Program-made: the position numbers and the translations under genes
In this document: positions 1 to 56,798 of the stretch, piece after piece
How positions within the stretch are numbered: the first letter of the stretch is position 1
Layout of the letters: the number at the start of each line of letters is the position of its first letter
NCBI GenBank assembly: GCA_027459705.1
Contig: DAIDHM010000077.1
Location: 1-56,798, forward strand
Direction: 5' to 3'
Length of the DNA: 56,798 nucleotides
DNA from: Ktedonobacteria bacterium
GTDB taxonomy: Bacteria > Chloroflexota > Ktedonobacteria > Ktedonobacterales > JACDGC01
The notes under the pieces: generated by a model
What the model was told of the DNA's origin: nothing
What the model saw: only the letters and a program-made list of their open reading frames with translations
Databases searched by the model: none

Positions 1-124
1 GCTGAATGAGTGCTTCACAACGCTGACCAATCTGGTTCACCACCACACGCTTTCGCCGCTTAGGGCACCAGATCAGATGGGAGACGATGAGATGCACCTG
101 ATGCTCATCGTGTTGATAATCCAT
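1..124 (-). CDS. tnpA: IS200/IS605-family transposase TnpA, N-terminal fragment (cut by window edge)
   Basis: Read from the ATG at 124 on the minus strand, the peptide begins MDYQHDEHQVHLIVSHLIWC and continues PKRRKRVVVNQIGQRCEALI. The His-Leu-Ile-Trp-Cys-Pro-Lys-Arg-Arg stretch matches the conserved N-terminal block of small IS200/IS605 Y1 transposases (HLVWxPKYRR in many members). These enzymes move single-stranded copies of the element. The catalytic HUH motif and tyrosine lie beyond the edge. A GGGAG ribosome site lies just upstream (131-135). A small hairpin with GTAGA/TCTAC arms (137-149) sits against it and could limit translation, as known for IS200. Only about 41 codons are visible, so I cannot tell whether the gene is intact. 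Confidence 0.75.
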   Translation of the reverse strand, partial: MDYQHDEHQVHLIVSHLIWCPKRRKRVVVNQIGQRCEALIQ

Positions 125-136
125 ATTGTTCTCCCT

Positions 137-149
137 GTAGAAACTCTAC
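137..149 (-). promoter_or_regulatory. Small hairpin next to the tnpA ribosome-binding site
   Basis: GTAGA, a three-base loop and TCTAC form a 5-bp stem directly upstream of the GGGAG ribosome site of tnpA. In IS200, structure at the translation start is known to repress transposase synthesis. The same role here is an inference. Confidence 0.35.
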
Positions 150-272
150 AACAAGAACGTCTTACCTGCAAGTACCGGAACTCTGGCTCAAGCCGACGCA
201 AGCCCTTGCATCCGCATGGCCTAAAGGCACAGCGGCTTTACGGGCTTTCTGTAAAGCTGTCTCGTCATGTCG

Positions 273-1277
273 CTAAGTTTCGCTGGCATGCCAGTGCGCC
301 AGCACTGCGCGCTCTTTCTCAGCCGCCAGCCCGGCCCCAGCGGGCGTGCCAGCCGGACGTTGCCGGTCCCAGGCAAACGTGTCACTGACTGTCGTGGCCA
401 GCGCGCGAAAGGTCAGACCAGCGGCGATCGCGCGGCGATTGTTGATGGTCAAGAGACCCGGCATGTCAGGCTCCGGTATCCAGAGCGGGAGTTCTGTCCA
501 GGGTGCGATGCCGGATTCCAATAAGAAGTGATCCTCCACCCAGGTGAAAGTGACATCGCTTTTGAGCGCGGCTGCGGCTGTTGCCAGCATCGCACCCATC
601 GATAATTGAGTGGCGGGACCAGTCGCGTTGTAAGTGCCTGCCAGGCTGCTTTCGACCGCGCGGATCGTCCAATCGGCGAGGTCGCGCACATCAATGAACT
701 GCACCATGCGCGCTGGGCTACCTGGCGCCAGCACTTCACCACCCGCGGCGATGCGCCGGGGCCAGTACGTAAAGCGATCGGTTGGATCATATGGGCCGAC
801 GATCAGTCCGGGGCGAATAATCAGACCGCGATCGGGGAGCCAGGTACGCACGGCAGCCTCGCAGCGCGCATTCAATGGCCCATACAATTCGATGGAGCTC
901 TGGTCTTCATTAGCGGTTGGCGGGAGATCTGCTACCGGGAACATTTCATCGGCGCCAGGTTGCGTATCATCAGGATAAACTGAGATCGTCGATATCAAGA
1001 CATAGCGCGCCAGCGACGTGGCGAATGCTGCTTGAAGCAATCGAATCTGGCGCGGTATATAAGCGCAAGTATCGATGATGGCATCCCAGTGACCACTGGC
1101 CAACTGTGCGAGATCCGTCGGGTTCTCGCGATCCCCGAGGATTTCCTGAATATCTGGTGCCGTACCCAGAGCATGTTGACCGCGATGAAAGATCGTGACC
1201 GAGTGGCCGTTCGCCTGTGCCACGTCTCGGATATGCCGTCCGAGAAAGATCGTTCCGCCGATAATCAGGATTCGCAT
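273..1277 (-). CDS. NAD(P)-dependent epimerase/dehydratase-like protein (extended SDR family)
   Basis: The 334-residue protein opens with a Rossmann-fold strand and a glycine-rich NAD(P)-binding loop (MRILIIGGTIFLG, residues 1-13). The layout is that of atypical or extended short-chain dehydrogenases related to sugar epimerases and CSP41-like proteins. The middle contains a Tyr-containing segment (ELYGPLNARCEAA) where the family has YxxxK. The usual Lys is not at the expected spacing, so classical SDR catalysis is doubtful. Members act on nucleotide sugars or serve as NAD(P)-binding regulators; the substrate cannot be read here. The start ATG has only a weak AGG-type site. The gene stands alone, with an IS element downstream and the end of the ABC operon 195 bp upstream. 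Confidence 0.75.
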   Translation of the reverse strand: MRILIIGGTIFLGRHIRDVAQANGHSVTIFHRGQHALGTAPDIQEILGDRENPTDLAQLASGHWDAIIDTCAYIPRQIRLLQAAFATSLARYVLISTISVYPDDTQPGADEMFPVADLPPTANEDQSSIELYGPLNARCEAAVRTWLPDRGLIIRPGLIVGPYDPTDRFTYWPRRIAAGGEVLAPGSPARMVQFIDVRDLADWTIRAVESSLAGTYNATGPATQLSMGAMLATAAAALKSDVTFTWVEDHFLLESGIAPWTELPLWIPEPDMPGLLTINNRRAIAAGLTFRALATTVSDTFAWDRQRPAGTPAGAGLAAEKERAVLAHWHASET

Positions 1278-1472
1278 GCACTGCTCTGCCTTTCACGAGC
1301 GCGGGCGCAGTTCCGCATATCTGCCTGCGCCCCATGACGGCGCCGATCTGGCGCCAGGACTGTCCACATCGGTGCGAGCCATACGGAGTGAACCACAGCA
1401 CACGACCATCCCGATACCCACAGCATATCCGCTCTCCGCGACACTTGCCAGATCCTGGGATATGCTGACAGC

Positions 1473-3314
1473 TTATGTACCCCCCTCCCAGATCTCGCGC
1501 ATCTCTGGTGAGGTCGACAGCAAATCTCCCAGTGACCCCCGCGCCACGATCTGCCCATCGCGCATCACGAGGATCTGATCCGCGCGTTGCAGTGCGAGGC
1601 GGCGGTGTGAAACCACAAGGCAGGTGACATCGGCACGCGCAAAGATGCCATCCCAGAGGGCCCGCTCTGTCTCCACATCCAACGCACTAGAGATATCGTC
1701 GAACACGAGCAGCGAGGGCGCGCGCACAAACATCCGCGCGGCAGCGGCGCGCTGCAATTGGCCACCAGAGAGGCGCACCCCGCGTGGGCCGACGAGCATC
1801 GCCAGCCCGGACGCATAATCAGTGGATGTCCCCGCGCGACTCCCATGTGTCGCCGCCATCTCCACAACGTCGGCTTCCATCTGCGCCAGGCGAATGGCGT
1901 TGAGGAGCGCATCGTCATCTTCGGGCACACCCAGGAGAATATTGTCGCGCAGCGATTCGCTGAAGAGGCGAGGGGTCTGTGGCGTGTACGCCACGCGCGG
2001 CGGTACCAGGAAGGTCGCTGGATCTGCCACCGGCTCACCATTCCAATAGACCGTCCCGCCTTCCAATGGGATCAAACCTAACATTGCTCGTAGCAGGGTC
2101 GTCTTGCCCGAACCGACGCGGCCAGTGATAACAGTGAAGCTTCCGACCGCAATCTCCAGATCGATTCTTTCGATACCCCGCTCACTCCCCGCAAAGCGCG
2201 CGGTAAGTCCTCTCGCCGTCAGCGACTGGAGCGTATCGATCGGCATGCGCGTTGTCGGGGGAAGATCTGGCAAGGCGCCACGGAGATGGAGCGAAGCGTT
2301 GTTCGCTACCAACGTCCCGGGATCCGCTCCCGTCAGCATACGTTCCAGCCGCTCGAAGCTCACTCCCACCTGCTTCTGGCGGGCCAAGGTCGATCCGACG
2401 AAGCCCATTCGACTGGCGAGCGACGCGAGATAGGTGCTAAAAATCGCGAAGTCGCCGATGCTGAAGGATCCTGTCGCGAAGACCTCAGCTCCCAGTACGA
2501 GGATCAACCCGGTACCGATCAAACCAACACTCTCGGTCACATTCTGCAATAGCGTCGTCGCCAGCCCATCGCGGAGCGCTGACCGCCGCCTGACATGATT
2601 GATCTGGCGGAAGCGTTCCACGACCACTTCCTCCGCTGTCGCCACCCGCACTGCCTGAACTGCGCCGAAGATCTCGCCAATGAAATCCGACACCTGCCCA
2701 CCCGCCGCGCGCGCCGCACGGCGCAGTCGTTTGAGCAATGGCGTCGCCACATTGGTCGCCACCAACACCATGGCGAACGGGATGGTCACCACCAACGTCA
2801 GCCGCCAGTTAATCATCGACATCACCACCAGGCTGCCAACGCAGAAAGCGAACATACCGCCAAAATCGATCCAGTTCTCGAAGAGTTGTCCAATCTCATT
2901 GATGTCATCGCGGAAACGGCTCATCGCCTCACTGGCCGAGGCTGGCAACTGCATCGTACCGGGCGCCGTCATCAGCCAACCAAAGAGATTGCGCCGCAAC
3001 AATGCCACCATCGTATAGTAATAGACCCACCACAGATATCCCGCCCCCAGCTCCAGCAGGGATCGCCCGACATAGGCGGCGACAAAGACCGCCAGCAAAG
3101 TCCAGACATTCCAGCCGAATGGAGCCTGGCCGCTCAGGGTATTGAAGAATGAGCCAATGATCAGTCCCGTCAGGATTGGGTAGCTGTGAAAGATCGTCCA
3201 GGCAATCAGATTGACGATGAAGAGACGTCGATCATAGCGCAGCAAGTGCCGCAAGTACCGTCCCGCTGTCCAAGATGTTGGATTTGGTAAGGGTGGCGTC
3301 ATCGTGCTATTCAT
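1473..3314 (-). CDS. ABC exporter half-transporter, subunit B (canonical signature, catalytic Glu replaced by Asp)
   Basis: This 613-residue protein has an N-terminal six-helix exporter domain (about residues 30-330) and a C-terminal ATPase domain (about 365-605). The Walker A is GRVGSGKTT and the signature LSGGQ is canonical. The Walker B reads LLVFDD, so the catalytic glutamate is aspartate. The switch histidine is present (VVSHRRL). It overlaps the upstream subunit by four bases (ATGA), which indicates translational coupling and a heterodimer. Half-transporters of this kind export drugs, lipids or peptides from the cytoplasm; the substrate is unknown. The Asp-for-Glu change marks the degenerate ATP site of heterodimers such as BmrCD or TM287/288 (family knowledge). 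Confidence 0.9.
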   Translation of the reverse strand: MNSTMTPPLPNPTSWTAGRYLRHLLRYDRRLFIVNLIAWTIFHSYPILTGLIIGSFFNTLSGQAPFGWNVWTLLAVFVAAYVGRSLLELGAGYLWWVYYYTMVALLRRNLFGWLMTAPGTMQLPASASEAMSRFRDDINEIGQLFENWIDFGGMFAFCVGSLVVMSMINWRLTLVVTIPFAMVLVATNVATPLLKRLRRAARAAGGQVSDFIGEIFGAVQAVRVATAEEVVVERFRQINHVRRRSALRDGLATTLLQNVTESVGLIGTGLILVLGAEVFATGSFSIGDFAIFSTYLASLASRMGFVGSTLARQKQVGVSFERLERMLTGADPGTLVANNASLHLRGALPDLPPTTRMPIDTLQSLTARGLTARFAGSERGIERIDLEIAVGSFTVITGRVGSGKTTLLRAMLGLIPLEGGTVYWNGEPVADPATFLVPPRVAYTPQTPRLFSESLRDNILLGVPEDDDALLNAIRLAQMEADVVEMAATHGSRAGTSTDYASGLAMLVGPRGVRLSGGQLQRAAAARMFVRAPSLLVFDDISSALDVETERALWDGIFARADVTCLVVSHRRLALQRADQILVMRDGQIVARGSLGDLLSTSPEMREIWEGGT

Positions 3315-5086
3315 ACATTCACCTCCGCCGATGGAGCCGCCGCTGACACTGGTTCGTCCAGGCCGACGCGGAGCAGTTCAGCGAAGCGCGATGTGGGGTC
3401 ATCCACCAAAGATTGGCGCGGTCCAAATTCGACAATCGCGCCGTGGTCGAGCACCATGATGGTATCCGCGCGCCGCACAGTGCCGAGGCGATGCGCAATG
3501 ATGATCGCCGTCCGCCCGCGCAGGAGCGCCGCCACCCCGCGTTCGATCAGCGCCTCCGTCGCGGGATCCAGCCGCGCAGACGGTTCGTCGAGGATCACCA
3601 GTCCCGGATCGCGCAGGAAGACACGCACGAAGGCGATTAATTGCGCTTCGCCAGCTGAGAGGCCACCGCCCCCTGACGACACCTCGCTATCCAGACCTCT
3701 GGGAAGACGCATGAACCAGTCTGTGAGACCCAACGTAGCGATAGCCTGATGGATCTGGTCGTCACTGATTGCCGGATCGAAGAACGTGAGATTGTCGCGG
3801 ATAGTGGCATGGAAGAGTTGCACATCCTGGGTCACCAGCCCAACACGTCGGCGCAGGTCACCCAACCGTAACTGGCGCACGTCCACACCATCCAGCAAGA
3901 CGGCGCCAGTTTCGACCTCATAGAGCCGAAAGAGCAAGCGACTGATGGTCGTCTTGCCACTACCAGTCCGGCCCAGCAATCCGAGGATTTCGCCTGGCGA
4001 CAGGGAGAAATCCAGATCACTCAGCACGGGCTTTTCACCCTTACGATAAGCAAATGTGACGTGGTCGAAAGTCATCGATGCCGCTCCCGCGACATGCCTG
4101 GGCAAGGCAGGGCCATCGCGGATTGTGGGCTGAAACGCAAAAAGTTCGCGCGCACGGACAATGCTGGCCAGTGACCGCTGCAATTCTTGGAACTGCTGCG
4201 TCAACAGATCCAGTGGCCGCTGCATCATCAAGGTATATTGGAAAAGCAGATAAGCCGCACCCAGCGAAATCGCCCGATCAAAGTATAGCGCAGCGGCGAC
4301 CCCGAGCATGAGCGAGTAACCGAGCGCAAATAACATGGTGGTCGTACTCCAGATGACCGAACGCCGCATCCAGACGCCGATACTGCGATGATACCAGAGC
4401 CGCAGCACTTCATAGAAACGGCGCAACACATAATGACCCGCGCCATTGGCGCGTATATCCTCAATGCCAGCGACACGTTCTTCCAGGAATCCCAGGAAGG
4501 TCGCGCTACTTTCGCGCTCCAGGACCCCCGCGGGGACCGCGAAATGGCGCAGTACGAGTAGCGCGCCGAGGGTTAGCACGACATAGCCGCCCAGGGCGAG
4601 CCCGGCGCGCCAGTCAATCAGCCAGATCAAGACGATCGCGCCCGCGAGCAGCAATGCGCTGCCCAGAACATTGATGATAAAGACCGAGAAGAAATTCGCC
4701 AGTGCGGTCAGGTCGCCATCAATGCGCTCGATGAATTCCCCCGGCGTCCGGAGATGGTGAAAGGCGATATCCTGCCGAAGCGCATGGCTGGCGAGGTCGG
4801 CGCGCAGTGCGTTGGTCGTCCGCCAGCCGACATCCTGCCCCAGATACGTGGTCGCGACCCCAACTGCGAGATTAACACCCGCGACGACGAGGTAGACCAT
4901 GCCAAGCCACTTTAAAGTGGCAACCGCGCCATCCGCGCTGACGGTATTGATGAAGATGCTGAGGATTTGCGGCCCCACCAGTTGCAGCGCAATGCCACTT
5001 ATGAGCAGGATGGTCAACACCGTGAAACGTAGCCACTCTGGACGCAGGTAAGTCCGTAAGAGCGCGCGGTTCGTCTTTGCAGACAT
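3311..5086 (-). CDS. ABC exporter half-transporter, subunit A (catalytic Glu present, degenerate signature)
   Basis: This is a 591-residue half-transporter: exporter-type membrane domain (about residues 15-310) followed by an ATPase domain with Walker A GRTGSGKTT, Walker B LVILDEPSARLD with its catalytic glutamate, and switch histidine (IIAHRLG). The signature motif is LSAGE instead of LSGGQ. I chose the ATG at 5086 because AGGA lies nine bases upstream; a longer reading from 5134 lacks a clear site. Subunit A lends its good Walker motifs to the site completed by the canonical signature of subunit B, while its poor signature faces B's Asp-type Walker B. The pair should therefore have one active and one degenerate site. 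A palindrome 35 bp upstream (5121-5132) may be an operator. Confidence 0.9.
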   Translation of the reverse strand: MSAKTNRALLRTYLRPEWLRFTVLTILLISGIALQLVGPQILSIFINTVSADGAVATLKWLGMVYLVVAGVNLAVGVATTYLGQDVGWRTTNALRADLASHALRQDIAFHHLRTPGEFIERIDGDLTALANFFSVFIINVLGSALLLAGAIVLIWLIDWRAGLALGGYVVLTLGALLVLRHFAVPAGVLERESSATFLGFLEERVAGIEDIRANGAGHYVLRRFYEVLRLWYHRSIGVWMRRSVIWSTTTMLFALGYSLMLGVAAALYFDRAISLGAAYLLFQYTLMMQRPLDLLTQQFQELQRSLASIVRARELFAFQPTIRDGPALPRHVAGAASMTFDHVTFAYRKGEKPVLSDLDFSLSPGEILGLLGRTGSGKTTISRLLFRLYEVETGAVLLDGVDVRQLRLGDLRRRVGLVTQDVQLFHATIRDNLTFFDPAISDDQIHQAIATLGLTDWFMRLPRGLDSEVSSGGGGLSAGEAQLIAFVRVFLRDPGLVILDEPSARLDPATEALIERGVAALLRGRTAIIIAHRLGTVRRADTIMVLDHGAIVEFGPRQSLVDDPTSRFAELLRVGLDEPVSAAAPSAEVNV

Positions 5087-5120
5087 AACACGATTATCCT
5101 TTGCACGGTGGTATCGTAAG

Positions 5121-5132
5121 GGGATGCATCCC
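5121..5132. promoter_or_regulatory. Perfect 12-bp palindrome ahead of the ABC exporter genes
   Basis: GGGATGCATCCC is a perfect palindrome 35 bp upstream of the subunit A start codon. A regulator-binding site is plausible. No dedicated regulator gene lies next to it. Confidence 0.35.
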
Positions 5133-5212
5133 AATAGTCCCTTCGTCCGAGAATCACGCTATCTGTCTGTTAGCGCGGGCGATGGGTTATACCCGTGGAT
5201 CTTGACGACAAA

Positions 5213-5237
5213 CGGCCATGGGATGATCCCATGGCCG
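5213..5237. repeat. 25-bp palindrome with 12-bp perfect arms
   Basis: CGGCCATGGGAT and ATCCCATGGCCG flank a single central base. As RNA it would fold into a strong hairpin followed on the minus strand by TTTGTC, a poor T-tract. It could be the terminator of the upstream minus-strand gene. It could also be an operator, since it lies just upstream of a possible -10 box for the exporter. Confidence 0.45.
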
Positions 5238-5576
5238 CATACGTGTACAAAAACCATGGGGTGACGATGCGAAGACGCAGCACACCCATGGTCAACTGGC
5301 TAGCGTGATGATACAAACTTCGATGCGAACGGTCCGTGAGTGTGCGCGATCAACATGATGGTTGTAAGATTCCAGGCATCGGGCACACCTCCAATATTGC
5401 AGCGCGATAACGAACAACTTGAGTGAGTATAGCATATGCGGGCTGGGTATATAAAGTTATCCGCAATGTCCTCACACGACCAATCGAGTTGATCGCCTGG
5501 CGCAGCATGCCGCGCGGCATAAGGTTTGACGGGCGATGGGCCACCAGTACCCGCAGATGGCCGCGACCCACCACGC

Positions 5577-6068
5577 TCAGCGATGATGCAGGATGAAATT
5601 GCCGATGACAAAGACCAGCACAATCAGCAGGACAGCGGCAAGAAAGGTGCCATAGCAGCCGAGATTCGTCTGGCGGCGGTTAATGACTGCCTGGGCGAGC
5701 TGGTCATCCATGTCGGGTGGATCGAGCACAATATGGGGCGCGATCTCCTTGAGGCGCGATAACAATTGGCGAAAAGCTCGAACATTGGTCATCCCTTCGG
5801 CAGCGATGAGAGTCGTCCCATCCGCCAATTCGAGCAGGAGGAGGAGTTTACTGGGAATACGTTCGCCCGGCTGCAAGCTGATGGTGCGGATTGATGCCAA
5901 CGCAAAACGATCGACTTCGCCTTCTTCGCGCGCCAGGAAAGCGAGGGAACCTGGCAATAATTGGATCTCTTTGGCCAGGCCATAGCGGACCACGGCAATT
6001 GGGGTCTCTTCAGCGGGCACCGTGTCAGGGAGGTCAGATCCATCAGAAGGAGCAGGAGACATGGTCAT
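5577..6068 (-). CDS. Hypothetical tail-anchored membrane protein with PH-like N-terminal region
   Basis: I do not recognise this 163-residue protein by name. After an acidic, Pro-rich N-terminus, residues about 25-110 alternate short strands with basic and acidic turns and end in a helix. This suggests a PH-like beta fold, as in small bacterial membrane-associated PH domains. Residues about 138-160 form one strongly hydrophobic helix close to the C-terminus, so the protein is probably tail-anchored with its domain in the cytoplasm. An alternative start lies two codons in (6062). It follows the universal stress gene by 56 bp on the same strand and may be cotranscribed with it. The two other PH-like membrane proteins at 21.7-23.0 kb are similar in plan. 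Confidence 0.6.
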   Translation of the reverse strand: MTMSPAPSDGSDLPDTVPAEETPIAVVRYGLAKEIQLLPGSLAFLAREEGEVDRFALASIRTISLQPGERIPSKLLLLLELADGTTLIAAEGMTNVRAFRQLLSRLKEIAPHIVLDPPDMDDQLAQAVINRRQTNLGCYGTFLAAVLLIVLVFVIGNFILHHR

Positions 6069-6124
6069 ATTTCTTGGTGAGTGCCGGACGCGTTACGCAA
6101 AAGCGACGAACGCGCCCGACATGT

Positions 6125-6667
6125 TCACTTCGACTCCTGATTTTCTCGGCTACCGCGAATGATCCAGACGCGACAGGTCGCATGTTCGAGTACGTAATCA
6201 AGGGTAGGATCGATCTTGCAAGTGCCAGCGGTCGTCGAGCGGTAAGGCATACCGATGAGCAGCAGTTTGCATCCGCGCTTTGTGATTTCGTCGATAATGC
6301 TGCGTGCGAAATTGCGGCATTGCAGAATCTCTGGTTCGAGATCCTCATATTCAAACCGGCCAGCTAGTTCAATCGCTTTGGAGAGGACCAGGCGAGCGTT
6401 CTCTTCGGCTTCAGGATTGAGCGGTTCATTGACCTTCCGAGAATGCGGGATCTCCACGCCATAGAGCGCGACAATCGGATGCTTTTTACGGGCCATCGTG
6501 CAGGCAACGCGCATGATCTCAGCATTGATTGCCAGATCATTACCCAGAACGACAAAAATATTTTGTGCGGCCGTTTCCAGCGTCGGGGAAGTCCCATTGT
6601 TTTGCGTAATTACAGGGGATTCCACAACGGCTGAAGCCATCTGTCCGGCATCGAACGTGTTAACCAC
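6125..6667 (-). CDS. Universal stress protein (UspA)-family protein
   Basis: Residues about 35-175 follow the UspA alpha/beta fold: NIFVVLGNDLAINAEIMRVA as first strand and helix, and a C-terminal block running from IIDEITKRGCKLLLIGMPY to CRVWIIRG. The nucleotide-binding loop of ATP-binding Usps (Gly-x2-Gly-x9-Gly-Ser) is not preserved, so this may be a non-ATP-binding member. I chose the GTG at 6667 because a perfect AGGAGG (6673-6678) sits five bases upstream. An ATG at 6721 would add 18 residues without a comparable site. An extended -10 promoter lies at 6800-6808. The family supports stress survival; a specific role cannot be assigned. It may be cotranscribed with the PH-like gene downstream. 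Confidence 0.8.
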   Translation of the reverse strand: MVNTFDAGQMASAVVESPVITQNNGTSPTLETAAQNIFVVLGNDLAINAEIMRVACTMARKKHPIVALYGVEIPHSRKVNEPLNPEAEENARLVLSKAIELAGRFEYEDLEPEILQCRNFARSIIDEITKRGCKLLLIGMPYRSTTAGTCKIDPTLDYVLEHATCRVWIIRGSRENQESK

Positions 6668-6799
6668 GTATTCCTCCTGGCGACAAGCAATGTCGCCGTT
6701 GGTGTACTCTCTCGTTGACACCTGCCTACTGCGTATGGCGTCCGGCCATACGATTGCTTCCTACATTGTACGCGCCTGTCATCATCTGAGAGCGGAAAC

Positions 6800-6808
6800 A
6801 TTATATCA
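6800..6808 (-). promoter_or_regulatory. Extended -10 promoter for the universal stress gene
   Basis: The minus strand reads TGATATAAT, a perfect -10 box with the TGN extension. No good -35 box is visible. It overlaps the stop codon of the upstream membrane-protein gene and leaves a leader of about 125 nt before the GTG start. Confidence 0.5.
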
Positions 6809-8275
6809 TATACTTAGCATATCGCCAGAAGATTCGAGGATGGTATGGGAAGATGGTAAGCCTTTTTCCGCGAACTCCTCCGTATTTCTCCGACGTATAG
6901 CGAGCAAGATACTGGCGCACAGAATACCGAAGAGCAGCAACGAAGTTGCCAGGCTCAACACCACCATCTCGACGCGACCGACACCGGCAATCGCGAACGT
7001 GGCTGGCGTGATTTGAATGCGCCATTCCGTTAATCCCACTATAATGGTGAAGAGAAGCGGTACGCCGAGCACAGCCCACCACCGAATGACTGGCCCCGCC
7101 AGCGTCATCGCCCAGATGACGAACCACGTCTGGGGGTCATAGAAGTAGTAACCCCAGATTGCTTTGATGCTGATCGAGAACCAGAGTACAGAGCAACCGA
7201 TCACCGCGTAAAAAAATGCTGACTCCGCTTTGACCCGTCCCCACCAGAGCATGATCATCACGCTGAGCGTGGCGCCCACCAGCGCGACGGTGGAATCCAG
7301 CGGCTGCGCAAGACGTTCATAGGTTGTCCCACGGAAGAGCGTCCAGAACGACCCATCACCAATGCCCAAATGTGATCGGAACGTGACCAATGAATACAGG
7401 ACATCGGGGCGATCCGCAATCCAGAATGGCGCGATGCCTACAACCAGAGTGGTTGCCAGCGCCACGCTAAAGGTAATGAGCTCACGCCAGCGCAGATCGC
7501 GCAGCAGCAGGAGCACCAGCGGGACCACGACGAAGACATCAGCGGTGCGACAGAGCAGGGCGAGCGCCAGGCCGACGCCGCTCCAGATCATGCGGCGCTC
7601 CACAAACCAGCGCACCGCCAGCAGCGCGAACCAGAGCGCCATCCCTTGCTCGATATGCCCGTAATAAATCAGGCTATCCCAGACCGCCGGGGATAAAATA
7701 AGGATCGCCCACAACAATCCGCGCCGCCATCCCTGCCAACCGGCGTTCTTGGACCATTGTTCGCGTGGGTGAAAGCGATCTACCAACCGCATCGCCTCGA
7801 CACCAACGAGCAACGGAAATATCGCGAAGACCAGTGAGAACCACATGCGCAATGCTATCGAATCGCCGGGAGCGGGATAGATGTCGGGGATTGATGCGCA
7901 GGAGGGTCCGATACTTTGCAGATGCATCGCGCGCCCGATTCCCAGGACAGCGCCTAACACCAGTTCACCAAGCGGACCATTGGCATTGGGATAGATACCC
8001 ACCCGCACATAATAGATATCGAATGGCATACCGCCGACGACATAGCGCGCACTCGGCAGAAAGACCCCGCCCAGATCATTGCCACAGGGACTTTGGGTTC
8101 CAAATGCCAGGCTGAGACCAAAATAGCCGATTAATGCCAATATGATGACCCAGCGCGGACCAAGGCTGGGTCGACCGGGGAGTGTGGTGCCCGGCGGCGC
8201 CGCTTTCCCCGCCAGGCCAGTTGCATCTGGAAGGTCCGCTGCCAGGGGTGCGGGTTCCGGCGTGTCAGCGAACAT
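6806..8275 (-). CDS. Polytopic membrane protein, GT-C-type glycosyltransferase-like (GT87/DUF2029-like)
   Basis: This 489-residue protein starts with a short Pro/Ala-rich cytoplasmic tail. About ten or more hydrophobic helices follow, beginning with WVIILALIGYFGLSLAFGT. The loop after the first helix is long and polar, and the segments around SLIYYGHIEQGMALWFALLA and ALLCRTADVFVVVPLVLLLL resemble polyprenyl-phosphate-sugar-dependent GT-C transferases of the GT87 type. Such enzymes add sugars to lipids or polymers on the outer face of the membrane. The ATG at 8275 has GGAGG nine bases upstream; the longer reading from 8407 is unlikely. The assignment to a transferase is by general resemblance only; a transporter is not excluded. 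Confidence 0.6.
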   Translation of the reverse strand: MFADTPEPAPLAADLPDATGLAGKAAPPGTTLPGRPSLGPRWVIILALIGYFGLSLAFGTQSPCGNDLGGVFLPSARYVVGGMPFDIYYVRVGIYPNANGPLGELVLGAVLGIGRAMHLQSIGPSCASIPDIYPAPGDSIALRMWFSLVFAIFPLLVGVEAMRLVDRFHPREQWSKNAGWQGWRRGLLWAILILSPAVWDSLIYYGHIEQGMALWFALLAVRWFVERRMIWSGVGLALALLCRTADVFVVVPLVLLLLRDLRWRELITFSVALATTLVVGIAPFWIADRPDVLYSLVTFRSHLGIGDGSFWTLFRGTTYERLAQPLDSTVALVGATLSVMIMLWWGRVKAESAFFYAVIGCSVLWFSISIKAIWGYYFYDPQTWFVIWAMTLAGPVIRWWAVLGVPLLFTIIVGLTEWRIQITPATFAIAGVGRVEMVVLSLATSLLLFGILCASILLAIRRRNTEEFAEKGLPSSHTILESSGDMLSI

Positions 8276-8458
8276 CACGCATTGCCTCCACCAGGATATC
8301 CATCTTGCTCCGCCGCGTTCTAGCTGTGGTCGCGTGTCATAACGATGTTGACGTGATAGATTGTGCCTGAGATGGCGCTCCGCGTCAAGAGCGTACGAGA
8401 TGACCACACAGAGAATCGGTCACGGCGCCTGCCCAACAGACGCCCGGGAGGTAGACAC

Positions 8459-8956
8459 ATGCGTATTGCTATCCTGACCATCAGCACCAGTGCCGCACGC
8501 GGCGAACGTCTGTCGGATGCGAGCGGCGATGCCATTGCCGACTATGTCGCGACGCACCCTGGTGATGTCGTGGCCGCGCGCGAGCTCGTCGCTGACGACC
8601 GCGCCGCGATTGCCGCGCGTCTCAGCGCCTGGGCTGATGCCGACATCGCCGACCTGATCCTGACAACTGGCGGCACGGGCTTCGCCCCCACGGATGTCAC
8701 GCCCGAGGCGACCATGAGTATCCTGGATCGCCAGACGCCCGGTCTGGCCGAAGCCATGCGCGTCGAGACCGCCCGCCAGACACCCCTGGCCTGGCTCAGT
8801 CGGAGCGTCGCGGGGATCCGCCGCCATACCTTGATCGTCAATTTGCCAGGCAGTCCCAGGGCGGTCCGCGAGTGCCTGGCCGTATTAGAGCCGATCTTAC
8901 CGCATGCCGTCGCGATCCTGACCGAGGCGATCCGCCAGCATCCCGCTCAGGAGTGA
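8459..8956 (+). CDS. Molybdenum cofactor biosynthesis protein, MogA/MoaB family
   Basis: The 165-residue length and motifs match the MogA/MoaB family, which binds molybdopterin and adenylylates it before metal insertion. The conserved block LTTGGTGFAPTDVTPEAT (about residues 69-86) is the molybdopterin/ATP-binding signature, normally GGTGxxxRDxTPEA. The usual Arg-Asp is Thr-Asp here. A second conserved region, NLPGSPRAVRECLAVL, lies near the C-terminus. The start ATG at 8459 has GGGAGG seven bases upstream; the longer reading from 8363 has no such site. It is divergent from the membrane-protein gene and overlaps folC tail-to-tail by 10 bp. MogA and MoaB cannot be separated by eye. No other molybdenum genes are in view. 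Confidence 0.88.
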   Translation: MRIAILTISTSAARGERLSDASGDAIADYVATHPGDVVAARELVADDRAAIAARLSAWADADIADLILTTGGTGFAPTDVTPEATMSILDRQTPGLAEAMRVETARQTPLAWLSRSVAGIRRHTLIVNLPGSPRAVRECLAVLEPILPHAVAILTEAIRQHPAQE

Positions 8957-10383
8957 TCATCGCCAGCGATGACGATACGTTGCGCCAGTGGATCGGTCAG
9001 ATGCGCGTGGCACCAGCGCAAAGCCGCCCCGGCCAGGTAGAGCGAACCAGCGACGAGCACCAGGTCGTCTGGCCCGGCACTGGCGATGGCGTCAGCGAAC
9101 GCGGCTCCTGGTTCGGGGACGGCAACGCAGGTCGCCTGGGTGGCGGCGGTGGCCAGCGCGGCGGTGCCGAGTTCCGCCAGTTCCGTGGCTGGCAGGGCGC
9201 GTCCCATCGCGATCTGCGTCATCACGAGGGTCTTGAGTCGCGCACCCTGTGTAGCGATAGTAGCGCAGATTCCAGCAGCGTCCTTATCGCGCATCACGCC
9301 ATAGACGATCACCAGGCGGTCATAGGCCAACTCATCAGCAACGGCTTCCAGAGCCCGCGCCATCGAATCGACGTTGTGAGCCCCGTCGATCACCACCCAG
9401 GGACGCGCGCCAACGACCTCCAGGCGACCTGGCCAACGCGCCGCTAACATCCCCACCGCGATGCCCGATGCTGTCACCGGTACGCCACGTGTCTGCAGGA
9501 GGTCCAGGGCAGCGAGCGCGGCGGTGGCGTTTTCGCGTTGGTGCGCCCCCAACAGCCCAATCTGGATCGACCGTTCGCCAAGCGGAGTGCGCACCAGGAA
9601 GGGTGGCGGCGACAGATCGGACGGGTCGGTGACGCGACGTGGTGAAGCTGGTGGGTACCCATATTCCGCCGCGCTCTCCCACGGGCCAACTCGCGTCAGC
9701 GGCACGCCACGCGCCGCACAGGTCACGGCAATCACCTCCAGCGCGTCGGGATGACGGGCGGATGTCACCAGCGCCATCCCCGGTTTGATGATGCCGGCTT
9801 TTTGGCCAGCGATCGCCGCGATGGTCGCACCGAGGATCGCCATATGGTCCAGGCTGATCGAGGTAATGACACCTACCAGCGGCTGAATTACATTCGTGGC
9901 ATCCAGCCGGCCACCAAGCCCAACCTCGACAACCGCGTGGCCGACGCGCGCGCGGGCAAAAGCCAGTAGGGCCAGCGCTGTGCCCAATTCATATGTAATA
10001 GTCTGAGCGCGATCGGCTGGCGACTGCGCCGCCTCCGCCATCGCCACCTCGGGGACCAGTGCCGCGACCTGGTCGGCTGATATCGGCACGCTGTCGAACT
10101 GGATGCGTTCGCGGAAAGTATGCAGATCTGGTTGCGCGTAGAGTCCCGTTGGGATTCCACTGGCAGTAAGGGCCGCCGCGATCAAAGACGCTGTCGAACC
10201 TTTACCTTTGGTGCCAGCGATATGAGTCGTTTGGTAGAATTGATCTGGATTTCCCAGCGAGGTAAGCAAATCTCGCATGCGTCGCAAGTTGCCCTCGGCA
10301 TCGCGCGCGAAAGCGCCCGTCCGCTCGAAGTCCGCAAAACTATAGAGGTACTGCAAGGCCTCTGCATACGTCATGCGCACCAT
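8947..10383 (-). CDS. folC: Bifunctional folylpolyglutamate/dihydrofolate synthase
   Basis: FolC adds glutamate to dihydropteroate and to reduced folates, using ATP in the cytoplasm. The 478-residue protein has the Mur-ligase-type P-loop GTKGKGS at residues 57-63, the folate-family block HTFRERIQFD, the LGGRLDATNV segment with the following SISLDHMAILG, and the domain-3 motif DGAHNVDSMA. The ATG at 10383 has AGGAG six bases upstream. It converges on the MogA/MoaB gene with a 10-bp overlap of the two ends. The XRE-TPR gene upstream is on the same strand, about 90 bp away, so readthrough is possible. Confidence 0.95.
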   Translation of the reverse strand: MVRMTYAEALQYLYSFADFERTGAFARDAEGNLRRMRDLLTSLGNPDQFYQTTHIAGTKGKGSTASLIAAALTASGIPTGLYAQPDLHTFRERIQFDSVPISADQVAALVPEVAMAEAAQSPADRAQTITYELGTALALLAFARARVGHAVVEVGLGGRLDATNVIQPLVGVITSISLDHMAILGATIAAIAGQKAGIIKPGMALVTSARHPDALEVIAVTCAARGVPLTRVGPWESAAEYGYPPASPRRVTDPSDLSPPPFLVRTPLGERSIQIGLLGAHQRENATAALAALDLLQTRGVPVTASGIAVGMLAARWPGRLEVVGARPWVVIDGAHNVDSMARALEAVADELAYDRLVIVYGVMRDKDAAGICATIATQGARLKTLVMTQIAMGRALPATELAELGTAALATAATQATCVAVPEPGAAFADAIASAGPDDLVLVAGSLYLAGAALRWCHAHLTDPLAQRIVIAGDDHS

Positions 10384-10474
10384 TCCCTACTCCTCTCTGG
10401 CGCGGCGCGCGCAAAAAAGCGCCCGCGTTGCTCGAAGATCGAGGCGCGGGCGTGTGCTAGATCGCGCAGAGCGA

Positions 10475-11824
10475 TCAGTGCGTGGCGGCTCCCGTGCGGG
10501 CACGCTTCAAGTAATCCAGCGCGCGTTTCACATCGCCGCGCTGTTCCAGCAGATCGGCGTAACGCTCGTAGGCATGCTGCAACTCGGATGCTGAACTCGA
10601 GGATTCCAGGAATTGCAGGCCTTGCTGGAAATGTTCATCGGCAGCGTCAATTTTACCGCCCGCGGCCAGCGCTTCACCCAGCGCCAGATGTGCTCGGCCG
10701 AGCGAATCTGACGATCCGCTCTCCTTGGCGCTCTTGAGCGCTTCTTCTGCTGAGTGGCGCGCCTCATTGGCGGCGCCGCGGGTTAACTGCACGCGCGACA
10801 AACTGGCGAGAGCGACGCTACGTCCCTGCGCATCGCCAACGCGGTCAGCCAGATCACGCGCCTGCGAGAGGGTTGCCTCCGCCTGCACGGTATCTTTCTG
10901 TTCGGCATAGGCCAGGCCGAGATTGCTCTGCGTCTGCGCGAAGATCTGACGGTTCATCGCAGCGCCCAGGTGCTCCGTGGCCATGGCGGCGTAGTGTTGT
11001 GCCTGGGGGACCATACCATTAGCACGGAACTGGCCGCTGATCTCCCAGTACAACCGGGCGATCTCCTGTGGCGATTGCAGGCGGAGGCCCAAATGTGTCG
11101 CGCGCACCAGAATGGTGATGGCGTCCGCAAACTGGCCGAGCAACATATAGTCGTTGCCCAGATTGTAGAGAACGGACAGTTCGAAGGAAGGATCGCGGAC
11201 GATGCCGCTATCGATCGCCGCGAGGCACTGCCGATGGCACTCCGCCGCCAGCATATACATTGACAGCCGACCGTAAGCGACGCCCAGCAAATTCCGTGAC
11301 CGCTCATGCATTTCAGGATCGATCTCGCGGGTCAGCGTCAGATTATGTTCCAACACATCTTTGGCTTCATTAGCCTGGTTCAGGCCAATATATGCCTCGC
11401 CAAGGAGCAGGCCACTCTCCGTGCGTTGCGAGGGCAGCGCGATCGAGTCACGGACCTTGAGCAGATCATCGCGCGCGTTGGTATAGCGCTTCTCAGCGAT
11501 ATCCATCTGCGCCTGAGCCAGGATCACCTGCAGATCAGGCTCGGAGGATGTGCCGGTGGTGTCATTGATGATCAGGCGGATGTTCTGACCCGTCAACAGA
11601 TCGGGCAGTTGAATGCCAAGACGGCTCGCGAGCCAGGCCAGCGCGCGGAGACTCGGCCGGATTTTATTGCGTTCGATCGCCGAAATGTAAGAGACAGAGT
11701 AGTCTGTCCCAGCAAGTTCGCTCTGCGTCAAATTCCGATCGCGGCGCAGATCGCGAATACGGTCCCCCAGCGCGCTGGCGCTATGTGATTCAGCTTTCGC
11801 GGCTTCAGATTTCGAGCCTGCCAT
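10475..11824 (-). CDS. XRE-family transcriptional regulator with C-terminal TPR array
   Basis: Residues about 18-78 form a Cro/C1-type helix-turn-helix (LGDRIRDLRRDRNLTQSELA, then a recognition helix ending in SYISAIERNKIRPSLRAL). The remaining 370 residues are alpha-helical with repeated Ala/Gly/Tyr patterns typical of TPR units, such as LLGEAYIGLNQANEAKDVLE. The plan recalls peptide-responsive or quorum-type regulators (PlcR/Rgg/AimR-like) and sporulation or antibiotic regulators, in which the TPR part binds a ligand. The ligand is unknown here. The ATG at 11824 has AGAGGA seven bases upstream. Its leader carries two abutting inverted repeats (11914-11948), which suggest self-regulation. 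Confidence 0.85.
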   Translation of the reverse strand: MAGSKSEAAKAESHSASALGDRIRDLRRDRNLTQSELAGTDYSVSYISAIERNKIRPSLRALAWLASRLGIQLPDLLTGQNIRLIINDTTGTSSEPDLQVILAQAQMDIAEKRYTNARDDLLKVRDSIALPSQRTESGLLLGEAYIGLNQANEAKDVLEHNLTLTREIDPEMHERSRNLLGVAYGRLSMYMLAAECHRQCLAAIDSGIVRDPSFELSVLYNLGNDYMLLGQFADAITILVRATHLGLRLQSPQEIARLYWEISGQFRANGMVPQAQHYAAMATEHLGAAMNRQIFAQTQSNLGLAYAEQKDTVQAEATLSQARDLADRVGDAQGRSVALASLSRVQLTRGAANEARHSAEEALKSAKESGSSDSLGRAHLALGEALAAGGKIDAADEHFQQGLQFLESSSSASELQHAYERYADLLEQRGDVKRALDYLKRARTGAATH

Positions 11825-11913
11825 ATGATGTTCCTCTCGACTGTGGCGCAATGCTCGCGCTGACGCGTAGCGGATCGACCACAAATGTTGTTCATCTTAC
11901 AATGGAATGTGTA

Positions 11914-11948
11914 ACTGGGAAAGTCCCAGTCTACTTCCCAGGAGTAGA
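11914..11948. promoter_or_regulatory. Paired inverted repeats in the leader of the XRE-TPR gene
   Basis: ACTGGGA-aag-TCCCAGT (11914-11930) is a perfect 17-bp dyad. It shares one base with TCTACT-N7-AGTAGA (11930-11948), whose loop contains another TCCCAG half-site. The block lies between the likely -10 box and the start codon, a usual place for an autorepressor operator. An RNA hairpin role is also possible. Confidence 0.5.
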
Positions 11949-11981
11949 GATTGGCTACTCACATACATCGTTGCTTTTTCT

Positions 11982-11987
11982 ATTATA
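11982..11987 (-). promoter_or_regulatory. -10 box of the XRE-TPR gene
   Basis: The minus strand reads a perfect TATAAT inside a very A/T-rich stretch (about 11975-12020). No strong -35 is visible. It would give a leader of about 150 nt containing the paired inverted repeats. Confidence 0.45.
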
Positions 11988-12230
11988 CCTTAAATTTTTT
12001 AAATTGCTAGATATATTGCTAGCAGTAGGACTGGAGTCCCGAAAACTCGCATACTAACGACCCAGATCATCACCATACGCCACACACCGGAGCATATCTC
12101 GCCGCGTCCCTGACAACCAGACAGATACCAGATGGAGGTGAGGTATTCTGATGCGAACAGACCAACAGCTGTGAGAGGGCGGTGCGTGCTGAGATTGCTC
12201 CATATCGAATTGGGGGCATGTGGCTGGTGA

Positions 12231-13403
12231 TCAAGCCATGGGGAGACAGTGGGATAAAGGCAGTATTGCCTGGATTGCCGCCATCACTTGCTCGACAGTG
12301 ATAGCATCCATTGGTGAGATCGGTGGTCGCTGTGGTGGGAAGAAGATCGAGTCCACTCCGATGAAATGCCCCTCAGGGGCGGGGAGGGGTTGGGGTGTGA
12401 CGACACGTAGCAAGTGAGAATCAGCGGCACGCGGGCGAAACGTCGTCAAATCGCTGAGACCGAAGAGGGCTACGGTGGGGACCCCCAGCGCGACCGCGAA
12501 ATGCAGGATACCCGAGTCACAGCCAATGTAGGTCGCCGCCTGCGCGGCGATGGCGATGCTCGCGCGCAATCGTAGTGCGCCAACCAGCGATCGCGCTCGT
12601 GGAGCCGCGGCGAGGATGACTTCCGCCGCCGCGAGGTCGGTCGGACCACCCAGGATGACGATGCGCGCGTCATAGGTCGCAGCGAGCTGGCAAGCTAACT
12701 CCGCGAACGCTGGAGCAGGCCAGCGCTTCCGTCCACCAAAACCAGCGGCGCCGGGATGGAGGATGACGATGGGGCCAGTCGCTGGATCATCGCTGAACAA
12801 TTCTTTCAGTTGCGCCTGGGCGCTGGCGTATTCCTCAGCGGAGACCCGCCAACGCGGGACGTGGTCGGCCACACTTTGTGGCCGCAAACCCAGTTGCGCG
12901 ACCACTTCCCAATAATGCTCGACGGCATGGCGATCCCGATACGCGGCGTCAAAGCGCGCGCCCCAGAGCCAGAACGCCAACGGCAATCGCTGCCATATCT
13001 GGCGAGGTATTCCAGAGAGAATGGCCACGCAATTGCCAGCGGGCGAAAAACTCACCACCATATCGAAACGCTGGCGGGTAATGTGCCGCATCGTCTCATC
13101 CAGCCGATCTAACGCGCCGTGATCCGGTGTATCGTCATAGATCAGATAGGCATCGAAGACAGGTACCTCCCCAACCAGTGGAAAGGCCGTCACCAGGTCG
13201 GCGCGCTCGCGCGTGGTCAGGGCGGTAATGTGGGCCTGAGGATAGCGGACGCGCAACGCCTGGATGGCAGGCTGGGCGAAGAGTAAGTCACCGATGGGCA
13301 TAAAGAGGGCGACGAGCACCCGCGCCGGATCAACCCTGGGCAGATCGCGTATGCCCAGCGCCGCCACTGTGGCGCGCGCGAGCTCGGATGTCGGCCAGCG
13401 CAT
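12231..13403 (-). CDS. Glycosyltransferase family 9 (heptosyltransferase-like) protein
   Basis: This 390-residue protein has the GT-B plan of family 9: an N-terminal domain opening with VLVALFMPIGDLLFAQPAIQ, and a C-terminal domain containing the nucleotide-sugar block VILHPGAAGFGGRKRWP and the signature ATYIGCDSGILHFAVALGVP followed by TVALFG. Such enzymes transfer heptose or other sugars from nucleotide donors to cell-surface polymers. Lipopolysaccharide is not implied in a Chloroflexota host. The ATG at 13403 is preceded by GAGG; a GTG at 13412 overlaps the MFS stop but lacks a ribosome site. A Pro-rich stretch near the C-terminus (TPQPLPAPEG) looks like a short in-frame insertion. It is the last gene of the nadD operon. 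Confidence 0.88.
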   Translation of the reverse strand: MRWPTSELARATVAALGIRDLPRVDPARVLVALFMPIGDLLFAQPAIQALRVRYPQAHITALTTRERADLVTAFPLVGEVPVFDAYLIYDDTPDHGALDRLDETMRHITRQRFDMVVSFSPAGNCVAILSGIPRQIWQRLPLAFWLWGARFDAAYRDRHAVEHYWEVVAQLGLRPQSVADHVPRWRVSAEEYASAQAQLKELFSDDPATGPIVILHPGAAGFGGRKRWPAPAFAELACQLAATYDARIVILGGPTDLAAAEVILAAAPRARSLVGALRLRASIAIAAQAATYIGCDSGILHFAVALGVPTVALFGLSDLTTFRPRAADSHLLRVVTPQPLPAPEGHFIGVDSIFFPPQRPPISPMDAITVEQVMAAIQAILPLSHCLPMA

Positions 13404-13408
13404 ACTGC

Positions 13409-14950
13409 TCACCTCGTCGGCATCGGGCGGCTGGATGTGCCGCGCTCTTCATCCTTCATAGTCGGCTGGCGCATCTCGCCGCTCAGGTCTTCATGCGAAA
13501 CACGAGCCTTCTGATGGGTCTGGTTCTGGGCACGATCGGCTTTGGCGCGACGGTGCTGATAGCTGTGTTCCGTCGGATCATCGCGCTTGGGTACGAAGGC
13601 GTCGCGCCCATCGGCCAGCACGACGCCGCCTAACCCCAGGACCGCCACGGTGATCGAGAGGACGACGATCGCGGTCGTCAACCCAAAGCGATCGGCGACC
13701 GGCCCGATGGTCAAGACGATAGGGATCGACGCGGCGTTGAAGATCATCACTTGCAAGGAGAGGATACGCCCGCGCACCCAATCTGGCGATCGCCGCTGCA
13801 TAATCGTCTGAGCAGGTAGCGTCACGAGATCCAGACTGAGACCAATGCCAAAGATCAAGATCATGACCACGAAGAGATAGGGGCGAGTGCCGGCGATCTG
13901 CAGGCCACGCGCGATCCCGTTGCCTAAAGCGATCAATAGCGTGAAACCGCTGACCCCGATGACGCCGAGCGCCTCGGCCAGAGGCAGGCCGATGCGGTCG
14001 ATGATGCGCGGCATGAGTGTCGAGCCCGCCACGAGGCCAACACCTGCCGGAACAAAGATCACGGTGGCCAGCGATGTGGGCAGACCAAGGAAGCGTGAGA
14101 CGAAGAGCGGCGCGATGACGGCGACGACACCGATGATGACATTGCCCAGCGTCAATTGCAGGATGGCGATCATCAACCGCCGGTCGCTATGCACAAATGA
14201 ACCCGCCTCTACGACACCGCGCCACATCCCCGCCACCCGCCGACCGGTCGCGGAGACCTCAGTCGGAGCCTGATCGCCAACGAAGCTCTGCCGTGGTATC
14301 GCCAGGATCAGTCCGACGCAGACGAGATACATGAGGCCAATAAAAATGAAGAGCCAGTGCATACTCGTCAGCTGTAAGACATGGGATCCGAAGTGCAGCG
14401 TCAAAGTGGGTATCAGTGAAACGATCAGCGGTCCGACGATGACCAACCCGGCGGCCTGTGAGATGGAGAAGGTGATGTTGAAGAGCGAGAGCGCCGGCAA
14501 GACATCGTCAGCCCCTACCAGCAAGGGAATAGCCGCGCCTTCCGCCGGGCCAAAGAACTGGCCGACAATCGCGATGAAAAAGGTAAGCAGGTAGATTGGC
14601 ACAAAAGATTTGCTATCAATGGTCAACGAGGCGATGAATCCCAGGGCGCCGACGGCTCGCAGGGCATTGCTGATCCAGAGGACGGCACGCTTATCGAAGC
14701 GGTCGACGACGACGCCGGCGGGAATGCCAAAGATGACGGCAGGCAGGCTGAAGGCGACGAGCACGCCACCCACCGCCGTGAAAGAATTGCTCTGATTGGC
14801 CAGCAGGACGATGCTGCCATAATTGATAGCATTCTGGATCGTTTGTGAGATGATCTGCGCGACCCACAACAGTACGAAGCGCCGATTCTGGAGGGTTGGG
14901 CCAAAACCAAGATTCATCGAACTCCGGGCGGATACCTCAGTCTCTGCCAT
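13409..14950 (-). CDS. Major facilitator superfamily transporter
   Basis: This 513-residue protein has about 12 transmembrane helices, with the MFS motif A region in the first loop between helices 2 and 3 (GIPAGVVVDRFDKRAVLW). It resembles MFS drug or macrolide efflux proteins of the MefA/enterobactin-exporter type, which use the proton gradient. The C-terminal tail (about 60 residues) is hydrophilic, rich in Arg, His and Gln, and unusual for the family. The ATG at 14950 has GAGGAG upstream and lies one base after the DUF951 stop codon, so it is read in the nadD operon. The substrate is unknown. Confidence 0.85.
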   Translation of the reverse strand: MAETEVSARSSMNLGFGPTLQNRRFVLLWVAQIISQTIQNAINYGSIVLLANQSNSFTAVGGVLVAFSLPAVIFGIPAGVVVDRFDKRAVLWISNALRAVGALGFIASLTIDSKSFVPIYLLTFFIAIVGQFFGPAEGAAIPLLVGADDVLPALSLFNITFSISQAAGLVIVGPLIVSLIPTLTLHFGSHVLQLTSMHWLFIFIGLMYLVCVGLILAIPRQSFVGDQAPTEVSATGRRVAGMWRGVVEAGSFVHSDRRLMIAILQLTLGNVIIGVVAVIAPLFVSRFLGLPTSLATVIFVPAGVGLVAGSTLMPRIIDRIGLPLAEALGVIGVSGFTLLIALGNGIARGLQIAGTRPYLFVVMILIFGIGLSLDLVTLPAQTIMQRRSPDWVRGRILSLQVMIFNAASIPIVLTIGPVADRFGLTTAIVVLSITVAVLGLGGVVLADGRDAFVPKRDDPTEHSYQHRRAKADRAQNQTHQKARVSHEDLSGEMRQPTMKDEERGTSSRPMPTR

Positions 14951-14951
14951 C

Positions 14952-15176
14952 TCACTCCTCCACCTGATCACGCTCTGACGTGCCGCCATGCTCCAGGATT
15001 TTTTTGATCCTGCGTTCCGCTTCGGCGCGAGGTAGCAAGACCCGGCGACCGCAGCCGTCACACTTCAGCCCAATATCCGCGCCCAGGCGGACCACGCGCC
15101 AATCCGTGCTACCGCACGGATGGGGTTTGCGCAATCGAACATGATCACCCACTGCCAGGGGAAGTGGTGGTCTCAT
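14952..15176 (-). CDS. DUF951 family protein (small zinc-ribbon-like)
   Basis: The 74-residue protein matches DUF951. The key features are a GDHVRLRKPHPCGSTDWRVV block, then GADIGLKCDGCGRRVLLPR. The CxxC pair together with the earlier Cys and His may bind zinc. The family is common in Firmicutes and Chloroflexota, often next to mechanosensitive channel, ParB or nad genes. Its function is unknown. It overlaps the end of nadD by four bases (ATGA), so the two are translationally coupled. Confidence 0.9.
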   Translation of the reverse strand: MRPPLPLAVGDHVRLRKPHPCGSTDWRVVRLGADIGLKCDGCGRRVLLPRAEAERRIKKILEHGGTSERDQVEE

Positions 15177-15859
15177 CGCGCTACTCCGCTCTGATACAAT
15201 CCTTGCGCCAAAATATATTCAACCACGGGATCCGGCGTCAGATAACGCAATGGCAGTCCGCACGCAGCCCGCTCGCGCAGGAGCGTAGCCGAGACAGCGA
15301 GCTGTGGTGATTCGATCGGAAACAGGATCTCGCCTAATCCCGGCAATTGCTGATCAAGCTTTGCGATCTGCTCTGGCGAGATGGCATAACCAGGGCGATA
15401 CATCGCCGCAATGCCATCCAACTGGCGGATGATCCCCTGGGGATCGCGCCATTGCGGCAGATCGGCCAACATATCGCCACCGATGATCATGAACCACGCA
15501 CTGTTCATGTACTGTGACGTACGGAGGGTATGTAAAGTATCGACAGTGTAGCTGGGGCCAGGTCGGGTGAGTTCGAGCTCCGCCAGGGCAAAGCGCGCGT
15601 TATCCTGGATGGCAAGTTCCACCATGCGCGCGCGCACCGCGCCAGGGGTGACTGTTTCGCCCAATTTATGGGGTGGATGTCCGCTTGGAATGAACAGCAC
15701 ACGGTCCAACCGAAGCCGCGCGGCGGCTTCCTGCGCAATCACCAGGTGGCCATAATGGATGGGGTCGAAAGTGCCTCCCAGTATGCCGACGCGTCCGTGC
15801 GACGAGTCCGCGCTTTCGTCACGCCGCTGCGGTCTATGTTGATCTGCCAGTGCGCTCAC
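15173..15859 (-). CDS. nadD: Nicotinate-nucleotide adenylyltransferase
   Basis: NadD joins ATP and nicotinate mononucleotide to give deamido-NAD in NAD synthesis. The nucleotidyltransferase signature GGTFDPIHYGHLVIAQ is present near the N-terminus. The family motif VLFIPSGHPPHK follows, and the second ATP-binding motif appears as AVSATLLRERAACGLPLRYL, in place of the usual ISSTxIR. The start is uncertain: I use the GTG at 15859, which has a GGGG site five bases upstream. A TTG at 15874 would add five residues but has no site. It is the first gene of nadD-DUF951-MFS-GT9, with an extended -10 box at 15914-15922. Confidence 0.93.
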   Translation of the reverse strand: MSALADQHRPQRRDESADSSHGRVGILGGTFDPIHYGHLVIAQEAAARLRLDRVLFIPSGHPPHKLGETVTPGAVRARMVELAIQDNARFALAELELTRPGPSYTVDTLHTLRTSQYMNSAWFMIIGGDMLADLPQWRDPQGIIRQLDGIAAMYRPGYAISPEQIAKLDQQLPGLGEILFPIESPQLAVSATLLRERAACGLPLRYLTPDPVVEYILAQGLYQSGVAR

Positions 15860-15913
15860 TTCGACCCCAATCAAGCCATGAGAACCAGGCCATGCGAGTT
15901 ATGTGCCTGGCAG

Positions 15914-15922
15914 AGTATATCA
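15914..15922 (-). promoter_or_regulatory. Extended -10 promoter of the nadD operon
   Basis: The minus strand reads TGATATACT. The spacing to the nadD start leaves a leader of roughly 45-55 nt. No clear -35 box is visible. Confidence 0.45.
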
Positions 15923-16101
15923 CATAGCTCCCAGGGGATGGTCATCCTGACACTGGAGGACGCGACGCATCCAACTTCGAGCTACCCGCCTACGAGGAGA
16001 TGTGGATGAGCAATGGCTAAGGCGGCGGGGATCGGCGAGGGTGCGTGCCGACTGGCGGACGCTGAGCACCACGCGACGCATACCCATGCCTGTGAAGATC
16101 C

Positions 16102-16131
16102 TTGTGGGCTACAGCGGTCGTGTGCTATGCT
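16102..16131 (+). promoter_or_regulatory. Candidate promoter of the TIR fusion gene
   Basis: TTGTGG (16102-16107), an 18-bp spacer and TATGCT (16126-16131), the latter preceded by TGC, form a plausible promoter about 50 bp upstream of the ATG at 16184. The rest of the stretch from the nadD start to this gene shows no other feature. Confidence 0.4.
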
Positions 16132-16183
16132 GTGGCTGAGAGAGCGTGTGTGTCGCGAGCGCGCGCGGCTGAGGAGTCGGGAG

Positions 16184-18388
16184 ATGAGCACACCACCACG
16201 GATTTTTGTCAGTCACAGCCACTGGGATGCCGCGATCTGCCGTCGCCTGGTGCAGTATCTGCGGACGACGCTGGGCATTCCGGTCTTCTATGATGAGAGT
16301 GAATTGCATGGCGGTGATGAGTGGTTGCAGCGCATTCAGCACGAGGTCGTGGGGGCCACCGCCTTCATCGTCGTGCTCTCGCGGCATAGCGTCGACGCCG
16401 CCGCTGTCTGGGTGCGCCAGGAGACTAACCTGGCCCTCTCGCTGGCGATCGAGGCCGAGAAGACCGGCCAGCGCCGTCCCATCATTCCCATCCGCGTCGA
16501 CCCCGATCTCGCGATGCCAGCGATCCTGCAATTCGCGCCCTTGCTGACGTTGCGACAGATCGTCGATTTCTTCGAGAGCATGCCGGATGACCGCCTGGCG
16601 GATGTCGCGCGTGTGGCGCGCGGCGAGGCCAGCGATCAGGCGCTACCGGCCGCCGCGCCAGCGCCAGCGCAGGCGCAGGCCTACGTCGATGCGCGCGACC
16701 TGGCGCGCCAGACGCACGCGGCGGTCGAGCGCCAACAGTGGGCGCTGGGGATGACGCTGGGCGCGCGCGCGGTGCAGATGCCCGGCAACGCCGACGATGC
16801 CACGCTCTGGGGCGATTATGCCCAAGCGCTGATTGGTTGGGGTGAGGCCGACGAGGGGCTACGCGCGCTGCGTGAGGCGTTGCGCCGCAATCCCAAGCGG
16901 ACCGACTACTGGCAGATGCAGGCGCAACTCTTGCGGTCGCGCGGCGATGTGGCCGACGCGTCGGCGGCCTGGGATGAGGCCTTCCACACGACGGTCGCAA
17001 CCGACCTCCGCCTCGCCATCCTGCGCGAGCATCTGGCGACCGTCCGGGATGATCCCGCCCAGCAGCGCCAGGTCCGCGTGCTGATCGGGCTGGCGCTGGA
17101 ACTGGCCCCGGGCGATGCCTGGTGGCTGGGCCAGCGAGTCGCGCTGGAGATGGCGCCGATCCAGACGCGCTATGATGCCGCGCTGACCGCTCAGGACTGG
17201 AGCGCGGCGCTGGACGCCTGCGCTACGGCACTGCGCATCGTCCCCAACGACGCCTCCTGGCAAGAGCGCCAGCGGACGGTGACGGCCCGCCGGAGCGCGG
17301 CCGCCGCCGCGGAGCAGGCTCGCCTCCTCGATGACCTGCGCCAGCGCTACGATGCCGCATTGGCGGCCCAGAACTGGAGCGCGGCGCAGGGCAGCGTCAC
17401 CGAAGCGCAACGGCTGGTGGGGCCCGCCGACGCGCAGTGGGCCGCGCGCCAGACGCGCATCGCCAGCGCCCGCGACGAGGCTGAGCGCCGCGCTCGCGAT
17501 GAGGCAGAGCGCCAGCGTCGCGCCCAGCTCTGGCTGGGTGTGGAGCGTGCCGCTGGCATCGCGCTGTCGGAGCGGTATAAGGATCTGGGCTTCGTCCCGG
17601 CGCTCACCGGCGCTGGTCGCGCGGTCATCACGCCGCCGCTGGCGACCATTCCTGCCGGCCCCTTCCTGATGGGCAGCGACAACCAGCGCGACTCCCAGGC
17701 ACGCGTCAACGAGGTCCTCCATGAGGTAACGCTCGGCGCGTACCAGATCGCGCTCTTCCCGGTGACCGTGGCGGAATGGGTCTGCGCGTTGCGCGCGGGC
17801 AAGGTCAAGCAGCCGCCAGACAAAAGCCCATGGGGGATTGACATTGCCTGGAAGACCCAACTTACGAGGCTGGATCATCCGATCGTCAATGTCTCGTGGC
17901 CAGACGCGCAGGCGTATCTGGCCTGGCTGCGTGAGGCGACGGGCGACAACGGCTGGCGGCTGCCGACCGAGGCGGAATGGGAGAAGGCGGCGCGCTGGGA
18001 TGCGGCGACCAAAACGGCGCGGATCTATCCCTGGGGCGACAGTTGGGACCAGACGAAGGCTAATACCCTCGAGGGCGGACCCAAGACCACGACGCCGGTG
18101 GGCACGTACGACGAGCGCGGCGACGCCAGCCCCTACGGCTGCCATGACCTGGCGGGCAACGTCTGGGAGTGGACAAGCAGCCTCTACTTCGACGAAGCCT
18201 ACCAGGCCGACAACCGGCGCGAGGACAGCACGAACATATCAGGCAGTCGTGTGCTGCGTGGCGGCTCGTGGAGGCTCGATTCCTTGTACGCGCGCGCGGC
18301 GTATCGCGACATGGACGGTCCTCACGGCCACGACGGCGGCTTCGTTGGGATTCGCCTCGCGCGCGTTCCCGTCCCTGGTTCAGGCTAA
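16184..18388 (+). CDS. TIR domain - helical repeat - FGE-sulfatase-like fusion protein
   Basis: This 734-residue protein joins three parts. Residues 1-150 are a TIR domain: RIFVSHSHWDAAICRRL, then VFYDESELHGGDEW, then WVRQE with Glu80 in the position of the catalytic glutamate of NAD-cleaving TIRs. Residues about 165-470 are helical, TPR-like and contain a duplicated unit (RYDAALTAQDWSAA and RYDAALAAQNWSAA). Residues about 485-728 are a formylglycine-generating-enzyme-like domain (IPAGPFLMGSD, WRLPTEAEWEKAAR, AGNVWEWTSS, RVLRGGSWRLDS). The two active-site cysteines of true FGE are replaced (RGGSWRLDSLYARAAYR), so this is probably a ligand-binding C-type-lectin-like fold. The likely role is an NADase-type effector with a sensor at its C-terminus. 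I chose the ATG at 16184 for its GAGGAG site. Confidence 0.88.
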   Translation: MSTPPRIFVSHSHWDAAICRRLVQYLRTTLGIPVFYDESELHGGDEWLQRIQHEVVGATAFIVVLSRHSVDAAAVWVRQETNLALSLAIEAEKTGQRRPIIPIRVDPDLAMPAILQFAPLLTLRQIVDFFESMPDDRLADVARVARGEASDQALPAAAPAPAQAQAYVDARDLARQTHAAVERQQWALGMTLGARAVQMPGNADDATLWGDYAQALIGWGEADEGLRALREALRRNPKRTDYWQMQAQLLRSRGDVADASAAWDEAFHTTVATDLRLAILREHLATVRDDPAQQRQVRVLIGLALELAPGDAWWLGQRVALEMAPIQTRYDAALTAQDWSAALDACATALRIVPNDASWQERQRTVTARRSAAAAAEQARLLDDLRQRYDAALAAQNWSAAQGSVTEAQRLVGPADAQWAARQTRIASARDEAERRARDEAERQRRAQLWLGVERAAGIALSERYKDLGFVPALTGAGRAVITPPLATIPAGPFLMGSDNQRDSQARVNEVLHEVTLGAYQIALFPVTVAEWVCALRAGKVKQPPDKSPWGIDIAWKTQLTRLDHPIVNVSWPDAQAYLAWLREATGDNGWRLPTEAEWEKAARWDAATKTARIYPWGDSWDQTKANTLEGGPKTTTPVGTYDERGDASPYGCHDLAGNVWEWTSSLYFDEAYQADNRREDSTNISGSRVLRGGSWRLDSLYARAAYRDMDGPHGHDGGFVGIRLARVPVPGSG

Positions 18389-18405
18389 ATTTTCTTCGTT
18401 CTCAC

Positions 18406-18448
18406 TTGCTCTGCTCCGAATCACTACCGTTCATTCGGAACAGAGCAA
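18406..18448. repeat. Strong hairpin just downstream of the TIR-FGE gene
   Basis: TTGCTCTG, one mismatch, TCCGAAT, an 11-base loop, ATTCGGA, one mismatch and CAGAGCAA form a 15-bp stem starting 17 bp after the stop codon. No T-tract follows. It may be a terminator element. A hairpin at this place is also known behind variable repeats of diversity-generating retroelements. Confidence 0.55.
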
Positions 18449-18464
18449 CTCACCCGGACCCTGA

Positions 18465-18491
18465 TCCGCGCGGAGCGCGGAAAAATTTTTT
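18465..18491 (+). terminator. Likely intrinsic terminator after the TIR-FGE gene
   Basis: A GC-only stem (TCCGCGC, a three-base loop, GCGCGGA; 18465-18481) is followed by four more A and then TTTTTT (18486-18491). The A-then-T run can lengthen the stem or serve as the T-tract. It lies about 80 bp after the stop codon. Confidence 0.5.
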
Positions 18492-18498
18492 GGCGATC

Positions 18499-18798
18499 AT
18501 GGGTGGTTCTTTTCAACACATATGCATCTCTATCTCCAGTATACTCGGGCCGCCAAATCGCCGGGACGCAACGATCGCAGGCGAGATCGCGGCGCAATAC
18601 GATGTCGTCCGCGCATGCAGCACTGTACAGTCCAGCCTGCCCATGCATGGACTAATGATACAAGATTGGTTGAAGCGTGATGAGGATGCGCCCTCAGGGA
18701 TAGATTCGAAATACATCTCGCCTGCCATTGTAGGTAGGTTGGTAGATGCGTATTTCGAGAGAAACCGATTATCATCTAGCAGTGTGAATGACGGGTGA
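18499..18798 (+). CDS. Doubtful small ORF, hypothetical 99-residue protein
   Basis: An open frame from the ATG at 18499 reads a fairly protein-like sequence in its second half (IAAQYDVVRACSTVQ; MIQDWLKRDEDAPSGIDSKY; VGRLVDAYFERNRL). There is no proper ribosome site, and the frame begins right after a terminator-like hairpin. It could be the remnant of a helix-rich domain. I do not recognise it and give it low weight. Confidence 0.25.
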   Translation: MGGSFQHICISISSILGPPNRRDATIAGEIAAQYDVVRACSTVQSSLPMHGLMIQDWLKRDEDAPSGIDSKYISPAIVGRLVDAYFERNRLSSSSVNDG

Positions 18799-18877
18799 CC
18801 TGTCTATTCCGTTCGGATGGTCAGTTACGGGGTCCGTCGTTCATTGTGACGCATCTCGGCATCACAGCGCCAGCATG

Positions 18878-18886
18878 TGTTATGAT
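18878..18886 (+). promoter_or_regulatory. Extended -10 promoter of the nicotinamidase-like gene
   Basis: TGTTATGAT lies 65 bp upstream of the ATG at 18952. No clear -35 box is visible. Confidence 0.4.
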
Positions 18887-18951
18887 TTCATCAACGAACG
18901 TATCGTCCACTATCACGCGTCCCATCACATACTTTGAGTGGAGGTTCAATT

Positions 18952-19911
18952 ATGCCCATGCATCCAACCGTCGCGAAGTTATACCAAGAGCGAGATATCT
19001 ATCAGGGCGATGCGCCCGCGCGTATCGATACGTTCATGCAGGCCGGGTTGGATGCGCGGCGCCAGGGGGTGCGCCCGGCCAGCGCGGATCCCCATGAGAA
19101 ACGTATCGCTGTCATCCTCGTCGATTATCAAAATGATTTCGTCATGCCAGGAGCGCCCCTGGCGGTTCCCGGCGCGCCTGCCGATGTCACGCGCTTCTTG
19201 AGCTGGTTTTACACGCATGGCCCCGCCATCACCACCGTCTACGCATCATTGGATACGCACCTGCCACAGCATATCTTCTTCCGCTCCTGGTGGCGCCATG
19301 GCCAGACGGGGCTGCCGCCGAAAGATTTCACCGAGATTACCAGGGAAGAGGTGGATCGCGGTATCTGGGTGCCGACCCGCGAAGTCGAGTGGTCGCGCAA
19401 TTATGTGCATTTGCTGGAGCAGAATCACAGGCGTCGCCTGATGATCTGGCCCTATCACGCATTGGAGGGTACCCGTGGGCATATGCTGGTTGCGCCCATC
19501 TCTGAGGCCATCACCTGGCATAGCATCGCCCGCGACACGCAACCGGTCTTTATCACCAAAGGACAGACTCCGCGTACCGAGTACTATGGCATCTTTGGCG
19601 CCGAGGTGCAGGACGATCAGGATCCCAAATCCAGGCTGAATACCGTCTTACTGGAAGCGCTGATGAAGCACGACCTGGTGTATGTCGCCGGGGAGGCCAA
19701 GTCGCATTGCGTGCTGGAGAGCGAACGTCAGATTGTGGATCGCTTCGAGAAGCAACCAAACATCATGTCGCGACTGCATTTCTTGATCGACTGCGCCAGT
19801 TCCATCGCCGATGCGCCCGGTCACTACTATGAGCGGGAGGCCGAAGAGTGGCTCAAGAAATTCGAGGGCCAGGGAGTGCGGCGCGCGCGTAGCACGGATC
19901 CTCTCCCATGA
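18952..19911 (+). CDS. Nicotinamidase-like cysteine hydrolase (isochorismatase superfamily)
   Basis: This 319-residue protein has the alpha/beta core of the isochorismatase superfamily. It shows the catalytic Asp (VDYQNDF, Asp58), a metal-site-like triad as in nicotinamidases (SLDTHLPQH: Asp101, His103, His107), a Lys in VFITKGQTPRTEYYG, and the nucleophile Cys253 in GEAKSHCVLESE. The block PYHALEGTRGHML matches the nicotinamidase substrate-channel motif. It is about 100 residues longer than typical nicotinamidases, so the amide substrate may differ. Nicotinamidases feed the same NAD pathway as nadD, which lies 3 kb away on the other strand. The ATG at 18952 has GGAGG seven bases upstream. 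Confidence 0.85.
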   Translation: MPMHPTVAKLYQERDIYQGDAPARIDTFMQAGLDARRQGVRPASADPHEKRIAVILVDYQNDFVMPGAPLAVPGAPADVTRFLSWFYTHGPAITTVYASLDTHLPQHIFFRSWWRHGQTGLPPKDFTEITREEVDRGIWVPTREVEWSRNYVHLLEQNHRRRLMIWPYHALEGTRGHMLVAPISEAITWHSIARDTQPVFITKGQTPRTEYYGIFGAEVQDDQDPKSRLNTVLLEALMKHDLVYVAGEAKSHCVLESERQIVDRFEKQPNIMSRLHFLIDCASSIADAPGHYYEREAEEWLKKFEGQGVRRARSTDPLP

Positions 19912-19926
19912 CCGGCTCGGTCATGG
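19906..19926. terminator. Perfect inverted repeat between convergent genes
   Basis: CCATGACCG-gct-CGGTCATGG (9-bp stem, 3-base loop) spans the stop codon of the nicotinamidase-like gene, which converges on the pentapeptide gene. There is no T-tract, so termination is only a guess. Confidence 0.35.
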
Positions 19927-19993
19927 CGGCGACGGCGCTTTCATCCCCGGCATGAAATGACGGGAGCTTTTCGCGCCTCTCCTGTAAGCCGTC

Positions 19994-21250
19994 TCAGTTT
20001 CCCAGGAATCGCCGCGTGAAGGTCGCGATCAGATTCAACTCAATGAAGAGCCCGATGATCGCTTCGAGCGCGGCGAGCACCACCACCGGATCATGCGCCG
20101 TGACGTTCGGTCCCAGACCAGGGAAGAACCCGCGACCATGGAATGACGTGACGCTGTAGACCAAGGCATCGACACATCCCGTCCCGGTGAAATGTCCGCT
20201 CAGGGTCAGGTACAGCGCGGCGAAGCCGCATATGATGACCAGGTACCAGGCGAAGGTCCGCCGTAAGCGTTCGCCATAACCCGAGACCGTCTCGAGTAAC
20301 CACAATCCGGTCCCCTGCAATATATGGCGCGCGAGGAATTGGCGGCGGCGTTCGATCTGTTGCTCGCGGAAGCGAGCCCGGGAGGCCGCTTCACTGAGGC
20401 CCTGAGCACGCAGCACCAACCAGAGGCCATGGTACGCATGCGATGCTTCAACCATCTGTTTCAGCCGACCTGACCGCGTTGTTTGCTCGTCGATTAATTC
20501 CTCATCGCCGAGCAGCAAGGCGGGCGAGAGCGGCACGCGCGTTAACGCGACGCCGTTCCACTCCACATCGCAGAGTCGCAGATGGCGTTGACTGATCTTG
20601 GGGTTAAAGATCACCTCAGCGTCGGTGAGATCGGTCTCGCTGCTGAGGCGCGCACCGCGCAGATCCGCGCCATAGAGTTGCGCCCTGACCAGGATGGTGC
20701 CGCCCAGGCGAGCACGCCGCAAGATGGCATCGGTGCAGACCGCATCGCTCAGATCCGCATCGCGCAGATCGGCCTCTTGTAAGTTGGTATGGATGAACTT
20801 GGCGAATGATGCGATGCAGCCACGCGCCCGGATGTCCACCATCGTCGCATCGGTGAAGTTTGATTGCGTGAGGTTGGCGCCCGCGAGCGTCGCGCCCGTG
20901 AAGTCGGCGTTTTGGCACCGCGCATCCTGTAGTTGCGCGTCACTGAGATCAGCGCGACCAAAACGGGCAAATTGAAAACTTGTATTGAGCGCGCGGATCC
21001 CATTGAGACGCGCTTCGAAGAAGAGCGCATTGGCCAGGTTCAGATTATTGAAGATCGCGCCGCGCAGATCGGGCCGTTGCAGCCCAGACGCGAGTTGCTC
21101 ATCACCCGACCAGTGATACGTGCTGTAGATCCAGTGGATTTCATCGAGCGAGAGGATCGTCACCTGATCGAACAAGGGTCGGTGCTGGTCATTATTTTCC
21201 TGGGCGGCTCGTTTGAGTTCAGCCTGCCGCGCATCGCTCACACTTGTCAT
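19994..21250 (-). CDS. Pentapeptide-repeat protein fused to a two-helix channel-like domain
   Basis: Residues about 60-215 of this 418-residue protein are pentapeptide repeats of the A(D/N)LxxA type, for example LSDAQLQDARCQNADFTGAT, which fold as a right-handed quadrilateral helix. A basic helical stretch follows (AASRARFREQQIERRRQFLA). The C-terminus has two transmembrane helices (FAWYLVIICGFAALYLTLSG and ALEAIIGLFIELNLIATF) around a pore-loop-like segment, YSVTSFHGRGFFPGLGPN. This matches the two-helix ion channel domain often attached to pentapeptide proteins, but the potassium-filter TVGYG is not present. Ion conduction and selectivity are unproven. The ATG at 21250 has only a weak ribosome site; a TTG at 21361 is possible. 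Confidence 0.75.
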   Translation of the reverse strand: MTSVSDARQAELKRAAQENNDQHRPLFDQVTILSLDEIHWIYSTYHWSGDEQLASGLQRPDLRGAIFNNLNLANALFFEARLNGIRALNTSFQFARFGRADLSDAQLQDARCQNADFTGATLAGANLTQSNFTDATMVDIRARGCIASFAKFIHTNLQEADLRDADLSDAVCTDAILRRARLGGTILVRAQLYGADLRGARLSSETDLTDAEVIFNPKISQRHLRLCDVEWNGVALTRVPLSPALLLGDEELIDEQTTRSGRLKQMVEASHAYHGLWLVLRAQGLSEAASRARFREQQIERRRQFLARHILQGTGLWLLETVSGYGERLRRTFAWYLVIICGFAALYLTLSGHFTGTGCVDALVYSVTSFHGRGFFPGLGPNVTAHDPVVVLAALEAIIGLFIELNLIATFTRRFLGN

Positions 21251-21670
21251 CGTCGTGACCCGCGTGCCTGACAACTGCCTGTTCTGCTGAGAGGCGTCTT
21301 CATCGATCCTCACACATCCTATTCCAGAACTACCAGCAAACCACCGCATTGCGCTCGTCAACGCGACGCATCAATGCTCGTTGACGACAGACTGGAATCC
21401 ACGCGCGCACTGTCAGCGTAATAACCCGATCACCGACCGCATAGAGTCGATGAAAGCGAACATTACGCCCAGAGGCTCCTAATATCCATACGCTCCGGCG
21501 AACGGAGATCTCTCATTGTTTCCTCATGAACTTGTCAGTACAGGTGTGGCGCACGCCGTGTCACCTGGTTGCGTGATCCGCAACCAATACCAGGCGCCCC
21601 TGGACGTCCGTTGCGCGACAGTCCAGGAGCGCCTGATGCGCGGAGTGTACGGCGGAGCGCGGCGCGGCCG
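21251..21670. other. Non-coding stretch with tandem hairpins
   Basis: This 420-bp gap between two minus-strand genes has no convincing ORF. Two strong hairpins (21567-21585 and 21591-21635) lie just downstream of the PH-like membrane gene. Confidence 0.45.
21567..21635. repeat. Two adjacent hairpins downstream of a membrane-protein gene
   Basis: GGTTGCG-N5-CGCAACC (21567-21585) is a perfect 7-bp stem. CAGGCGC-c-CCTGGAC, a 15-base loop, GTCCAGG-a-GCGCCTG (21591-21635) is a 14-bp stem with one mismatch. They could end or stabilise the minus-strand transcript. Neither has a T-tract. Confidence 0.5.
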
Positions 21671-22348
21671 TTACCGTACCGGCACGCGCGTAGCCGCCAT
21701 GCGGCGTTGCATGACAAAAGCTTCCATCTGAAAGCCGACCAGCGCGTTGGTCGCGTGCCGTTCGACCATCTGAATGAGCGGCCCACTTCCTCGGAGACGG
21801 TTTGAAATACCGGGCTTGTCAAGGGGGATCTCGATCTTGAACTTCGGTCCAGCCTCCACTACCACCATTTCTCTTACGGATTTTCTGCCATTGATGAAAC
21901 CATAGTAGCGGATCTGCGTGGTCATGCGTTTCACATAGACCCAATCGACCGATGCCCAGGGGATATTCGTCTGCACAATCATGAGAAAGTAGTGGGTCAG
22001 GCCCTGATCGCTTCCTATCCAGATCCTGAGTGCATAGGTGATGCCAACCACGAGCACGACGCCCCCCACAATGGCTACCAGGACCGCTTCATTAAAGGCG
22101 GTGAAACCCGCCTGTCCGGGATTGTTATCAGGGGTGAGCGCGCAGATGAGCGTGGCGGCGCCAGTGATCACCCCAGCGCCGATGAGCAGCCATGGGGAGC
22201 GCGCTACGACGACCTGCTCTTTTTGATTGGCTGGATGCATAATGCGCTGGCGCCAGAGCATGCCACCGAGCGTGATCAACACATCAATGCACGTCAGTGC
22301 CAGAAATAACACGGTCGAGGGCACACTGAGATCGAAGCGAAAAATCAT
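21671..22348 (-). CDS. Hypothetical membrane protein with PH-like C-terminal region
   Basis: I do not recognise this 225-residue protein. It has three hydrophobic helices (about residues 8-30, 52-70 and 86-108). A mostly beta C-terminal part follows from SVDWVYVKRMTTQIRYYGF to VVVEAGPKFKIEIPLDK and ends in a helix (SGPLIQMVERHATNALVGF). This is the usual plan of bacterial PH-like membrane proteins. It lies 20 bp after a gene of similar plan and is probably cotranscribed. The function is unknown; the pair may form a complex. Confidence 0.65.
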   Translation of the reverse strand: MIFRFDLSVPSTVLFLALTCIDVLITLGGMLWRQRIMHPANQKEQVVVARSPWLLIGAGVITGAATLICALTPDNNPGQAGFTAFNEAVLVAIVGGVVLVVGITYALRIWIGSDQGLTHYFLMIVQTNIPWASVDWVYVKRMTTQIRYYGFINGRKSVREMVVVEAGPKFKIEIPLDKPGISNRLRGSGPLIQMVERHATNALVGFQMEAFVMQRRMAATRVPVR

Positions 22349-22368
22349 ACTGATTTCACCGCGCTCCC

Positions 22369-22950
22369 TTACTGGTGGGGGGCCATCGCGTACGCCGTGC
22401 GGTACGCCGCGAAGGCCGCCAGGATCTCCTGTGCTACTGGTTTGGGGGCGCCAAAATGTCCGCTGAATCTTTGCCGGATGGTGCGGCCATTCGGCAAGGT
22501 CATCACCAGGGCGAAGGTGTTGTTACTGGTACTCGTCACCATATTGGTAAAATTGCCAAACGGATACATCACGAGTTGACTGGGCTTGGCGCCCAGCTTC
22601 ATGACGAAGCCATCGGGCAGAATCGCCAGGAAGACGCGGTCGCGTTCCCCGATCTGCTTGAAGGTCGAGACCGTCTGCGAGATTCCGACCACCAACACTG
22701 CCAACAAGAAGCCATAGTCGATGATCTGCCAGATCGTGGTATAGGTTGGATTGGTGATGGTTTGCACGCCATACCCAATGACGGAATTGGATGAGTACAA
22801 GGCGATAGCTCCGACGATCGCGCCGACCGCACAGATCAGCCAGAAGACGATTCCCTGGACATAGTATGAGGTTTTGGCGCGTAAAACACGCCAGGTAGGG
22901 GGAATCTGTGCTTGCTGAATGGCGTTGGTTACAGCTTGCGGGTCGATCAT
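22369..22950 (-). CDS. Hypothetical membrane protein with PH-like C-terminal region
   Basis: This 193-residue protein has two hydrophobic segments (about residues 29-51 and 72-93). A beta-rich C-terminal domain follows: RVFLAILPDGFVMKLGAKPS, then SNNTFALVMTLPNGRTIRQR, then a final helix. It is similar in plan to the next gene and to the tail-anchored protein at 5577-6068. The ribosome site is strong (TAGGAGG seven bases before the ATG at 22950). It is the first gene of a two-gene unit. No enzymatic motif is visible. Confidence 0.65.
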   Translation of the reverse strand: MIDPQAVTNAIQQAQIPPTWRVLRAKTSYYVQGIVFWLICAVGAIVGAIALYSSNSVIGYGVQTITNPTYTTIWQIIDYGFLLAVLVVGISQTVSTFKQIGERDRVFLAILPDGFVMKLGAKPSQLVMYPFGNFTNMVTSTSNNTFALVMTLPNGRTIRQRFSGHFGAPKPVAQEILAAFAAYRTAYAMAPHQ

Positions 22951-23282
22951 AATACTTCCTCCTATGGACGTAAACGATGATTACAGACAAAAATCGCGAT
23001 CTGCGCGAGGTAGACGCACGTGGCGGCTTGTTCCGCAGTCGACAGCATGCGAGCTTCGGATGATAGCGCTCTTGACTGGTACCTTACTGACTGCAACGAA
23101 GCAATCGTGAAAGAATAACACCATCGAGATCCTGTTCAGGCATCAACGGATCACATGAGGAGTGGGGCAAACCCTCACAACCTGCGGGTCAACGCAGGCG
23201 GCACATCGCTTTCATATGCATATATTTAGATCTGGCAACGAGGTTAGATCTGACAACGAGAAACATACCGCGAGGAGATCGA
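22951..23282. other. Divergent intergenic region
   Basis: These 332 bp separate the PH-like pair from the S9 peptidase. The only clear structure is the tandem direct repeat at 23226-23261, close to the peptidase start. No ORF is convincing. Confidence 0.45.
23226..23261 (+). repeat. Tandem 18-bp direct repeat ahead of the S9 peptidase gene
   Basis: TTAGATCTGGCAACGAGG (23226-23243) is followed at once by TTAGATCTGACAACGAGA (23244-23261), with two differences. The pair ends about 20 bp before the ATG. It could be a two-site operator or a recent duplication. Confidence 0.6.
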
Positions 23283-25178
23283 ATGAGCACACCTGACTTT
23301 GCCGCCTATCTCAATATGCGCACGACGCTGGGTGCGAATGGAAGCGGACCTTCCATCTTCACCCCGGCGGATGATGCGCTCCTCTGTCTGAGTGACATCA
23401 CAGGTGTCGCCGAGGTCTGGCGCGTTCCGCTGGATTTCGCGCGAGCCGCTCCTGGCTGGCCGGAGCAGATCACTTTTCGCGGTGAACGCTCGCTGGCCGC
23501 GAGTTATGCGCCGGATGGCACGCGTATCCTGGTGAGTTTCGACACAGGTGGGACGGAGCGCACCCAGATGGCGCTCGTCCGGCCAGATGGCACAGGCTGG
23601 ACGCCCATCACTCCCGATCCCACCATCTACTATGCCGCCCCGGTCCGTTCGGCATATGGCAAGTGGTCGCCGGAGGGTACGCACATCCTCTATTCCTCGA
23701 ATGCGCGCGATGCCCAGTCGTTCGATCTGTGCGAGATGACACTGGCGGATGGCGCAGAGCGCGTGGTGCTGGCGGGTGACGGCGCACATGAACCGCTAGG
23801 CTACTCGCGCGATGACCGTTGGATTCTTGGTAGCCGCGCGGCTGGCACACTGCACGCCAATCAATTGATCCTCATCGATCGCGCCACCGGCACGATCCGG
23901 CCCCTTACTCCCGATCCGCTGACCCACGGTGGTCGCCATTTCGACGCGGCCTTCAGCGCCGACAACGCGGGCCTCTGGCTCCTGAGCGATCGCGATCCGG
24001 CGAGTCCGACGCCGCGCGACATCATGGAACTGGCCTGGCTGGATCTGGCGACCGGCGATATGCGCTACGTCACGGCGGGTACGTGGGAATGTGAACGACT
24101 GGCGGTCAGCCCCGATGGGCGGCGGCTGGCCTTGGTCCGCAATGTCGAAGGCTATGGCCAAATTACCCTCTGGGAGGTCGCCAATGGCTGGGACGCGCGC
24201 GCCCCTTTGCCCGCGCCCGACCTGCCCGCGGGCGTCGTCAACGATCTGACCTGGTCGCATGACAGCGAGCGGCTGGCGATAAGCTATCTCCCGGTGACCG
24301 ACACCGCCGACATCTGGGTACTGGACCTTCCCACCGCCACCACGCTGCGGGTGACGCGGAGCGCGGCAGGCGGGATTGATCGCGATACGCTGGTCTGCCC
24401 GGAACTGGTCCACTATCCGACCTTCGACGGTCGCCAGATTCCGGCGCTACTCTTCCGGCCGGCCGATGCGCCATCCGAGCCACTGCCAGTCATCGTCTAT
24501 GTACATGGTGGGCCAGAGAGTCAGTTCCGCCCAAATTTGAATCCTGTCTTGCAGTATTTCGTCGCACGCGGCTATGCCGTGCTGGCGCCCAATGTGCGCG
24601 GCAGCAGCGGTTATGGCTGGGCTTACCAGAGTCTGGACGATGTGCGGCTCCGCATGGACTCGGTCAATGATCTGGCGCATGCCGCGCGGTGGGCCAAGCA
24701 GAGCGGCCTGGCCGATCCACAGCGGATCGCGGTGATGGGCCGCAGCTATGGGGGCTTCATGGTATTGGCTGCGATCACCACCTACCCGGAGATCTGGGCA
24801 GCGGCGGTCGATATCGTCGGAATCGCCAATTTCGTCACGTTCCTGGAGCAAACCTCGGTATGGCGGCGCAAGCTGCGTGAGGCGGAGTATGGCAGCCTGG
24901 AGCAAGATCGCGCGTTCCTGGAATCTATCTCGCCGATCCACCACATTGACCGCATCGCCGCGCCGCTCTTCCTCTCGCACGGCCGCAACGATCCGCGCGT
25001 CCCCGTCGGCGAAACGGAACAGATCGCATCGGCACTGCAGGCGCGCGGGATCCCTGTCGAGCAGGTGATCTTCGCGGATGAGGGACACGGCATCGTCAAG
25101 CGTGCCAACCAACTGGTGGTGTATCCCGCGATCGCCGCATTTCTGGACCGTTATCTCCACCCTGCCAATCTTGGCTAG
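23283..25178 (+). CDS. S9 family serine peptidase (acylaminoacyl-/dipeptidyl-peptidase-like)
   Basis: This 631-residue protein has the S9 prolyl-oligopeptidase plan: an N-terminal beta-propeller (about residues 30-375, with WD40/TolB-like blades such as SPDGRRLALVRNVEGYGQIT) and a C-terminal alpha/beta hydrolase. The catalytic triad is Ser488 in GRSYGGFM, Asp570 in HGRNDPRVP and His602 in DEGHGI. The oxyanion-side motif YVHGGPESQFRP is present. There is no signal peptide, so it should act in the cytoplasm on short or N-blocked peptides. GAGGAG lies five bases before the ATG. A tandem 18-bp repeat precedes it. Confidence 0.93.
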   Translation: MSTPDFAAYLNMRTTLGANGSGPSIFTPADDALLCLSDITGVAEVWRVPLDFARAAPGWPEQITFRGERSLAASYAPDGTRILVSFDTGGTERTQMALVRPDGTGWTPITPDPTIYYAAPVRSAYGKWSPEGTHILYSSNARDAQSFDLCEMTLADGAERVVLAGDGAHEPLGYSRDDRWILGSRAAGTLHANQLILIDRATGTIRPLTPDPLTHGGRHFDAAFSADNAGLWLLSDRDPASPTPRDIMELAWLDLATGDMRYVTAGTWECERLAVSPDGRRLALVRNVEGYGQITLWEVANGWDARAPLPAPDLPAGVVNDLTWSHDSERLAISYLPVTDTADIWVLDLPTATTLRVTRSAAGGIDRDTLVCPELVHYPTFDGRQIPALLFRPADAPSEPLPVIVYVHGGPESQFRPNLNPVLQYFVARGYAVLAPNVRGSSGYGWAYQSLDDVRLRMDSVNDLAHAARWAKQSGLADPQRIAVMGRSYGGFMVLAAITTYPEIWAAAVDIVGIANFVTFLEQTSVWRRKLREAEYGSLEQDRAFLESISPIHHIDRIAAPLFLSHGRNDPRVPVGETEQIASALQARGIPVEQVIFADEGHGIVKRANQLVVYPAIAAFLDRYLHPANLG

Positions 25179-25215
25179 CGGAAGGTCATGGGTCGGCGGA
25201 TGTCGCCGTGAACAG

Positions 25216-25224
25216 TGATATACT
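25216..25224 (+). promoter_or_regulatory. Extended -10 promoter of tex
   Basis: TGATATACT lies 66 bp upstream of the tex ATG at 25290. A GC-rich inverted repeat (CGGCC / GGCCG arms, about 25240-25272) sits in the leader. Confidence 0.45.
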
Positions 25225-25289
25225 GGCATTCGCTATCGTAACGCACGGCCGCGCCGGGTGGCGTGGCCGCTGATATCAGAGGAGCCCGT

Positions 25290-27560
25290 ATGACCACGAC
25301 GCCGTCCCCCATGCCAGTAGATTTTCCTGACACCCTCGCACCCGAAGATCTCGCTCGCGCGATCGCTAGCACATTGCAGGTGCGCCCCCCACAGGTCATG
25401 CGGACCATCGAATTGCTGGACGCCAAGAATACCGTCCCCTTCATCGCGCGCTATCGCAAAGAGGTGACGGGGAGTCTCGACGAGGTGCAGATTCAGGCAA
25501 TCGAGGATGAGGCCGCCGCACTGCGCGACCTGCATGGGCGCAAGGCCGACGTGTTGCGGCTCATCCACGAGCAAGGTCGCCTGACCCCCGAGGTAGCGCA
25601 GGCGATCGTCGCCGCGACCACCCTCCAGGCCGTGGAAGATCTCTACCTGCCCTATCGCCCCAAGCGCAAGACCAGGGCGAGTGTCGCGCGCGAGCGCGGG
25701 CTGGATGCTCTGGCGCAATTTATTCTGCGCCAGGCACGGATGAATGTGTCGGCCGAGGGGGCGGCCGAACCCTTTGTCAACGCCGAGCGCGGTGTCGCAT
25801 CGGTAGAAGAGGCCCTGGCCGGGGCGCGCGACATTGTGGCCGAGGCCATCACCGAAGACGCGGGGGTCCGCGGCCAGATCCGTCAGGTCTTCTTCAAAGA
25901 AGGCCAGGTCCGCGCGCGGTTGGCCGTCAGTCAGGAAGAATTGGCGGAGAAAGATCCCAAGGGTGTCTACCAGCTCTATTATGATTTCAACGAACCACTG
26001 ACGCGCCTCGCGCCGCATCGCATCCTGGCTTTAAACCGTGCCGAACGGGAGGACGTCATCCGGCTGGCGGTCGATCTGGAATCGGCGCGCGCGCTGCCGC
26101 TGATCCACCAGCATTTTCCGACCGACGGCACGTCGCCCTTTGCCAAACAGCTGGCCGATGCCGCCGCTGATGGTTATAAGCGGCTGTTGGCGCCCGCGAT
26201 TGAGCGCGAGGTGCGCGCGGAACTGACGCGCCAGGCAGAGGAGCACGCCATCGGCATCTTCGCCACCAATCTACGCAACCTACTCTTGCAGCCACCCCTC
26301 CGCAATCGTCGCATCATCGGGCTCGATCCTGGTTTCCGTACCGGCTGTAAAGTGGCAATCATTGATGAGACCGGCAAGTATATCGATGGAACGACGATCT
26401 ATCCGCACGCGCCTCAGAACCAGTGGGCCGAGGCCAAACAAAAGCTGATCGCCCTGGTGGCGCGGCACCATATCAGCGCGATCGCCGTCGGCAATGGCAC
26501 GGCCTCGCGCGAGACCGAACAACTCTGTGCGGAACTGGTACGCGATCTGGAGAAAGCCGGGGTCAGCGACGCGCCTGGCTATGTCATGGTCAGCGAGGCC
26601 GGCGCGTCGGTCTACTCCGCCTCAGAAATTGCCCGCCAGGAGTTCCCGACGCTGGATATCACCCAGCGTGGCGCCATCTCGATCGCGCGGCGCCTGCTGG
26701 ATCCATTGGCGGAACTGGTCAAGATTGATCCGAAAGCGGTAGGCGTCGGCCTCTATCAGCATGATGTCGATCAGCGTGAGTTAGCCAAAGAGCTGGAACG
26801 CGTCGTCACCTCCTGTGTCAACTATGCGGGAGTGGATGTCAACTCGGCCTCGGCGGCATTGCTCAAATACGTCTCGGGCATCAATACTCGTGTCGCCGAG
26901 GCCATCGTCGCCTACCGCGATAGCAACGGCGCGTTTACGGCGCGCGATCAACTGCGCAAGGTGCCCGGGCTGGGGCCGACGACTTTCGTCCAGGCCGCTG
27001 GTTTCATGAAAGTCGCTCATGGCAAAGAGGTCCTGGATAATACTTTCATTCATCCCGAGAGCTACGAGGCCACGCGCAAACTGCTCGACCTCCTGCCCCC
27101 GATCACTGATGGCAAACTTGGCGAGCAGGTCCGTCTCTGGCGCGCGATGATCAAACTGCAGAAGAAAGCCAAGACCGATCCGTTCGATGAGGTGGCGCGC
27201 CAGATCGGGGTCGGCGTCCCGACGCTGCACGACATCCTGGAGAATCTCGAGAAGCCTGGATTGGACCCGCGCGAGGCCTTGCCCGCGCCGATTCTGCGCC
27301 ACGATGTCCTGAGCCTGGACGACCTGCGCGAGGGCATGGTGCTGCAGGGCACGGTCCGCAATGTGGTCGACTTTGGCGCGTTCATCGACATCGGCGTCAA
27401 GAATGACGGTCTGGTCCACGTCTCGGAACTGGCCGATCACTTCGTGCGCGATCCGCTGACCGTCGTCGCCGTCGGCCAGATCGTCAGCGTCCGCGTCCTG
27501 GGGATCGACCGTCAGCGCGGCCGCGTGCAGCTCAGCATGCGGACCCCACAAGATCGTTGA
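25290..27560 (+). CDS. tex: Tex-type RNA-binding transcription accessory protein
   Basis: This 756-residue protein matches Tex along its length. It has an N-terminal helical domain (FIARYRKEVTGSLDEVQIQA), a YqgF/RNase-H-like domain from about residue 338 (RIIGLDPGFRTGCKVAIID), tandem helix-hairpin-helix motifs (about 530-580, KVPGLGPTTFVQAAGF) and a C-terminal S1 RNA-binding domain (about 680-750, GMVLQGTVRNVVDFGAFIDI). Tex is the bacterial relative of Spt6 and binds RNA and RNA polymerase, influencing transcription and stress tolerance. The ATG at 25290 has GGAG five bases upstream; a reading from 25263 lacks this. Confidence 0.96.
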   Translation: MTTTPSPMPVDFPDTLAPEDLARAIASTLQVRPPQVMRTIELLDAKNTVPFIARYRKEVTGSLDEVQIQAIEDEAAALRDLHGRKADVLRLIHEQGRLTPEVAQAIVAATTLQAVEDLYLPYRPKRKTRASVARERGLDALAQFILRQARMNVSAEGAAEPFVNAERGVASVEEALAGARDIVAEAITEDAGVRGQIRQVFFKEGQVRARLAVSQEELAEKDPKGVYQLYYDFNEPLTRLAPHRILALNRAEREDVIRLAVDLESARALPLIHQHFPTDGTSPFAKQLADAAADGYKRLLAPAIEREVRAELTRQAEEHAIGIFATNLRNLLLQPPLRNRRIIGLDPGFRTGCKVAIIDETGKYIDGTTIYPHAPQNQWAEAKQKLIALVARHHISAIAVGNGTASRETEQLCAELVRDLEKAGVSDAPGYVMVSEAGASVYSASEIARQEFPTLDITQRGAISIARRLLDPLAELVKIDPKAVGVGLYQHDVDQRELAKELERVVTSCVNYAGVDVNSASAALLKYVSGINTRVAEAIVAYRDSNGAFTARDQLRKVPGLGPTTFVQAAGFMKVAHGKEVLDNTFIHPESYEATRKLLDLLPPITDGKLGEQVRLWRAMIKLQKKAKTDPFDEVARQIGVGVPTLHDILENLEKPGLDPREALPAPILRHDVLSLDDLREGMVLQGTVRNVVDFGAFIDIGVKNDGLVHVSELADHFVRDPLTVVAVGQIVSVRVLGIDRQRGRVQLSMRTPQDR

Positions 27561-27589
27561 CGCGCATCGCTAGCAGGGGTGGAGCAGCG

Positions 27590-27621
27590 ATCACCGGAGC
27601 ATTGTAAGAGGTGCCGGTGAT
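27590..27621. terminator. Inverted repeat after tex
   Basis: ATCACCGG (27590-27597) and CCGGTGAT (27614-27621) form an 8-bp stem 30 bp after the tex stop codon. No T-run follows directly, so it is a weak terminator candidate. Confidence 0.3.
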
Positions 27622-27734
27622 GGCAGGCTCCGCCAAATTTTGTCGATTTCATCTGCGCACGCTTTCTCGCTACGTGAAAGTCCTGTATACTAGGCCCACA
27701 CTCGAAGTTCTTCGCGCTATTTCTGCCAAAAAAC

Positions 27735-27743
27735 TGCTATGCT
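27735..27743 (+). promoter_or_regulatory. Extended -10 promoter of the five-gene SWIM/MoxR/VWA operon
   Basis: TGCTATGCT ends 30 bp before the ATG at 27774, which would give a short leader. A second -10-like box, TATACT, lies at 27686-27691. Neither has a clear -35. Confidence 0.4.
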
Positions 27744-27773
27744 GAATTTTTGCTCTGTCGTGAGAGGATCGTG

Positions 27774-29150
27774 ATGGGGATTGGGTTGACCAATGAACAG
27801 GTCATGGCCATGGCGCCAGATGCCGCCTCGGCCAATGCCGGCAAAAAACTGGCAATCCCGCGTACGTGGCAGCACGTAGGTTGCAGCGATGCCGCGCTCT
27901 GGGGCGAGTGCCAGGGCAGCGCGCTGTATCAGGTGCGCGTGGATCTCTCGAATTATGGGGTCGCTTGCAGTTGTCCCAGCCACAAATTTCCCTGTAAACA
28001 CGGATTGGGGTTGTTGTTGCTGGCCGTGCAATCACCGGAGGCTGTGCCGCCCGCCGAGCCGCCGGATTGGGTTGCCTCCTGGTTGGCTAAACGAGCGGCA
28101 TCGCAGGAAAAGAAGCAAGAGCAGCTCGCCAAACCGGCGAAAGAAACAGCCAACCCGGCGCAGCAGGCCAAACGCGCCGCCCAAAAGGCCACGCGGGTTG
28201 ATCAAGGCCTCAACACCCTGGAGCTATGGCTTCGCGATCTCGTCCGTACTGGTCTGGCGTCGGTGGAAAGCGAATCGGCGCAGATCTGGGAACAACAAGC
28301 CAAACGCCTGGTAGATGCCCAGGCGCCTGGTGTCGCGGCACTGGTCCGCCAGATGGCTGGCATACCTGGCGCGTCGCCAGATTGGCCCCGCCGCCTGCTC
28401 GACCACATGGGGCGAATTGCCTTACTCATTCAGGCCTACCGGCAATTCGCAACAGCGGATGGGCCACTCCTGCTCGATCTCCCCATGCAAGACGAGATCC
28501 AGCGACGCATTGGTTGGACTCTCTCGCAAGAGGACATCACCGCCCGTGGTGAGATGGTCGATGATGACTGGTTGCTGTTGGGACAGGTGGTCGAACAAGA
28601 TGAAGCTCACTCCAATATGCTCATGCAACGCACCTGGCTTTATGGGGTACATTCCCAACGTCCGGCGCTGATCCTGCAATACTCCGTCATGAACGCGCCC
28701 TATCCCGAGGTGATCGTCCCGGGCGGACGGCTGCTGGCGGCCTTGCGCTTCTGGCCCGGCGCCGAGTTGTTGCGGGCGCGCATTGAAATACGCCATCCAG
28801 CGAGTCCACTCCCAGGTGATGCTCCGATCCTGTTGCCGCTCCCCGGCGCGCCTGATATCGCCACCTTCCTGCAGGCTATGGCAGAGAGGCTGGCTCGTCA
28901 ACCGTGGCAAACACAGAATCTCTGTCTGCTGCGATCGGTTGTGCCACTCTGCGAGGACAATGGCGCGCGCTGGTGGCTACAGGATAGCCATGGCGATGCC
29001 TTGCCGCTAGCGGGTGATAATCATTGGAAATTGCTGGCGTTGACAGGCGGAAATCCGGTAGCGATCGCCGCCGAATGGGACGGCGAACGATTGCGAGTTA
29101 TGGGGGTACAACATGAGGGGCGTTACACGCTCCTGGGAGGCAACGAATAG
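27774..29150 (+). CDS. SWIM zinc finger protein (first gene of the SWIM/DUF5691/MoxR/DUF5682/VWA operon)
   Basis: This 458-residue protein has a SWIM zinc finger near its N-terminus: CSCPSHKFPCKH, with Cys65, Cys67, Cys74 and His76 as ligands (CxCx6CxH). SWIM fingers bind DNA or proteins. A Lys/Ala/Gln-rich linker (about 108-140) separates it from a large C-terminal region with no recognised motif. A similar protein (YehQ) is part of the E. coli yehLMPQ cluster, from general knowledge. The ATG at 27774 is preceded by GAGAGGA. The stop codon is followed two bases later by the DUF5691 start. It is probably the nucleic-acid- or target-binding partner of the system. Confidence 0.9.
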   Translation: MGIGLTNEQVMAMAPDAASANAGKKLAIPRTWQHVGCSDAALWGECQGSALYQVRVDLSNYGVACSCPSHKFPCKHGLGLLLLAVQSPEAVPPAEPPDWVASWLAKRAASQEKKQEQLAKPAKETANPAQQAKRAAQKATRVDQGLNTLELWLRDLVRTGLASVESESAQIWEQQAKRLVDAQAPGVAALVRQMAGIPGASPDWPRRLLDHMGRIALLIQAYRQFATADGPLLLDLPMQDEIQRRIGWTLSQEDITARGEMVDDDWLLLGQVVEQDEAHSNMLMQRTWLYGVHSQRPALILQYSVMNAPYPEVIVPGGRLLAALRFWPGAELLRARIEIRHPASPLPGDAPILLPLPGAPDIATFLQAMAERLARQPWQTQNLCLLRSVVPLCEDNGARWWLQDSHGDALPLAGDNHWKLLALTGGNPVAIAAEWDGERLRVMGVQHEGRYTLLGGNE

Positions 29151-29152
29151 CG

Positions 29153-30724
29153 ATGGATGCATTGACAAAGGCGGCTTTGCTCGGCACAATCCGCACCAGA
29201 GAAACACCGTTCGATGCAGATTCCCCCATCACTGCGCTCGTCACCGCTGTGGCGGACGGTGATCGTGAATGGGCGTTGTTGCTGCAGGCTGGCGCGCGCG
29301 CGGTATACCAAGCAGCCGGGATGATCCCGCACCGCCGCACTGCGCCGTTGCCAGACCCCGCCCCGGACGATGATCAGCCGCTATGTTCGCCCCAGGCTGC
29401 CGCTTTGCTCGATCTCCTGGCGCGGGAGGGGCAAGGACCGCTCACGTATGATGAATTACTGCCTGAAGCCTTGCAGCGCCTGATTGATCAGGGGCTAAGG
29501 GTACCGCCAGAGATCCTGCCGAACTTGTTGAGCAAACGCCTGGATGTGGGGCTGCGCCCGCTCGTGCGCCAGGTCATCGGGGCGCGTGGGCGTTGGCTGG
29601 CGCAATTCAATACCGCCTGGAAATGGGCCACACCAACACCGCTTGCCGATGCCGCGCTTCTCCCTGACGCTGATACCATTTGGCTCGAAGGCACTCCCGC
29701 CCAGCGAAACGAGTTGCTGCAACGTATGCGCGCCGTGGATGCCGTGCGTGCGCGGGAATGGATTGCCGATGCATGGAAAAAAGAGCGTGCTGAGACGCGC
29801 GCTCAGATGATCCAGGCTCTGGCGATCGACCTGACGCTCGCGGATGAGCCAATGCTGGAGCTGGCGCTGGATGACCGCGTCCAGGCGGTTCAGCAACAGG
29901 CTGCCCATTTGCTCCTGCAACTTCCGGAGTCAGCCCTGTCGCAACGCATGATCGCCCGCGCCGATGCTTTGCTAGACTGGCATGATCAGGCCCTCACCAT
30001 CACCTTACCCCACACCATCGAGCCGGACGCGAGTTGGAAGCGCGATGCGCTTCCCGACAAGCCAGCACAAGGCGTGAGCCATGTTGATTGGTTGCTACAG
30101 ACCACAATCATGCGGGTGCCACTGTCCCATTGGGATACGCGTTTTGGCGTTGCGCCGGCGGCACTGGTTGCCGCCGCCGCCCAAACTGACCGCGCCACGG
30201 CGCTCATAAGTGGCTGGACGCAGGCCGTGTGGATGGAACCGCGCGCCGACTGGATTGCGGCCTTGTGGGCATGGTGGCAAGCAGCACAAGCGGAAGCGGC
30301 ATCCGTGGGCATGCTGCGCACGATGCTACAGCATTTGCCGAGCGATCTAGCGGAACAGTACATCCAGGCCAACATGCAGCAAACCGAAACCACGCAAGAT
30401 GTCCGCTGGGTCGCGCTGCTGGACGACTTGCCCCGCCCCTGGAGCGCGTCGTTCGCTCAGACCTACCTTGCTGTTGTATTCGACTGGCTTGAACGTGGCG
30501 AGGGATTGACGGTACCGCGGAGGCAGATGTTGGAAACGCTCAACGTGGCGGCGCTGGCCTTGCCTCACGCTGCCTTTGATCTCGCCCTGGCGGCAAGTCC
30601 GCTCCCAGACCTGTCTACTGTGCCTGCTGCTCAGCAATGGGAAGCCGTACGCTGGCAGCGCAACTGGGACGTATTTACGCAGACGATCAGCCTGCGCCAT
30701 CGCATCCAGAAAGAGATTCACTGA
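29153..30724 (+). CDS. DUF5691 family protein
   Basis: This 523-residue protein is mostly alpha-helical, with repeated Leu/Ala-rich helices in its second half (for example LELALDDRVQAVQQQAAHLL). That suggests a HEAT- or armadillo-like scaffold. Position and length match the DUF5691 proteins that accompany SWIM, MoxR, DUF5682 and VWA genes in other bacteria. I place it in the family from context and general resemblance. The N-terminus (MDALTKAALLGTIRTRETPF) looks like the family's opening. No catalytic motif is visible. It begins two bases after the SWIM gene and ends one base before the ATPase gene. Confidence 0.75.
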   Translation: MDALTKAALLGTIRTRETPFDADSPITALVTAVADGDREWALLLQAGARAVYQAAGMIPHRRTAPLPDPAPDDDQPLCSPQAAALLDLLAREGQGPLTYDELLPEALQRLIDQGLRVPPEILPNLLSKRLDVGLRPLVRQVIGARGRWLAQFNTAWKWATPTPLADAALLPDADTIWLEGTPAQRNELLQRMRAVDAVRAREWIADAWKKERAETRAQMIQALAIDLTLADEPMLELALDDRVQAVQQQAAHLLLQLPESALSQRMIARADALLDWHDQALTITLPHTIEPDASWKRDALPDKPAQGVSHVDWLLQTTIMRVPLSHWDTRFGVAPAALVAAAAQTDRATALISGWTQAVWMEPRADWIAALWAWWQAAQAEAASVGMLRTMLQHLPSDLAEQYIQANMQQTETTQDVRWVALLDDLPRPWSASFAQTYLAVVFDWLERGEGLTVPRRQMLETLNVAALALPHAAFDLALAASPLPDLSTVPAAQQWEAVRWQRNWDVFTQTISLRHRIQKEIH

Positions 30725-30725
30725 T

Positions 30726-31853
30726 ATGCCCAAGCCTGCACCAGGGGGCGGAGCATCCGCCGAAGATCAGACGTTAGATGCCATCCTGCGCCAGCACGCC
30801 GAGGTACAGTATGCCGAGGAATTGGACGTACTGCTTAAAAATGATACACACCCACGTCCACCCAATTGGGTCCTCTCGCCCTGGGCGGTCAAGCGGTATC
30901 TCCTGGGTGGAAAGCTGGCGAATGGCTTCGAGATTGCGCCGAAATACATCGGCAATGAACGCTTGATCGAGATCGCAGTGGCGACGCTGGCCACCGATCG
31001 TGCGCTCTTACTCTACGGTCTGCCGGGTACCGCAAAATCCTGGACCAGCGAGCATCTGGCCGCCGCCATCACCGGGGATTCAACCTTGCTGATCCAGGGC
31101 ACCGCCGGGACGGATGAAAGCGCCATCCGGTATGGGTGGAATTACGCCAGATTGCTGGTTGACGGACCATCACCGGCGGCATTGGTCGTCAGCCCGATGA
31201 TGCGCGCGATGCAAGACGGCAAGTTGGCGCGTATCGAGGAATTGACCCGCATTCCCGCTGAAGTACAGGATACCTTGATCACCATCCTATCGGAAAAGAC
31301 GTTACCGGTTCCAGAACTGGGGCTCGAAACACAGGCACGCAAGGGTTTCAACGTCATCGCCACCGCCAATAATCGTGACAAAGGCGTCAACGAGCTTTCC
31401 AGCGCCCTCATGCGCCGTTTCAACACCGTCATCTTGCCGCTACCGGCCACGATTGACGAAGAGATTGACATCGTGGACCGCCGCGTAGCCAGCCTGGGCC
31501 AGGCACTGGCATTGCCAGCGGAAAAGCCCGCGCTGGAAGAGATCCGACGCGTGGTGACGATTTTTCGCGAACTGCGCGATGGCATGACCGTGGATGGCAA
31601 GACCAAGCTCAAATCGCCCACAGGGACCCTCTCCACAGCGGAGGCAATCTCAGTCATGAACAGCGGTCTTGCGATGGCTGGTTATTATGGCGACGGCGTA
31701 TTGCGAGCGAGCGATCTCGCCGCCGGATTAACCGGAGCGATCGTGAAAGATCCCGTACAAGATCGGGTCGTCTGGCTGGAATATCTGCAAACTGTGGTCA
31801 AAGATCGCGAAGGATGGAAAGATCTCTACCGTGCCTGCCACGAGGTGTTGTGA
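30726..31853 (+). CDS. MoxR-like AAA+ ATPase (YehL-type)
   Basis: This 375-residue ATPase has Walker A GLPGTAKS (residues 98-105, Lys104), sensor 1 in NVIATANNRDKG, and an arginine-finger segment ALMRRFN. The Walker B region reads LARIEELTRIPAEVQD, so the usual Asp-Glu pair appears as Glu-Glu. MoxR proteins act as chaperone-like ATPases that load metal or assemble complexes together with a VWA protein, and such a gene lies two genes downstream. I use the ATG at 30726, one base after the DUF5691 stop; the open frame extends further upstream only inside that gene. The order ATPase, DUF5682, VWA equals E. coli yehL, yehM, yehP. Confidence 0.93.
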   Translation: MPKPAPGGGASAEDQTLDAILRQHAEVQYAEELDVLLKNDTHPRPPNWVLSPWAVKRYLLGGKLANGFEIAPKYIGNERLIEIAVATLATDRALLLYGLPGTAKSWTSEHLAAAITGDSTLLIQGTAGTDESAIRYGWNYARLLVDGPSPAALVVSPMMRAMQDGKLARIEELTRIPAEVQDTLITILSEKTLPVPELGLETQARKGFNVIATANNRDKGVNELSSALMRRFNTVILPLPATIDEEIDIVDRRVASLGQALALPAEKPALEEIRRVVTIFRELRDGMTVDGKTKLKSPTGTLSTAEAISVMNSGLAMAGYYGDGVLRASDLAAGLTGAIVKDPVQDRVVWLEYLQTVVKDREGWKDLYRACHEVL

Positions 31854-31856
31854 CGC

Positions 31857-34100
31857 ATGAGCGTACACATATGTGGCATTCGGCACCATGGCCCCGGCTC
31901 CGCCAGAGCACTGAGCGCGGCATTAGCGGCACTACAGCCAGATTGTCTGCTCATCGAAGGCCCACCCGATGCGCAGGCGATCGCGCCATTGATGATGGAG
32001 GCCACCATGCAACCTCCGGTGGCGCTGTTGATCTACCTGCCCGACGCGCCGCACCGCGCTGTCTATTACCCCTTCACGGACTTCTCGCCCGAGTGGCAAG
32101 CGCTACGTTATGGATTCAGCCGGGAGATTCCCACGCGCTTTTTTGATCTGCCCCAGAGCATCCAGTTTGCCTGTGCACCAGCAGAGACGGCACAACAGAC
32201 CGCTGCAATGCCAGCCACGCCCGTGCATCCGTCGCCGGACCCCTTTGCCCTGTTGGCGGAAGCGGCAGGCTTCCCTGATCATGAGGCCTGGTGGGAACTG
32301 CAGATTGAGCAACGACAAGACACCACCGAGGTCTTCACCGCCGTGCACGAAGCGATGCAGGCGTTGCGCGCAGGTGCCCCACCACCCCAGGGCAATGAGG
32401 CACTACGCGAAGCCTCGATGCGCCAACACATTCGCGCCGCGATGAGCGAAAATTTTCAGACCATTGCCGTTGTCTGTGGCGCCTGGCACACACCAGCCTT
32501 GCAATTGGAAGACGCGGCGACGCCATCGGCCAAAGCGGACGCGGCGCTGCTCAAGGGTTTGCCGCGGGTCACCGTCACCGCAACATGGATACCATGGACC
32601 AATTCCCGCCTGGCGCTACGCAGCGGCTATGGCGCTGGCATCACATCTCCTGGTTGGTATGCGCATCTGTGGCAGGCGCCGGATCGCGTGACCATCCGCT
32701 GGATGGCGCGGGTCGCCCAGGTGTTACGGGCGGAGGGACTGGATGCCTCAGCGGCGAACGTGATCGAGGCGGTACGTCTGGCCGAAGCCCTGGCCGCCTT
32801 GCGTGGTCTGCCGATGCCAGGGTTGACCGAGATGCATGAGGCAACCCAGACCGTCCTCTGTCGTGGCGAAGAGACGCCAATGCGGCTGATTCGCACGCGC
32901 ATCGAGATTGGCGAAGCGCTCGGCGCTGTCCCACCAGCAACACCGGCGGTACCGTTGTTGCGCGATCTCACGGCCCAGCAACGCCGCTTGCGTTTGGAGA
33001 TGACCGCGGAGATCAAGACACTCGACCTCGATCAACGCAAAGTAATCGATCTCACGCGCAGCTATCTCTTGCATCGTCTGAGAATCCTGCAGATCGAGTG
33101 GGGCAAGCCATATCAGGCGGCGAAATCTGCCCAGGGCACGTTCCACGAGATCTGGCAGTTGCAATGGCAGGTGGAATTTGCCGTAGCGATCATCGAGGCA
33201 AATGTTTGGGGGAATACGGTCGAAGCGGCGGCGACGGCCTACGCGCGCCATCTCGCCAGCACCACGCGCACCTTGCCGCAGTTGACCGCTCTGCTACATC
33301 AAGTCATGCTAGCGGCCCTGCCGACGGCGCTGGATGATGTGCTGGCCCAGGTCCAGGATCAAGCGGCGGTTGCCGCCGACGTGCGACACCTGATGCTGGC
33401 ATTACCACCTCTCACTGAGGCCGCTCGCTATACAGATGTGCGGCAAACAAAATCGGCCTTGCTGCTCCCTGTGATTTCGGCACTCTTCGAGCGCGTCCTC
33501 ATTGGTCTGCTGCCAGCCTGCCAATCGCTCGATGATGACGCCGCGGCGACCATGACGGAGAGCATTGCGGCGGTGCAAACGAGCCTGTTGCGATTGGAGG
33601 ATCCACAATTTACCGCCGCCTGGCAAGGTATTCTGGCGCGCGTCATCGACGACGAAGGCATTCATGGACTGGTACGCGGTGTGTGCTGCCGCCTCCTGTT
33701 GGAAGCGGGCATCCTCACGAGCGTCGAATTAGAGCGGCACGCCCGCCACGCGCTGTCCTCGGCCACGCCTGCCACACAGGCTGCCGCGTGGATCGAAGGC
33801 GTCTTGCGTGGCAACGGCGAAGTGGTACTGGCGCAAGATGGTCTGTGGCAGGCTCTGGATACCTGGGTCTGCGACCTCAGCGCCGACCATTTTGTGGGGG
33901 CGTTGCCGCTCTTACGTCGCGCGTTCGCGCAATTTGATGCCAGTGTGCGCCAGCGTATGGGGACGAAGGTGAAGCATCTATCAACCGCCGGGACTGCTCC
34001 ACCCCTGCCCGGCACAGCGTCAGATCATGTGCCGATCGATGTCGCACGCGCTGATCTGACCCTGCCCATACTGGCTCGCTTGTTAGGAGTTTCACAATGA
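31857..34100 (+). CDS. DUF5682 family protein (YehM-type)
   Basis: This 747-residue protein opens with HICGIRHHGPGSARALSAAL, followed by LLIEGPPDAQ at about residue 32, both hallmarks of DUF5682. A further conserved block, AVVCGAWHTPAL, lies near residue 205-215. The combination of N-terminal His pair, Glu-Gly-Pro and GxWH recalls the EreA/ChaN/TraB (TIKI-like) hydrolase superfamily, so an enzymatic N-terminal domain is possible. This is my inference, not an established activity. The remaining 500 residues are helical. It lies between the MoxR ATPase (3-bp gap) and the VWA gene (4-bp ATGA overlap). Confidence 0.88.
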   Translation: MSVHICGIRHHGPGSARALSAALAALQPDCLLIEGPPDAQAIAPLMMEATMQPPVALLIYLPDAPHRAVYYPFTDFSPEWQALRYGFSREIPTRFFDLPQSIQFACAPAETAQQTAAMPATPVHPSPDPFALLAEAAGFPDHEAWWELQIEQRQDTTEVFTAVHEAMQALRAGAPPPQGNEALREASMRQHIRAAMSENFQTIAVVCGAWHTPALQLEDAATPSAKADAALLKGLPRVTVTATWIPWTNSRLALRSGYGAGITSPGWYAHLWQAPDRVTIRWMARVAQVLRAEGLDASAANVIEAVRLAEALAALRGLPMPGLTEMHEATQTVLCRGEETPMRLIRTRIEIGEALGAVPPATPAVPLLRDLTAQQRRLRLEMTAEIKTLDLDQRKVIDLTRSYLLHRLRILQIEWGKPYQAAKSAQGTFHEIWQLQWQVEFAVAIIEANVWGNTVEAAATAYARHLASTTRTLPQLTALLHQVMLAALPTALDDVLAQVQDQAAVAADVRHLMLALPPLTEAARYTDVRQTKSALLLPVISALFERVLIGLLPACQSLDDDAAATMTESIAAVQTSLLRLEDPQFTAAWQGILARVIDDEGIHGLVRGVCCRLLLEAGILTSVELERHARHALSSATPATQAAAWIEGVLRGNGEVVLAQDGLWQALDTWVCDLSADHFVGALPLLRRAFAQFDASVRQRMGTKVKHLSTAGTAPPLPGTASDHVPIDVARADLTLPILARLLGVSQ

Positions 34101-35275
34101 TCGAAGAATCCGAACGGTTGCGTCGCTGGCGTTTGGTGTTGGGTGGTTCGGCGCAGCAGGCGATGGATCAGACCCTGACAGGGCCGGATCTGGGGATGGA
34201 TTACACGCTGGAAGCGCTCTATGGCAGTGATGGGGGAAGTGGCACCTCCCGGAAGAAATCCGGCCTGGGCGCATCGTCGCCGAAAGTGGCGCGCTGGCTT
34301 GGCGACATCCGCACCTATTTCCCCTCCTCGGTGGTACGCGTCATGCAAAGGGATGCGCTGGAACGGCTCCATCTGACCCAGTTGCTGCTGGAGCCGGAGA
34401 TGCTCGAGGCGGTGGAGGCCGACGTACACCTGGTGGCGACGCTAATGTCACTGAGCCACGCCATCCCTGAAAAGACCAAAGACACTGCCCGCGCAGTCGT
34501 TCGGCGCGTCGTGGAAGATCTGGAACGTCGCCTGGCGAATCCATTGATACAAGCGATACGTGGCAGCCTGCGCCGCGCCGTGCGCACTCGCCGCCCGTTG
34601 CCCGGTGACATCAACTGGGATCGCACGATACGGGCAAATCTGCAGCACTATCAACCCGATCGCGGTACGATTATTGTCGAACACCTGATCGGTCATGGAA
34701 GGAAACAATCGGCGTTGCGCGACATCGTGTTGTGTGTCGACCAGAGTGGCTCGATGGGGTCCTCAGTGGTGTATTCCGGTATCTTTGGCGCTGTCATGGC
34801 CTCCATGCGTGCCGTGAATACCCGTATGGTCGTGTTCGATACAGCAGTCGTGGATCTCACCGATGACTTGCACGACCCGGTCGATCTGCTCTTTGGTGTG
34901 CAACTCGGTGGCGGGACGGATATCAATCAAGCGCTAGGGTATTGCGAGCAGATCATTACCCGCCCGGCGCAGACGGTGCTGGTACTCATCACTGATCTGT
35001 ATGAGGGCGGTAATGCTGCCGAGATGCTGCGCCGCGCCGCCACGCTGACCCAGAGCGGTGTGCAGATGATCTGCTTGCTGGCGCTGAACGATCAGGGCGC
35101 GCCGAGTTATGATCATCACCACGCCGCGGCATTCGCAACGTTGGGTATCCCAGCGTTTGCCTGTACACCCGATCTTTTTCCCGAGTTGATGGCTGCGGCC
35201 ATCGCGAAGCAGGATCTCGGACTGTGGGCCGCGCAGCATGACATCGTGACGGCGCGGGCCGATGGTGACCAATGA
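34097..35275 (+). CDS. VWA domain protein (YehP-type partner of the MoxR ATPase)
   Basis: The C-terminal half of this 392-residue protein is a von Willebrand A domain with an intact metal site: Asp215, Ser217 and Ser219 in VDQSGSMGS, the Thr in QLGGGTDINQAL, and the later Asp in VLITDLYEGGN. The N-terminal half is basic and helical and contains a Pro/Arg-rich stretch (RRPLPGDINWDRTIRANLQ). VWA proteins paired with MoxR ATPases serve as metal-dependent adaptors that hold substrates. The start overlaps the DUF5682 stop by four bases. It is the last gene of the operon. Confidence 0.92.
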   Translation: MIEESERLRRWRLVLGGSAQQAMDQTLTGPDLGMDYTLEALYGSDGGSGTSRKKSGLGASSPKVARWLGDIRTYFPSSVVRVMQRDALERLHLTQLLLEPEMLEAVEADVHLVATLMSLSHAIPEKTKDTARAVVRRVVEDLERRLANPLIQAIRGSLRRAVRTRRPLPGDINWDRTIRANLQHYQPDRGTIIVEHLIGHGRKQSALRDIVLCVDQSGSMGSSVVYSGIFGAVMASMRAVNTRMVVFDTAVVDLTDDLHDPVDLLFGVQLGGGTDINQALGYCEQIITRPAQTVLVLITDLYEGGNAAEMLRRAATLTQSGVQMICLLALNDQGAPSYDHHHAAAFATLGIPAFACTPDLFPELMAAAIAKQDLGLWAAQHDIVTARADGDQ

Positions 35276-35346
35276 AACAGTGACACGCGCTGGCTGGCCC
35301 ATAACGCTGTCTGTGTGTGACCGAGCGTCACCGACCGCGTACTGGC

Positions 35347-37239
35347 TCAGCGATACGCTTCGGCCTGAAGGCTGAAAAGTTCGGCATACCGACCAGCGCG
35401 CGCCAGCAGTTCTTCGTGCGTACCGATCTCCTGGACTTGTCCATGTTCCAGCACAATGATGCGATTGGCCAGGCGGACGGTGCTGAAGCGATGCGAGATG
35501 AAGACGGCCGATTTCCCCGCGGTCAACTCGCGGAAGTGCGTAAAGACCTCATATTCCGCCTGCGGATCCAGTGAACTGGTAGGCTCGTCGAGGATCAGCA
35601 ACTGAGCGTCGCGCATGAAGGCGCGTGCCAGCGCGATCTTCTGCCACTCGCCGCCAGAAAGTTGCTGGCCGCCAGAGAACCATTTGCCCAGCATCGTCGC
35701 GTAGCCTTCGGGCAACTTCTCAATCACCGCGCTGGCCCCGCTCTTCGCCGCGGCGCCGACGACTTGCTGATGATCCTCAATCTGGTCGATGCGACCAATT
35801 CCGATGTTCTGTGCCGCCGTCATATAGTACGTGACATAATCTTGAAAAATGACCCCAACGCGCGCGCGCAATGTGGGCAGGTCATATTCGCGGATATCGT
35901 GGCCATTGATCAAGATCATGCCTGCATCGGGATCATAGAGACGTGTCAGCAATTTGACAATCGTCGTCTTGCCTGCGCCGTTACCGCCTACCAGCGCCAC
36001 CGCCTCGCCAGCTTCGATCGTAAAACTGACATCGCGAATCGCCGGTCCCTCATGTTCACGGCCTGGATAGGTGAACGTCACATGGCGGAACTCCACCGCC
36101 AACCCTTCGCCCTCCGGGACGCGCCCGGTCGCTGGACTGGCAATGTGTGGGGTATATTCCAGGAACTCGAAGAGCGTGTTGATATAGAGGTTATTTTCGT
36201 AGGTATCGGAAACCGTCCCCAACAACGTTTGGAAGCTCGATCCCAGTTGCAACGCCGCCTGGGTATACAGGGTCAAGCCGCCGATCTGGATGGCCCCCGC
36301 CACTGCGCGTAGCGCGACATACACGTAGATGCCGCCATTCATCACGAGGCTGATCATGCCGAGAACAAAAGAAGTCAGGTAGCGCGGGACGAGGATACGC
36401 CTGGCCTGATCGTAAAAACCAAGTGCCAACGTGCGATAACGCGCGATAAAGAAATCCCCCAGGGTGAAGAGTTTGATCTCTTTGTTGTACGTGTCCGTCG
36501 TCATCAGCTGACCAAAATAGGTCATCGCGCGTCGCTCGGGCGATTGGCGACGCATCACCTGATAGCCCCACCAGCCATAGCGGATGTTAGCATAGAACGC
36601 GGGTATCGGCGCGATCAGTGCCAGCAGCGCCAGCCACCACGCCAGGTGGACTAAAATCAACACCATCGAGATGAAGGTGACGATCGTCCGACCTACCCCG
36701 AACGTCTGGGTCACCATCCCCGTTGGCCGCGAGGACGCCTCGTTCTGCGCGCGCTGCAAGGTATCATAGAAGCGCGCATCTTCGAAGAATGCCAGATCCA
36801 GGGTGTTGGCTTTCTCCATGATCAACATCTGGACCGTCACCGACATCCGCTCCTGCAATAATTGCTGGATGATATTCGAGAGTGTTGTCAACAGACTCCC
36901 CGCGCCTTGAATGGCGAATTGCAGGATCACATAGTCGATGACGAGGCTGGTCGTGTCCCCGCGACCTTGCACTTTGACCGCAATGACGACGGCGTTAATG
37001 AGCTGGGCCACCGCATAAGCGGTCGCGGCGGGGATGATGCCCTGGAGCACGTACAGCACCGCCAGGCTGATCGTGAAGAACGGCTGGGCTTTCATCACCA
37101 GTTGCAGAATGCGCGGCAGGCTGCGGAACGCGATGATGATTTTCTCGGCCGTCAGGCGATCTTCCGCATCGGTCGCGGTGCCACCCAGGCGGTCAGCACG
37201 GGGTACTTTGGTAGACTGGGATGCGTGAGGTGGATGCAT
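35347..37239 (-). CDS. ABC exporter half-transporter (membrane and ATPase domains fused)
   Basis: This 630-residue protein has an N-terminal exporter-type membrane domain (about residues 35-365) and an ATPase domain with Walker A GGNGAGKTT, signature LSGGEWQKIALARAF, Walker B LLILDEPTSSLD and switch His in FISHRFS. All sites are canonical, so it can work as a homodimer. It resembles lipid, peptide or drug exporters. The ATG at 37239 is the only good internal start; AGAGGA lies 13 bases upstream, which is rather far. An extended -10 box and a hairpin lie in the 90-bp gap after the LuxR gene, so it may have its own promoter within the long minus-strand run. Confidence 0.93.
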   Translation of the reverse strand: MHPPHASQSTKVPRADRLGGTATDAEDRLTAEKIIIAFRSLPRILQLVMKAQPFFTISLAVLYVLQGIIPAATAYAVAQLINAVVIAVKVQGRGDTTSLVIDYVILQFAIQGAGSLLTTLSNIIQQLLQERMSVTVQMLIMEKANTLDLAFFEDARFYDTLQRAQNEASSRPTGMVTQTFGVGRTIVTFISMVLILVHLAWWLALLALIAPIPAFYANIRYGWWGYQVMRRQSPERRAMTYFGQLMTTDTYNKEIKLFTLGDFFIARYRTLALGFYDQARRILVPRYLTSFVLGMISLVMNGGIYVYVALRAVAGAIQIGGLTLYTQAALQLGSSFQTLLGTVSDTYENNLYINTLFEFLEYTPHIASPATGRVPEGEGLAVEFRHVTFTYPGREHEGPAIRDVSFTIEAGEAVALVGGNGAGKTTIVKLLTRLYDPDAGMILINGHDIREYDLPTLRARVGVIFQDYVTYYMTAAQNIGIGRIDQIEDHQQVVGAAAKSGASAVIEKLPEGYATMLGKWFSGGQQLSGGEWQKIALARAFMRDAQLLILDEPTSSLDPQAEYEVFTHFRELTAGKSAVFISHRFSTVRLANRIIVLEHGQVQEIGTHEELLARAGRYAELFSLQAEAYR

Positions 37240-37301
37240 GGTATATTGGTCATCCTCTTCCGCGCTCGCTTCAACTCGGGAAGAAATCCGCGCGATATTC
37301 G

Positions 37302-37327
37302 CTGGGAGCGTTTGGCGGTACTCCCAG
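37302..37327 (-). promoter_or_regulatory. Hairpin in the leader of the ABC exporter gene
   Basis: CTGGGAG, a 12-base loop and CTCCCAG form a 7-bp stem just downstream of the -10 box (37330-37338). The half-sites CTGGGA/TCCCAG also occur in the XRE-TPR leader at 11914-11930, with a different spacing. Confidence 0.4.
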
Positions 37328-37329
37328 GT

Positions 37330-37338
37330 ATTATAGCA
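37330..37338 (-). promoter_or_regulatory. Extended -10 promoter of the ABC exporter gene
   Basis: The minus strand reads TGCTATAAT, overlapping the stop codon of the LuxR-type gene. Confidence 0.45.
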
Positions 37339-38026
37339 AGATAAGGCCGAGGCGCGCGCCCAGCGTGACTGCCTCTGTGCGACTGGCGGCATTGAGCTTC
37401 GTCATAATCGATGCCACATGGAATTTGACGGTATGGTCTGAGATGCCCAGATCGCGCGCGATGGTTTTGTTGCCGACCCCTTCGGCCAACAACTGCAACA
37501 CCTCGATCTCGCGCGCTGTCAGGGATGGCAGCGATGGTTGGGGTGGCTGAGAGCGTGCGATGGGAGGCGGTGGCAGCAACGCACGCAGCGTCTCGCGCGG
37601 GAGGACCGTCAGGCCGGCCGCGACGGCCTGCACCGTGGCGGTAATGGCATCAGCGGTGGCGTCACGGGGGAGGACGGCGGCTGTGCCCTCGCGTAACAAG
37701 CTCGTTATCCATGCACCGTGTGCATTCTCAACCAGGACGACCAGCGCTGGACCTCCAGGACCGATGATCCGCTCCCACTCGCCCAGGAATGGGTCGAGGG
37801 GAGCCGATTCCGGGACCAGCCAACGGGTCCCGTCGATCGTGGAATCCTCCCTATAGCCATCCTGGTCGGCCAGGACGACGTCAGGATGAAGGGCGGCGAT
37901 GCTTGCCGCAACGGTGTCCGTCCGCGCCTGTTGCCCAATAACCTCCATCGCGGGATCGGCAGCCAGAACGGCTGCTAACCCCGCGCGGATGACGGGCGAC
38001 GCGGCGAGAATCATGACGCGGATCAT
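37331..38026 (-). CDS. LuxR/NarL-type regulator with a degenerate receiver domain
   Basis: This 231-residue protein has a NarL-type C-terminal helix-turn-helix (about residues 165-231: LTAREIEVLQLLAEGVGNKT, then ISDHTVKFHVASIMTKLNA). The N-terminal 120 residues are laid out like a receiver domain, but key residues are gone. The acidic pair after the first strand is Ala8-Ala9, the conserved Thr/Ser is missing from VVLVENAHG, and the conserved Lys appears as Pro-Arg (VLPRDA). Asp54 remains where the phosphorylated Asp would be. It is therefore probably controlled without phosphorylation. An insert of about 30 residues lies after Asp54. The start overlaps the end of the upstream protease gene by four bases (ATGA). 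Confidence 0.88.
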   Translation of the reverse strand: MIRVMILAASPVIRAGLAAVLAADPAMEVIGQQARTDTVAASIAALHPDVVLADQDGYREDSTIDGTRWLVPESAPLDPFLGEWERIIGPGGPALVVLVENAHGAWITSLLREGTAAVLPRDATADAITATVQAVAAGLTVLPRETLRALLPPPPIARSQPPQPSLPSLTAREIEVLQLLAEGVGNKTIARDLGISDHTVKFHVASIMTKLNAASRTEAVTLGARLGLILL

Positions 38027-39045
38027 GCCGCCACCGTGGATGCGTTGCGGGGCGTCTCCGGATTGATTGCGACAACGGCGACCGATTGCGCTTGCCCCGC
38101 TCGCTGGATGGCCAGGGTGATCGCTCCGCCGGTTGGCACCTGACGCCACGCCCGGATCAGATCCGTTGGTTGGCGAAATGGTTGACTTGCCTCCGAAGGC
38201 GCCACAGCGTAGCCCAGGAGGATGTCGCCGAGCATGAGTCCGGCACGGTCGGCCACGCTATCCAGCTCAACCTCCACAATGAGCAACCCCAATCGTGGGC
38301 CGGCGTGCCCACCTTCCACTGCTGAGGGAACGGAAATGGGTTGCACGGTCACGCCGAAGGACGGGCGCCGCTCCAGATTTTGCACCATCTCGACCACTGC
38401 GTAGCTCGGAACCGCCAGGCCGAGGCCGCCCGCGATCATGCTATTGACGCCCAGGACGCGCCCACTGGCATCGGCCAATGGGCCGCCAGAGTTGCCTGGG
38501 GCCAGGGAAATATCCGCCGCTACCCATTCCTGATGGTTGGCAGATGGTCCGCTCCTCCCCCCTTCCCCATGAGCACGCCGCGGGGAGGGTTGCGCCGTTG
38601 GCTGGTCGACCACTGGGCGATCCGGATCGCTGGCGCGCGTTGAATGGATGATGCCAATACTCACAGCGCCAACGACGCCCAATGGATTGCCCACCGCCAG
38701 CACCAGCTGGCCGACGCGCAGATCACGGGCATCCCCGACCGTCACAGCTGGCAGGTCGTATGCGTCGATCTTCAGGAGAGCGAGATCGCGTTCAGTATCG
38801 CGCGCCAGCATACGTGCCGGATAGGATTGGCCGTCTGCCAGCTCGACGATGGCCGTCGTCTCGCGCGCCACATGGGCGTTGGTGACGATCAACCCATCCG
38901 CGCTCCAGATGATGCCTGAACCACCACCCGGACCCTGGCCGCGCACCTGCACGGTACTCTGCCGTAGGCGCGCGGCGACATCGGCGAAGGCGTCCGCGAC
39001 GGGCTTGAAAGTGGCTGGAGACGCGGCGACAACAGTTGAGGTCAT
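38023..39045 (-). CDS. HtrA-like trypsin-fold serine protease with PDZ domain (no signal peptide)
   Basis: The protease domain has an intact triad: His58 (VTNAHV), Asp87 (ERDLALL) and Ser186 (APGNSGGPL). A PDZ domain follows (about residues 235-325, GLLIVEVELDSVADRAGLML). No signal peptide or membrane helix precedes the domain, so the enzyme is probably cytoplasmic, unlike DegP/DegS. A stretch rich in Pro, Arg and Gly (about residues 148-168, TAQPSPRRAHGEGGRSGPS) is inserted in the loop before the active serine and looks like a short in-frame repeat insertion. It follows a second HtrA-like gene by 16 bp. The likely role is protein quality control or regulated proteolysis. Confidence 0.9.
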   Translation of the reverse strand: MTSTVVAASPATFKPVADAFADVAARLRQSTVQVRGQGPGGGSGIIWSADGLIVTNAHVARETTAIVELADGQSYPARMLARDTERDLALLKIDAYDLPAVTVGDARDLRVGQLVLAVGNPLGVVGAVSIGIIHSTRASDPDRPVVDQPTAQPSPRRAHGEGGRSGPSANHQEWVAADISLAPGNSGGPLADASGRVLGVNSMIAGGLGLAVPSYAVVEMVQNLERRPSFGVTVQPISVPSAVEGGHAGPRLGLLIVEVELDSVADRAGLMLGDILLGYAVAPSEASQPFRQPTDLIRAWRQVPTGGAITLAIQRAGQAQSVAVVAINPETPRNASTVAA

Positions 39046-39061
39046 GGTTGCAAGACTCCCT

Positions 39062-40021
39062 TCAGGCGCGCTCTCCCACCGTCAAGGTCAGGGTCGTGAG
39101 CGAACCCGCGCGCAGAATGCGGACGACGAGTGGTGTACCAATCTTATCCGGTGTCAACAAAGATTGTATCGCGTCGGTCGAAGTGACCGGTTGATCGGCC
39201 AGGCTGAGCAAGATATCACCGATGTACAGACCACCCCGGGCGGCGGGTCCATCCTGAGCCACCTCGACAGCGATGAGGCCAAATTCTTGTTCGAGACTCA
39301 GTGCCACGCGCACATGTTCAGGTAAGCGTACGGGCTGCATCGCTAAGCCGAGGTAGCCACGGCTGATGCGCCCCTTGGCGAGCAGTTGATCGAGAATGGT
39401 ATTGACGGAACTCACAGGAATTGTCACATTGCCACTGCGCGTCAACTGAGAAGTATTGATGCCAACGATCTGCCCGGTGGCATCCACCAGTGGTCCGCCG
39501 GAGTAGCCGGGGTAGAGCGTCAGGTCGGGGCGGATGAAACGATCGATCTGGCCGCCGCGCATCGTCCGCCAGGGGCCGCTCGCGGCGCTGATGACACCGA
39601 AACTGGCGCTGAATTCATCGCTGCCAGGGCGACCGAGCGCCAACACCAGCTGGCCGACTTTGAGATCGTCATTGGTGTTGAGAGCGGCGGGAGAAATGGT
39701 CGCGCCTTCCACACGCAACACCGCGAGATCCGTGGTGGGGTCGCGACCCGCCAGCATCGCAGGCAAGTTCTGCCCGGTAGGGAGCGTGACGGTGATCTCG
39801 TCATCGCGCTCAACAGTATGGTCGGCGGTGACGACGATGCCAGCGCGCCATAGGACGCCCGTGCTGGGGAGGCGATGGCGGCCATGGACGGTGACAACGG
39901 CAGCGGAGGCATGGTCGACCGCGCTGGCCAGGTCGGTGGAAAGCCGCGCGAGCGGCGTCAGCTCGTCAGCGGATGGCTCGGATCCGGGTGTGACTCCGCT
40001 GCCAGGGGTTGGGATAGTCAT
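39062..40021 (-). CDS. HtrA-like trypsin-fold serine protease with PDZ domain (no signal peptide)
   Basis: This 319-residue paralogue of the next gene has triad residues His68 (VTADHTV), Asp98 (TTDLAVL) and Ser174 (YPGYSGGPL, where the usual Asn before Ser is Tyr). A C-terminal PDZ domain starts near residue 225 (EFGLIAVEVAQDGPAARGGL). No signal peptide is visible; the first 30 residues are Pro/Ser/Glu-rich and hydrophilic. The ATG at 40021 has GGAGG nine bases upstream; the longer reading from 40249 overlaps the radical SAM gene and is unlikely. The Tyr-for-Asn change next to the nucleophile might alter activity. It probably works with its neighbour as a hetero-oligomer or with divided substrate range. 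Confidence 0.9.
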   Translation of the reverse strand: MTIPTPGSGVTPGSEPSADELTPLARLSTDLASAVDHASAAVVTVHGRHRLPSTGVLWRAGIVVTADHTVERDDEITVTLPTGQNLPAMLAGRDPTTDLAVLRVEGATISPAALNTNDDLKVGQLVLALGRPGSDEFSASFGVISAASGPWRTMRGGQIDRFIRPDLTLYPGYSGGPLVDATGQIVGINTSQLTRSGNVTIPVSSVNTILDQLLAKGRISRGYLGLAMQPVRLPEHVRVALSLEQEFGLIAVEVAQDGPAARGGLYIGDILLSLADQPVTSTDAIQSLLTPDKIGTPLVVRILRAGSLTTLTLTVGERA

Positions 40022-40196
40022 AGGTTGTTTCCTCCAGAGTGGACGCTCTTGATATCTCGATTGAGTCTCGCAAGCATCATTGAACACTCTGGATGATAGC
40101 GCGCCATCGGATAACACTGCGCCAGTAGATTGGCCAAGATCCTCCCCAGCAAAATGGCCAGGTCCGCACGGAGGGTTCGCTCCCTGGTGCAGTGGC

Positions 40197-41513
40197 TCAC
40201 TCCACACTATGATCCAACGGCACCCGACGGTGGCCCGGGGGGCCCCCACTATCGGGAAGACGGCGCACCGCTACGCTGAAATTGCCGACGCGCAGCCCCG
40301 GCACTTCACGGTGGAGCAGATCGATGAAAGCGCGAATCCCCATGGCTGGGCCACGAGACGGCAATTTCGGCAACAACAATTCGGGATCGATGGTCAGATT
40401 GCGCAACTGCACAAGCTGCGTTCCGGTCTCACGCAGAAAATCGATCCAGGCGGCGGCCTCATCTTCCGCATCGGTCAGGCCTGGGAAGAGCAGGAGATTG
40501 ATCGAGGTATAAGCGCCTGCTTCGCGCGCTGTGATGAGGCTCTGCTTCACCTGCTCAAGAGCATACCCAATGGGACGATAATAGGCGGCATAGGTCGCTG
40601 GTCGCGCTGATATGGTGCTGGCGCGCAAGCTATCCAGCCCCGCCGCGCAGAGCCGCGCGATGGCGCGTGGTTGGCTGGCGTTGGAGTTGAGATGGATCGT
40701 GCCTGAGTCCGTCTGCGCGCGCATCAAACGGATGGCCTGCTCGATGACCCGCGCCTGCAACAGTGGCTCGCCTTCGCAACCCTGACCAAAACTGAGGATC
40801 GCCTCTGGTCCCAGATTGAGATGGCGGACACCGACAGCCACGATCTCCGCGACGGTAGGGACAAAGTTGAGACGATCCTGGGGTGAGACCAACCCATCTT
40901 CCTCTTGCTTCGAGATACAGCCGATGCAGCGCGCATTACAGCCACCCGCGACGGCGACCGCGCCTTCCCATCGGGCAAAGAAGAGGTTGCTGGCAGTGGG
41001 GCAGCCATAGTCAAGGGCACAGTGAGCATGTTGCGCCAGGACGCGATTCTCCGGTTCGGCGCGCAGACGACTGCGGACCAGGCGTTCAAGCTTGCGCCGG
41101 TCGAAGGCATCCGGATGCCAGCGCGCGGGATCATCGGTCCGGGTGGCTGCCACATACAGTTCGCCAGCATATTCCAGCAAGGCGGTATAGCCAAAGAATG
41201 GAAGTGTTGCGGCGTTGGCTGGCATGTTCTCTGGTTCCGCGAGTTGATATCCAGGCAATCGCGTACGGGTATAGCCAATAGGCAGGAAAGCTGAGATTGC
41301 CCAGCCACGCGTCGGCGGCAAGATGTATGGCTGGCCATGACGATCGCGCCCTCGTGCCAGGCGACCGGGCATCATGGCGATGGTCGCGCCCGAGGGCAAA
41401 GGGATGCAATCAGCGAGATCATACGGGTTGCCGTCAAAGTCGACGGGTTCGATGCCGCGCGCCGTGGCAACCTGTCCCGCTAGCGTCGCATAAAGCATTG
41501 TCATTTGTGTCAT
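40197..41513 (-). CDS. Radical SAM protein of unknown specificity
   Basis: The 438-residue protein has the cluster-binding motif CNARCIGC (Cys192, Cys196, Cys199; CxxxCxxC) and the downstream glycine-rich SAM contact GCEGEPLL. A further segment, IHLNSNASQPRAIARL, fits the radical SAM barrel. The N-terminal 180 residues are not part of the barrel and include HAHCALDYGCPTASNL, whose Cys residues might matter. The C-terminus contains no clear second cluster. Such enzymes cut SAM to a radical for modification chemistry; the substrate is unknown. Its start overlaps the kinase stop by four bases (ATGA), so the two are coupled. It lies 175 bp before the first HtrA-like gene. Confidence 0.88.
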   Translation of the reverse strand: MTQMTMLYATLAGQVATARGIEPVDFDGNPYDLADCIPLPSGATIAMMPGRLARGRDRHGQPYILPPTRGWAISAFLPIGYTRTRLPGYQLAEPENMPANAATLPFFGYTALLEYAGELYVAATRTDDPARWHPDAFDRRKLERLVRSRLRAEPENRVLAQHAHCALDYGCPTASNLFFARWEGAVAVAGGCNARCIGCISKQEEDGLVSPQDRLNFVPTVAEIVAVGVRHLNLGPEAILSFGQGCEGEPLLQARVIEQAIRLMRAQTDSGTIHLNSNASQPRAIARLCAAGLDSLRASTISARPATYAAYYRPIGYALEQVKQSLITAREAGAYTSINLLLFPGLTDAEDEAAAWIDFLRETGTQLVQLRNLTIDPELLLPKLPSRGPAMGIRAFIDLLHREVPGLRVGNFSVAVRRLPDSGGPPGHRRVPLDHSVE

Positions 41514-43222
41514 GGTAGTGATATTGTAGCACGGTCTGTCGCTGGTGCGTTCAATGGCAACGTCACCTGGATGGTCGTACCATGACCAGGAGAGCTGTGG
41601 ACCGCCACTGTTCCCTGGTGGAGTTCGGCGATGGCTTTGACGATCGAGAGGCCCAAACCTTTGCCTGGCAAGCCATCGTCGTGATGATAATACGGATCAA
41701 ACGCTTTCAACGCGACCTCTGGTGACATGCCGCGGCCTTGATCCGTCACCGCGAGCATGACGTGGTCCGCATTATCCAACCAGAGTCGCACTTCGATTGG
41801 AGTGCGGGGAGTGCTATATTTGGCGGCATTATCAATCAGATTTACCAGGAGTTCTTCAATCCGTGTGCGGTCCCAGGTAACCTTGGTTTCGGCGTTCGGC
41901 GCATGCCCAGCGCTGCCGCGTGGCGGGCCCGTGACGATAGCGATTTTCTGTTGACGCACGAATTGTTCGTCATTGACCACTTCGCGGACCAGGGTCAGGA
42001 CAGAGACGGATTGTGGAGTCAGACTGATGGGGAAGCGATCCTGGTGGCGTTGGAAATCAAGAAAGAGATTCAGCATGCGTTCCAGGCGATGGCTGGATGA
42101 CATGACTTTGCGCGCGTAATCCGCCTGTTGCTCGGGGTCGCCACCTGTGGCATCACGCAGGACCGAAGCCCCCAGCATCACCGTCGTCATGGCTTTTTTG
42201 ATATCATGATCAAAAATATCCACCCACTGTCGCTTGGAACCAGTCCCTACGGTTTCACCTGACACGCTTTTCGCAGCCAGGACGTCGGGAGCGTCGGCCG
42301 CCAGAGGGGGTGAGGTCGCGGCCGCCACGAGATCTTGCAGGTGCGCGTTCTCCGCCTCCAGCATGAGTATCGTCTGGCCAGCATGGACGGCATCACTCAA
42401 GTGGGCATGAGCGATCCAGCGTGCGACAAAAAATAGCTGGGCCAGCATCATTGCCAGCGCTCCCGACCAAGCTAAGGAATAAGGAATGATGCTCAGCAGC
42501 AATCCAAGTTGGGCGATCAGGCCCATCCAGGCCAGATCTTCGGTAATGCGACCGAGCCGCGGATGGCGGCGGCTTTGATCGAGCAAGGTGACCGCCAGCG
42601 CCGAGCCAACCGCGATTGGCACGAGCCGAAGATATTGAAACACATTCGCTGTGACACTAAAATCCGGAACGACCAGCGGGACCAGGATGACACCCGCGAT
42701 GATCACAATGTACATCACATACCAGAGGCGTATGCCCTGGCTGAGTTTATCGCCGCCAGTGATGCGCCGAGCACGACTGGAAAGCTCTAGCCAGAGATGC
42801 AACGTGCTAAGGCCGCACATGGTGCTGATCAATAGGGTATCAATAGCAGTGGCGCGTTGCAGGGCGGCGATCTCGGGATCGAGGAGGGCGCTCCCCGCGA
42901 CCGCACTGAGGATTCCGGTGAAGATGAGCCCGCGACTGAGGGTGGGGTAGCGTGGACGCGCGAAGAGGATGCCGCAGATCATGCTCAGCAAGGCATAGGC
43001 GATCAGCATTCCCGCCGCGACGGGCGGCGGCAGCAAAGGGTGCATCCCCACTGGCGTGAGAGCAAGCCCTGCCAACAAAATACAGAGAGCGGTGATGTAA
43101 GCTTTGATGGATCCGGCAGAGAGGATTGTATGCCAATTGGTGATGGTCCGTTGGCTTGCTTGTCCATGGTGGTGAGTATGAAGGGATTGATCCGTCCGGG
43201 TTACAGGTGCAGTGGAACCCAT
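41510..43222 (-). CDS. Membrane-bound sensor histidine kinase
   Basis: This 570-residue protein has about eight transmembrane helices (residues about 38-270), a short coiled segment (ILMLEAENAHLQDLVAAA), a dimerisation domain with phospho-acceptor His339 (DIFDHDIKKAMTTV) and an ATPase domain with N-box LVNLIDNAAKYS, G1 DQGRGM and G2 GKGLGLSIVKA. It is thus a complete kinase with a membrane sensor in place of a periplasmic one. The ATG at 43222 has AGGA nine bases upstream. A canonical promoter lies at 43315-43343. The only regulator in the same run, the LuxR-type gene at 37331-38026, lacks the phosphorylation pocket, so the cognate partner is probably elsewhere. Confidence 0.93.
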   Translation of the reverse strand: MGSTAPVTRTDQSLHTHHHGQASQRTITNWHTILSAGSIKAYITALCILLAGLALTPVGMHPLLPPPVAAGMLIAYALLSMICGILFARPRYPTLSRGLIFTGILSAVAGSALLDPEIAALQRATAIDTLLISTMCGLSTLHLWLELSSRARRITGGDKLSQGIRLWYVMYIVIIAGVILVPLVVPDFSVTANVFQYLRLVPIAVGSALAVTLLDQSRRHPRLGRITEDLAWMGLIAQLGLLLSIIPYSLAWSGALAMMLAQLFFVARWIAHAHLSDAVHAGQTILMLEAENAHLQDLVAAATSPPLAADAPDVLAAKSVSGETVGTGSKRQWVDIFDHDIKKAMTTVMLGASVLRDATGGDPEQQADYARKVMSSSHRLERMLNLFLDFQRHQDRFPISLTPQSVSVLTLVREVVNDEQFVRQQKIAIVTGPPRGSAGHAPNAETKVTWDRTRIEELLVNLIDNAAKYSTPRTPIEVRLWLDNADHVMLAVTDQGRGMSPEVALKAFDPYYHHDDGLPGKGLGLSIVKAIAELHQGTVAVHSSPGHGTTIQVTLPLNAPATDRATISLP

Positions 43223-43301
43223 CCGTTTTTTCCTACCTCTCATTCCCCACCACAACATGGGACAGCCCCTAACGTTCCTTCGCGGCGCGTGAGGTTTCTC
43301 T

Positions 43302-43343
43302 GTTCACTTGAACAATGATAGCAATTCATTTGCTTCCTGTCAA
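43302..43343 (-). promoter_or_regulatory. Canonical promoter, with dyad, of the kinase-radical SAM-HtrA run
   Basis: On the minus strand TTGACA (43338-43343), a 17-bp spacer and TATCAT (43315-43320), preceded by TGC, form a near-consensus promoter. Just downstream GTTCA-AG-TGAAC (43302-43313) is a short dyad at the start-site position, a possible operator. The kinase ATG is about 85 nt further on. Confidence 0.65.
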
Positions 43344-43413
43344 GTTACTAGGAGGGATGCCTCACGCGAACCCTGGTAATGGCCTGGCTATCCTGTGTAT
43401 AATTCAGCATTAC

Positions 43414-44610
43414 TCAAGCTTGAGTTAACAAGATTTTCCATGCGGCGCTGGCTAGTATTTCCGCACCGAGAGTTAAGCAACCTTCATCAATATCAAAGCG
43501 AGCGCTATGATGAGGCGCCGTGATTCCTTTCTCCGTATTGCCCGCGCCAACCAGGAAGTAACATCCTGGCACCGCATTCAGGAAGTAGGCCATGTCGTCA
43601 CCCACCGTCTGCATGCAGTCGGTCAGGATATGATCTTCGCCAATAATGGCGGCGGCGGCCTCGTACACGATGGTGGCGATTCCCGGGTCACTGACACACG
43701 GGGGGATACCGATAGCGGTCGCAAACTCACAAGTGGCACGCATAGACTGTGCCACATTTTGGGCCAATTCCCCGATACGACGTAAAATATGTTCGCGATC
43801 CGCAGCATCATACGTACGCACCGTGCCGAGCATCTCCACCGTATCGGCTATGACGTTAAATGCAGTGCCGCCATGAATGGATCCCACCGTCACTACCGCT
43901 TGGTGGAAGGGGGAGATTTCGCGGCTTATCAGCGTCTGGAGCGCCGTGACGATCTGCGCTGCTACGACAACAGGATCGACACTGGTCTGGGGGACGGCGC
44001 CGTGGCCACCTTTCCCCCGCACGATGAGGGTGAATTCATCGGCGCTGGCGAAGATCGGACCCGGTTTGATGCCTACTGTGCCAACCTGGAAGGGGCTCCA
44101 CAGATGCAGCCCAATGACAGCGTCGGGCCGTGGATCGCGCATGGCGCCATCGCGAATCATCTCTTCGGCGCCGCTGGCGCGCTCCTCGGCGGGCTGAAAG
44201 GCGAAGACGACGGTGCCCGGTAGGTCAGCGCGCAAGGCAACCAGCGCGCGCGCCACACCTAACCCAATTGCGATGTGCCCATCATGGCCACACGCGTGCA
44301 TCTTGCCCGCGGCTTGCGATCGATAGGGCTGAACACTGTCCTCGAGAATAGGCAACGCGTCGATGTCGGCGCGTACCATGACCGTCCGGGAAGTCGCGGT
44401 CGCGGCATCGCCACGGAGGATGCCGACAACGCCAGTCCGCCCCAGGCCAGTCCGCACATCCAGTCCAAGACGGCGCAATTCCTCCGCGATCAGGTTGGCT
44501 GTCCGATGTTCTTCAAAGGCGAGTTCTGGATGTTGATGGAGATCGCGTCGGATCGCGCTGAGATCCGCTGCTTGCGCGTAGACGGCGTCATGGATGCCCG
44601 CCATAGTCAT
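43414..44610 (-). CDS. M20 family amidohydrolase/peptidase (hippurate hydrolase-like)
   Basis: This 398-residue protein matches the M20D group: RRDLHQHPELAFEEHRTA near the N-terminus, the metal site MHACGHDGHIA (Cys107, His109, Asp110), the catalytic QPAEERASGAEEMI, and the dimerisation domain with IHGGTAFNVIADTVEMLGTV. The final His ligand is in APHHSARFDID. Members cleave N-acyl amino acids, hippurate or amino-acid amides using two metal ions; the exact substrate is not readable. The ATG at 44610 has GGGGAG six bases upstream. It is divergent from the FemAB-like gene. Confidence 0.93.
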   Translation of the reverse strand: MTMAGIHDAVYAQAADLSAIRRDLHQHPELAFEEHRTANLIAEELRRLGLDVRTGLGRTGVVGILRGDAATATSRTVMVRADIDALPILEDSVQPYRSQAAGKMHACGHDGHIAIGLGVARALVALRADLPGTVVFAFQPAEERASGAEEMIRDGAMRDPRPDAVIGLHLWSPFQVGTVGIKPGPIFASADEFTLIVRGKGGHGAVPQTSVDPVVVAAQIVTALQTLISREISPFHQAVVTVGSIHGGTAFNVIADTVEMLGTVRTYDAADREHILRRIGELAQNVAQSMRATCEFATAIGIPPCVSDPGIATIVYEAAAAIIGEDHILTDCMQTVGDDMAYFLNAVPGCYFLVGAGNTEKGITAPHHSARFDIDEGCLTLGAEILASAAWKILLTQA

Positions 44611-44782
44611 TACTTTCTCCCCTGCCCGTATTGGCCGATGGTTTGGCGCCATGCGGTGGGCATGATATCATAGGGCCGATTCGTCGGAGTTCCCTGCAAG
44701 GGGGACATTCGGCGTGCGGCATGCGAAGCTATTGCATACGATAGCATAATCGGCGGCGAGCCGTAATGGGGGCCAATCCACG

Positions 44783-45922
44783 ATGGAAGTACGTCTGATC
44801 ACCGATCGGCGGCAATGGAATACCTTTGTTGCCAGTGTCCCTGCCGGGCATCTCTGCCAGACTTTCGAGTGGGCCGAGCATGGCGAAGATCTCGAAGCGC
44901 GAGCCGGGGGTCTGCATGTGGGGGTACTTGATGGCGACGAGTTGGTGGGAGCCGTGCTGTTGTTGCGGAGTGCCATTCGTCGCATCCCTGGCGCGCTCTA
45001 CTATGCTCCGCGCGGACCAGTGGTAAGAGAACCTGTCGGCCCAACGTTGGAGTTGCTCATGCAGGGCGCGGCGCGTTTCGCGCGCCAGAAGGGCGGATTT
45101 GCGCTCCGCATTGAGCCGAATGTACTGGAGAACGATACGGCCTGGCTGGAACATCTCCAACATCTCGGCTTTCGCCCAACAACCCATACCATTTATTTGC
45201 GCAATGCCTGGGTGACTGATCTCACGCCGGATGAAGATCAGATGCTGGCGGCGATGATGATGACCTGGCGTCAGAATATCCGTGCCGGCACGCGCAAAGG
45301 CCTGGTAGTGCGCGAAGGCACCACCAATCATGACTTCAATGCCTTCTACCGGCTCCTGAGCGAGACAGCGGAACGCGACCACTTTTATCTGTACCCTCCG
45401 CAGGTGTTCCGGGATATGCTGGATCATTATTCAGCGGAACGGGCGGCGCGCGATGCCACCGCCCAGATGCGCCTTTTCATTACGGAATATCAGGGAATGC
45501 CGATCGCGACATCGACCGTGGCGGCCTTTGGGGGTTGGGCCTGGAATCTCCATTCGGGGTCCAGTGCCTTGCCAGAACACCGCAAGCTACGCCCCAATTA
45601 TCTGACTCAATGGGAATGTATGCGATGGGCGAAACAACTGGGATGCCATAGTTACGATTGGCGGACCATTCCCGAGATTCTAGAACCTGGGCAGGAGCTC
45701 TGGGGGGTCTATGAGTTCAAACGCGGGTTTGGTGGGGCCGTGCGCCGGGTGATGCCTACCATGGATCTCGTTTTGAATCCCCTTATCTATTACCCCTATA
45801 CCACCGCAGTTCAGCTACGGCGCGCGCGGCGCGAACAGCAGCAACGTCAAGAAAAATCAACCAAAGAGCAGCCAGCATCTACCACACAAGTGAGTGCAGC
45901 ATCGTCGGTTCCCCCTGGTTGA
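44783..45922 (+). CDS. FemAB/FemX-like aminoacyltransferase (peptidoglycan bridge family)
   Basis: The 379-residue protein has the double GNAT-like fold of the Fem family. Its opening (TFVASVPAGHLCQTFEWAEHG) and the blocks GALYYAPRGPVVREPVGPTL and RGFGGAVRRVMPTMDLVLNP match. Fem enzymes add amino acids from aminoacyl-tRNA to the stem peptide of lipid II. The coiled-coil arm typical of staphylococcal FemA is absent. The C-terminal 40 residues are Gln/Lys/Arg-rich and disordered. In Chloroflexota such genes are common, but their substrate is unproven. Confidence 0.88.
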   Translation: MEVRLITDRRQWNTFVASVPAGHLCQTFEWAEHGEDLEARAGGLHVGVLDGDELVGAVLLLRSAIRRIPGALYYAPRGPVVREPVGPTLELLMQGAARFARQKGGFALRIEPNVLENDTAWLEHLQHLGFRPTTHTIYLRNAWVTDLTPDEDQMLAAMMMTWRQNIRAGTRKGLVVREGTTNHDFNAFYRLLSETAERDHFYLYPPQVFRDMLDHYSAERAARDATAQMRLFITEYQGMPIATSTVAAFGGWAWNLHSGSSALPEHRKLRPNYLTQWECMRWAKQLGCHSYDWRTIPEILEPGQELWGVYEFKRGFGGAVRRVMPTMDLVLNPLIYYPYTTAVQLRRARREQQQRQEKSTKEQPASTTQVSAASSVPPG

Positions 45923-46057
45923 TGGCGACGCAACGTTCCCTTGCACCGACCTGTGTGTGGTGCAATGCTACCGCACAGCCTTCATCCAGCGTGAACATGT
46001 ATAAGTTCTTGGCTCAGCCAGCCAGGCGGCACAGTAAAGAGGAATTGAGTCGACGCG

Positions 46058-47023
46058 ATGCAGATAGCCAATACGGTATCTCAGGTGCAAAAGACCACCG
46101 CAGCGGTGCGCGCCAACGTAGGAAATGTCATCGTCGGGAAGAGCGAGGTCATCGATCTTTTGATGGTAGCATTATTGAGTGATGGCCACGTATTACTTGA
46201 GGACGTCCCGGGAATGGGGAAGACGGTGATGGCAAAGGCCCTCGCCCGTTCGCTCAATCTCGCCTTTGCACGCATCCAGGGTACGCCCGACCTGTTGCCA
46301 ACAGACATCACTGGAGTCAGCTACTTTGACCAGCGCCGCAATGATTTCGTCTTCCGCCAGGGCCCCATCTTTGCTCAGGTGGTGCTCTTCGATGAGATCA
46401 ATCGCGCGACCCCACGTACGCAATCCGCCTTGTTGGAGGCGATGGCCGAACGTCAGGTGACAGTTGATCGCGAAACGCTCCAACTCGCGCGCCCCTTCTT
46501 TGTGGTTGCGACGCAGAACCCCATCGAACTGGATGGGACGTTTCCGCTTCCGGAGGCACAACTGGATCGCTTTTTCATGCGCTTGCGCGTCGGGTATCCC
46601 GACGAAGCCGAGGAAATGGCGATTCTGCGGCGTTTCAAGACTACGGAACCTTTGGCGGACCTCCAACCCATCGTCAACAGTGCGGATATCCAGTCGCTAC
46701 AAGATGCGGTGCGGCAAGTACGCTGGGAACCGGATGTGGAACGGTATCTGTTGGCAATTGTTCGTGCGACGCGCCAGCATCCTTCCGTCCAAATCGGGGC
46801 AAGTCCTCGAGCGACGCTGGCGCTCTATCGTGCCTGCGAGGCCCTGGCAGCGATTCAAGGGCGCGATTTTGTCTTGCCGGATGACGTCAAAACATTGGCG
46901 CCATTGATACTGGCCCATCGCCTCATTTTGTCCACACGGTCAAGGCTAAATAATGAATCTGGTGACCATATCGTAGCAACGATCATCAGCACACAACCAG
47001 TTCCGGTGGAACCGAACGACTGA
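46058..47023 (+). CDS. MoxR family AAA+ ATPase
   Basis: This 321-residue ATPase is a standard MoxR protein: Walker A PGMGKT (residues 51-56), Walker B VVLFDEINRA, sensor 1 VVATQNPIELDGTF with the following PLPEAQLDRFFMR, and the C-terminal lid with IGASPRATLALYRA. MoxR proteins commonly lie before DUF58/VWA and transglutaminase genes and act as chaperones. None of these follows here: the next gene is on the opposite strand, so the ATPase is an orphan. It shares little with the YehL-type ATPase at 30726-31853. A GAGGA lies about 15 bases before the ATG, which is far for a ribosome site. Confidence 0.93.
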   Translation: MQIANTVSQVQKTTAAVRANVGNVIVGKSEVIDLLMVALLSDGHVLLEDVPGMGKTVMAKALARSLNLAFARIQGTPDLLPTDITGVSYFDQRRNDFVFRQGPIFAQVVLFDEINRATPRTQSALLEAMAERQVTVDRETLQLARPFFVVATQNPIELDGTFPLPEAQLDRFFMRLRVGYPDEAEEMAILRRFKTTEPLADLQPIVNSADIQSLQDAVRQVRWEPDVERYLLAIVRATRQHPSVQIGASPRATLALYRACEALAAIQGRDFVLPDDVKTLAPLILAHRLILSTRSRLNNESGDHIVATIISTQPVPVEPND

Positions 47024-47080
47024 ACACCACCGTAACCGACCGACCCGGTGCCAATTGCTCAACATCGCTGGCAGGCATGA

Positions 47081-47566
47081 TTAAGATTCAAGGTGATGAT
47101 AATCATGTAGGGCCAGTTCCACGAATTGACGATCCATCTCGTCATCTAGTCGCAATGAACGGCGATAGAAGATCACCGCCACCAGGATCCCGGCCAAAAG
47201 GAAGACTCCGCCAACAATCAGCGGTATCCTACCTAAGAACGTTGCCATCAACATCACAACAACGCCTAAAAGCGCGATCATCGTACCCAGACATCCCAAC
47301 CAGGTGAAGTAGCCACTCTGTTCCCGCTGGCGCATGACCCTGGACTGAGCAAAGAGGTCCGAGATAGGTGGTGGATTGATAATAACGGGCAAAAGATTGT
47401 TGACCGGTGGGTAGTCCGATTCCGGTCGAGTGGGAGTAGAAGATCGTGATGGAAGAAGTGAGGAGGTAGCAGATATATCAGTCAGGCGCGCCCCACAAGC
47501 AGGGCATTGCGTGAGCGTAGCGGCGGGCACTGGTTGAGCGCAGTTTGGGCAGACCTCACCAGACAT
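47081..47566 (-). CDS. Zinc-ribbon membrane protein (hypothetical)
   Basis: The 161-residue protein starts with a double CxxC zinc ribbon (EVCPNCAQPVPAATLTQCPACG, Cys6, Cys9, Cys22, Cys25). A Pro/Ser-rich linker follows, then two transmembrane helices (about residues 92-110 and 115-135) and a short acidic and histidine-rich tail. Such proteins are common in Chloroflexota and their function is not known. It converges with the MoxR gene. Confidence 0.75.
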   Translation of the reverse strand: MSGEVCPNCAQPVPAATLTQCPACGARLTDISATSSLLPSRSSTPTRPESDYPPVNNLLPVIINPPPISDLFAQSRVMRQREQSGYFTWLGCLGTMIALLGVVVMLMATFLGRIPLIVGGVFLLAGILVAVIFYRRSLRLDDEMDRQFVELALHDYHHLES

Positions 47567-48052
47567 GGTTTACATCCCTCTCCTCAGTCAAACTCTTGAG
47601 GTTGCCAGAAGAGTATATACGATCTCATGCTGCTACTACCAGTCTCAAACTGCCTGAGACGCGGCGCATCGCCAATGCACTCAGTCGCATGCTGATTCTA
47701 GTTTCCAGATTATAGCGTACGAGCTCGACTTTGTCCACAGGATGCGCAAGTGATGTTCAAGCGATCTTTCTTGATGGCTGCCCATCATCTTGTTCGCCCG
47801 ATTGACCCTTGTTCTTAAGGGGAGAGAGCTTTGTCCTCACCCTGTTGACCATATTTGACATACATTCGCAGCAAGTACAGGTTGCGAGCCAATTGGCACG
47901 CAACCCGTCACCATGATACCATGCAGTGAGGGTGATCGCCTCTGGTGGATCAACTCAACGAGCAGGGGCAATAGGTGGTATGGATCTTCTCTTGTGTACG
48001 GTGAAGGTCCGATGCTTGAGTATCGCGAACCACAGCGACGGAGCAGGACAAT
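47567..48052. other. Divergent intergenic region with palindromes
   Basis: In these 486 bp I see minus-strand -10 boxes at 47612-47617 (TATACT) and 47709-47714 (TATAAT), a hairpin GTCTCA/TGAGAC at 47642-47660, a TTGACA at 47855-47860 with no good -10 box, and the long palindrome at 47880-47905. No gene is convincing. Confidence 0.45.
47880..47905. repeat. 26-bp near-perfect palindrome
   Basis: GGTTGCGAGCCAA and TTGGCACGCAACC form two 13-bp arms with one mismatch pair. It contains GCCAATTGGC, itself a perfect palindrome. The outer arms GGTTGCG/CGCAACC are the same as those of the hairpin at 21567-21585. It may be a regulator site. Confidence 0.5.
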
Positions 48053-48727
48053 ATGACAGACGACGACGATGATTCGGCTGGTGGCGAAAATCACGAGAGA
48101 ATGACCGATCCTCGCGACGGTGCACACGGGCCAGGACGTTGGATCAGCCTGGGGGGAAAATTGCGGTGGCATGCGTACCGATCCATCGCCGGACCGCCGG
48201 TTGACGAAGCTGACGAGGACGATGCATCCAGCGATGCCGACGCGTTGCCTCCGGTAGGCGATGCGGTCTGGGAACATGATCAACCCCCCATACCGCCCGG
48301 AGCACCGGAACGGTTGCGGGTGCGGGCCGCGCTCACCTGGCTCGATCATCAACAAGAACGATCGCGCGACCAACTCCTAGCGATCAGTTTGCGTGAACAC
48401 GAAGCCTTGCTGGAGCAAGAATCATCCGTACAACCCCACCGCCGGAGGAACCAGCCGCCTAACCCCCTCACTCTCGAACGCAGCGAATGCGAGGGAATCT
48501 CTGCCTGGTTCGAAGATGCGGCGCTGGACCTGCGCGAAGCGGTTGATCGCACCCCCGGACGCGCGCTGGTGGAGTGGTATCTGTCGTTGATGATGCCCGA
48601 CGACAGCGTGCCCTCGCCGGATGATCCGCTGGCCGCGGCGCGGCGCGAGGGTCGCGAACACGCCCGGGAACGCGCCTTGCGCTATGCGGAGCGCGTAGCG
48701 CAACCAGAGGTCGACGACGATCTGTGA
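48053..48727 (+). CDS. Hypothetical acidic protein
   Basis: I do not recognise this 224-residue protein. It is acidic at the N-terminus (MTDDDDDSAGGEN), probably disordered in the first 80 residues, and helical in the second half (LEEQ-type and Arg-rich helices, for example AARREGREHARERALRYAER). There are no membrane segments. A segment PPNPLTLERSECEG (about residues 136-149) looks like a short in-frame repeat insertion often seen in GC-rich genomes. AGGA lies five bases before the ATG. It is followed by the DinB-like gene on the same strand. Confidence 0.6.
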   Translation: MTDDDDDSAGGENHERMTDPRDGAHGPGRWISLGGKLRWHAYRSIAGPPVDEADEDDASSDADALPPVGDAVWEHDQPPIPPGAPERLRVRAALTWLDHQQERSRDQLLAISLREHEALLEQESSVQPHRRRNQPPNPLTLERSECEGISAWFEDAALDLREAVDRTPGRALVEWYLSLMMPDDSVPSPDDPLAAARREGREHARERALRYAERVAQPEVDDDL

Positions 48728-48794
48728 TATGCTCCACGCGGGGATCACTTCGACCCATCGAAGCCATACCTATACTACAAGGAGAACAGATCAG

Positions 48795-49265
48795 ATGAGT
48801 GCAGCCCAGACCTATGCCGATCAATGCGCCGTCGCCGTCGACTCATTCATCCAACTCGTCGCTGCGCTGGACGATACGCAATTACAGGCAATCACGCCGG
48901 GTTCCGGTTGGCCAGCCCTCTTGACGGCCAACCATGTCGCCATTGCGTTGCGGGTCAATGGTAGCTGGGTGCGTCGAGTGGCCAATGGTGAAGCTGTGAC
49001 CGCAACCCGCGACCAGATCGATGAAGGCAACGCGCGCATGGCCAGTGAGCCAACACCGCCTACCCGCGAAGCGGTGTTGACGCAACTGCGCGAACATCGC
49101 GCCAAACTCGTCCAGACCATCGCAGATCTGACCGACGAACAACTCGCCACCAGCGCACACTTTGGCCCCGCGAATAACATGATGACCGCCGAGCAAGTGA
49201 TTCGTCTGGTGGTGTTGCCGCACATCGCGGAGCACACCGCAGATCTGCGCACTGTTGCCATCTGA
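48795..49265 (+). CDS. DinB/maleylpyruvate-isomerase-N-like four-helix protein
   Basis: This 156-residue protein is made of four long helices, with His residues in ANHVAIALRVN, EHRAKLVQ and LPHIAEHTADL that could form the metal site of the DinB/MDMPI superfamily. Members include mycothiol- or bacillithiol-dependent enzymes and stress-induced proteins. The thiol cofactor and reaction cannot be read from the sequence. The ATG at 48795 has AGGAG ten bases upstream; the longer frame from 48729 has no such site. Confidence 0.7.
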   Translation: MSAAQTYADQCAVAVDSFIQLVAALDDTQLQAITPGSGWPALLTANHVAIALRVNGSWVRRVANGEAVTATRDQIDEGNARMASEPTPPTREAVLTQLREHRAKLVQTIADLTDEQLATSAHFGPANNMMTAEQVIRLVVLPHIAEHTADLRTVAI

Positions 49266-49412
49266 ATACCTGCCGAAGTCATCGTTGGGTGCATCACACG
49301 GGTGATCGCCACTTGAGCAGGCGGCGAGCCTCTTCCCAGGGGTTTGCCGCCTTGACGTGTATCCATCCAGCGCTTGAGCTTTCAATCAAATTGACCTGAT
49401 TAGCGCTCTGTA

Positions 49413-50222
49413 TTATCCGTAGTTGCCGATAGTCTCTACATCCCCCCAGTAGATTGGACGCAGACTTCCGTCTGGCAGTCGCAGGAGTAACGCCCCCTCC
49501 TCAGAGACTTCCTCAGCGATCCCCTCCAGTTGTTGGTCTGTCTGTCGAATGGTAACAGGCTGCCCCAACATGCCCAAACGGGAGCGCCATATGGTCCAGA
49601 GTGACAGTAAACCCTGGGCGTCCTTATCTGCGACCGTTGCGAGCTTATGGCTCAGGGAGCGCAGGAACTCCAGGATTATGGCTTCTCGGTCGAGATCGCG
49701 GGCCAGCCGATCAGCGATTGTACTGGCGCGACTTGCGATGGCTGGCCAGGGGGTGAGGGTACCGCGGACATTAACGCCCAGCCCAATAACGGCCAGACGT
49801 TGACCCGTTGGCGCGGTTGTCGTCTCGATCAGGATACCGGCGATCTTTCTGCCATCAAGCAGAATGTCGTTGGGCCATTTGAGGCTGAGGCGCTGGGGAG
49901 GGACGCCACAGTGTTCGAGCGATTCGCTCAGCGCCACCGATGTGGCCAAAACCAGCCAGTGTGGTTCAGTGGGCAGATCAACGACCAAGGAGAGCAGGAT
50001 CTGGGCATTCGGGAGAGTGACCCATGTGCGGCCTTGCCTTCCGCGTCCGGCCGGCTGTTCATCGGTCAGAAGTAACGTACCGACGCGTGTGCCTGCCCCA
50101 ATGAGCTCCAGCGCTCGCGCATTGGTGGAAGGGATACTCGAAGCATAGTATAGAGGTTCTCCCAGGTGCGCAATTGGGAGCGCGGCACGCAACCTGGGAA
50201 GATCGAGTGGGTCGAGGAGCAT
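49413..50222 (-). CDS. birA: Biotin--[acetyl-CoA-carboxylase] ligase (class I, without DNA-binding domain)
   Basis: BirA activates biotin with ATP and joins it to carboxyl carrier proteins. The 269-residue protein has the biotinyl-AMP loop GRGRQGRTW (residues 59-67), SLKWPNDILLDGRKIAGILIE (Lys115; catalytic-type Lys126), and a small C-terminal SH3-like domain. It lacks the N-terminal helix-turn-helix of E. coli BirA, so it is not itself the repressor. The ATG at 50222 has AGG seven bases upstream. A leader with an intrinsic terminator (50261-50313) precedes it on the same strand. Confidence 0.95.
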   Translation of the reverse strand: MLLDPLDLPRLRAALPIAHLGEPLYYASSIPSTNARALELIGAGTRVGTLLLTDEQPAGRGRQGRTWVTLPNAQILLSLVVDLPTEPHWLVLATSVALSESLEHCGVPPQRLSLKWPNDILLDGRKIAGILIETTTAPTGQRLAVIGLGVNVRGTLTPWPAIASRASTIADRLARDLDREAIILEFLRSLSHKLATVADKDAQGLLSLWTIWRSRLGMLGQPVTIRQTDQQLEGIAEEVSEEGALLLRLPDGSLRPIYWGDVETIGNYG

Positions 50223-50260
50223 ATGACAACCTCGGTATCCAGAAAAGACGACGTGAGCAT

Positions 50261-50313
50261 AAAAAGAGACCAGAGCATCGAAGAGTCAAATACATCATCT
50301 TCGCGCTCTGGTC
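50261..50313 (-). terminator. Strong intrinsic terminator in the leader ahead of birA
   Basis: On the minus strand GACCAGAGC, one base, CGAAGA, a 13-base loop, TCTTCG, two bases and GCTCTGGTC form a 15-bp stem, followed at once by TCTTTTT. It stops about 39 nt before the birA start codon. Confidence 0.8.
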
Positions 50314-50376
50314 TGCGCCGCGCAGGCAGGTGCCGACACCCGCCCCCGTGAACGCGGATCTCATGGCGACTAGCGC

Positions 50377-50457
50377 CTAGAGACTAACACACTCCATCAG
50401 GGTAACGGTGCGGCGAGAAACCAAACTGCCTACGCAGCCAGGACAACTACTACTCAA
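50377..50457 (-). CDS. Possible 26-codon leader peptide ahead of birA
   Basis: A TTG at 50457 lies nine bases after AAAGGAGG (50467-50474), one of the strongest ribosome sites in the window. It opens a 26-codon frame (SSSCPGCVGSLVSRRTVTLM in its first part) with a CxxC pair and ends in TAG at 50377. A leader peptide coupled to the terminator is possible, but the start codon is weak. Confidence 0.3.
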   Translation of the reverse strand: MSSSCPGCVGSLVSRRTVTLMECVSL

Positions 50458-50485
50458 TCCACACCACCTCCTTTCATTGTTTAAG

Positions 50486-50515
50486 AGCATACCATGGCTG
50501 TTTGAACCCTGTCAA
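50486..50515 (-). promoter_or_regulatory. Promoter of the birA leader transcript
   Basis: On the minus strand TTGACA (50510-50515), an 18-bp spacer and TATGCT (50486-50491), the latter preceded by TGG, form a good promoter reading toward birA. Confidence 0.6.
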
Positions 50516-50550
50516 GGGTCAGCGAGGATAATCGCCAAGAAATTTGCCTC

Positions 50551-50579
50551 TTGACGGATCTCAGCTTGTATGTGATAAC
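50551..50579 (+). promoter_or_regulatory. Promoter of mscL
   Basis: TTGACG (50551-50556), a 17-bp spacer and GATAAC (50574-50579) preceded by TGT. A TATAAT nearby (50582-50587) is a second candidate -10. The promoter lies about 60 bp before the mscL ATG. Confidence 0.5.
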
Positions 50580-50637
50580 CATATAATGTCGTTCACGACG
50601 ACAAAACGCAGGGTTCAACTTCACAGGAGGAGTACAA

Positions 50638-51072
50638 ATGAAGACCATCGACGAATTCAAAGCATTCATTCTGCGGGGTAACGTTGTGGATCTGGCGATT
50701 GCGGTCGTCATCGGTGCTGCCTTCAGCGGCATCGTCACCGCATTGGTGAAAGATATCATCACCCCGATCATCGCCGCTGTGGTCGGTAAACCAGATTTTT
50801 CGGCGATCCACTTTACCATCAATCACAGCACGTTCTTGATTGGGGACTTCATCAACGCGGTTGTAAGTTTCTTGCTGGTTGCGGCAGCGGTTTTTTTCCT
50901 TGTGCTCAAGCCGCTCAATTTACTCATGGCGCGCTCGAAGAAGGAGCCGCCCCCCGATCCCACGTTGCGAAACTGCCCGGAATGCCTCAGCACAATCCCA
51001 TCCTCCGCCAAACGCTGCATGTATTGCACCGCGGTGGTTGAGCCAGTGGCAGTAGAGGTGACTTCAGCCTAG
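50638..51072 (+). CDS. mscL: Large-conductance mechanosensitive channel with C-terminal zinc ribbon
   Basis: MscL opens under membrane tension to release solutes during osmotic downshock. The 144-residue protein has the N-terminal helix and first transmembrane segment (FKAFILRGNVVDLAIAVVIG) with the conserved gate region, the second helix (FINAVVSFLLVAAAVFFLVL) and the following PPP linker. Unlike the standard channel, its C-terminus ends in a four-cysteine zinc ribbon (CPECLSTIPSSAKRCMYC, about residues 114-131). The ATG has AGGAGGAG nine bases upstream. Confidence 0.95.
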   Translation: MKTIDEFKAFILRGNVVDLAIAVVIGAAFSGIVTALVKDIITPIIAAVVGKPDFSAIHFTINHSTFLIGDFINAVVSFLLVAAAVFFLVLKPLNLLMARSKKEPPPDPTLRNCPECLSTIPSSAKRCMYCTAVVEPVAVEVTSA

Positions 51073-51107
51073 TCGCTAATATCATCCCTCAGTGGCTCGC
51101 CGGGCGA

Positions 51108-52259
51108 TCAGCGACGCAGCAATCTTCGTGCGCATTCCAACATATCCTGTGCTGAGATGAGGTGGGCTGCTTCGAGTGCGGGCGATGCGGGGTAAGGCAT
51201 ATCTGGTGCCCCAACCCGCGCGATGCGGGCATCGGGGAGTCGTTCAGCGATGGTGGCGGCAATCTCCGCGCCTAACCCCCCGGTGACGCTATCTTCATGA
51301 GCGATCAACACATGGTGGGTCTGAGCGACCGAGGTCAGAATCGTCCCCATGTCCACTGGCACGAGGGTACGCAAGTCGATCACCTCAGTCTCGATGCCGG
51401 CTTCCGCAAGCGCATCGGCCGCTTCCAACGCCAGATAGACCGGGGGACCGTAGGTAATGATCGTCAGATCGCCACCATTACGACGTATTTCTGCCGACCC
51501 AATAGGGACGATAGCATCTGTACTGATCTGCTCGTTGGCTCTCACATATAAGTAGCGTGGTTCGAGGAATACCACCGGATTATTATCGCGGATAGCGGCC
51601 ACCATCAAGCCAAACGCGTCATACGGTGTGGAAGGCATGACGACTTTGAGACCGGGGATATGGAGCAAGAGCGCCTCCGGACTCAGGGATCGCCACGGTC
51701 CTCCATGCGTGCCGCCGCCGCTGGGGCCACGCACCACCAAAGGGACCGACATCGTGCCGCCACTCCGCCAATGGAGCTTTGCCGCCTGATTCGCGAGTTG
51801 TTCCAACGCCAGCGGCAGATAATCCATAGTTTGCAATTCCACGATGGGCCGCAAGCCCATCAACGCCATGCCTACTGCTGCGCCTACGAGCGCGGTGGGT
51901 GTCGGTGGAGTATCTAACACGCGCCAGGGTCCGAAGCTTTTCTGCAGACCAGCAGTGACCCCAAAAACACCACCAAGTCGGTCGCCGATATCCGCACCAA
52001 GGAGACAGACCAACGGATCTCGCGCCATTTCGGATTGAAGCGCCAGGCGAATCGCATCTCGCAAGCTCATTTCAGGTTTGAATTCTATGGTAGCTTGCAC
52101 AGGTGGTTGGGCAGTCTCGCCTTGGTCATTGCTCGCTTCCGCGGCACCATCCGCAAATTCCGCGTCGATGTCGTTCGTGACCAGCCTGGAACTGTTTCCC
52201 GTCGCGCCATGGTCTGCCTGTTGCGCAGCATCGCTCGCAGGTGAATTGGGCATGCTCAT
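51108..52259 (-). CDS. 2-oxoacid dehydrogenase E1 component, beta subunit (pyruvate/acetoin type)
   Basis: This 383-residue protein matches E1-beta subunits: SLRDAIRLALQSEMARDPLV at the core start, ALVGAAVGMALMGLRPIVEL, the long GPSGGGTHGGPWRSLSPEAL block and the C-terminal domain with IGSAEIRRNGGDLTIITYGP. With the alpha subunit it forms the ThDP-dependent decarboxylase of pyruvate, acetoin or branched-chain acid complexes. The first 60 residues before the core are hydrophilic and Ala/Gln-rich, an unusual extension. It overlaps the alpha gene by four bases. No E2 or E3 gene lies in the window. Confidence 0.92.
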   Translation of the reverse strand: MSMPNSPASDAAQQADHGATGNSSRLVTNDIDAEFADGAAEASNDQGETAQPPVQATIEFKPEMSLRDAIRLALQSEMARDPLVCLLGADIGDRLGGVFGVTAGLQKSFGPWRVLDTPPTPTALVGAAVGMALMGLRPIVELQTMDYLPLALEQLANQAAKLHWRSGGTMSVPLVVRGPSGGGTHGGPWRSLSPEALLLHIPGLKVVMPSTPYDAFGLMVAAIRDNNPVVFLEPRYLYVRANEQISTDAIVPIGSAEIRRNGGDLTIITYGPPVYLALEAADALAEAGIETEVIDLRTLVPVDMGTILTSVAQTHHVLIAHEDSVTGGLGAEIAATIAERLPDARIARVGAPDMPYPASPALEAAHLISAQDMLECARRLLRR

Positions 52260-53302
52260 GCTTGAATCGTGGACCTTTCTCGTGTCAGAGCGCCGATCGC
52301 TATCAATGGTGGTCCCATTGGTGGTGCATCGTCGGGGGCAAAGCAGAGGGATGGATCGCTCAGCGGTGCGGGGAGAGGAAGCGCAAGCGAGTAAGCCAGC
52401 GCATCATCGAGCAAATCTTCGATCTCGGCCACATAGTCCTTTTGACGCGCGACGTCCAATATCTCAAGAGAAGTGAGGTACCGCGTCAAGCGTTCGAGCG
52501 GGTCCTGACGTCGCCAGAAAGCCAGGGCCTCGCGTGAGATGAAATCGGGAGCCTGTTCTTCTTCAGCCGGGACATGGAACGTCAACGCTTCGATGAGGTA
52601 AGGACCGCGTCCGGCGCGAGCAGATTGCAGTGCCTGGCGCGTCGCCTGTACCACGGCGACGACATCATTGCCATCGACGACTGCGCCCGGAATGCCATAA
52701 CCCATAGCGCGATCCGCGAGGTGGCGCGCATGCGAGTGGCGCTCTGTTGGCATGGAGCCAGCATACCCATTATGCTCGATGACGCAGACCAGCGCGAGAT
52801 CGAGCGCGGAGGCCATCGTCAACGCCTCATGCACAGCGCCTACTGTCACGGTGCCGTCCCCAAGGTAAGCAAGGGTAACTCGTGGTTCACTGCGCAGACG
52901 GCTACCGAGCGCCGTACCCACGGCCACCGGCAATGCTGAGCCCGGTATGCCAGTGGTAGGGACGATGAGTCGATCGCGCATATCACCTTGAAAGAGGTGA
53001 CCATCCCGCCCATGGGTCGCCACTGAGTCGCGACCCAGCCATTGGGCGACCAATTCACGGGGCGTCATACCTCGAACTAACATTGCGCCAACATCGCGGT
53101 GTGATGGAGCCAGGATGTCCCCGGGTTCCAGCGCATAGGCTGCTCCCACTGCGGTAGCTTCCTGGCCCCGGCCGGATGCGAAGTTACTGATGAAGGTGCC
53201 TTCGCGGCGCAGTCGCACCATCCGATCATCAAGATGGCGCGTTAATGTCAGGAAATAAAACAGCCTCAGGAGATCGCTTGCGGGCAACTCAAGGTCGTGC
53301 AT
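52256..53302 (-). CDS. 2-oxoacid dehydrogenase E1 component, alpha subunit (pyruvate/acetoin type)
   Basis: The 348-residue protein is an E1-alpha subunit. The ThDP/Mg motif is GDGTVTVGAVHEALTMASAL ending in the conserved Asn of CVIEHNGYAGSM. The phosphorylation-loop-like region RHSHARHLADRAMGYGIPGA is present. The N-terminal FYFLTLTRHLDDRMVRLRRE matches the family. The ATG at 53302 has GGAGG eight bases upstream. An extended -10 promoter lies about 65 bp further up. Pyruvate, acetoin and branched-chain types cannot be told apart by eye. Confidence 0.92.
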   Translation of the reverse strand: MHDLELPASDLLRLFYFLTLTRHLDDRMVRLRREGTFISNFASGRGQEATAVGAAYALEPGDILAPSHRDVGAMLVRGMTPRELVAQWLGRDSVATHGRDGHLFQGDMRDRLIVPTTGIPGSALPVAVGTALGSRLRSEPRVTLAYLGDGTVTVGAVHEALTMASALDLALVCVIEHNGYAGSMPTERHSHARHLADRAMGYGIPGAVVDGNDVVAVVQATRQALQSARAGRGPYLIEALTFHVPAEEEQAPDFISREALAFWRRQDPLERLTRYLTSLEILDVARQKDYVAEIEDLLDDALAYSLALPLPAPLSDPSLCFAPDDAPPMGPPLIAIGALTRERSTIQA

Positions 53303-53365
53303 CACGTTTACCTCCGCGGATGGCAATCCGGCTTTTTACCGCCCGCCTGGCCTTGTATAGTCTGG

Positions 53366-53374
53366 ATTATAGCA
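53366..53374 (-). promoter_or_regulatory. Extended -10 promoter of the E1-alpha/E1-beta operon
   Basis: The minus strand reads TGCTATAAT about 65 bp before the E1-alpha ATG. No good -35 box is visible. Confidence 0.5.
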
Positions 53375-53454
53375 CGCACGGCGAGATCTGCATAGAGTTC
53401 TCCGCAAATACGCTACAATACAGGAGAGAGACTCGTTTATGTAGGGGGGTTGGA

Positions 53455-53688
53455 GTGGACAACACACCTGTGGAGCGCAATTTTGCGCATGTTGGCTGTC
53501 TGATAGGTTGCATTCTCGGGTTGGGTGGGGGCATTGCGTTGGCCTGGGTATTGATCTTGCATTCGTCCGCGGTGGCGATTGCATTATTTGCTTGGGTAGG
53601 TATCACCTTCATCCTGGGCGCGCTTGGCTATCTCATCGGCTATCGTCTACATCAGCCAACTTCTGCCAATTCATCAGAGGGACGTTAG
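53455..53688 (+). CDS. Small two-helix membrane protein (hypothetical)
   Basis: From the GTG at 53455, preceded by GGGGGG five bases upstream, a 77-residue protein can be read. It has two hydrophobic segments (about residues 13-36 and 40-66: VGCLIGCILGLGGGIALAWV and IALFAWVGITFILGALGYLI) and a short hydrophilic tail. It resembles small AtpI-like membrane proteins only in general shape, and its role is unknown. Its end overlaps the next minus-strand gene by 15 bp. Confidence 0.5.
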   Translation: MDNTPVERNFAHVGCLIGCILGLGGGIALAWVLILHSSAVAIALFAWVGITFILGALGYLIGYRLHQPTSANSSEGR

Positions 53689-53994
53689 CTCCAGCACGAG
53701 AGCGTGTAGCGCATCCGGTAGAGTGGCATATGTTTGCAATCCCCGGGTGTGGCCCGCGACAAAGATCGAAAGAAAGTATCGTGCCTGCGCTGGGCCTGAA
53801 CGTCCCCACTTTGCTGGATCATTATGATGGATGCCGAGATATGCCTTGAGGCCGCGGGCACGATCTTCATACCTGGCGAGGCGGCGGCTCCGCCCCCACC
53901 CTACCAGTCCAGCGGTGACATAGGATTCTGGTGTCATATCCCACGCATGCGTATATATCGTTGACCATTGTAGCGCGGTATAGAGCTTGTCCAT
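53674..53994 (-). CDS. Hypothetical small protein
   Basis: The 106-residue protein starts MDKLYTALQWSTIYTHAWDM and is followed by a basic, Arg-rich stretch (GRSRRLARYEDRARGLKAYL). It has no membrane segment or known motif. GAGGAG lies 11 bases before the ATG. It overlaps the end of the convergent small membrane protein gene by 15 bp. I do not recognise it. Confidence 0.45.
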   Translation of the reverse strand: MDKLYTALQWSTIYTHAWDMTPESYVTAGLVGWGRSRRLARYEDRARGLKAYLGIHHNDPAKWGRSGPAQARYFLSIFVAGHTRGLQTYATLPDALHALVLELTSL

Positions 53995-54131
53995 GGCACT
54001 GATATCTCCTCACTTGACGTGACTTGCACGTTTCGATACACTAACTGCGAACAGATGCAAACCTGATTTCCAGCGTCAATCGAGCTATCATCCGAGAAGG
54101 AGTGCGCGGACGAGTTCAGCGCAACAGATCG

Positions 54132-55328
54132 ATGCAGACTTGTCCACATTGCGGCGAACTGGTAACGCCAGATTCTGGGCGTTGTACGGCTTGTGGCGCC
54201 TCACTCTCCCAAGAGACGCCAGGGACACAACCCCAGGTTGTGCCCGAGATTGACGAGCAACCTACCGAGGCGCCATTCACGCCAGTGCCCGCGGCTGAGC
54301 AATCCACCCTCACGGATGTGGAGATGGGCGACCAGATTGGTGGCGCTGCCGACTTACCTACCAATCCAAGTGTGATAGCCGTACCACCAGCCACGACCGG
54401 GCCAGACCCCAATGCTACGGTGATTCTCTCCCCAGATGTGACGGATGTCCCGCCACCATCCCTGGATCCTGCCGATACACTCATAACCAAACCCTTGTCC
54501 CCAAACATACCTGGGCAGACAATCATCCCCGTCGCCGATACGCCGCGCCAGGACCATAGCGCGTTTGCGCGTGAATGGTCAGCGACCGCGGATGATGGCC
54601 CTACGATTCCAATTGCCGCGCGTTTACAGCCAGATGACCGTCTGGCAAATGCCAGTTTTGTGGTTCGGCCCTCCACATCACAGTCGCGAGTGTTCTCCGC
54701 ACTTGGCCTTGTGGTCAGCTTGGCCCTGGCCCTGGTATTGCTGACCCTCTGCACCTTCCTGGCGCCGTTCGCCTCGCATACTCCGCAAAATAGTCTGGCA
54801 CAGGCTGCGCAACCAACGATCGGGTTGGTGCGAACCTCCGCGCCAACGCTCACCGCGACGCCAGTCAATCAACTCGACTTTCCCACCGAAGGCCCCGACC
54901 CAACACCCTTGCCTTACACCTATGCGACGCCAACGATGCAAGACTATAGTACCGCCACCCCATCGCCTGTGCCTTCGAACAACCCATTGCCAACTGTAGC
55001 CCCGCCGCCACCCAATCCCGGCCCCACCGCACCAGCACAGCCAGCTATCCTCTATGTATTCCCATTATCGGTAGTGGCGCGGTGCGGCAAGCGCGATGTG
55101 AACGGGATCCTTATCGCGAACCTGGGGACTTCACCACTCAACTGGTCCGCTCAGAGCACGAATGGTGGCGATGCGCAATATGTGCTCATCCCACAACAGG
55201 GTGTGCTACAAGCGAACGAGCGAGTGACGCTCTCAATTGCCAATATCACCCATGCGGGAACGATCACAGTACAGAGCGATGGCGCCCAGAATAGTCCACA
55301 GGTTATCAATGTGATGTGTAATGGCTGA
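54132..55328 (+). CDS. Zinc-ribbon membrane protein with BACON/Ig-like extracellular domain
   Basis: This 398-residue protein begins with a four-cysteine zinc ribbon (CPHCGELVTPDSGRCTACG). A long Pro/Thr-rich, acidic cytoplasmic linker follows, with one transmembrane helix (VFSALGLVVSLALALVLLTL, about residues 187-213). The outside part starts with a Pro/Thr-rich stalk and ends in a beta domain of about 95 residues (ILYVFPLSVVARCGKRDVNG; ANLGTSPLNWSAQSTNGGDA; LQANERVTLSIANITHAGTI). This last domain resembles BACON or similar Ig-like repeats, a guess by eye. The start is uncertain: a GTG at 54102 is an alternative. The gene ends directly against the DUF3090 gene. Confidence 0.7.
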   Translation: MQTCPHCGELVTPDSGRCTACGASLSQETPGTQPQVVPEIDEQPTEAPFTPVPAAEQSTLTDVEMGDQIGGAADLPTNPSVIAVPPATTGPDPNATVILSPDVTDVPPPSLDPADTLITKPLSPNIPGQTIIPVADTPRQDHSAFAREWSATADDGPTIPIAARLQPDDRLANASFVVRPSTSQSRVFSALGLVVSLALALVLLTLCTFLAPFASHTPQNSLAQAAQPTIGLVRTSAPTLTATPVNQLDFPTEGPDPTPLPYTYATPTMQDYSTATPSPVPSNNPLPTVAPPPPNPGPTAPAQPAILYVFPLSVVARCGKRDVNGILIANLGTSPLNWSAQSTNGGDAQYVLIPQQGVLQANERVTLSIANITHAGTITVQSDGAQNSPQVINVMCNG

Positions 55329-55907
55329 TCAGGCAGAGGGGGTGATATCCAGGTGGCGATGGCCATTTTGGCGTACACACCCATGCGGCTCATCCGGCCG
55401 ATTGAGCGCCTGTCCACAGTACGGACAACGAGGGCGACCAGCGGCGAGCACGCTTTCAGAACGTTGAATGAAGGCATCGATGTCATCATGGGCTAAGGCA
55501 ACGCGGAATTGCGGTTCTGCGTCGCTATTGAGAGTAGCGTTGCCATCCACCTCAATGATCTCTAACGGCGCGACCAAGACAATGACCGCTTCCTCATCTT
55601 CGTCATAGCCAAGAATGATCGGGCCAACCTGGAATTCGACGTCTGGATTCTCGGGGAAGTCTTCGCGCGGAGGTGGGGGGGGCGCTGGTGCCTCTAAAGC
55701 CGGGCGTAAAACATCTTCGCCAGTCAACTGGGTCATGAGATGCTGCAACGACGTGGAAAATTCGCGCAGTTGGTCGCGTTCTAACCAGAGCGCCGCCGTA
55801 CGTTGGTCGGTAGCAGCAATGAGACGAAAGCGCCGATTGCCGGGCTTGCCAATTGCCTCTGGTTCAAAATAGGCGGGGCGTCCGAAATCCTGCAAGTCCG
55901 GATTCAT
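55329..55907 (-). CDS. DUF3090 family protein
   Basis: This 192-residue protein fits DUF3090: FGRPAYFEPEAIGKPGNRRF near the start, then AALWLERDQLREFSTSLQHL, and a C-terminal zinc-binding tail with CPYCGQALNRPDEPHGC and an RQNGH ending. The family, common in Actinobacteria and Chloroflexota, has no established function. AAGGAG lies ten bases before the ATG. It is tail-to-tail with the zinc-ribbon membrane gene, with no gap. Confidence 0.85.
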   Translation of the reverse strand: MNPDLQDFGRPAYFEPEAIGKPGNRRFRLIAATDQRTAALWLERDQLREFSTSLQHLMTQLTGEDVLRPALEAPAPPPPPREDFPENPDVEFQVGPIILGYDEDEEAVIVLVAPLEIIEVDGNATLNSDAEPQFRVALAHDDIDAFIQRSESVLAAGRPRCPYCGQALNRPDEPHGCVRQNGHRHLDITPSA

Positions 55908-56488
55908 AGTATGGTAGCTCCTTATGAATGGCAGCGATGTGCCATTGTTCTCTCTCGCAAGTCTAACACCATGCCTGGGTATGGATCAAACCGCGCGATC
56001 TGATCCTGCCGCGAAATCGTGGTCGATGGTCCCAGTGCTGGCATCGGAATGATCTCTCGTCCTATAGTATATCGTGAGCCTTGATGCAATGTCGTACAGG
56101 CTTAGCAGCATGACATCCCGGACAAAGACAAATCCTCAAGACTCTGGCGGCATCTCGATGCGACGTCGCACATGATGGCCAGCGAATTGCGTATCCTGGT
56201 TGGCAAGGTGGCGGTGGGGCGGATGTAAGGGCAGGACTATGTCATCTCTCCGATCTTATTTGAGCTACCACTCCTACCAGGCGCAACCCTACCCAAACAT
56301 TCGTCCGGAAGATGTTGTTCAACAGCAATGAACCGTATGATAGTAATGGCGAACCGTGTCCAGCGAGGAGGACAACCCATTCCGAGGAGATCATTAGCGC
56401 GCACGTAAAGCGCGTTCCCCACGGAAGCGCTGTTCCTATGGGTGCCTCGTGGCGCGGCCGCTCCTTTCGGTCTCAGAGGAGGTACCAG
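55908..56488. other. Intergenic stretch between DUF3090 and the last small gene
   Basis: These 581 bp carry a minus-strand TATACT (56066-56071) that could serve DUF3090, a perfect palindrome TGCGACGTCGCA (56159-56170) and a few SD-like tracts. I see no convincing gene. Confidence 0.4.
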
Positions 56489-56689
56489 ATGCAACAGTAT
56501 CAAGATCTGCTCATCGATGCCCTGCTCGACCAAGGATTCACCGTGGAAGAAGCGGAACGATTGATTACGCTTCAAGATCGTGTCGAACAGACTATGCGTG
56601 AGCACCAGCGACGCGAAGACGCTCTACGCCGTGAATTCGCACGGTGGCTGATTATTCACCAGAAGCTCAGCGAATTTCCTGGCTTATAA
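56489..56689 (+). CDS. Small hypothetical helical protein
   Basis: AGGAGG lies six bases before this ATG, the best site in the region, and opens a 66-residue frame. The protein is helical and Gln/Arg/Glu-rich (MQQYQDLLIDALLDQGFTVE; ERLITLQDRVEQTMREHQRR). The longer open frame from 56312 has no site. A strong terminator follows the stop codon. I do not recognise it. Confidence 0.65.
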   Translation: MQQYQDLLIDALLDQGFTVEEAERLITLQDRVEQTMREHQRREDALRREFARWLIIHQKLSEFPGL

Positions 56690-56705
56690 TCGTCCGACGA
56701 ACCAA

Positions 56706-56743
56706 GGCCCGCTATCGAGCAATGATAGCGGGCCAAGTTTTTT
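56706..56743 (+). terminator. Strong intrinsic terminator
   Basis: GGCCCGCTATC, a 7-base loop and GATAGCGGGCC form a perfect 11-bp stem followed after three bases by TTTTTT. It ends the small gene at 56489-56689. Confidence 0.85.
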
Positions 56744-56759
56744 GCAACGCCAACGTCGT

Positions 56760-56798
56760 CTATTTTGTCAGTTGATCCAGACGATCGACCATGCTCGC
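56760..56798 (-). CDS. Tail of a minus-strand gene (only its last 12 codons visible)
   Basis: Reading the minus strand from the window edge gives ASMVDRLDQLTK followed by TAG (56760-56762). The frame continues beyond the window. It is a plausible gene end, facing the terminator, but too short to name. Confidence 0.35.
   Translation of the reverse strand, partial: ASMVDRLDQLTK

Follow-up and report, generated by a model that had tools for sequence, protein, structure and literature searches.

In the NorQ-NorD, CbbQ-CbbO and CoxD-CoxE systems, a MoxR AAA+ ATPase and a VWA protein with an intact MIDAS are encoded together with their target enzyme. In NorQD, the pair activates an enzyme encoded in its own operon: the MoxR ring works through the VWA protein, whose MIDAS grips the enzyme, and this target is remodelled by ATP hydrolysis (PMC9976466). 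The MoxR-vWA ternary conflict systems, in turn, are defined by their third component, which is VMAP, iSTAND, FtsH or a beta-propeller (PMC7159879).

Escherichia coli K-12 possesses only two MoxR ATPases, one of them being YehL (PMC3893208). Its gene belongs to the operon yehI-(yehK)-yehL-yehM-yehP-yehQ. In the literature searched, we found neither a functional study of this operon nor a paper dealing with DUF5682 or DUF5691 by name.

Here we describe a five-gene locus of a Ktedonobacteria bacterium (Chloroflexota), contained in a stretch of 56,798 nucleotides (contig DAIDHM010000077.1), hereafter called the window. The gene set is real, widely conserved and unstudied, it appears to encode one ATP-driven protein machine, and it is another architecture of the known YehL class. 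What is new is the assignment of DUF5682 to a superfamily and the view that the class occurs in two architectures, one with DUF5691 and the other with DUF4132.

Organization of the locus

Five genes occupy positions 27774-35275 of the window, all on the + strand. They encode a SWIM zinc-finger protein (27774-29150, ATG start, 458 aa; Pfam SWIM 1.1e-5), a DUF5691 protein (29153-30724, 523 aa; Pfam DUF5691 2.4e-106), a YehL-type MoxR AAA+ ATPase (30726-31853, 375 aa; Pfam AAA_5 6e-34), a DUF5682 protein orthologous to YehM (31857-34100, 747 aa; Pfam DUF5682 5.6e-253) and a CoxE-like VWA protein orthologous to YehP (34097-35275, 392 aa; Pfam VWA_CoxE 6.8e-50). Pfam scores are strong for four of the five proteins, the exception being the short SWIM motif. 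Direct reading of the sequence confirmed exactly what the earlier note had reported: the first four genes are separated by 2, 1 and 3 bp, the last two overlap by 4 bp, and no extra gene lies within the row. The overlap, ATGA, joins the DUF5682 and VWA genes.

The stretch upstream of the SWIM gene ATG reads GAGAGGAT. On this side the locus is flanked by a Tex gene (+ strand, ending at 27560), and on the other by a convergent ABC transporter gene (35347-37392, - strand). A scan of the window for promoters and terminators gave results at or near shuffle level. DUF5682 is present in a single copy in the source genome, a 4.6 Mb draft.

Relation to the E. coli yeh operon

Next, we compared the five proteins with those of E. 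coli. The MoxR protein is 41% identical to YehL over 364 aa (E 1e-78), DUF5682 matches YehM with 30% identity (506 aa) and the VWA protein matches YehP with 36% (E 2e-74). These three orthologs keep the same relative order in both operons and are accompanied by a SWIM protein in both. Similarity to YehL and the MoxR-DUF5682-VWA gene neighbourhood with a SWIM gene, both found here, place the window MoxR in the YehL subfamily. YehQ carries a SWIM motif, and its BLAST similarity to the window SWIM protein was not significant. The SWIM gene stands first in the window, whereas yehQ is located at the 3´ end of the E. coli operon.

The two operons differ also in their extra large component, which is the DUF4132 protein YehI in E. 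coli and DUF5691 in the window. DUF5691 (PF18944) was not found in the E. coli control genome, where PF18934 is present. The parallel with yehL, yehM, yehP and yehQ drawn previously therefore holds for MoxR, DUF5682 and VWA but does not extend to a five-gene set, which E. coli does not have. Since the E. coli type contains DUF4132 and not DUF5691, the YehL system has a second architecture in the window's operon.

Besides E. coli, a large DUF4132-type protein takes the place of DUF5691 in Iodobacter, Sinorhizobium, Agrobacterium vitis and Proteus, this architecture being plasmid-borne in Sinorhizobium, A. vitis and Iodobacter. On the two rhizobial plasmids, the DUF4132-type gene is inserted between DUF5682 and VWA and overlaps the VWA start by 4 bp. 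One locus (L090) represents a third variant, in which DUF5682 and VWA are separated by a HEAT_2 protein. Comparison of DUF5691 with DUF4132 by hhalign gave no significant homology (probability 0.5, E 0.13), and we therefore term the two proteins analogous, not homologous. The core of the YehL class thus consists of MoxR-DUF5682-VWA and a SWIM protein, accompanied by a large helical protein that changes with the architecture. DUF5691 and DUF4132 are likely adaptors.

Occurrence and co-inheritance in other bacteria

DUF5682 loci were gathered from whole genomes, GTDB contigs, plasmids, phages and E. coli. ORFs were called in the collected loci, 75 in total, and profiles were made for all five proteins. 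The exact order SWIM-DUF5691-MoxR-DUF5682-VWA was found in 30 of the 75 loci, or in about 33 when split and overlapping ORF calls are counted. Rarity of this set elsewhere, which the earlier note had named as the outcome that would speak against a common function, is thus not what the genomes reveal.

Phyla with the five-gene order are Chloroflexota, Planctomycetota, Armatimonadota, Pseudomonadota, Actinomycetota and Deinococcota. Among the named hosts are Planctomycetes Pan216, Undibacterium, Comamonas, Bradyrhizobium, Novosphingobium, Actinocrispum, Paenarthrobacter, Deinococcus taeanensis and an Armatimonadetes MAG. L032 (Candidatus Chloroheliaceae, 49%) is among the close named relatives. 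In 19 loci of the Lentzea type, the first four genes stand together and a VWA relative lies close by on the opposite strand. Hymenobacter (Bacteroidota) has SWIM (residues 1-464) and DUF5691 (491-1007) fused into one protein of 1009 residues. Of all our observations, this fusion speaks most strongly for contact between two parts of the system; contacts between the remaining parts we infer.

Among 301 Chloroflexota genomes, DUF5682 was found in 42, DUF5691 (above cut-off) in 31 and both in 29, compared with 4.3 expected (hypergeometric p = 5e-28, shared ancestry uncorrected). Such co-occurrence, together with the recurrence of the gene order across phyla, means that the five-gene arrangement is not due to chance. 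Moreover, pairwise divergences of the five proteins are correlated (r 0.78-0.94, 34 loci), to a degree reached in none of 2000 permutations, which shows joint inheritance and not contact. Order, co-occurrence and correlated divergence all support the view that the five genes constitute one co-inherited module.

Conserved motifs of the MoxR, VWA, SWIM and DUF5691 proteins

Of the 72 relatives aligned with the MoxR protein, at least 71 keep G, P and K of the Walker A motif, GLPGTAKS (31017-31040, + strand). In the Walker B region, RIEELTR (31230-31250, + strand), residues R169, E171, E172 and R175 are present in all 72. E-E replaces here the usual D-E, the family signature being RxEE[LIM][TS]R. 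Sensor-1 residue N215 and the arginine-finger region are kept in essentially all 72 relatives.

The MIDAS motif of the VWA protein is complete. Its DxSxS element (D215, S217, S219; 34739-34753, + strand) is preserved in 71 of 71 relatives, T274 (34916-34918, + strand) in 70 of 71 and D300 (34994-34996, + strand) in all 68 sequences reaching this position. Walker A, sensor and arginine finger of MoxR and the MIDAS of VWA are thus intact. The proposed pairing of the ATPase with the VWA protein has good support.

Relatives of the SWIM protein were found in 58 loci. All four ligands of its metal-binding motif, C65-x-C67-x6-C74-x-H76 (27966-28001, + strand), are present in 57 of the 58 aligned proteins. 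The AlphaFold model of DUF5691 is nearly all helix (pLDDT 87.9). Its best Foldseek matches were HEAT proteins, namely importin-beta, the PP2A scaffold and alphaRep, with probability about 1 and none at E<=0.001, and the DUF5691 profile gave weak matches to alphaRep (E 4e-4). We predict from these results that DUF5691 is an all-helical HEAT-like solenoid.

The N-terminal domain of DUF5682

TIKI enzymes possess a 2His/2Glu site (PMC6254334). AlphaFold topology, hhalign and Pfam all point to a TIKI/TraB/Ere-like hydrolase domain, predicted to comprise residues 1-260 of DUF5682 (31857-32636, + strand). Within it we recognized the pattern GIRHHGPG...PDxVLIEGPP...RExxMR...VVCGAWH. In a set of 48 DUF5682 sequences, YehM included and most of them 19-61% identical to that of the window, residues H10, E34, R184, E185, M188, G208 and H211 are invariant, and H11 is kept in 46. 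YehM thus has these residues in common with the window protein. One divergent member (L091) reads FPVAHHSPASALQLVRRLHQKQPKVIYIELCE, which we take to be very near the TraB/PrgY motif.

In the DUF5682 model (pLDDT 88.7), the H10-H11 pair (GIRHH; 31884-31889, + strand) follows strand 1, E34 (IEGPP; 31956-31958, + strand) stands at the end of strand 2, and H211 (GAWH; 32487-32489, + strand) comes after the R184-x3-M188 helix and follows the strand 202-208. From the alignments used for structure prediction, some rows originating from annotated records were left out. The TIKI superfamily, consisting of TraB/PrgY/GumN, ChaN, erythromycin esterases and VvRRSP, shares with DUF5682 the GxxH after strand 1, the Glu after strand 2, the R...M helix and the GxxH after a later strand. 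The order of strands and motifs in the model fits the TIKI fold.

Profile comparison by hhalign gave a score of 29.6 (E 0.004) with the TraB/GumN alignment and of 24.0 (E 0.04) with the erythromycin esterase (Ere) alignment. Both exceeded all of 60 column-shuffled controls, which scored 13.3+-2.1 (max 22.1) for TraB and 14.1+-2.2 (max 21.0) for Ere. The two E-values are individually weak; as a yardstick, TraB and Ere, both accepted TIKI families, match each other with E 0.55 in the same test. Both alignments run in the same register over the RxxxM...GxxH segment, which contains H211 and which each of the two comparisons selected on its own.

When 34 DUF5682 N-terminal domains were scanned singly against 24,736 Pfam models, only three families beside DUF5682 itself obtained more than one match. 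These were TraB_PrgY_gumN (3 of 34, best E 0.002), DUF5694 (2 of 34) and the Tiki-superfamily model ChaN (2 of 34, best E 0.06). Weak as they are, the TraB and ChaN matches are specific. As a Chloroflexota comparison set, the ChaN family (PF04187) has too few members. Searching PDB sequences with profiles of full-length and N-terminal DUF5682 returned nothing significant. When the full-length model was compared with PDB by Foldseek, no match reached E<=0.001; the best 50 listed were helical-repeat proteins and included none of the TIKI superfamily.

DUF5682 departs from the TIKI superfamily in three respects. First, the Glu of the E-x-H element of VvRRSP is missing, position 8 being I or V in all 48 sequences. 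Members of GumN/TraB have GTxH and are likewise devoid of this Glu, which therefore does not define the superfamily as a whole. Second, DUF5682 continues into a long C-terminal helical domain. Third, its gene sits with an AAA+/VWA pair; we know of no other TIKI protein encoded beside such a pair.

Taken together, we regard it as highly probable that the N-terminal ~260 residues of DUF5682 adopt a TIKI-type fold. The hydrolase activity predicted from this fold is probable too, at a lower level of confidence. The earlier note had assigned binding and perhaps catalysis jointly to SWIM, DUF5691 and DUF5682; the motifs now place the presumed catalysis in DUF5682.

Discussion

We tentatively propose that the five genes encode one ATP-driven MoxR-VWA machine of the YehL class, in which DUF5682 is a gated hydrolase and SWIM together with DUF5691 forms an adaptor. 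DUF5682 would be the enzyme, composed of a TIKI/TraB/Ere-fold domain with a His-Glu-His site (H10, E34, H211) followed by the large helical domain. Through the VWA protein and its MIDAS metal site, the MoxR ring would remodel either DUF5682 itself or its bound substrate, and only in the presence of ATP and the partners would the hydrolase be opened or loaded. The SWIM protein and the HEAT-like solenoid of DUF5691 may act as a joint adaptor for substrate selection; the probable substrate would be a protein or a peptide.

That MoxR and VWA would open or load DUF5682 is suggested by analogy with NorQD, DUF5682 being the only catalytic-looking partner in the operon. Unlike NorQ-NorD, CbbQ-CbbO and CoxD-CoxE, the window system belongs to another MoxR subfamily, contains no metalloenzyme, has added SWIM and solenoid subunits and carries E-E in place of D-E in its Walker B. 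A more ambitious generalization, which we consider improbable at present, would make the whole YehL class a new kind of ATP-gated hydrolase, possibly a protease. In such an enzyme a MoxR ring and a VWA co-chaperone would control a TIKI site, and SWIM plus a solenoid (DUF5691 or, interchangeably, DUF4132) would choose the substrate.

Alternatively, the MoxR-VWA pair could be a maturation chaperone active in metal insertion or in the assembly of a complex, like NorQD, CbbQO and CoxDE, and DUF5682, SWIM and DUF5691 would be its client or non-catalytic co-chaperones. The characterised MoxR-VWA pairs that we found are indeed of the maturation type (PMC9976466, PMC3893208). The VWA protein of the window belongs to the CoxE-like family, which fits as well. 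Moreover, the invariant residues of DUF5682 could hold a metal or cofactor instead of catalysing, and ChaN is a haem-binding member of TIKI. However, no recurrent metalloenzyme or respiratory gene adjoins the operon, and the 120 flanking proteins, taken from about 33 loci, have hardly anything in common. Any client must therefore be DUF5682 itself or be encoded elsewhere. We consider such a chaperone possible, though rather unlikely.

A role in the DNA-damage response is considerably less probable. Here SWIM and the WGR/DUF4132 neighbours that accompany the Yeh form would act on damaged DNA, and MoxR-VWA-DUF5682 would remove or cleave protein there. Two related genomes carry a uracil-DNA glycosylase gene (ung) within the operon, and one other genome a UvrA-family gene, but these insertions are confined to single lineages. 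The E. coli cluster opens with a WGR gene, yehF, located behind a LexA-like site, CTGGATAAAATTACAG; molR has been described as LexA-regulated and Deinococcus DUF4132/WGR genes as DdrO-regulated (PMC8533742). Upstream of the operons scanned, however, SOS-type boxes are practically absent: we found no CTGTN8ACAG, one isolated GAACN4GTTC, no box of the alphaproteobacterial type and no RDRM, and the looser CTGN10CAG occurs at background level (12 versus 11.1 expected). A stress role of the operon is possible.

The earlier note also suggested a defence function. In such a system the ATPase-VWA part would restrain a toxic DUF5682 hydrolase until infection. The distribution of DUF5682 in Chloroflexota (42 of 301 genomes) is patchy, some copies are carried by plasmids, including conjugative ones, one lies beside a type I restriction system, and MoxR-VWA pairs do occur in proposed conflict systems (PMC7159879). 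With the ternary systems the operon shares the MoxR-VWA pair and an additional dedicated protein. Unlike them, it has no defining third component and no variable effector modules: Pfam detected no VMAP, iSTAND, FtsH or beta-propeller in the five proteins and nearby genes, and the window MoxR scores 23.9 bits with the bpMoxR model, under its 27-bit cut-off.

The five proteins' PADLOC scores are low or absent, and flanking genes are diverse and ordinary (metabolic, transport, signalling), the 120 flanking proteins giving few scattered PADLOC matches, counted without reference to background, and no recurrent defence family. In E. coli, yehL-yehQ is at least 80% covered in 5181 of 5426 genomes (95%), with a median of one location per genome that is almost always chromosomal, unlike typical defence genes. 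A scan of 2.9 million IMG/VR viral contigs with one conserved peptide pattern confirmed no relative. The only phage match, MT835988, is an 'unverified' faecal scaffold, probably of bacterial DNA, in which MoxR-DUF5682-VWA adjoins MgsA-type AAA+ and DUF5717 genes. With the third components absent, its flanks ordinary, its E. coli form a core operon and no relative confirmed in the viral contigs scanned, the system is unlikely to serve defence, a reading that our data do not support.

Our proposal of a gated hydrolase gives direction to work on an operon that is unstudied even though some 95% of E. coli genomes carry its Yeh form. The existence of two architectures sets the core, MoxR, DUF5682 and VWA, apart from the likely adaptors. 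The TIKI/TraB assignment of the largest part offers the first testable chemistry for this machine, and now that DUF5682 has been given a superfamily and three residues are candidates for catalysis, the operon is open to direct mutagenesis in a laboratory strain. If the ATP-gated hydrolase reading is true, the YehL class would have arrived at a Clp/Lon-like logic from unrelated parts.

Two DUF5682 loci from related genomes carry a uracil-DNA glycosylase gene (ung; TIGR00628, 1e-75) on the minus strand between the DUF5682 and VWA genes of the operon, at about 7869-8579 in L072 and at 8123-8860 in L074, the latter ung sharing a 4-bp overlap with the start of the VWA gene. At a third locus (L081:6325-8559), a UvrA-family protein of 744 aa is encoded between MoxR and DUF5682.

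In a Planctomycetaceae MAG (L037:3411-8319), the intact DUF5682 gene has on its upstream side an extra N-terminal fragment of DUF5682, perhaps a decayed tandem duplicate.

The window also encodes a second MoxR-type ATPase (46058-47023, plus strand; AAA_3, 7e-62), some 11 kb downstream from the five-gene operon; it scores above the bpMoxR cut-off and belongs to a subfamily other than that of the operon MoxR. Further window genes encode a pentapeptide-repeat protein of 455 aa (19994-21361, minus strand) and a fusion of TIR and formylglycine-generating-enzyme (sulfatase-modifying factor) domains (16013-18388, plus strand), a pairing resembling conflict-system or signalling effectors.

Inteins similar in sequence interrupt the operon MoxR gene at two loci, L079 (10856-13228) and L090 (6390-8789; Intein_splicing, 4.4e-23, and LAGLIDADG_3 in Pfam), both inserted exactly inside the Walker A motif (GTAK/C...HN/S). 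Since the two host operons differ in architecture, being of the DUF5691 and SWIM-last/HEAT types, respectively, the MoxR intein may have moved horizontally.
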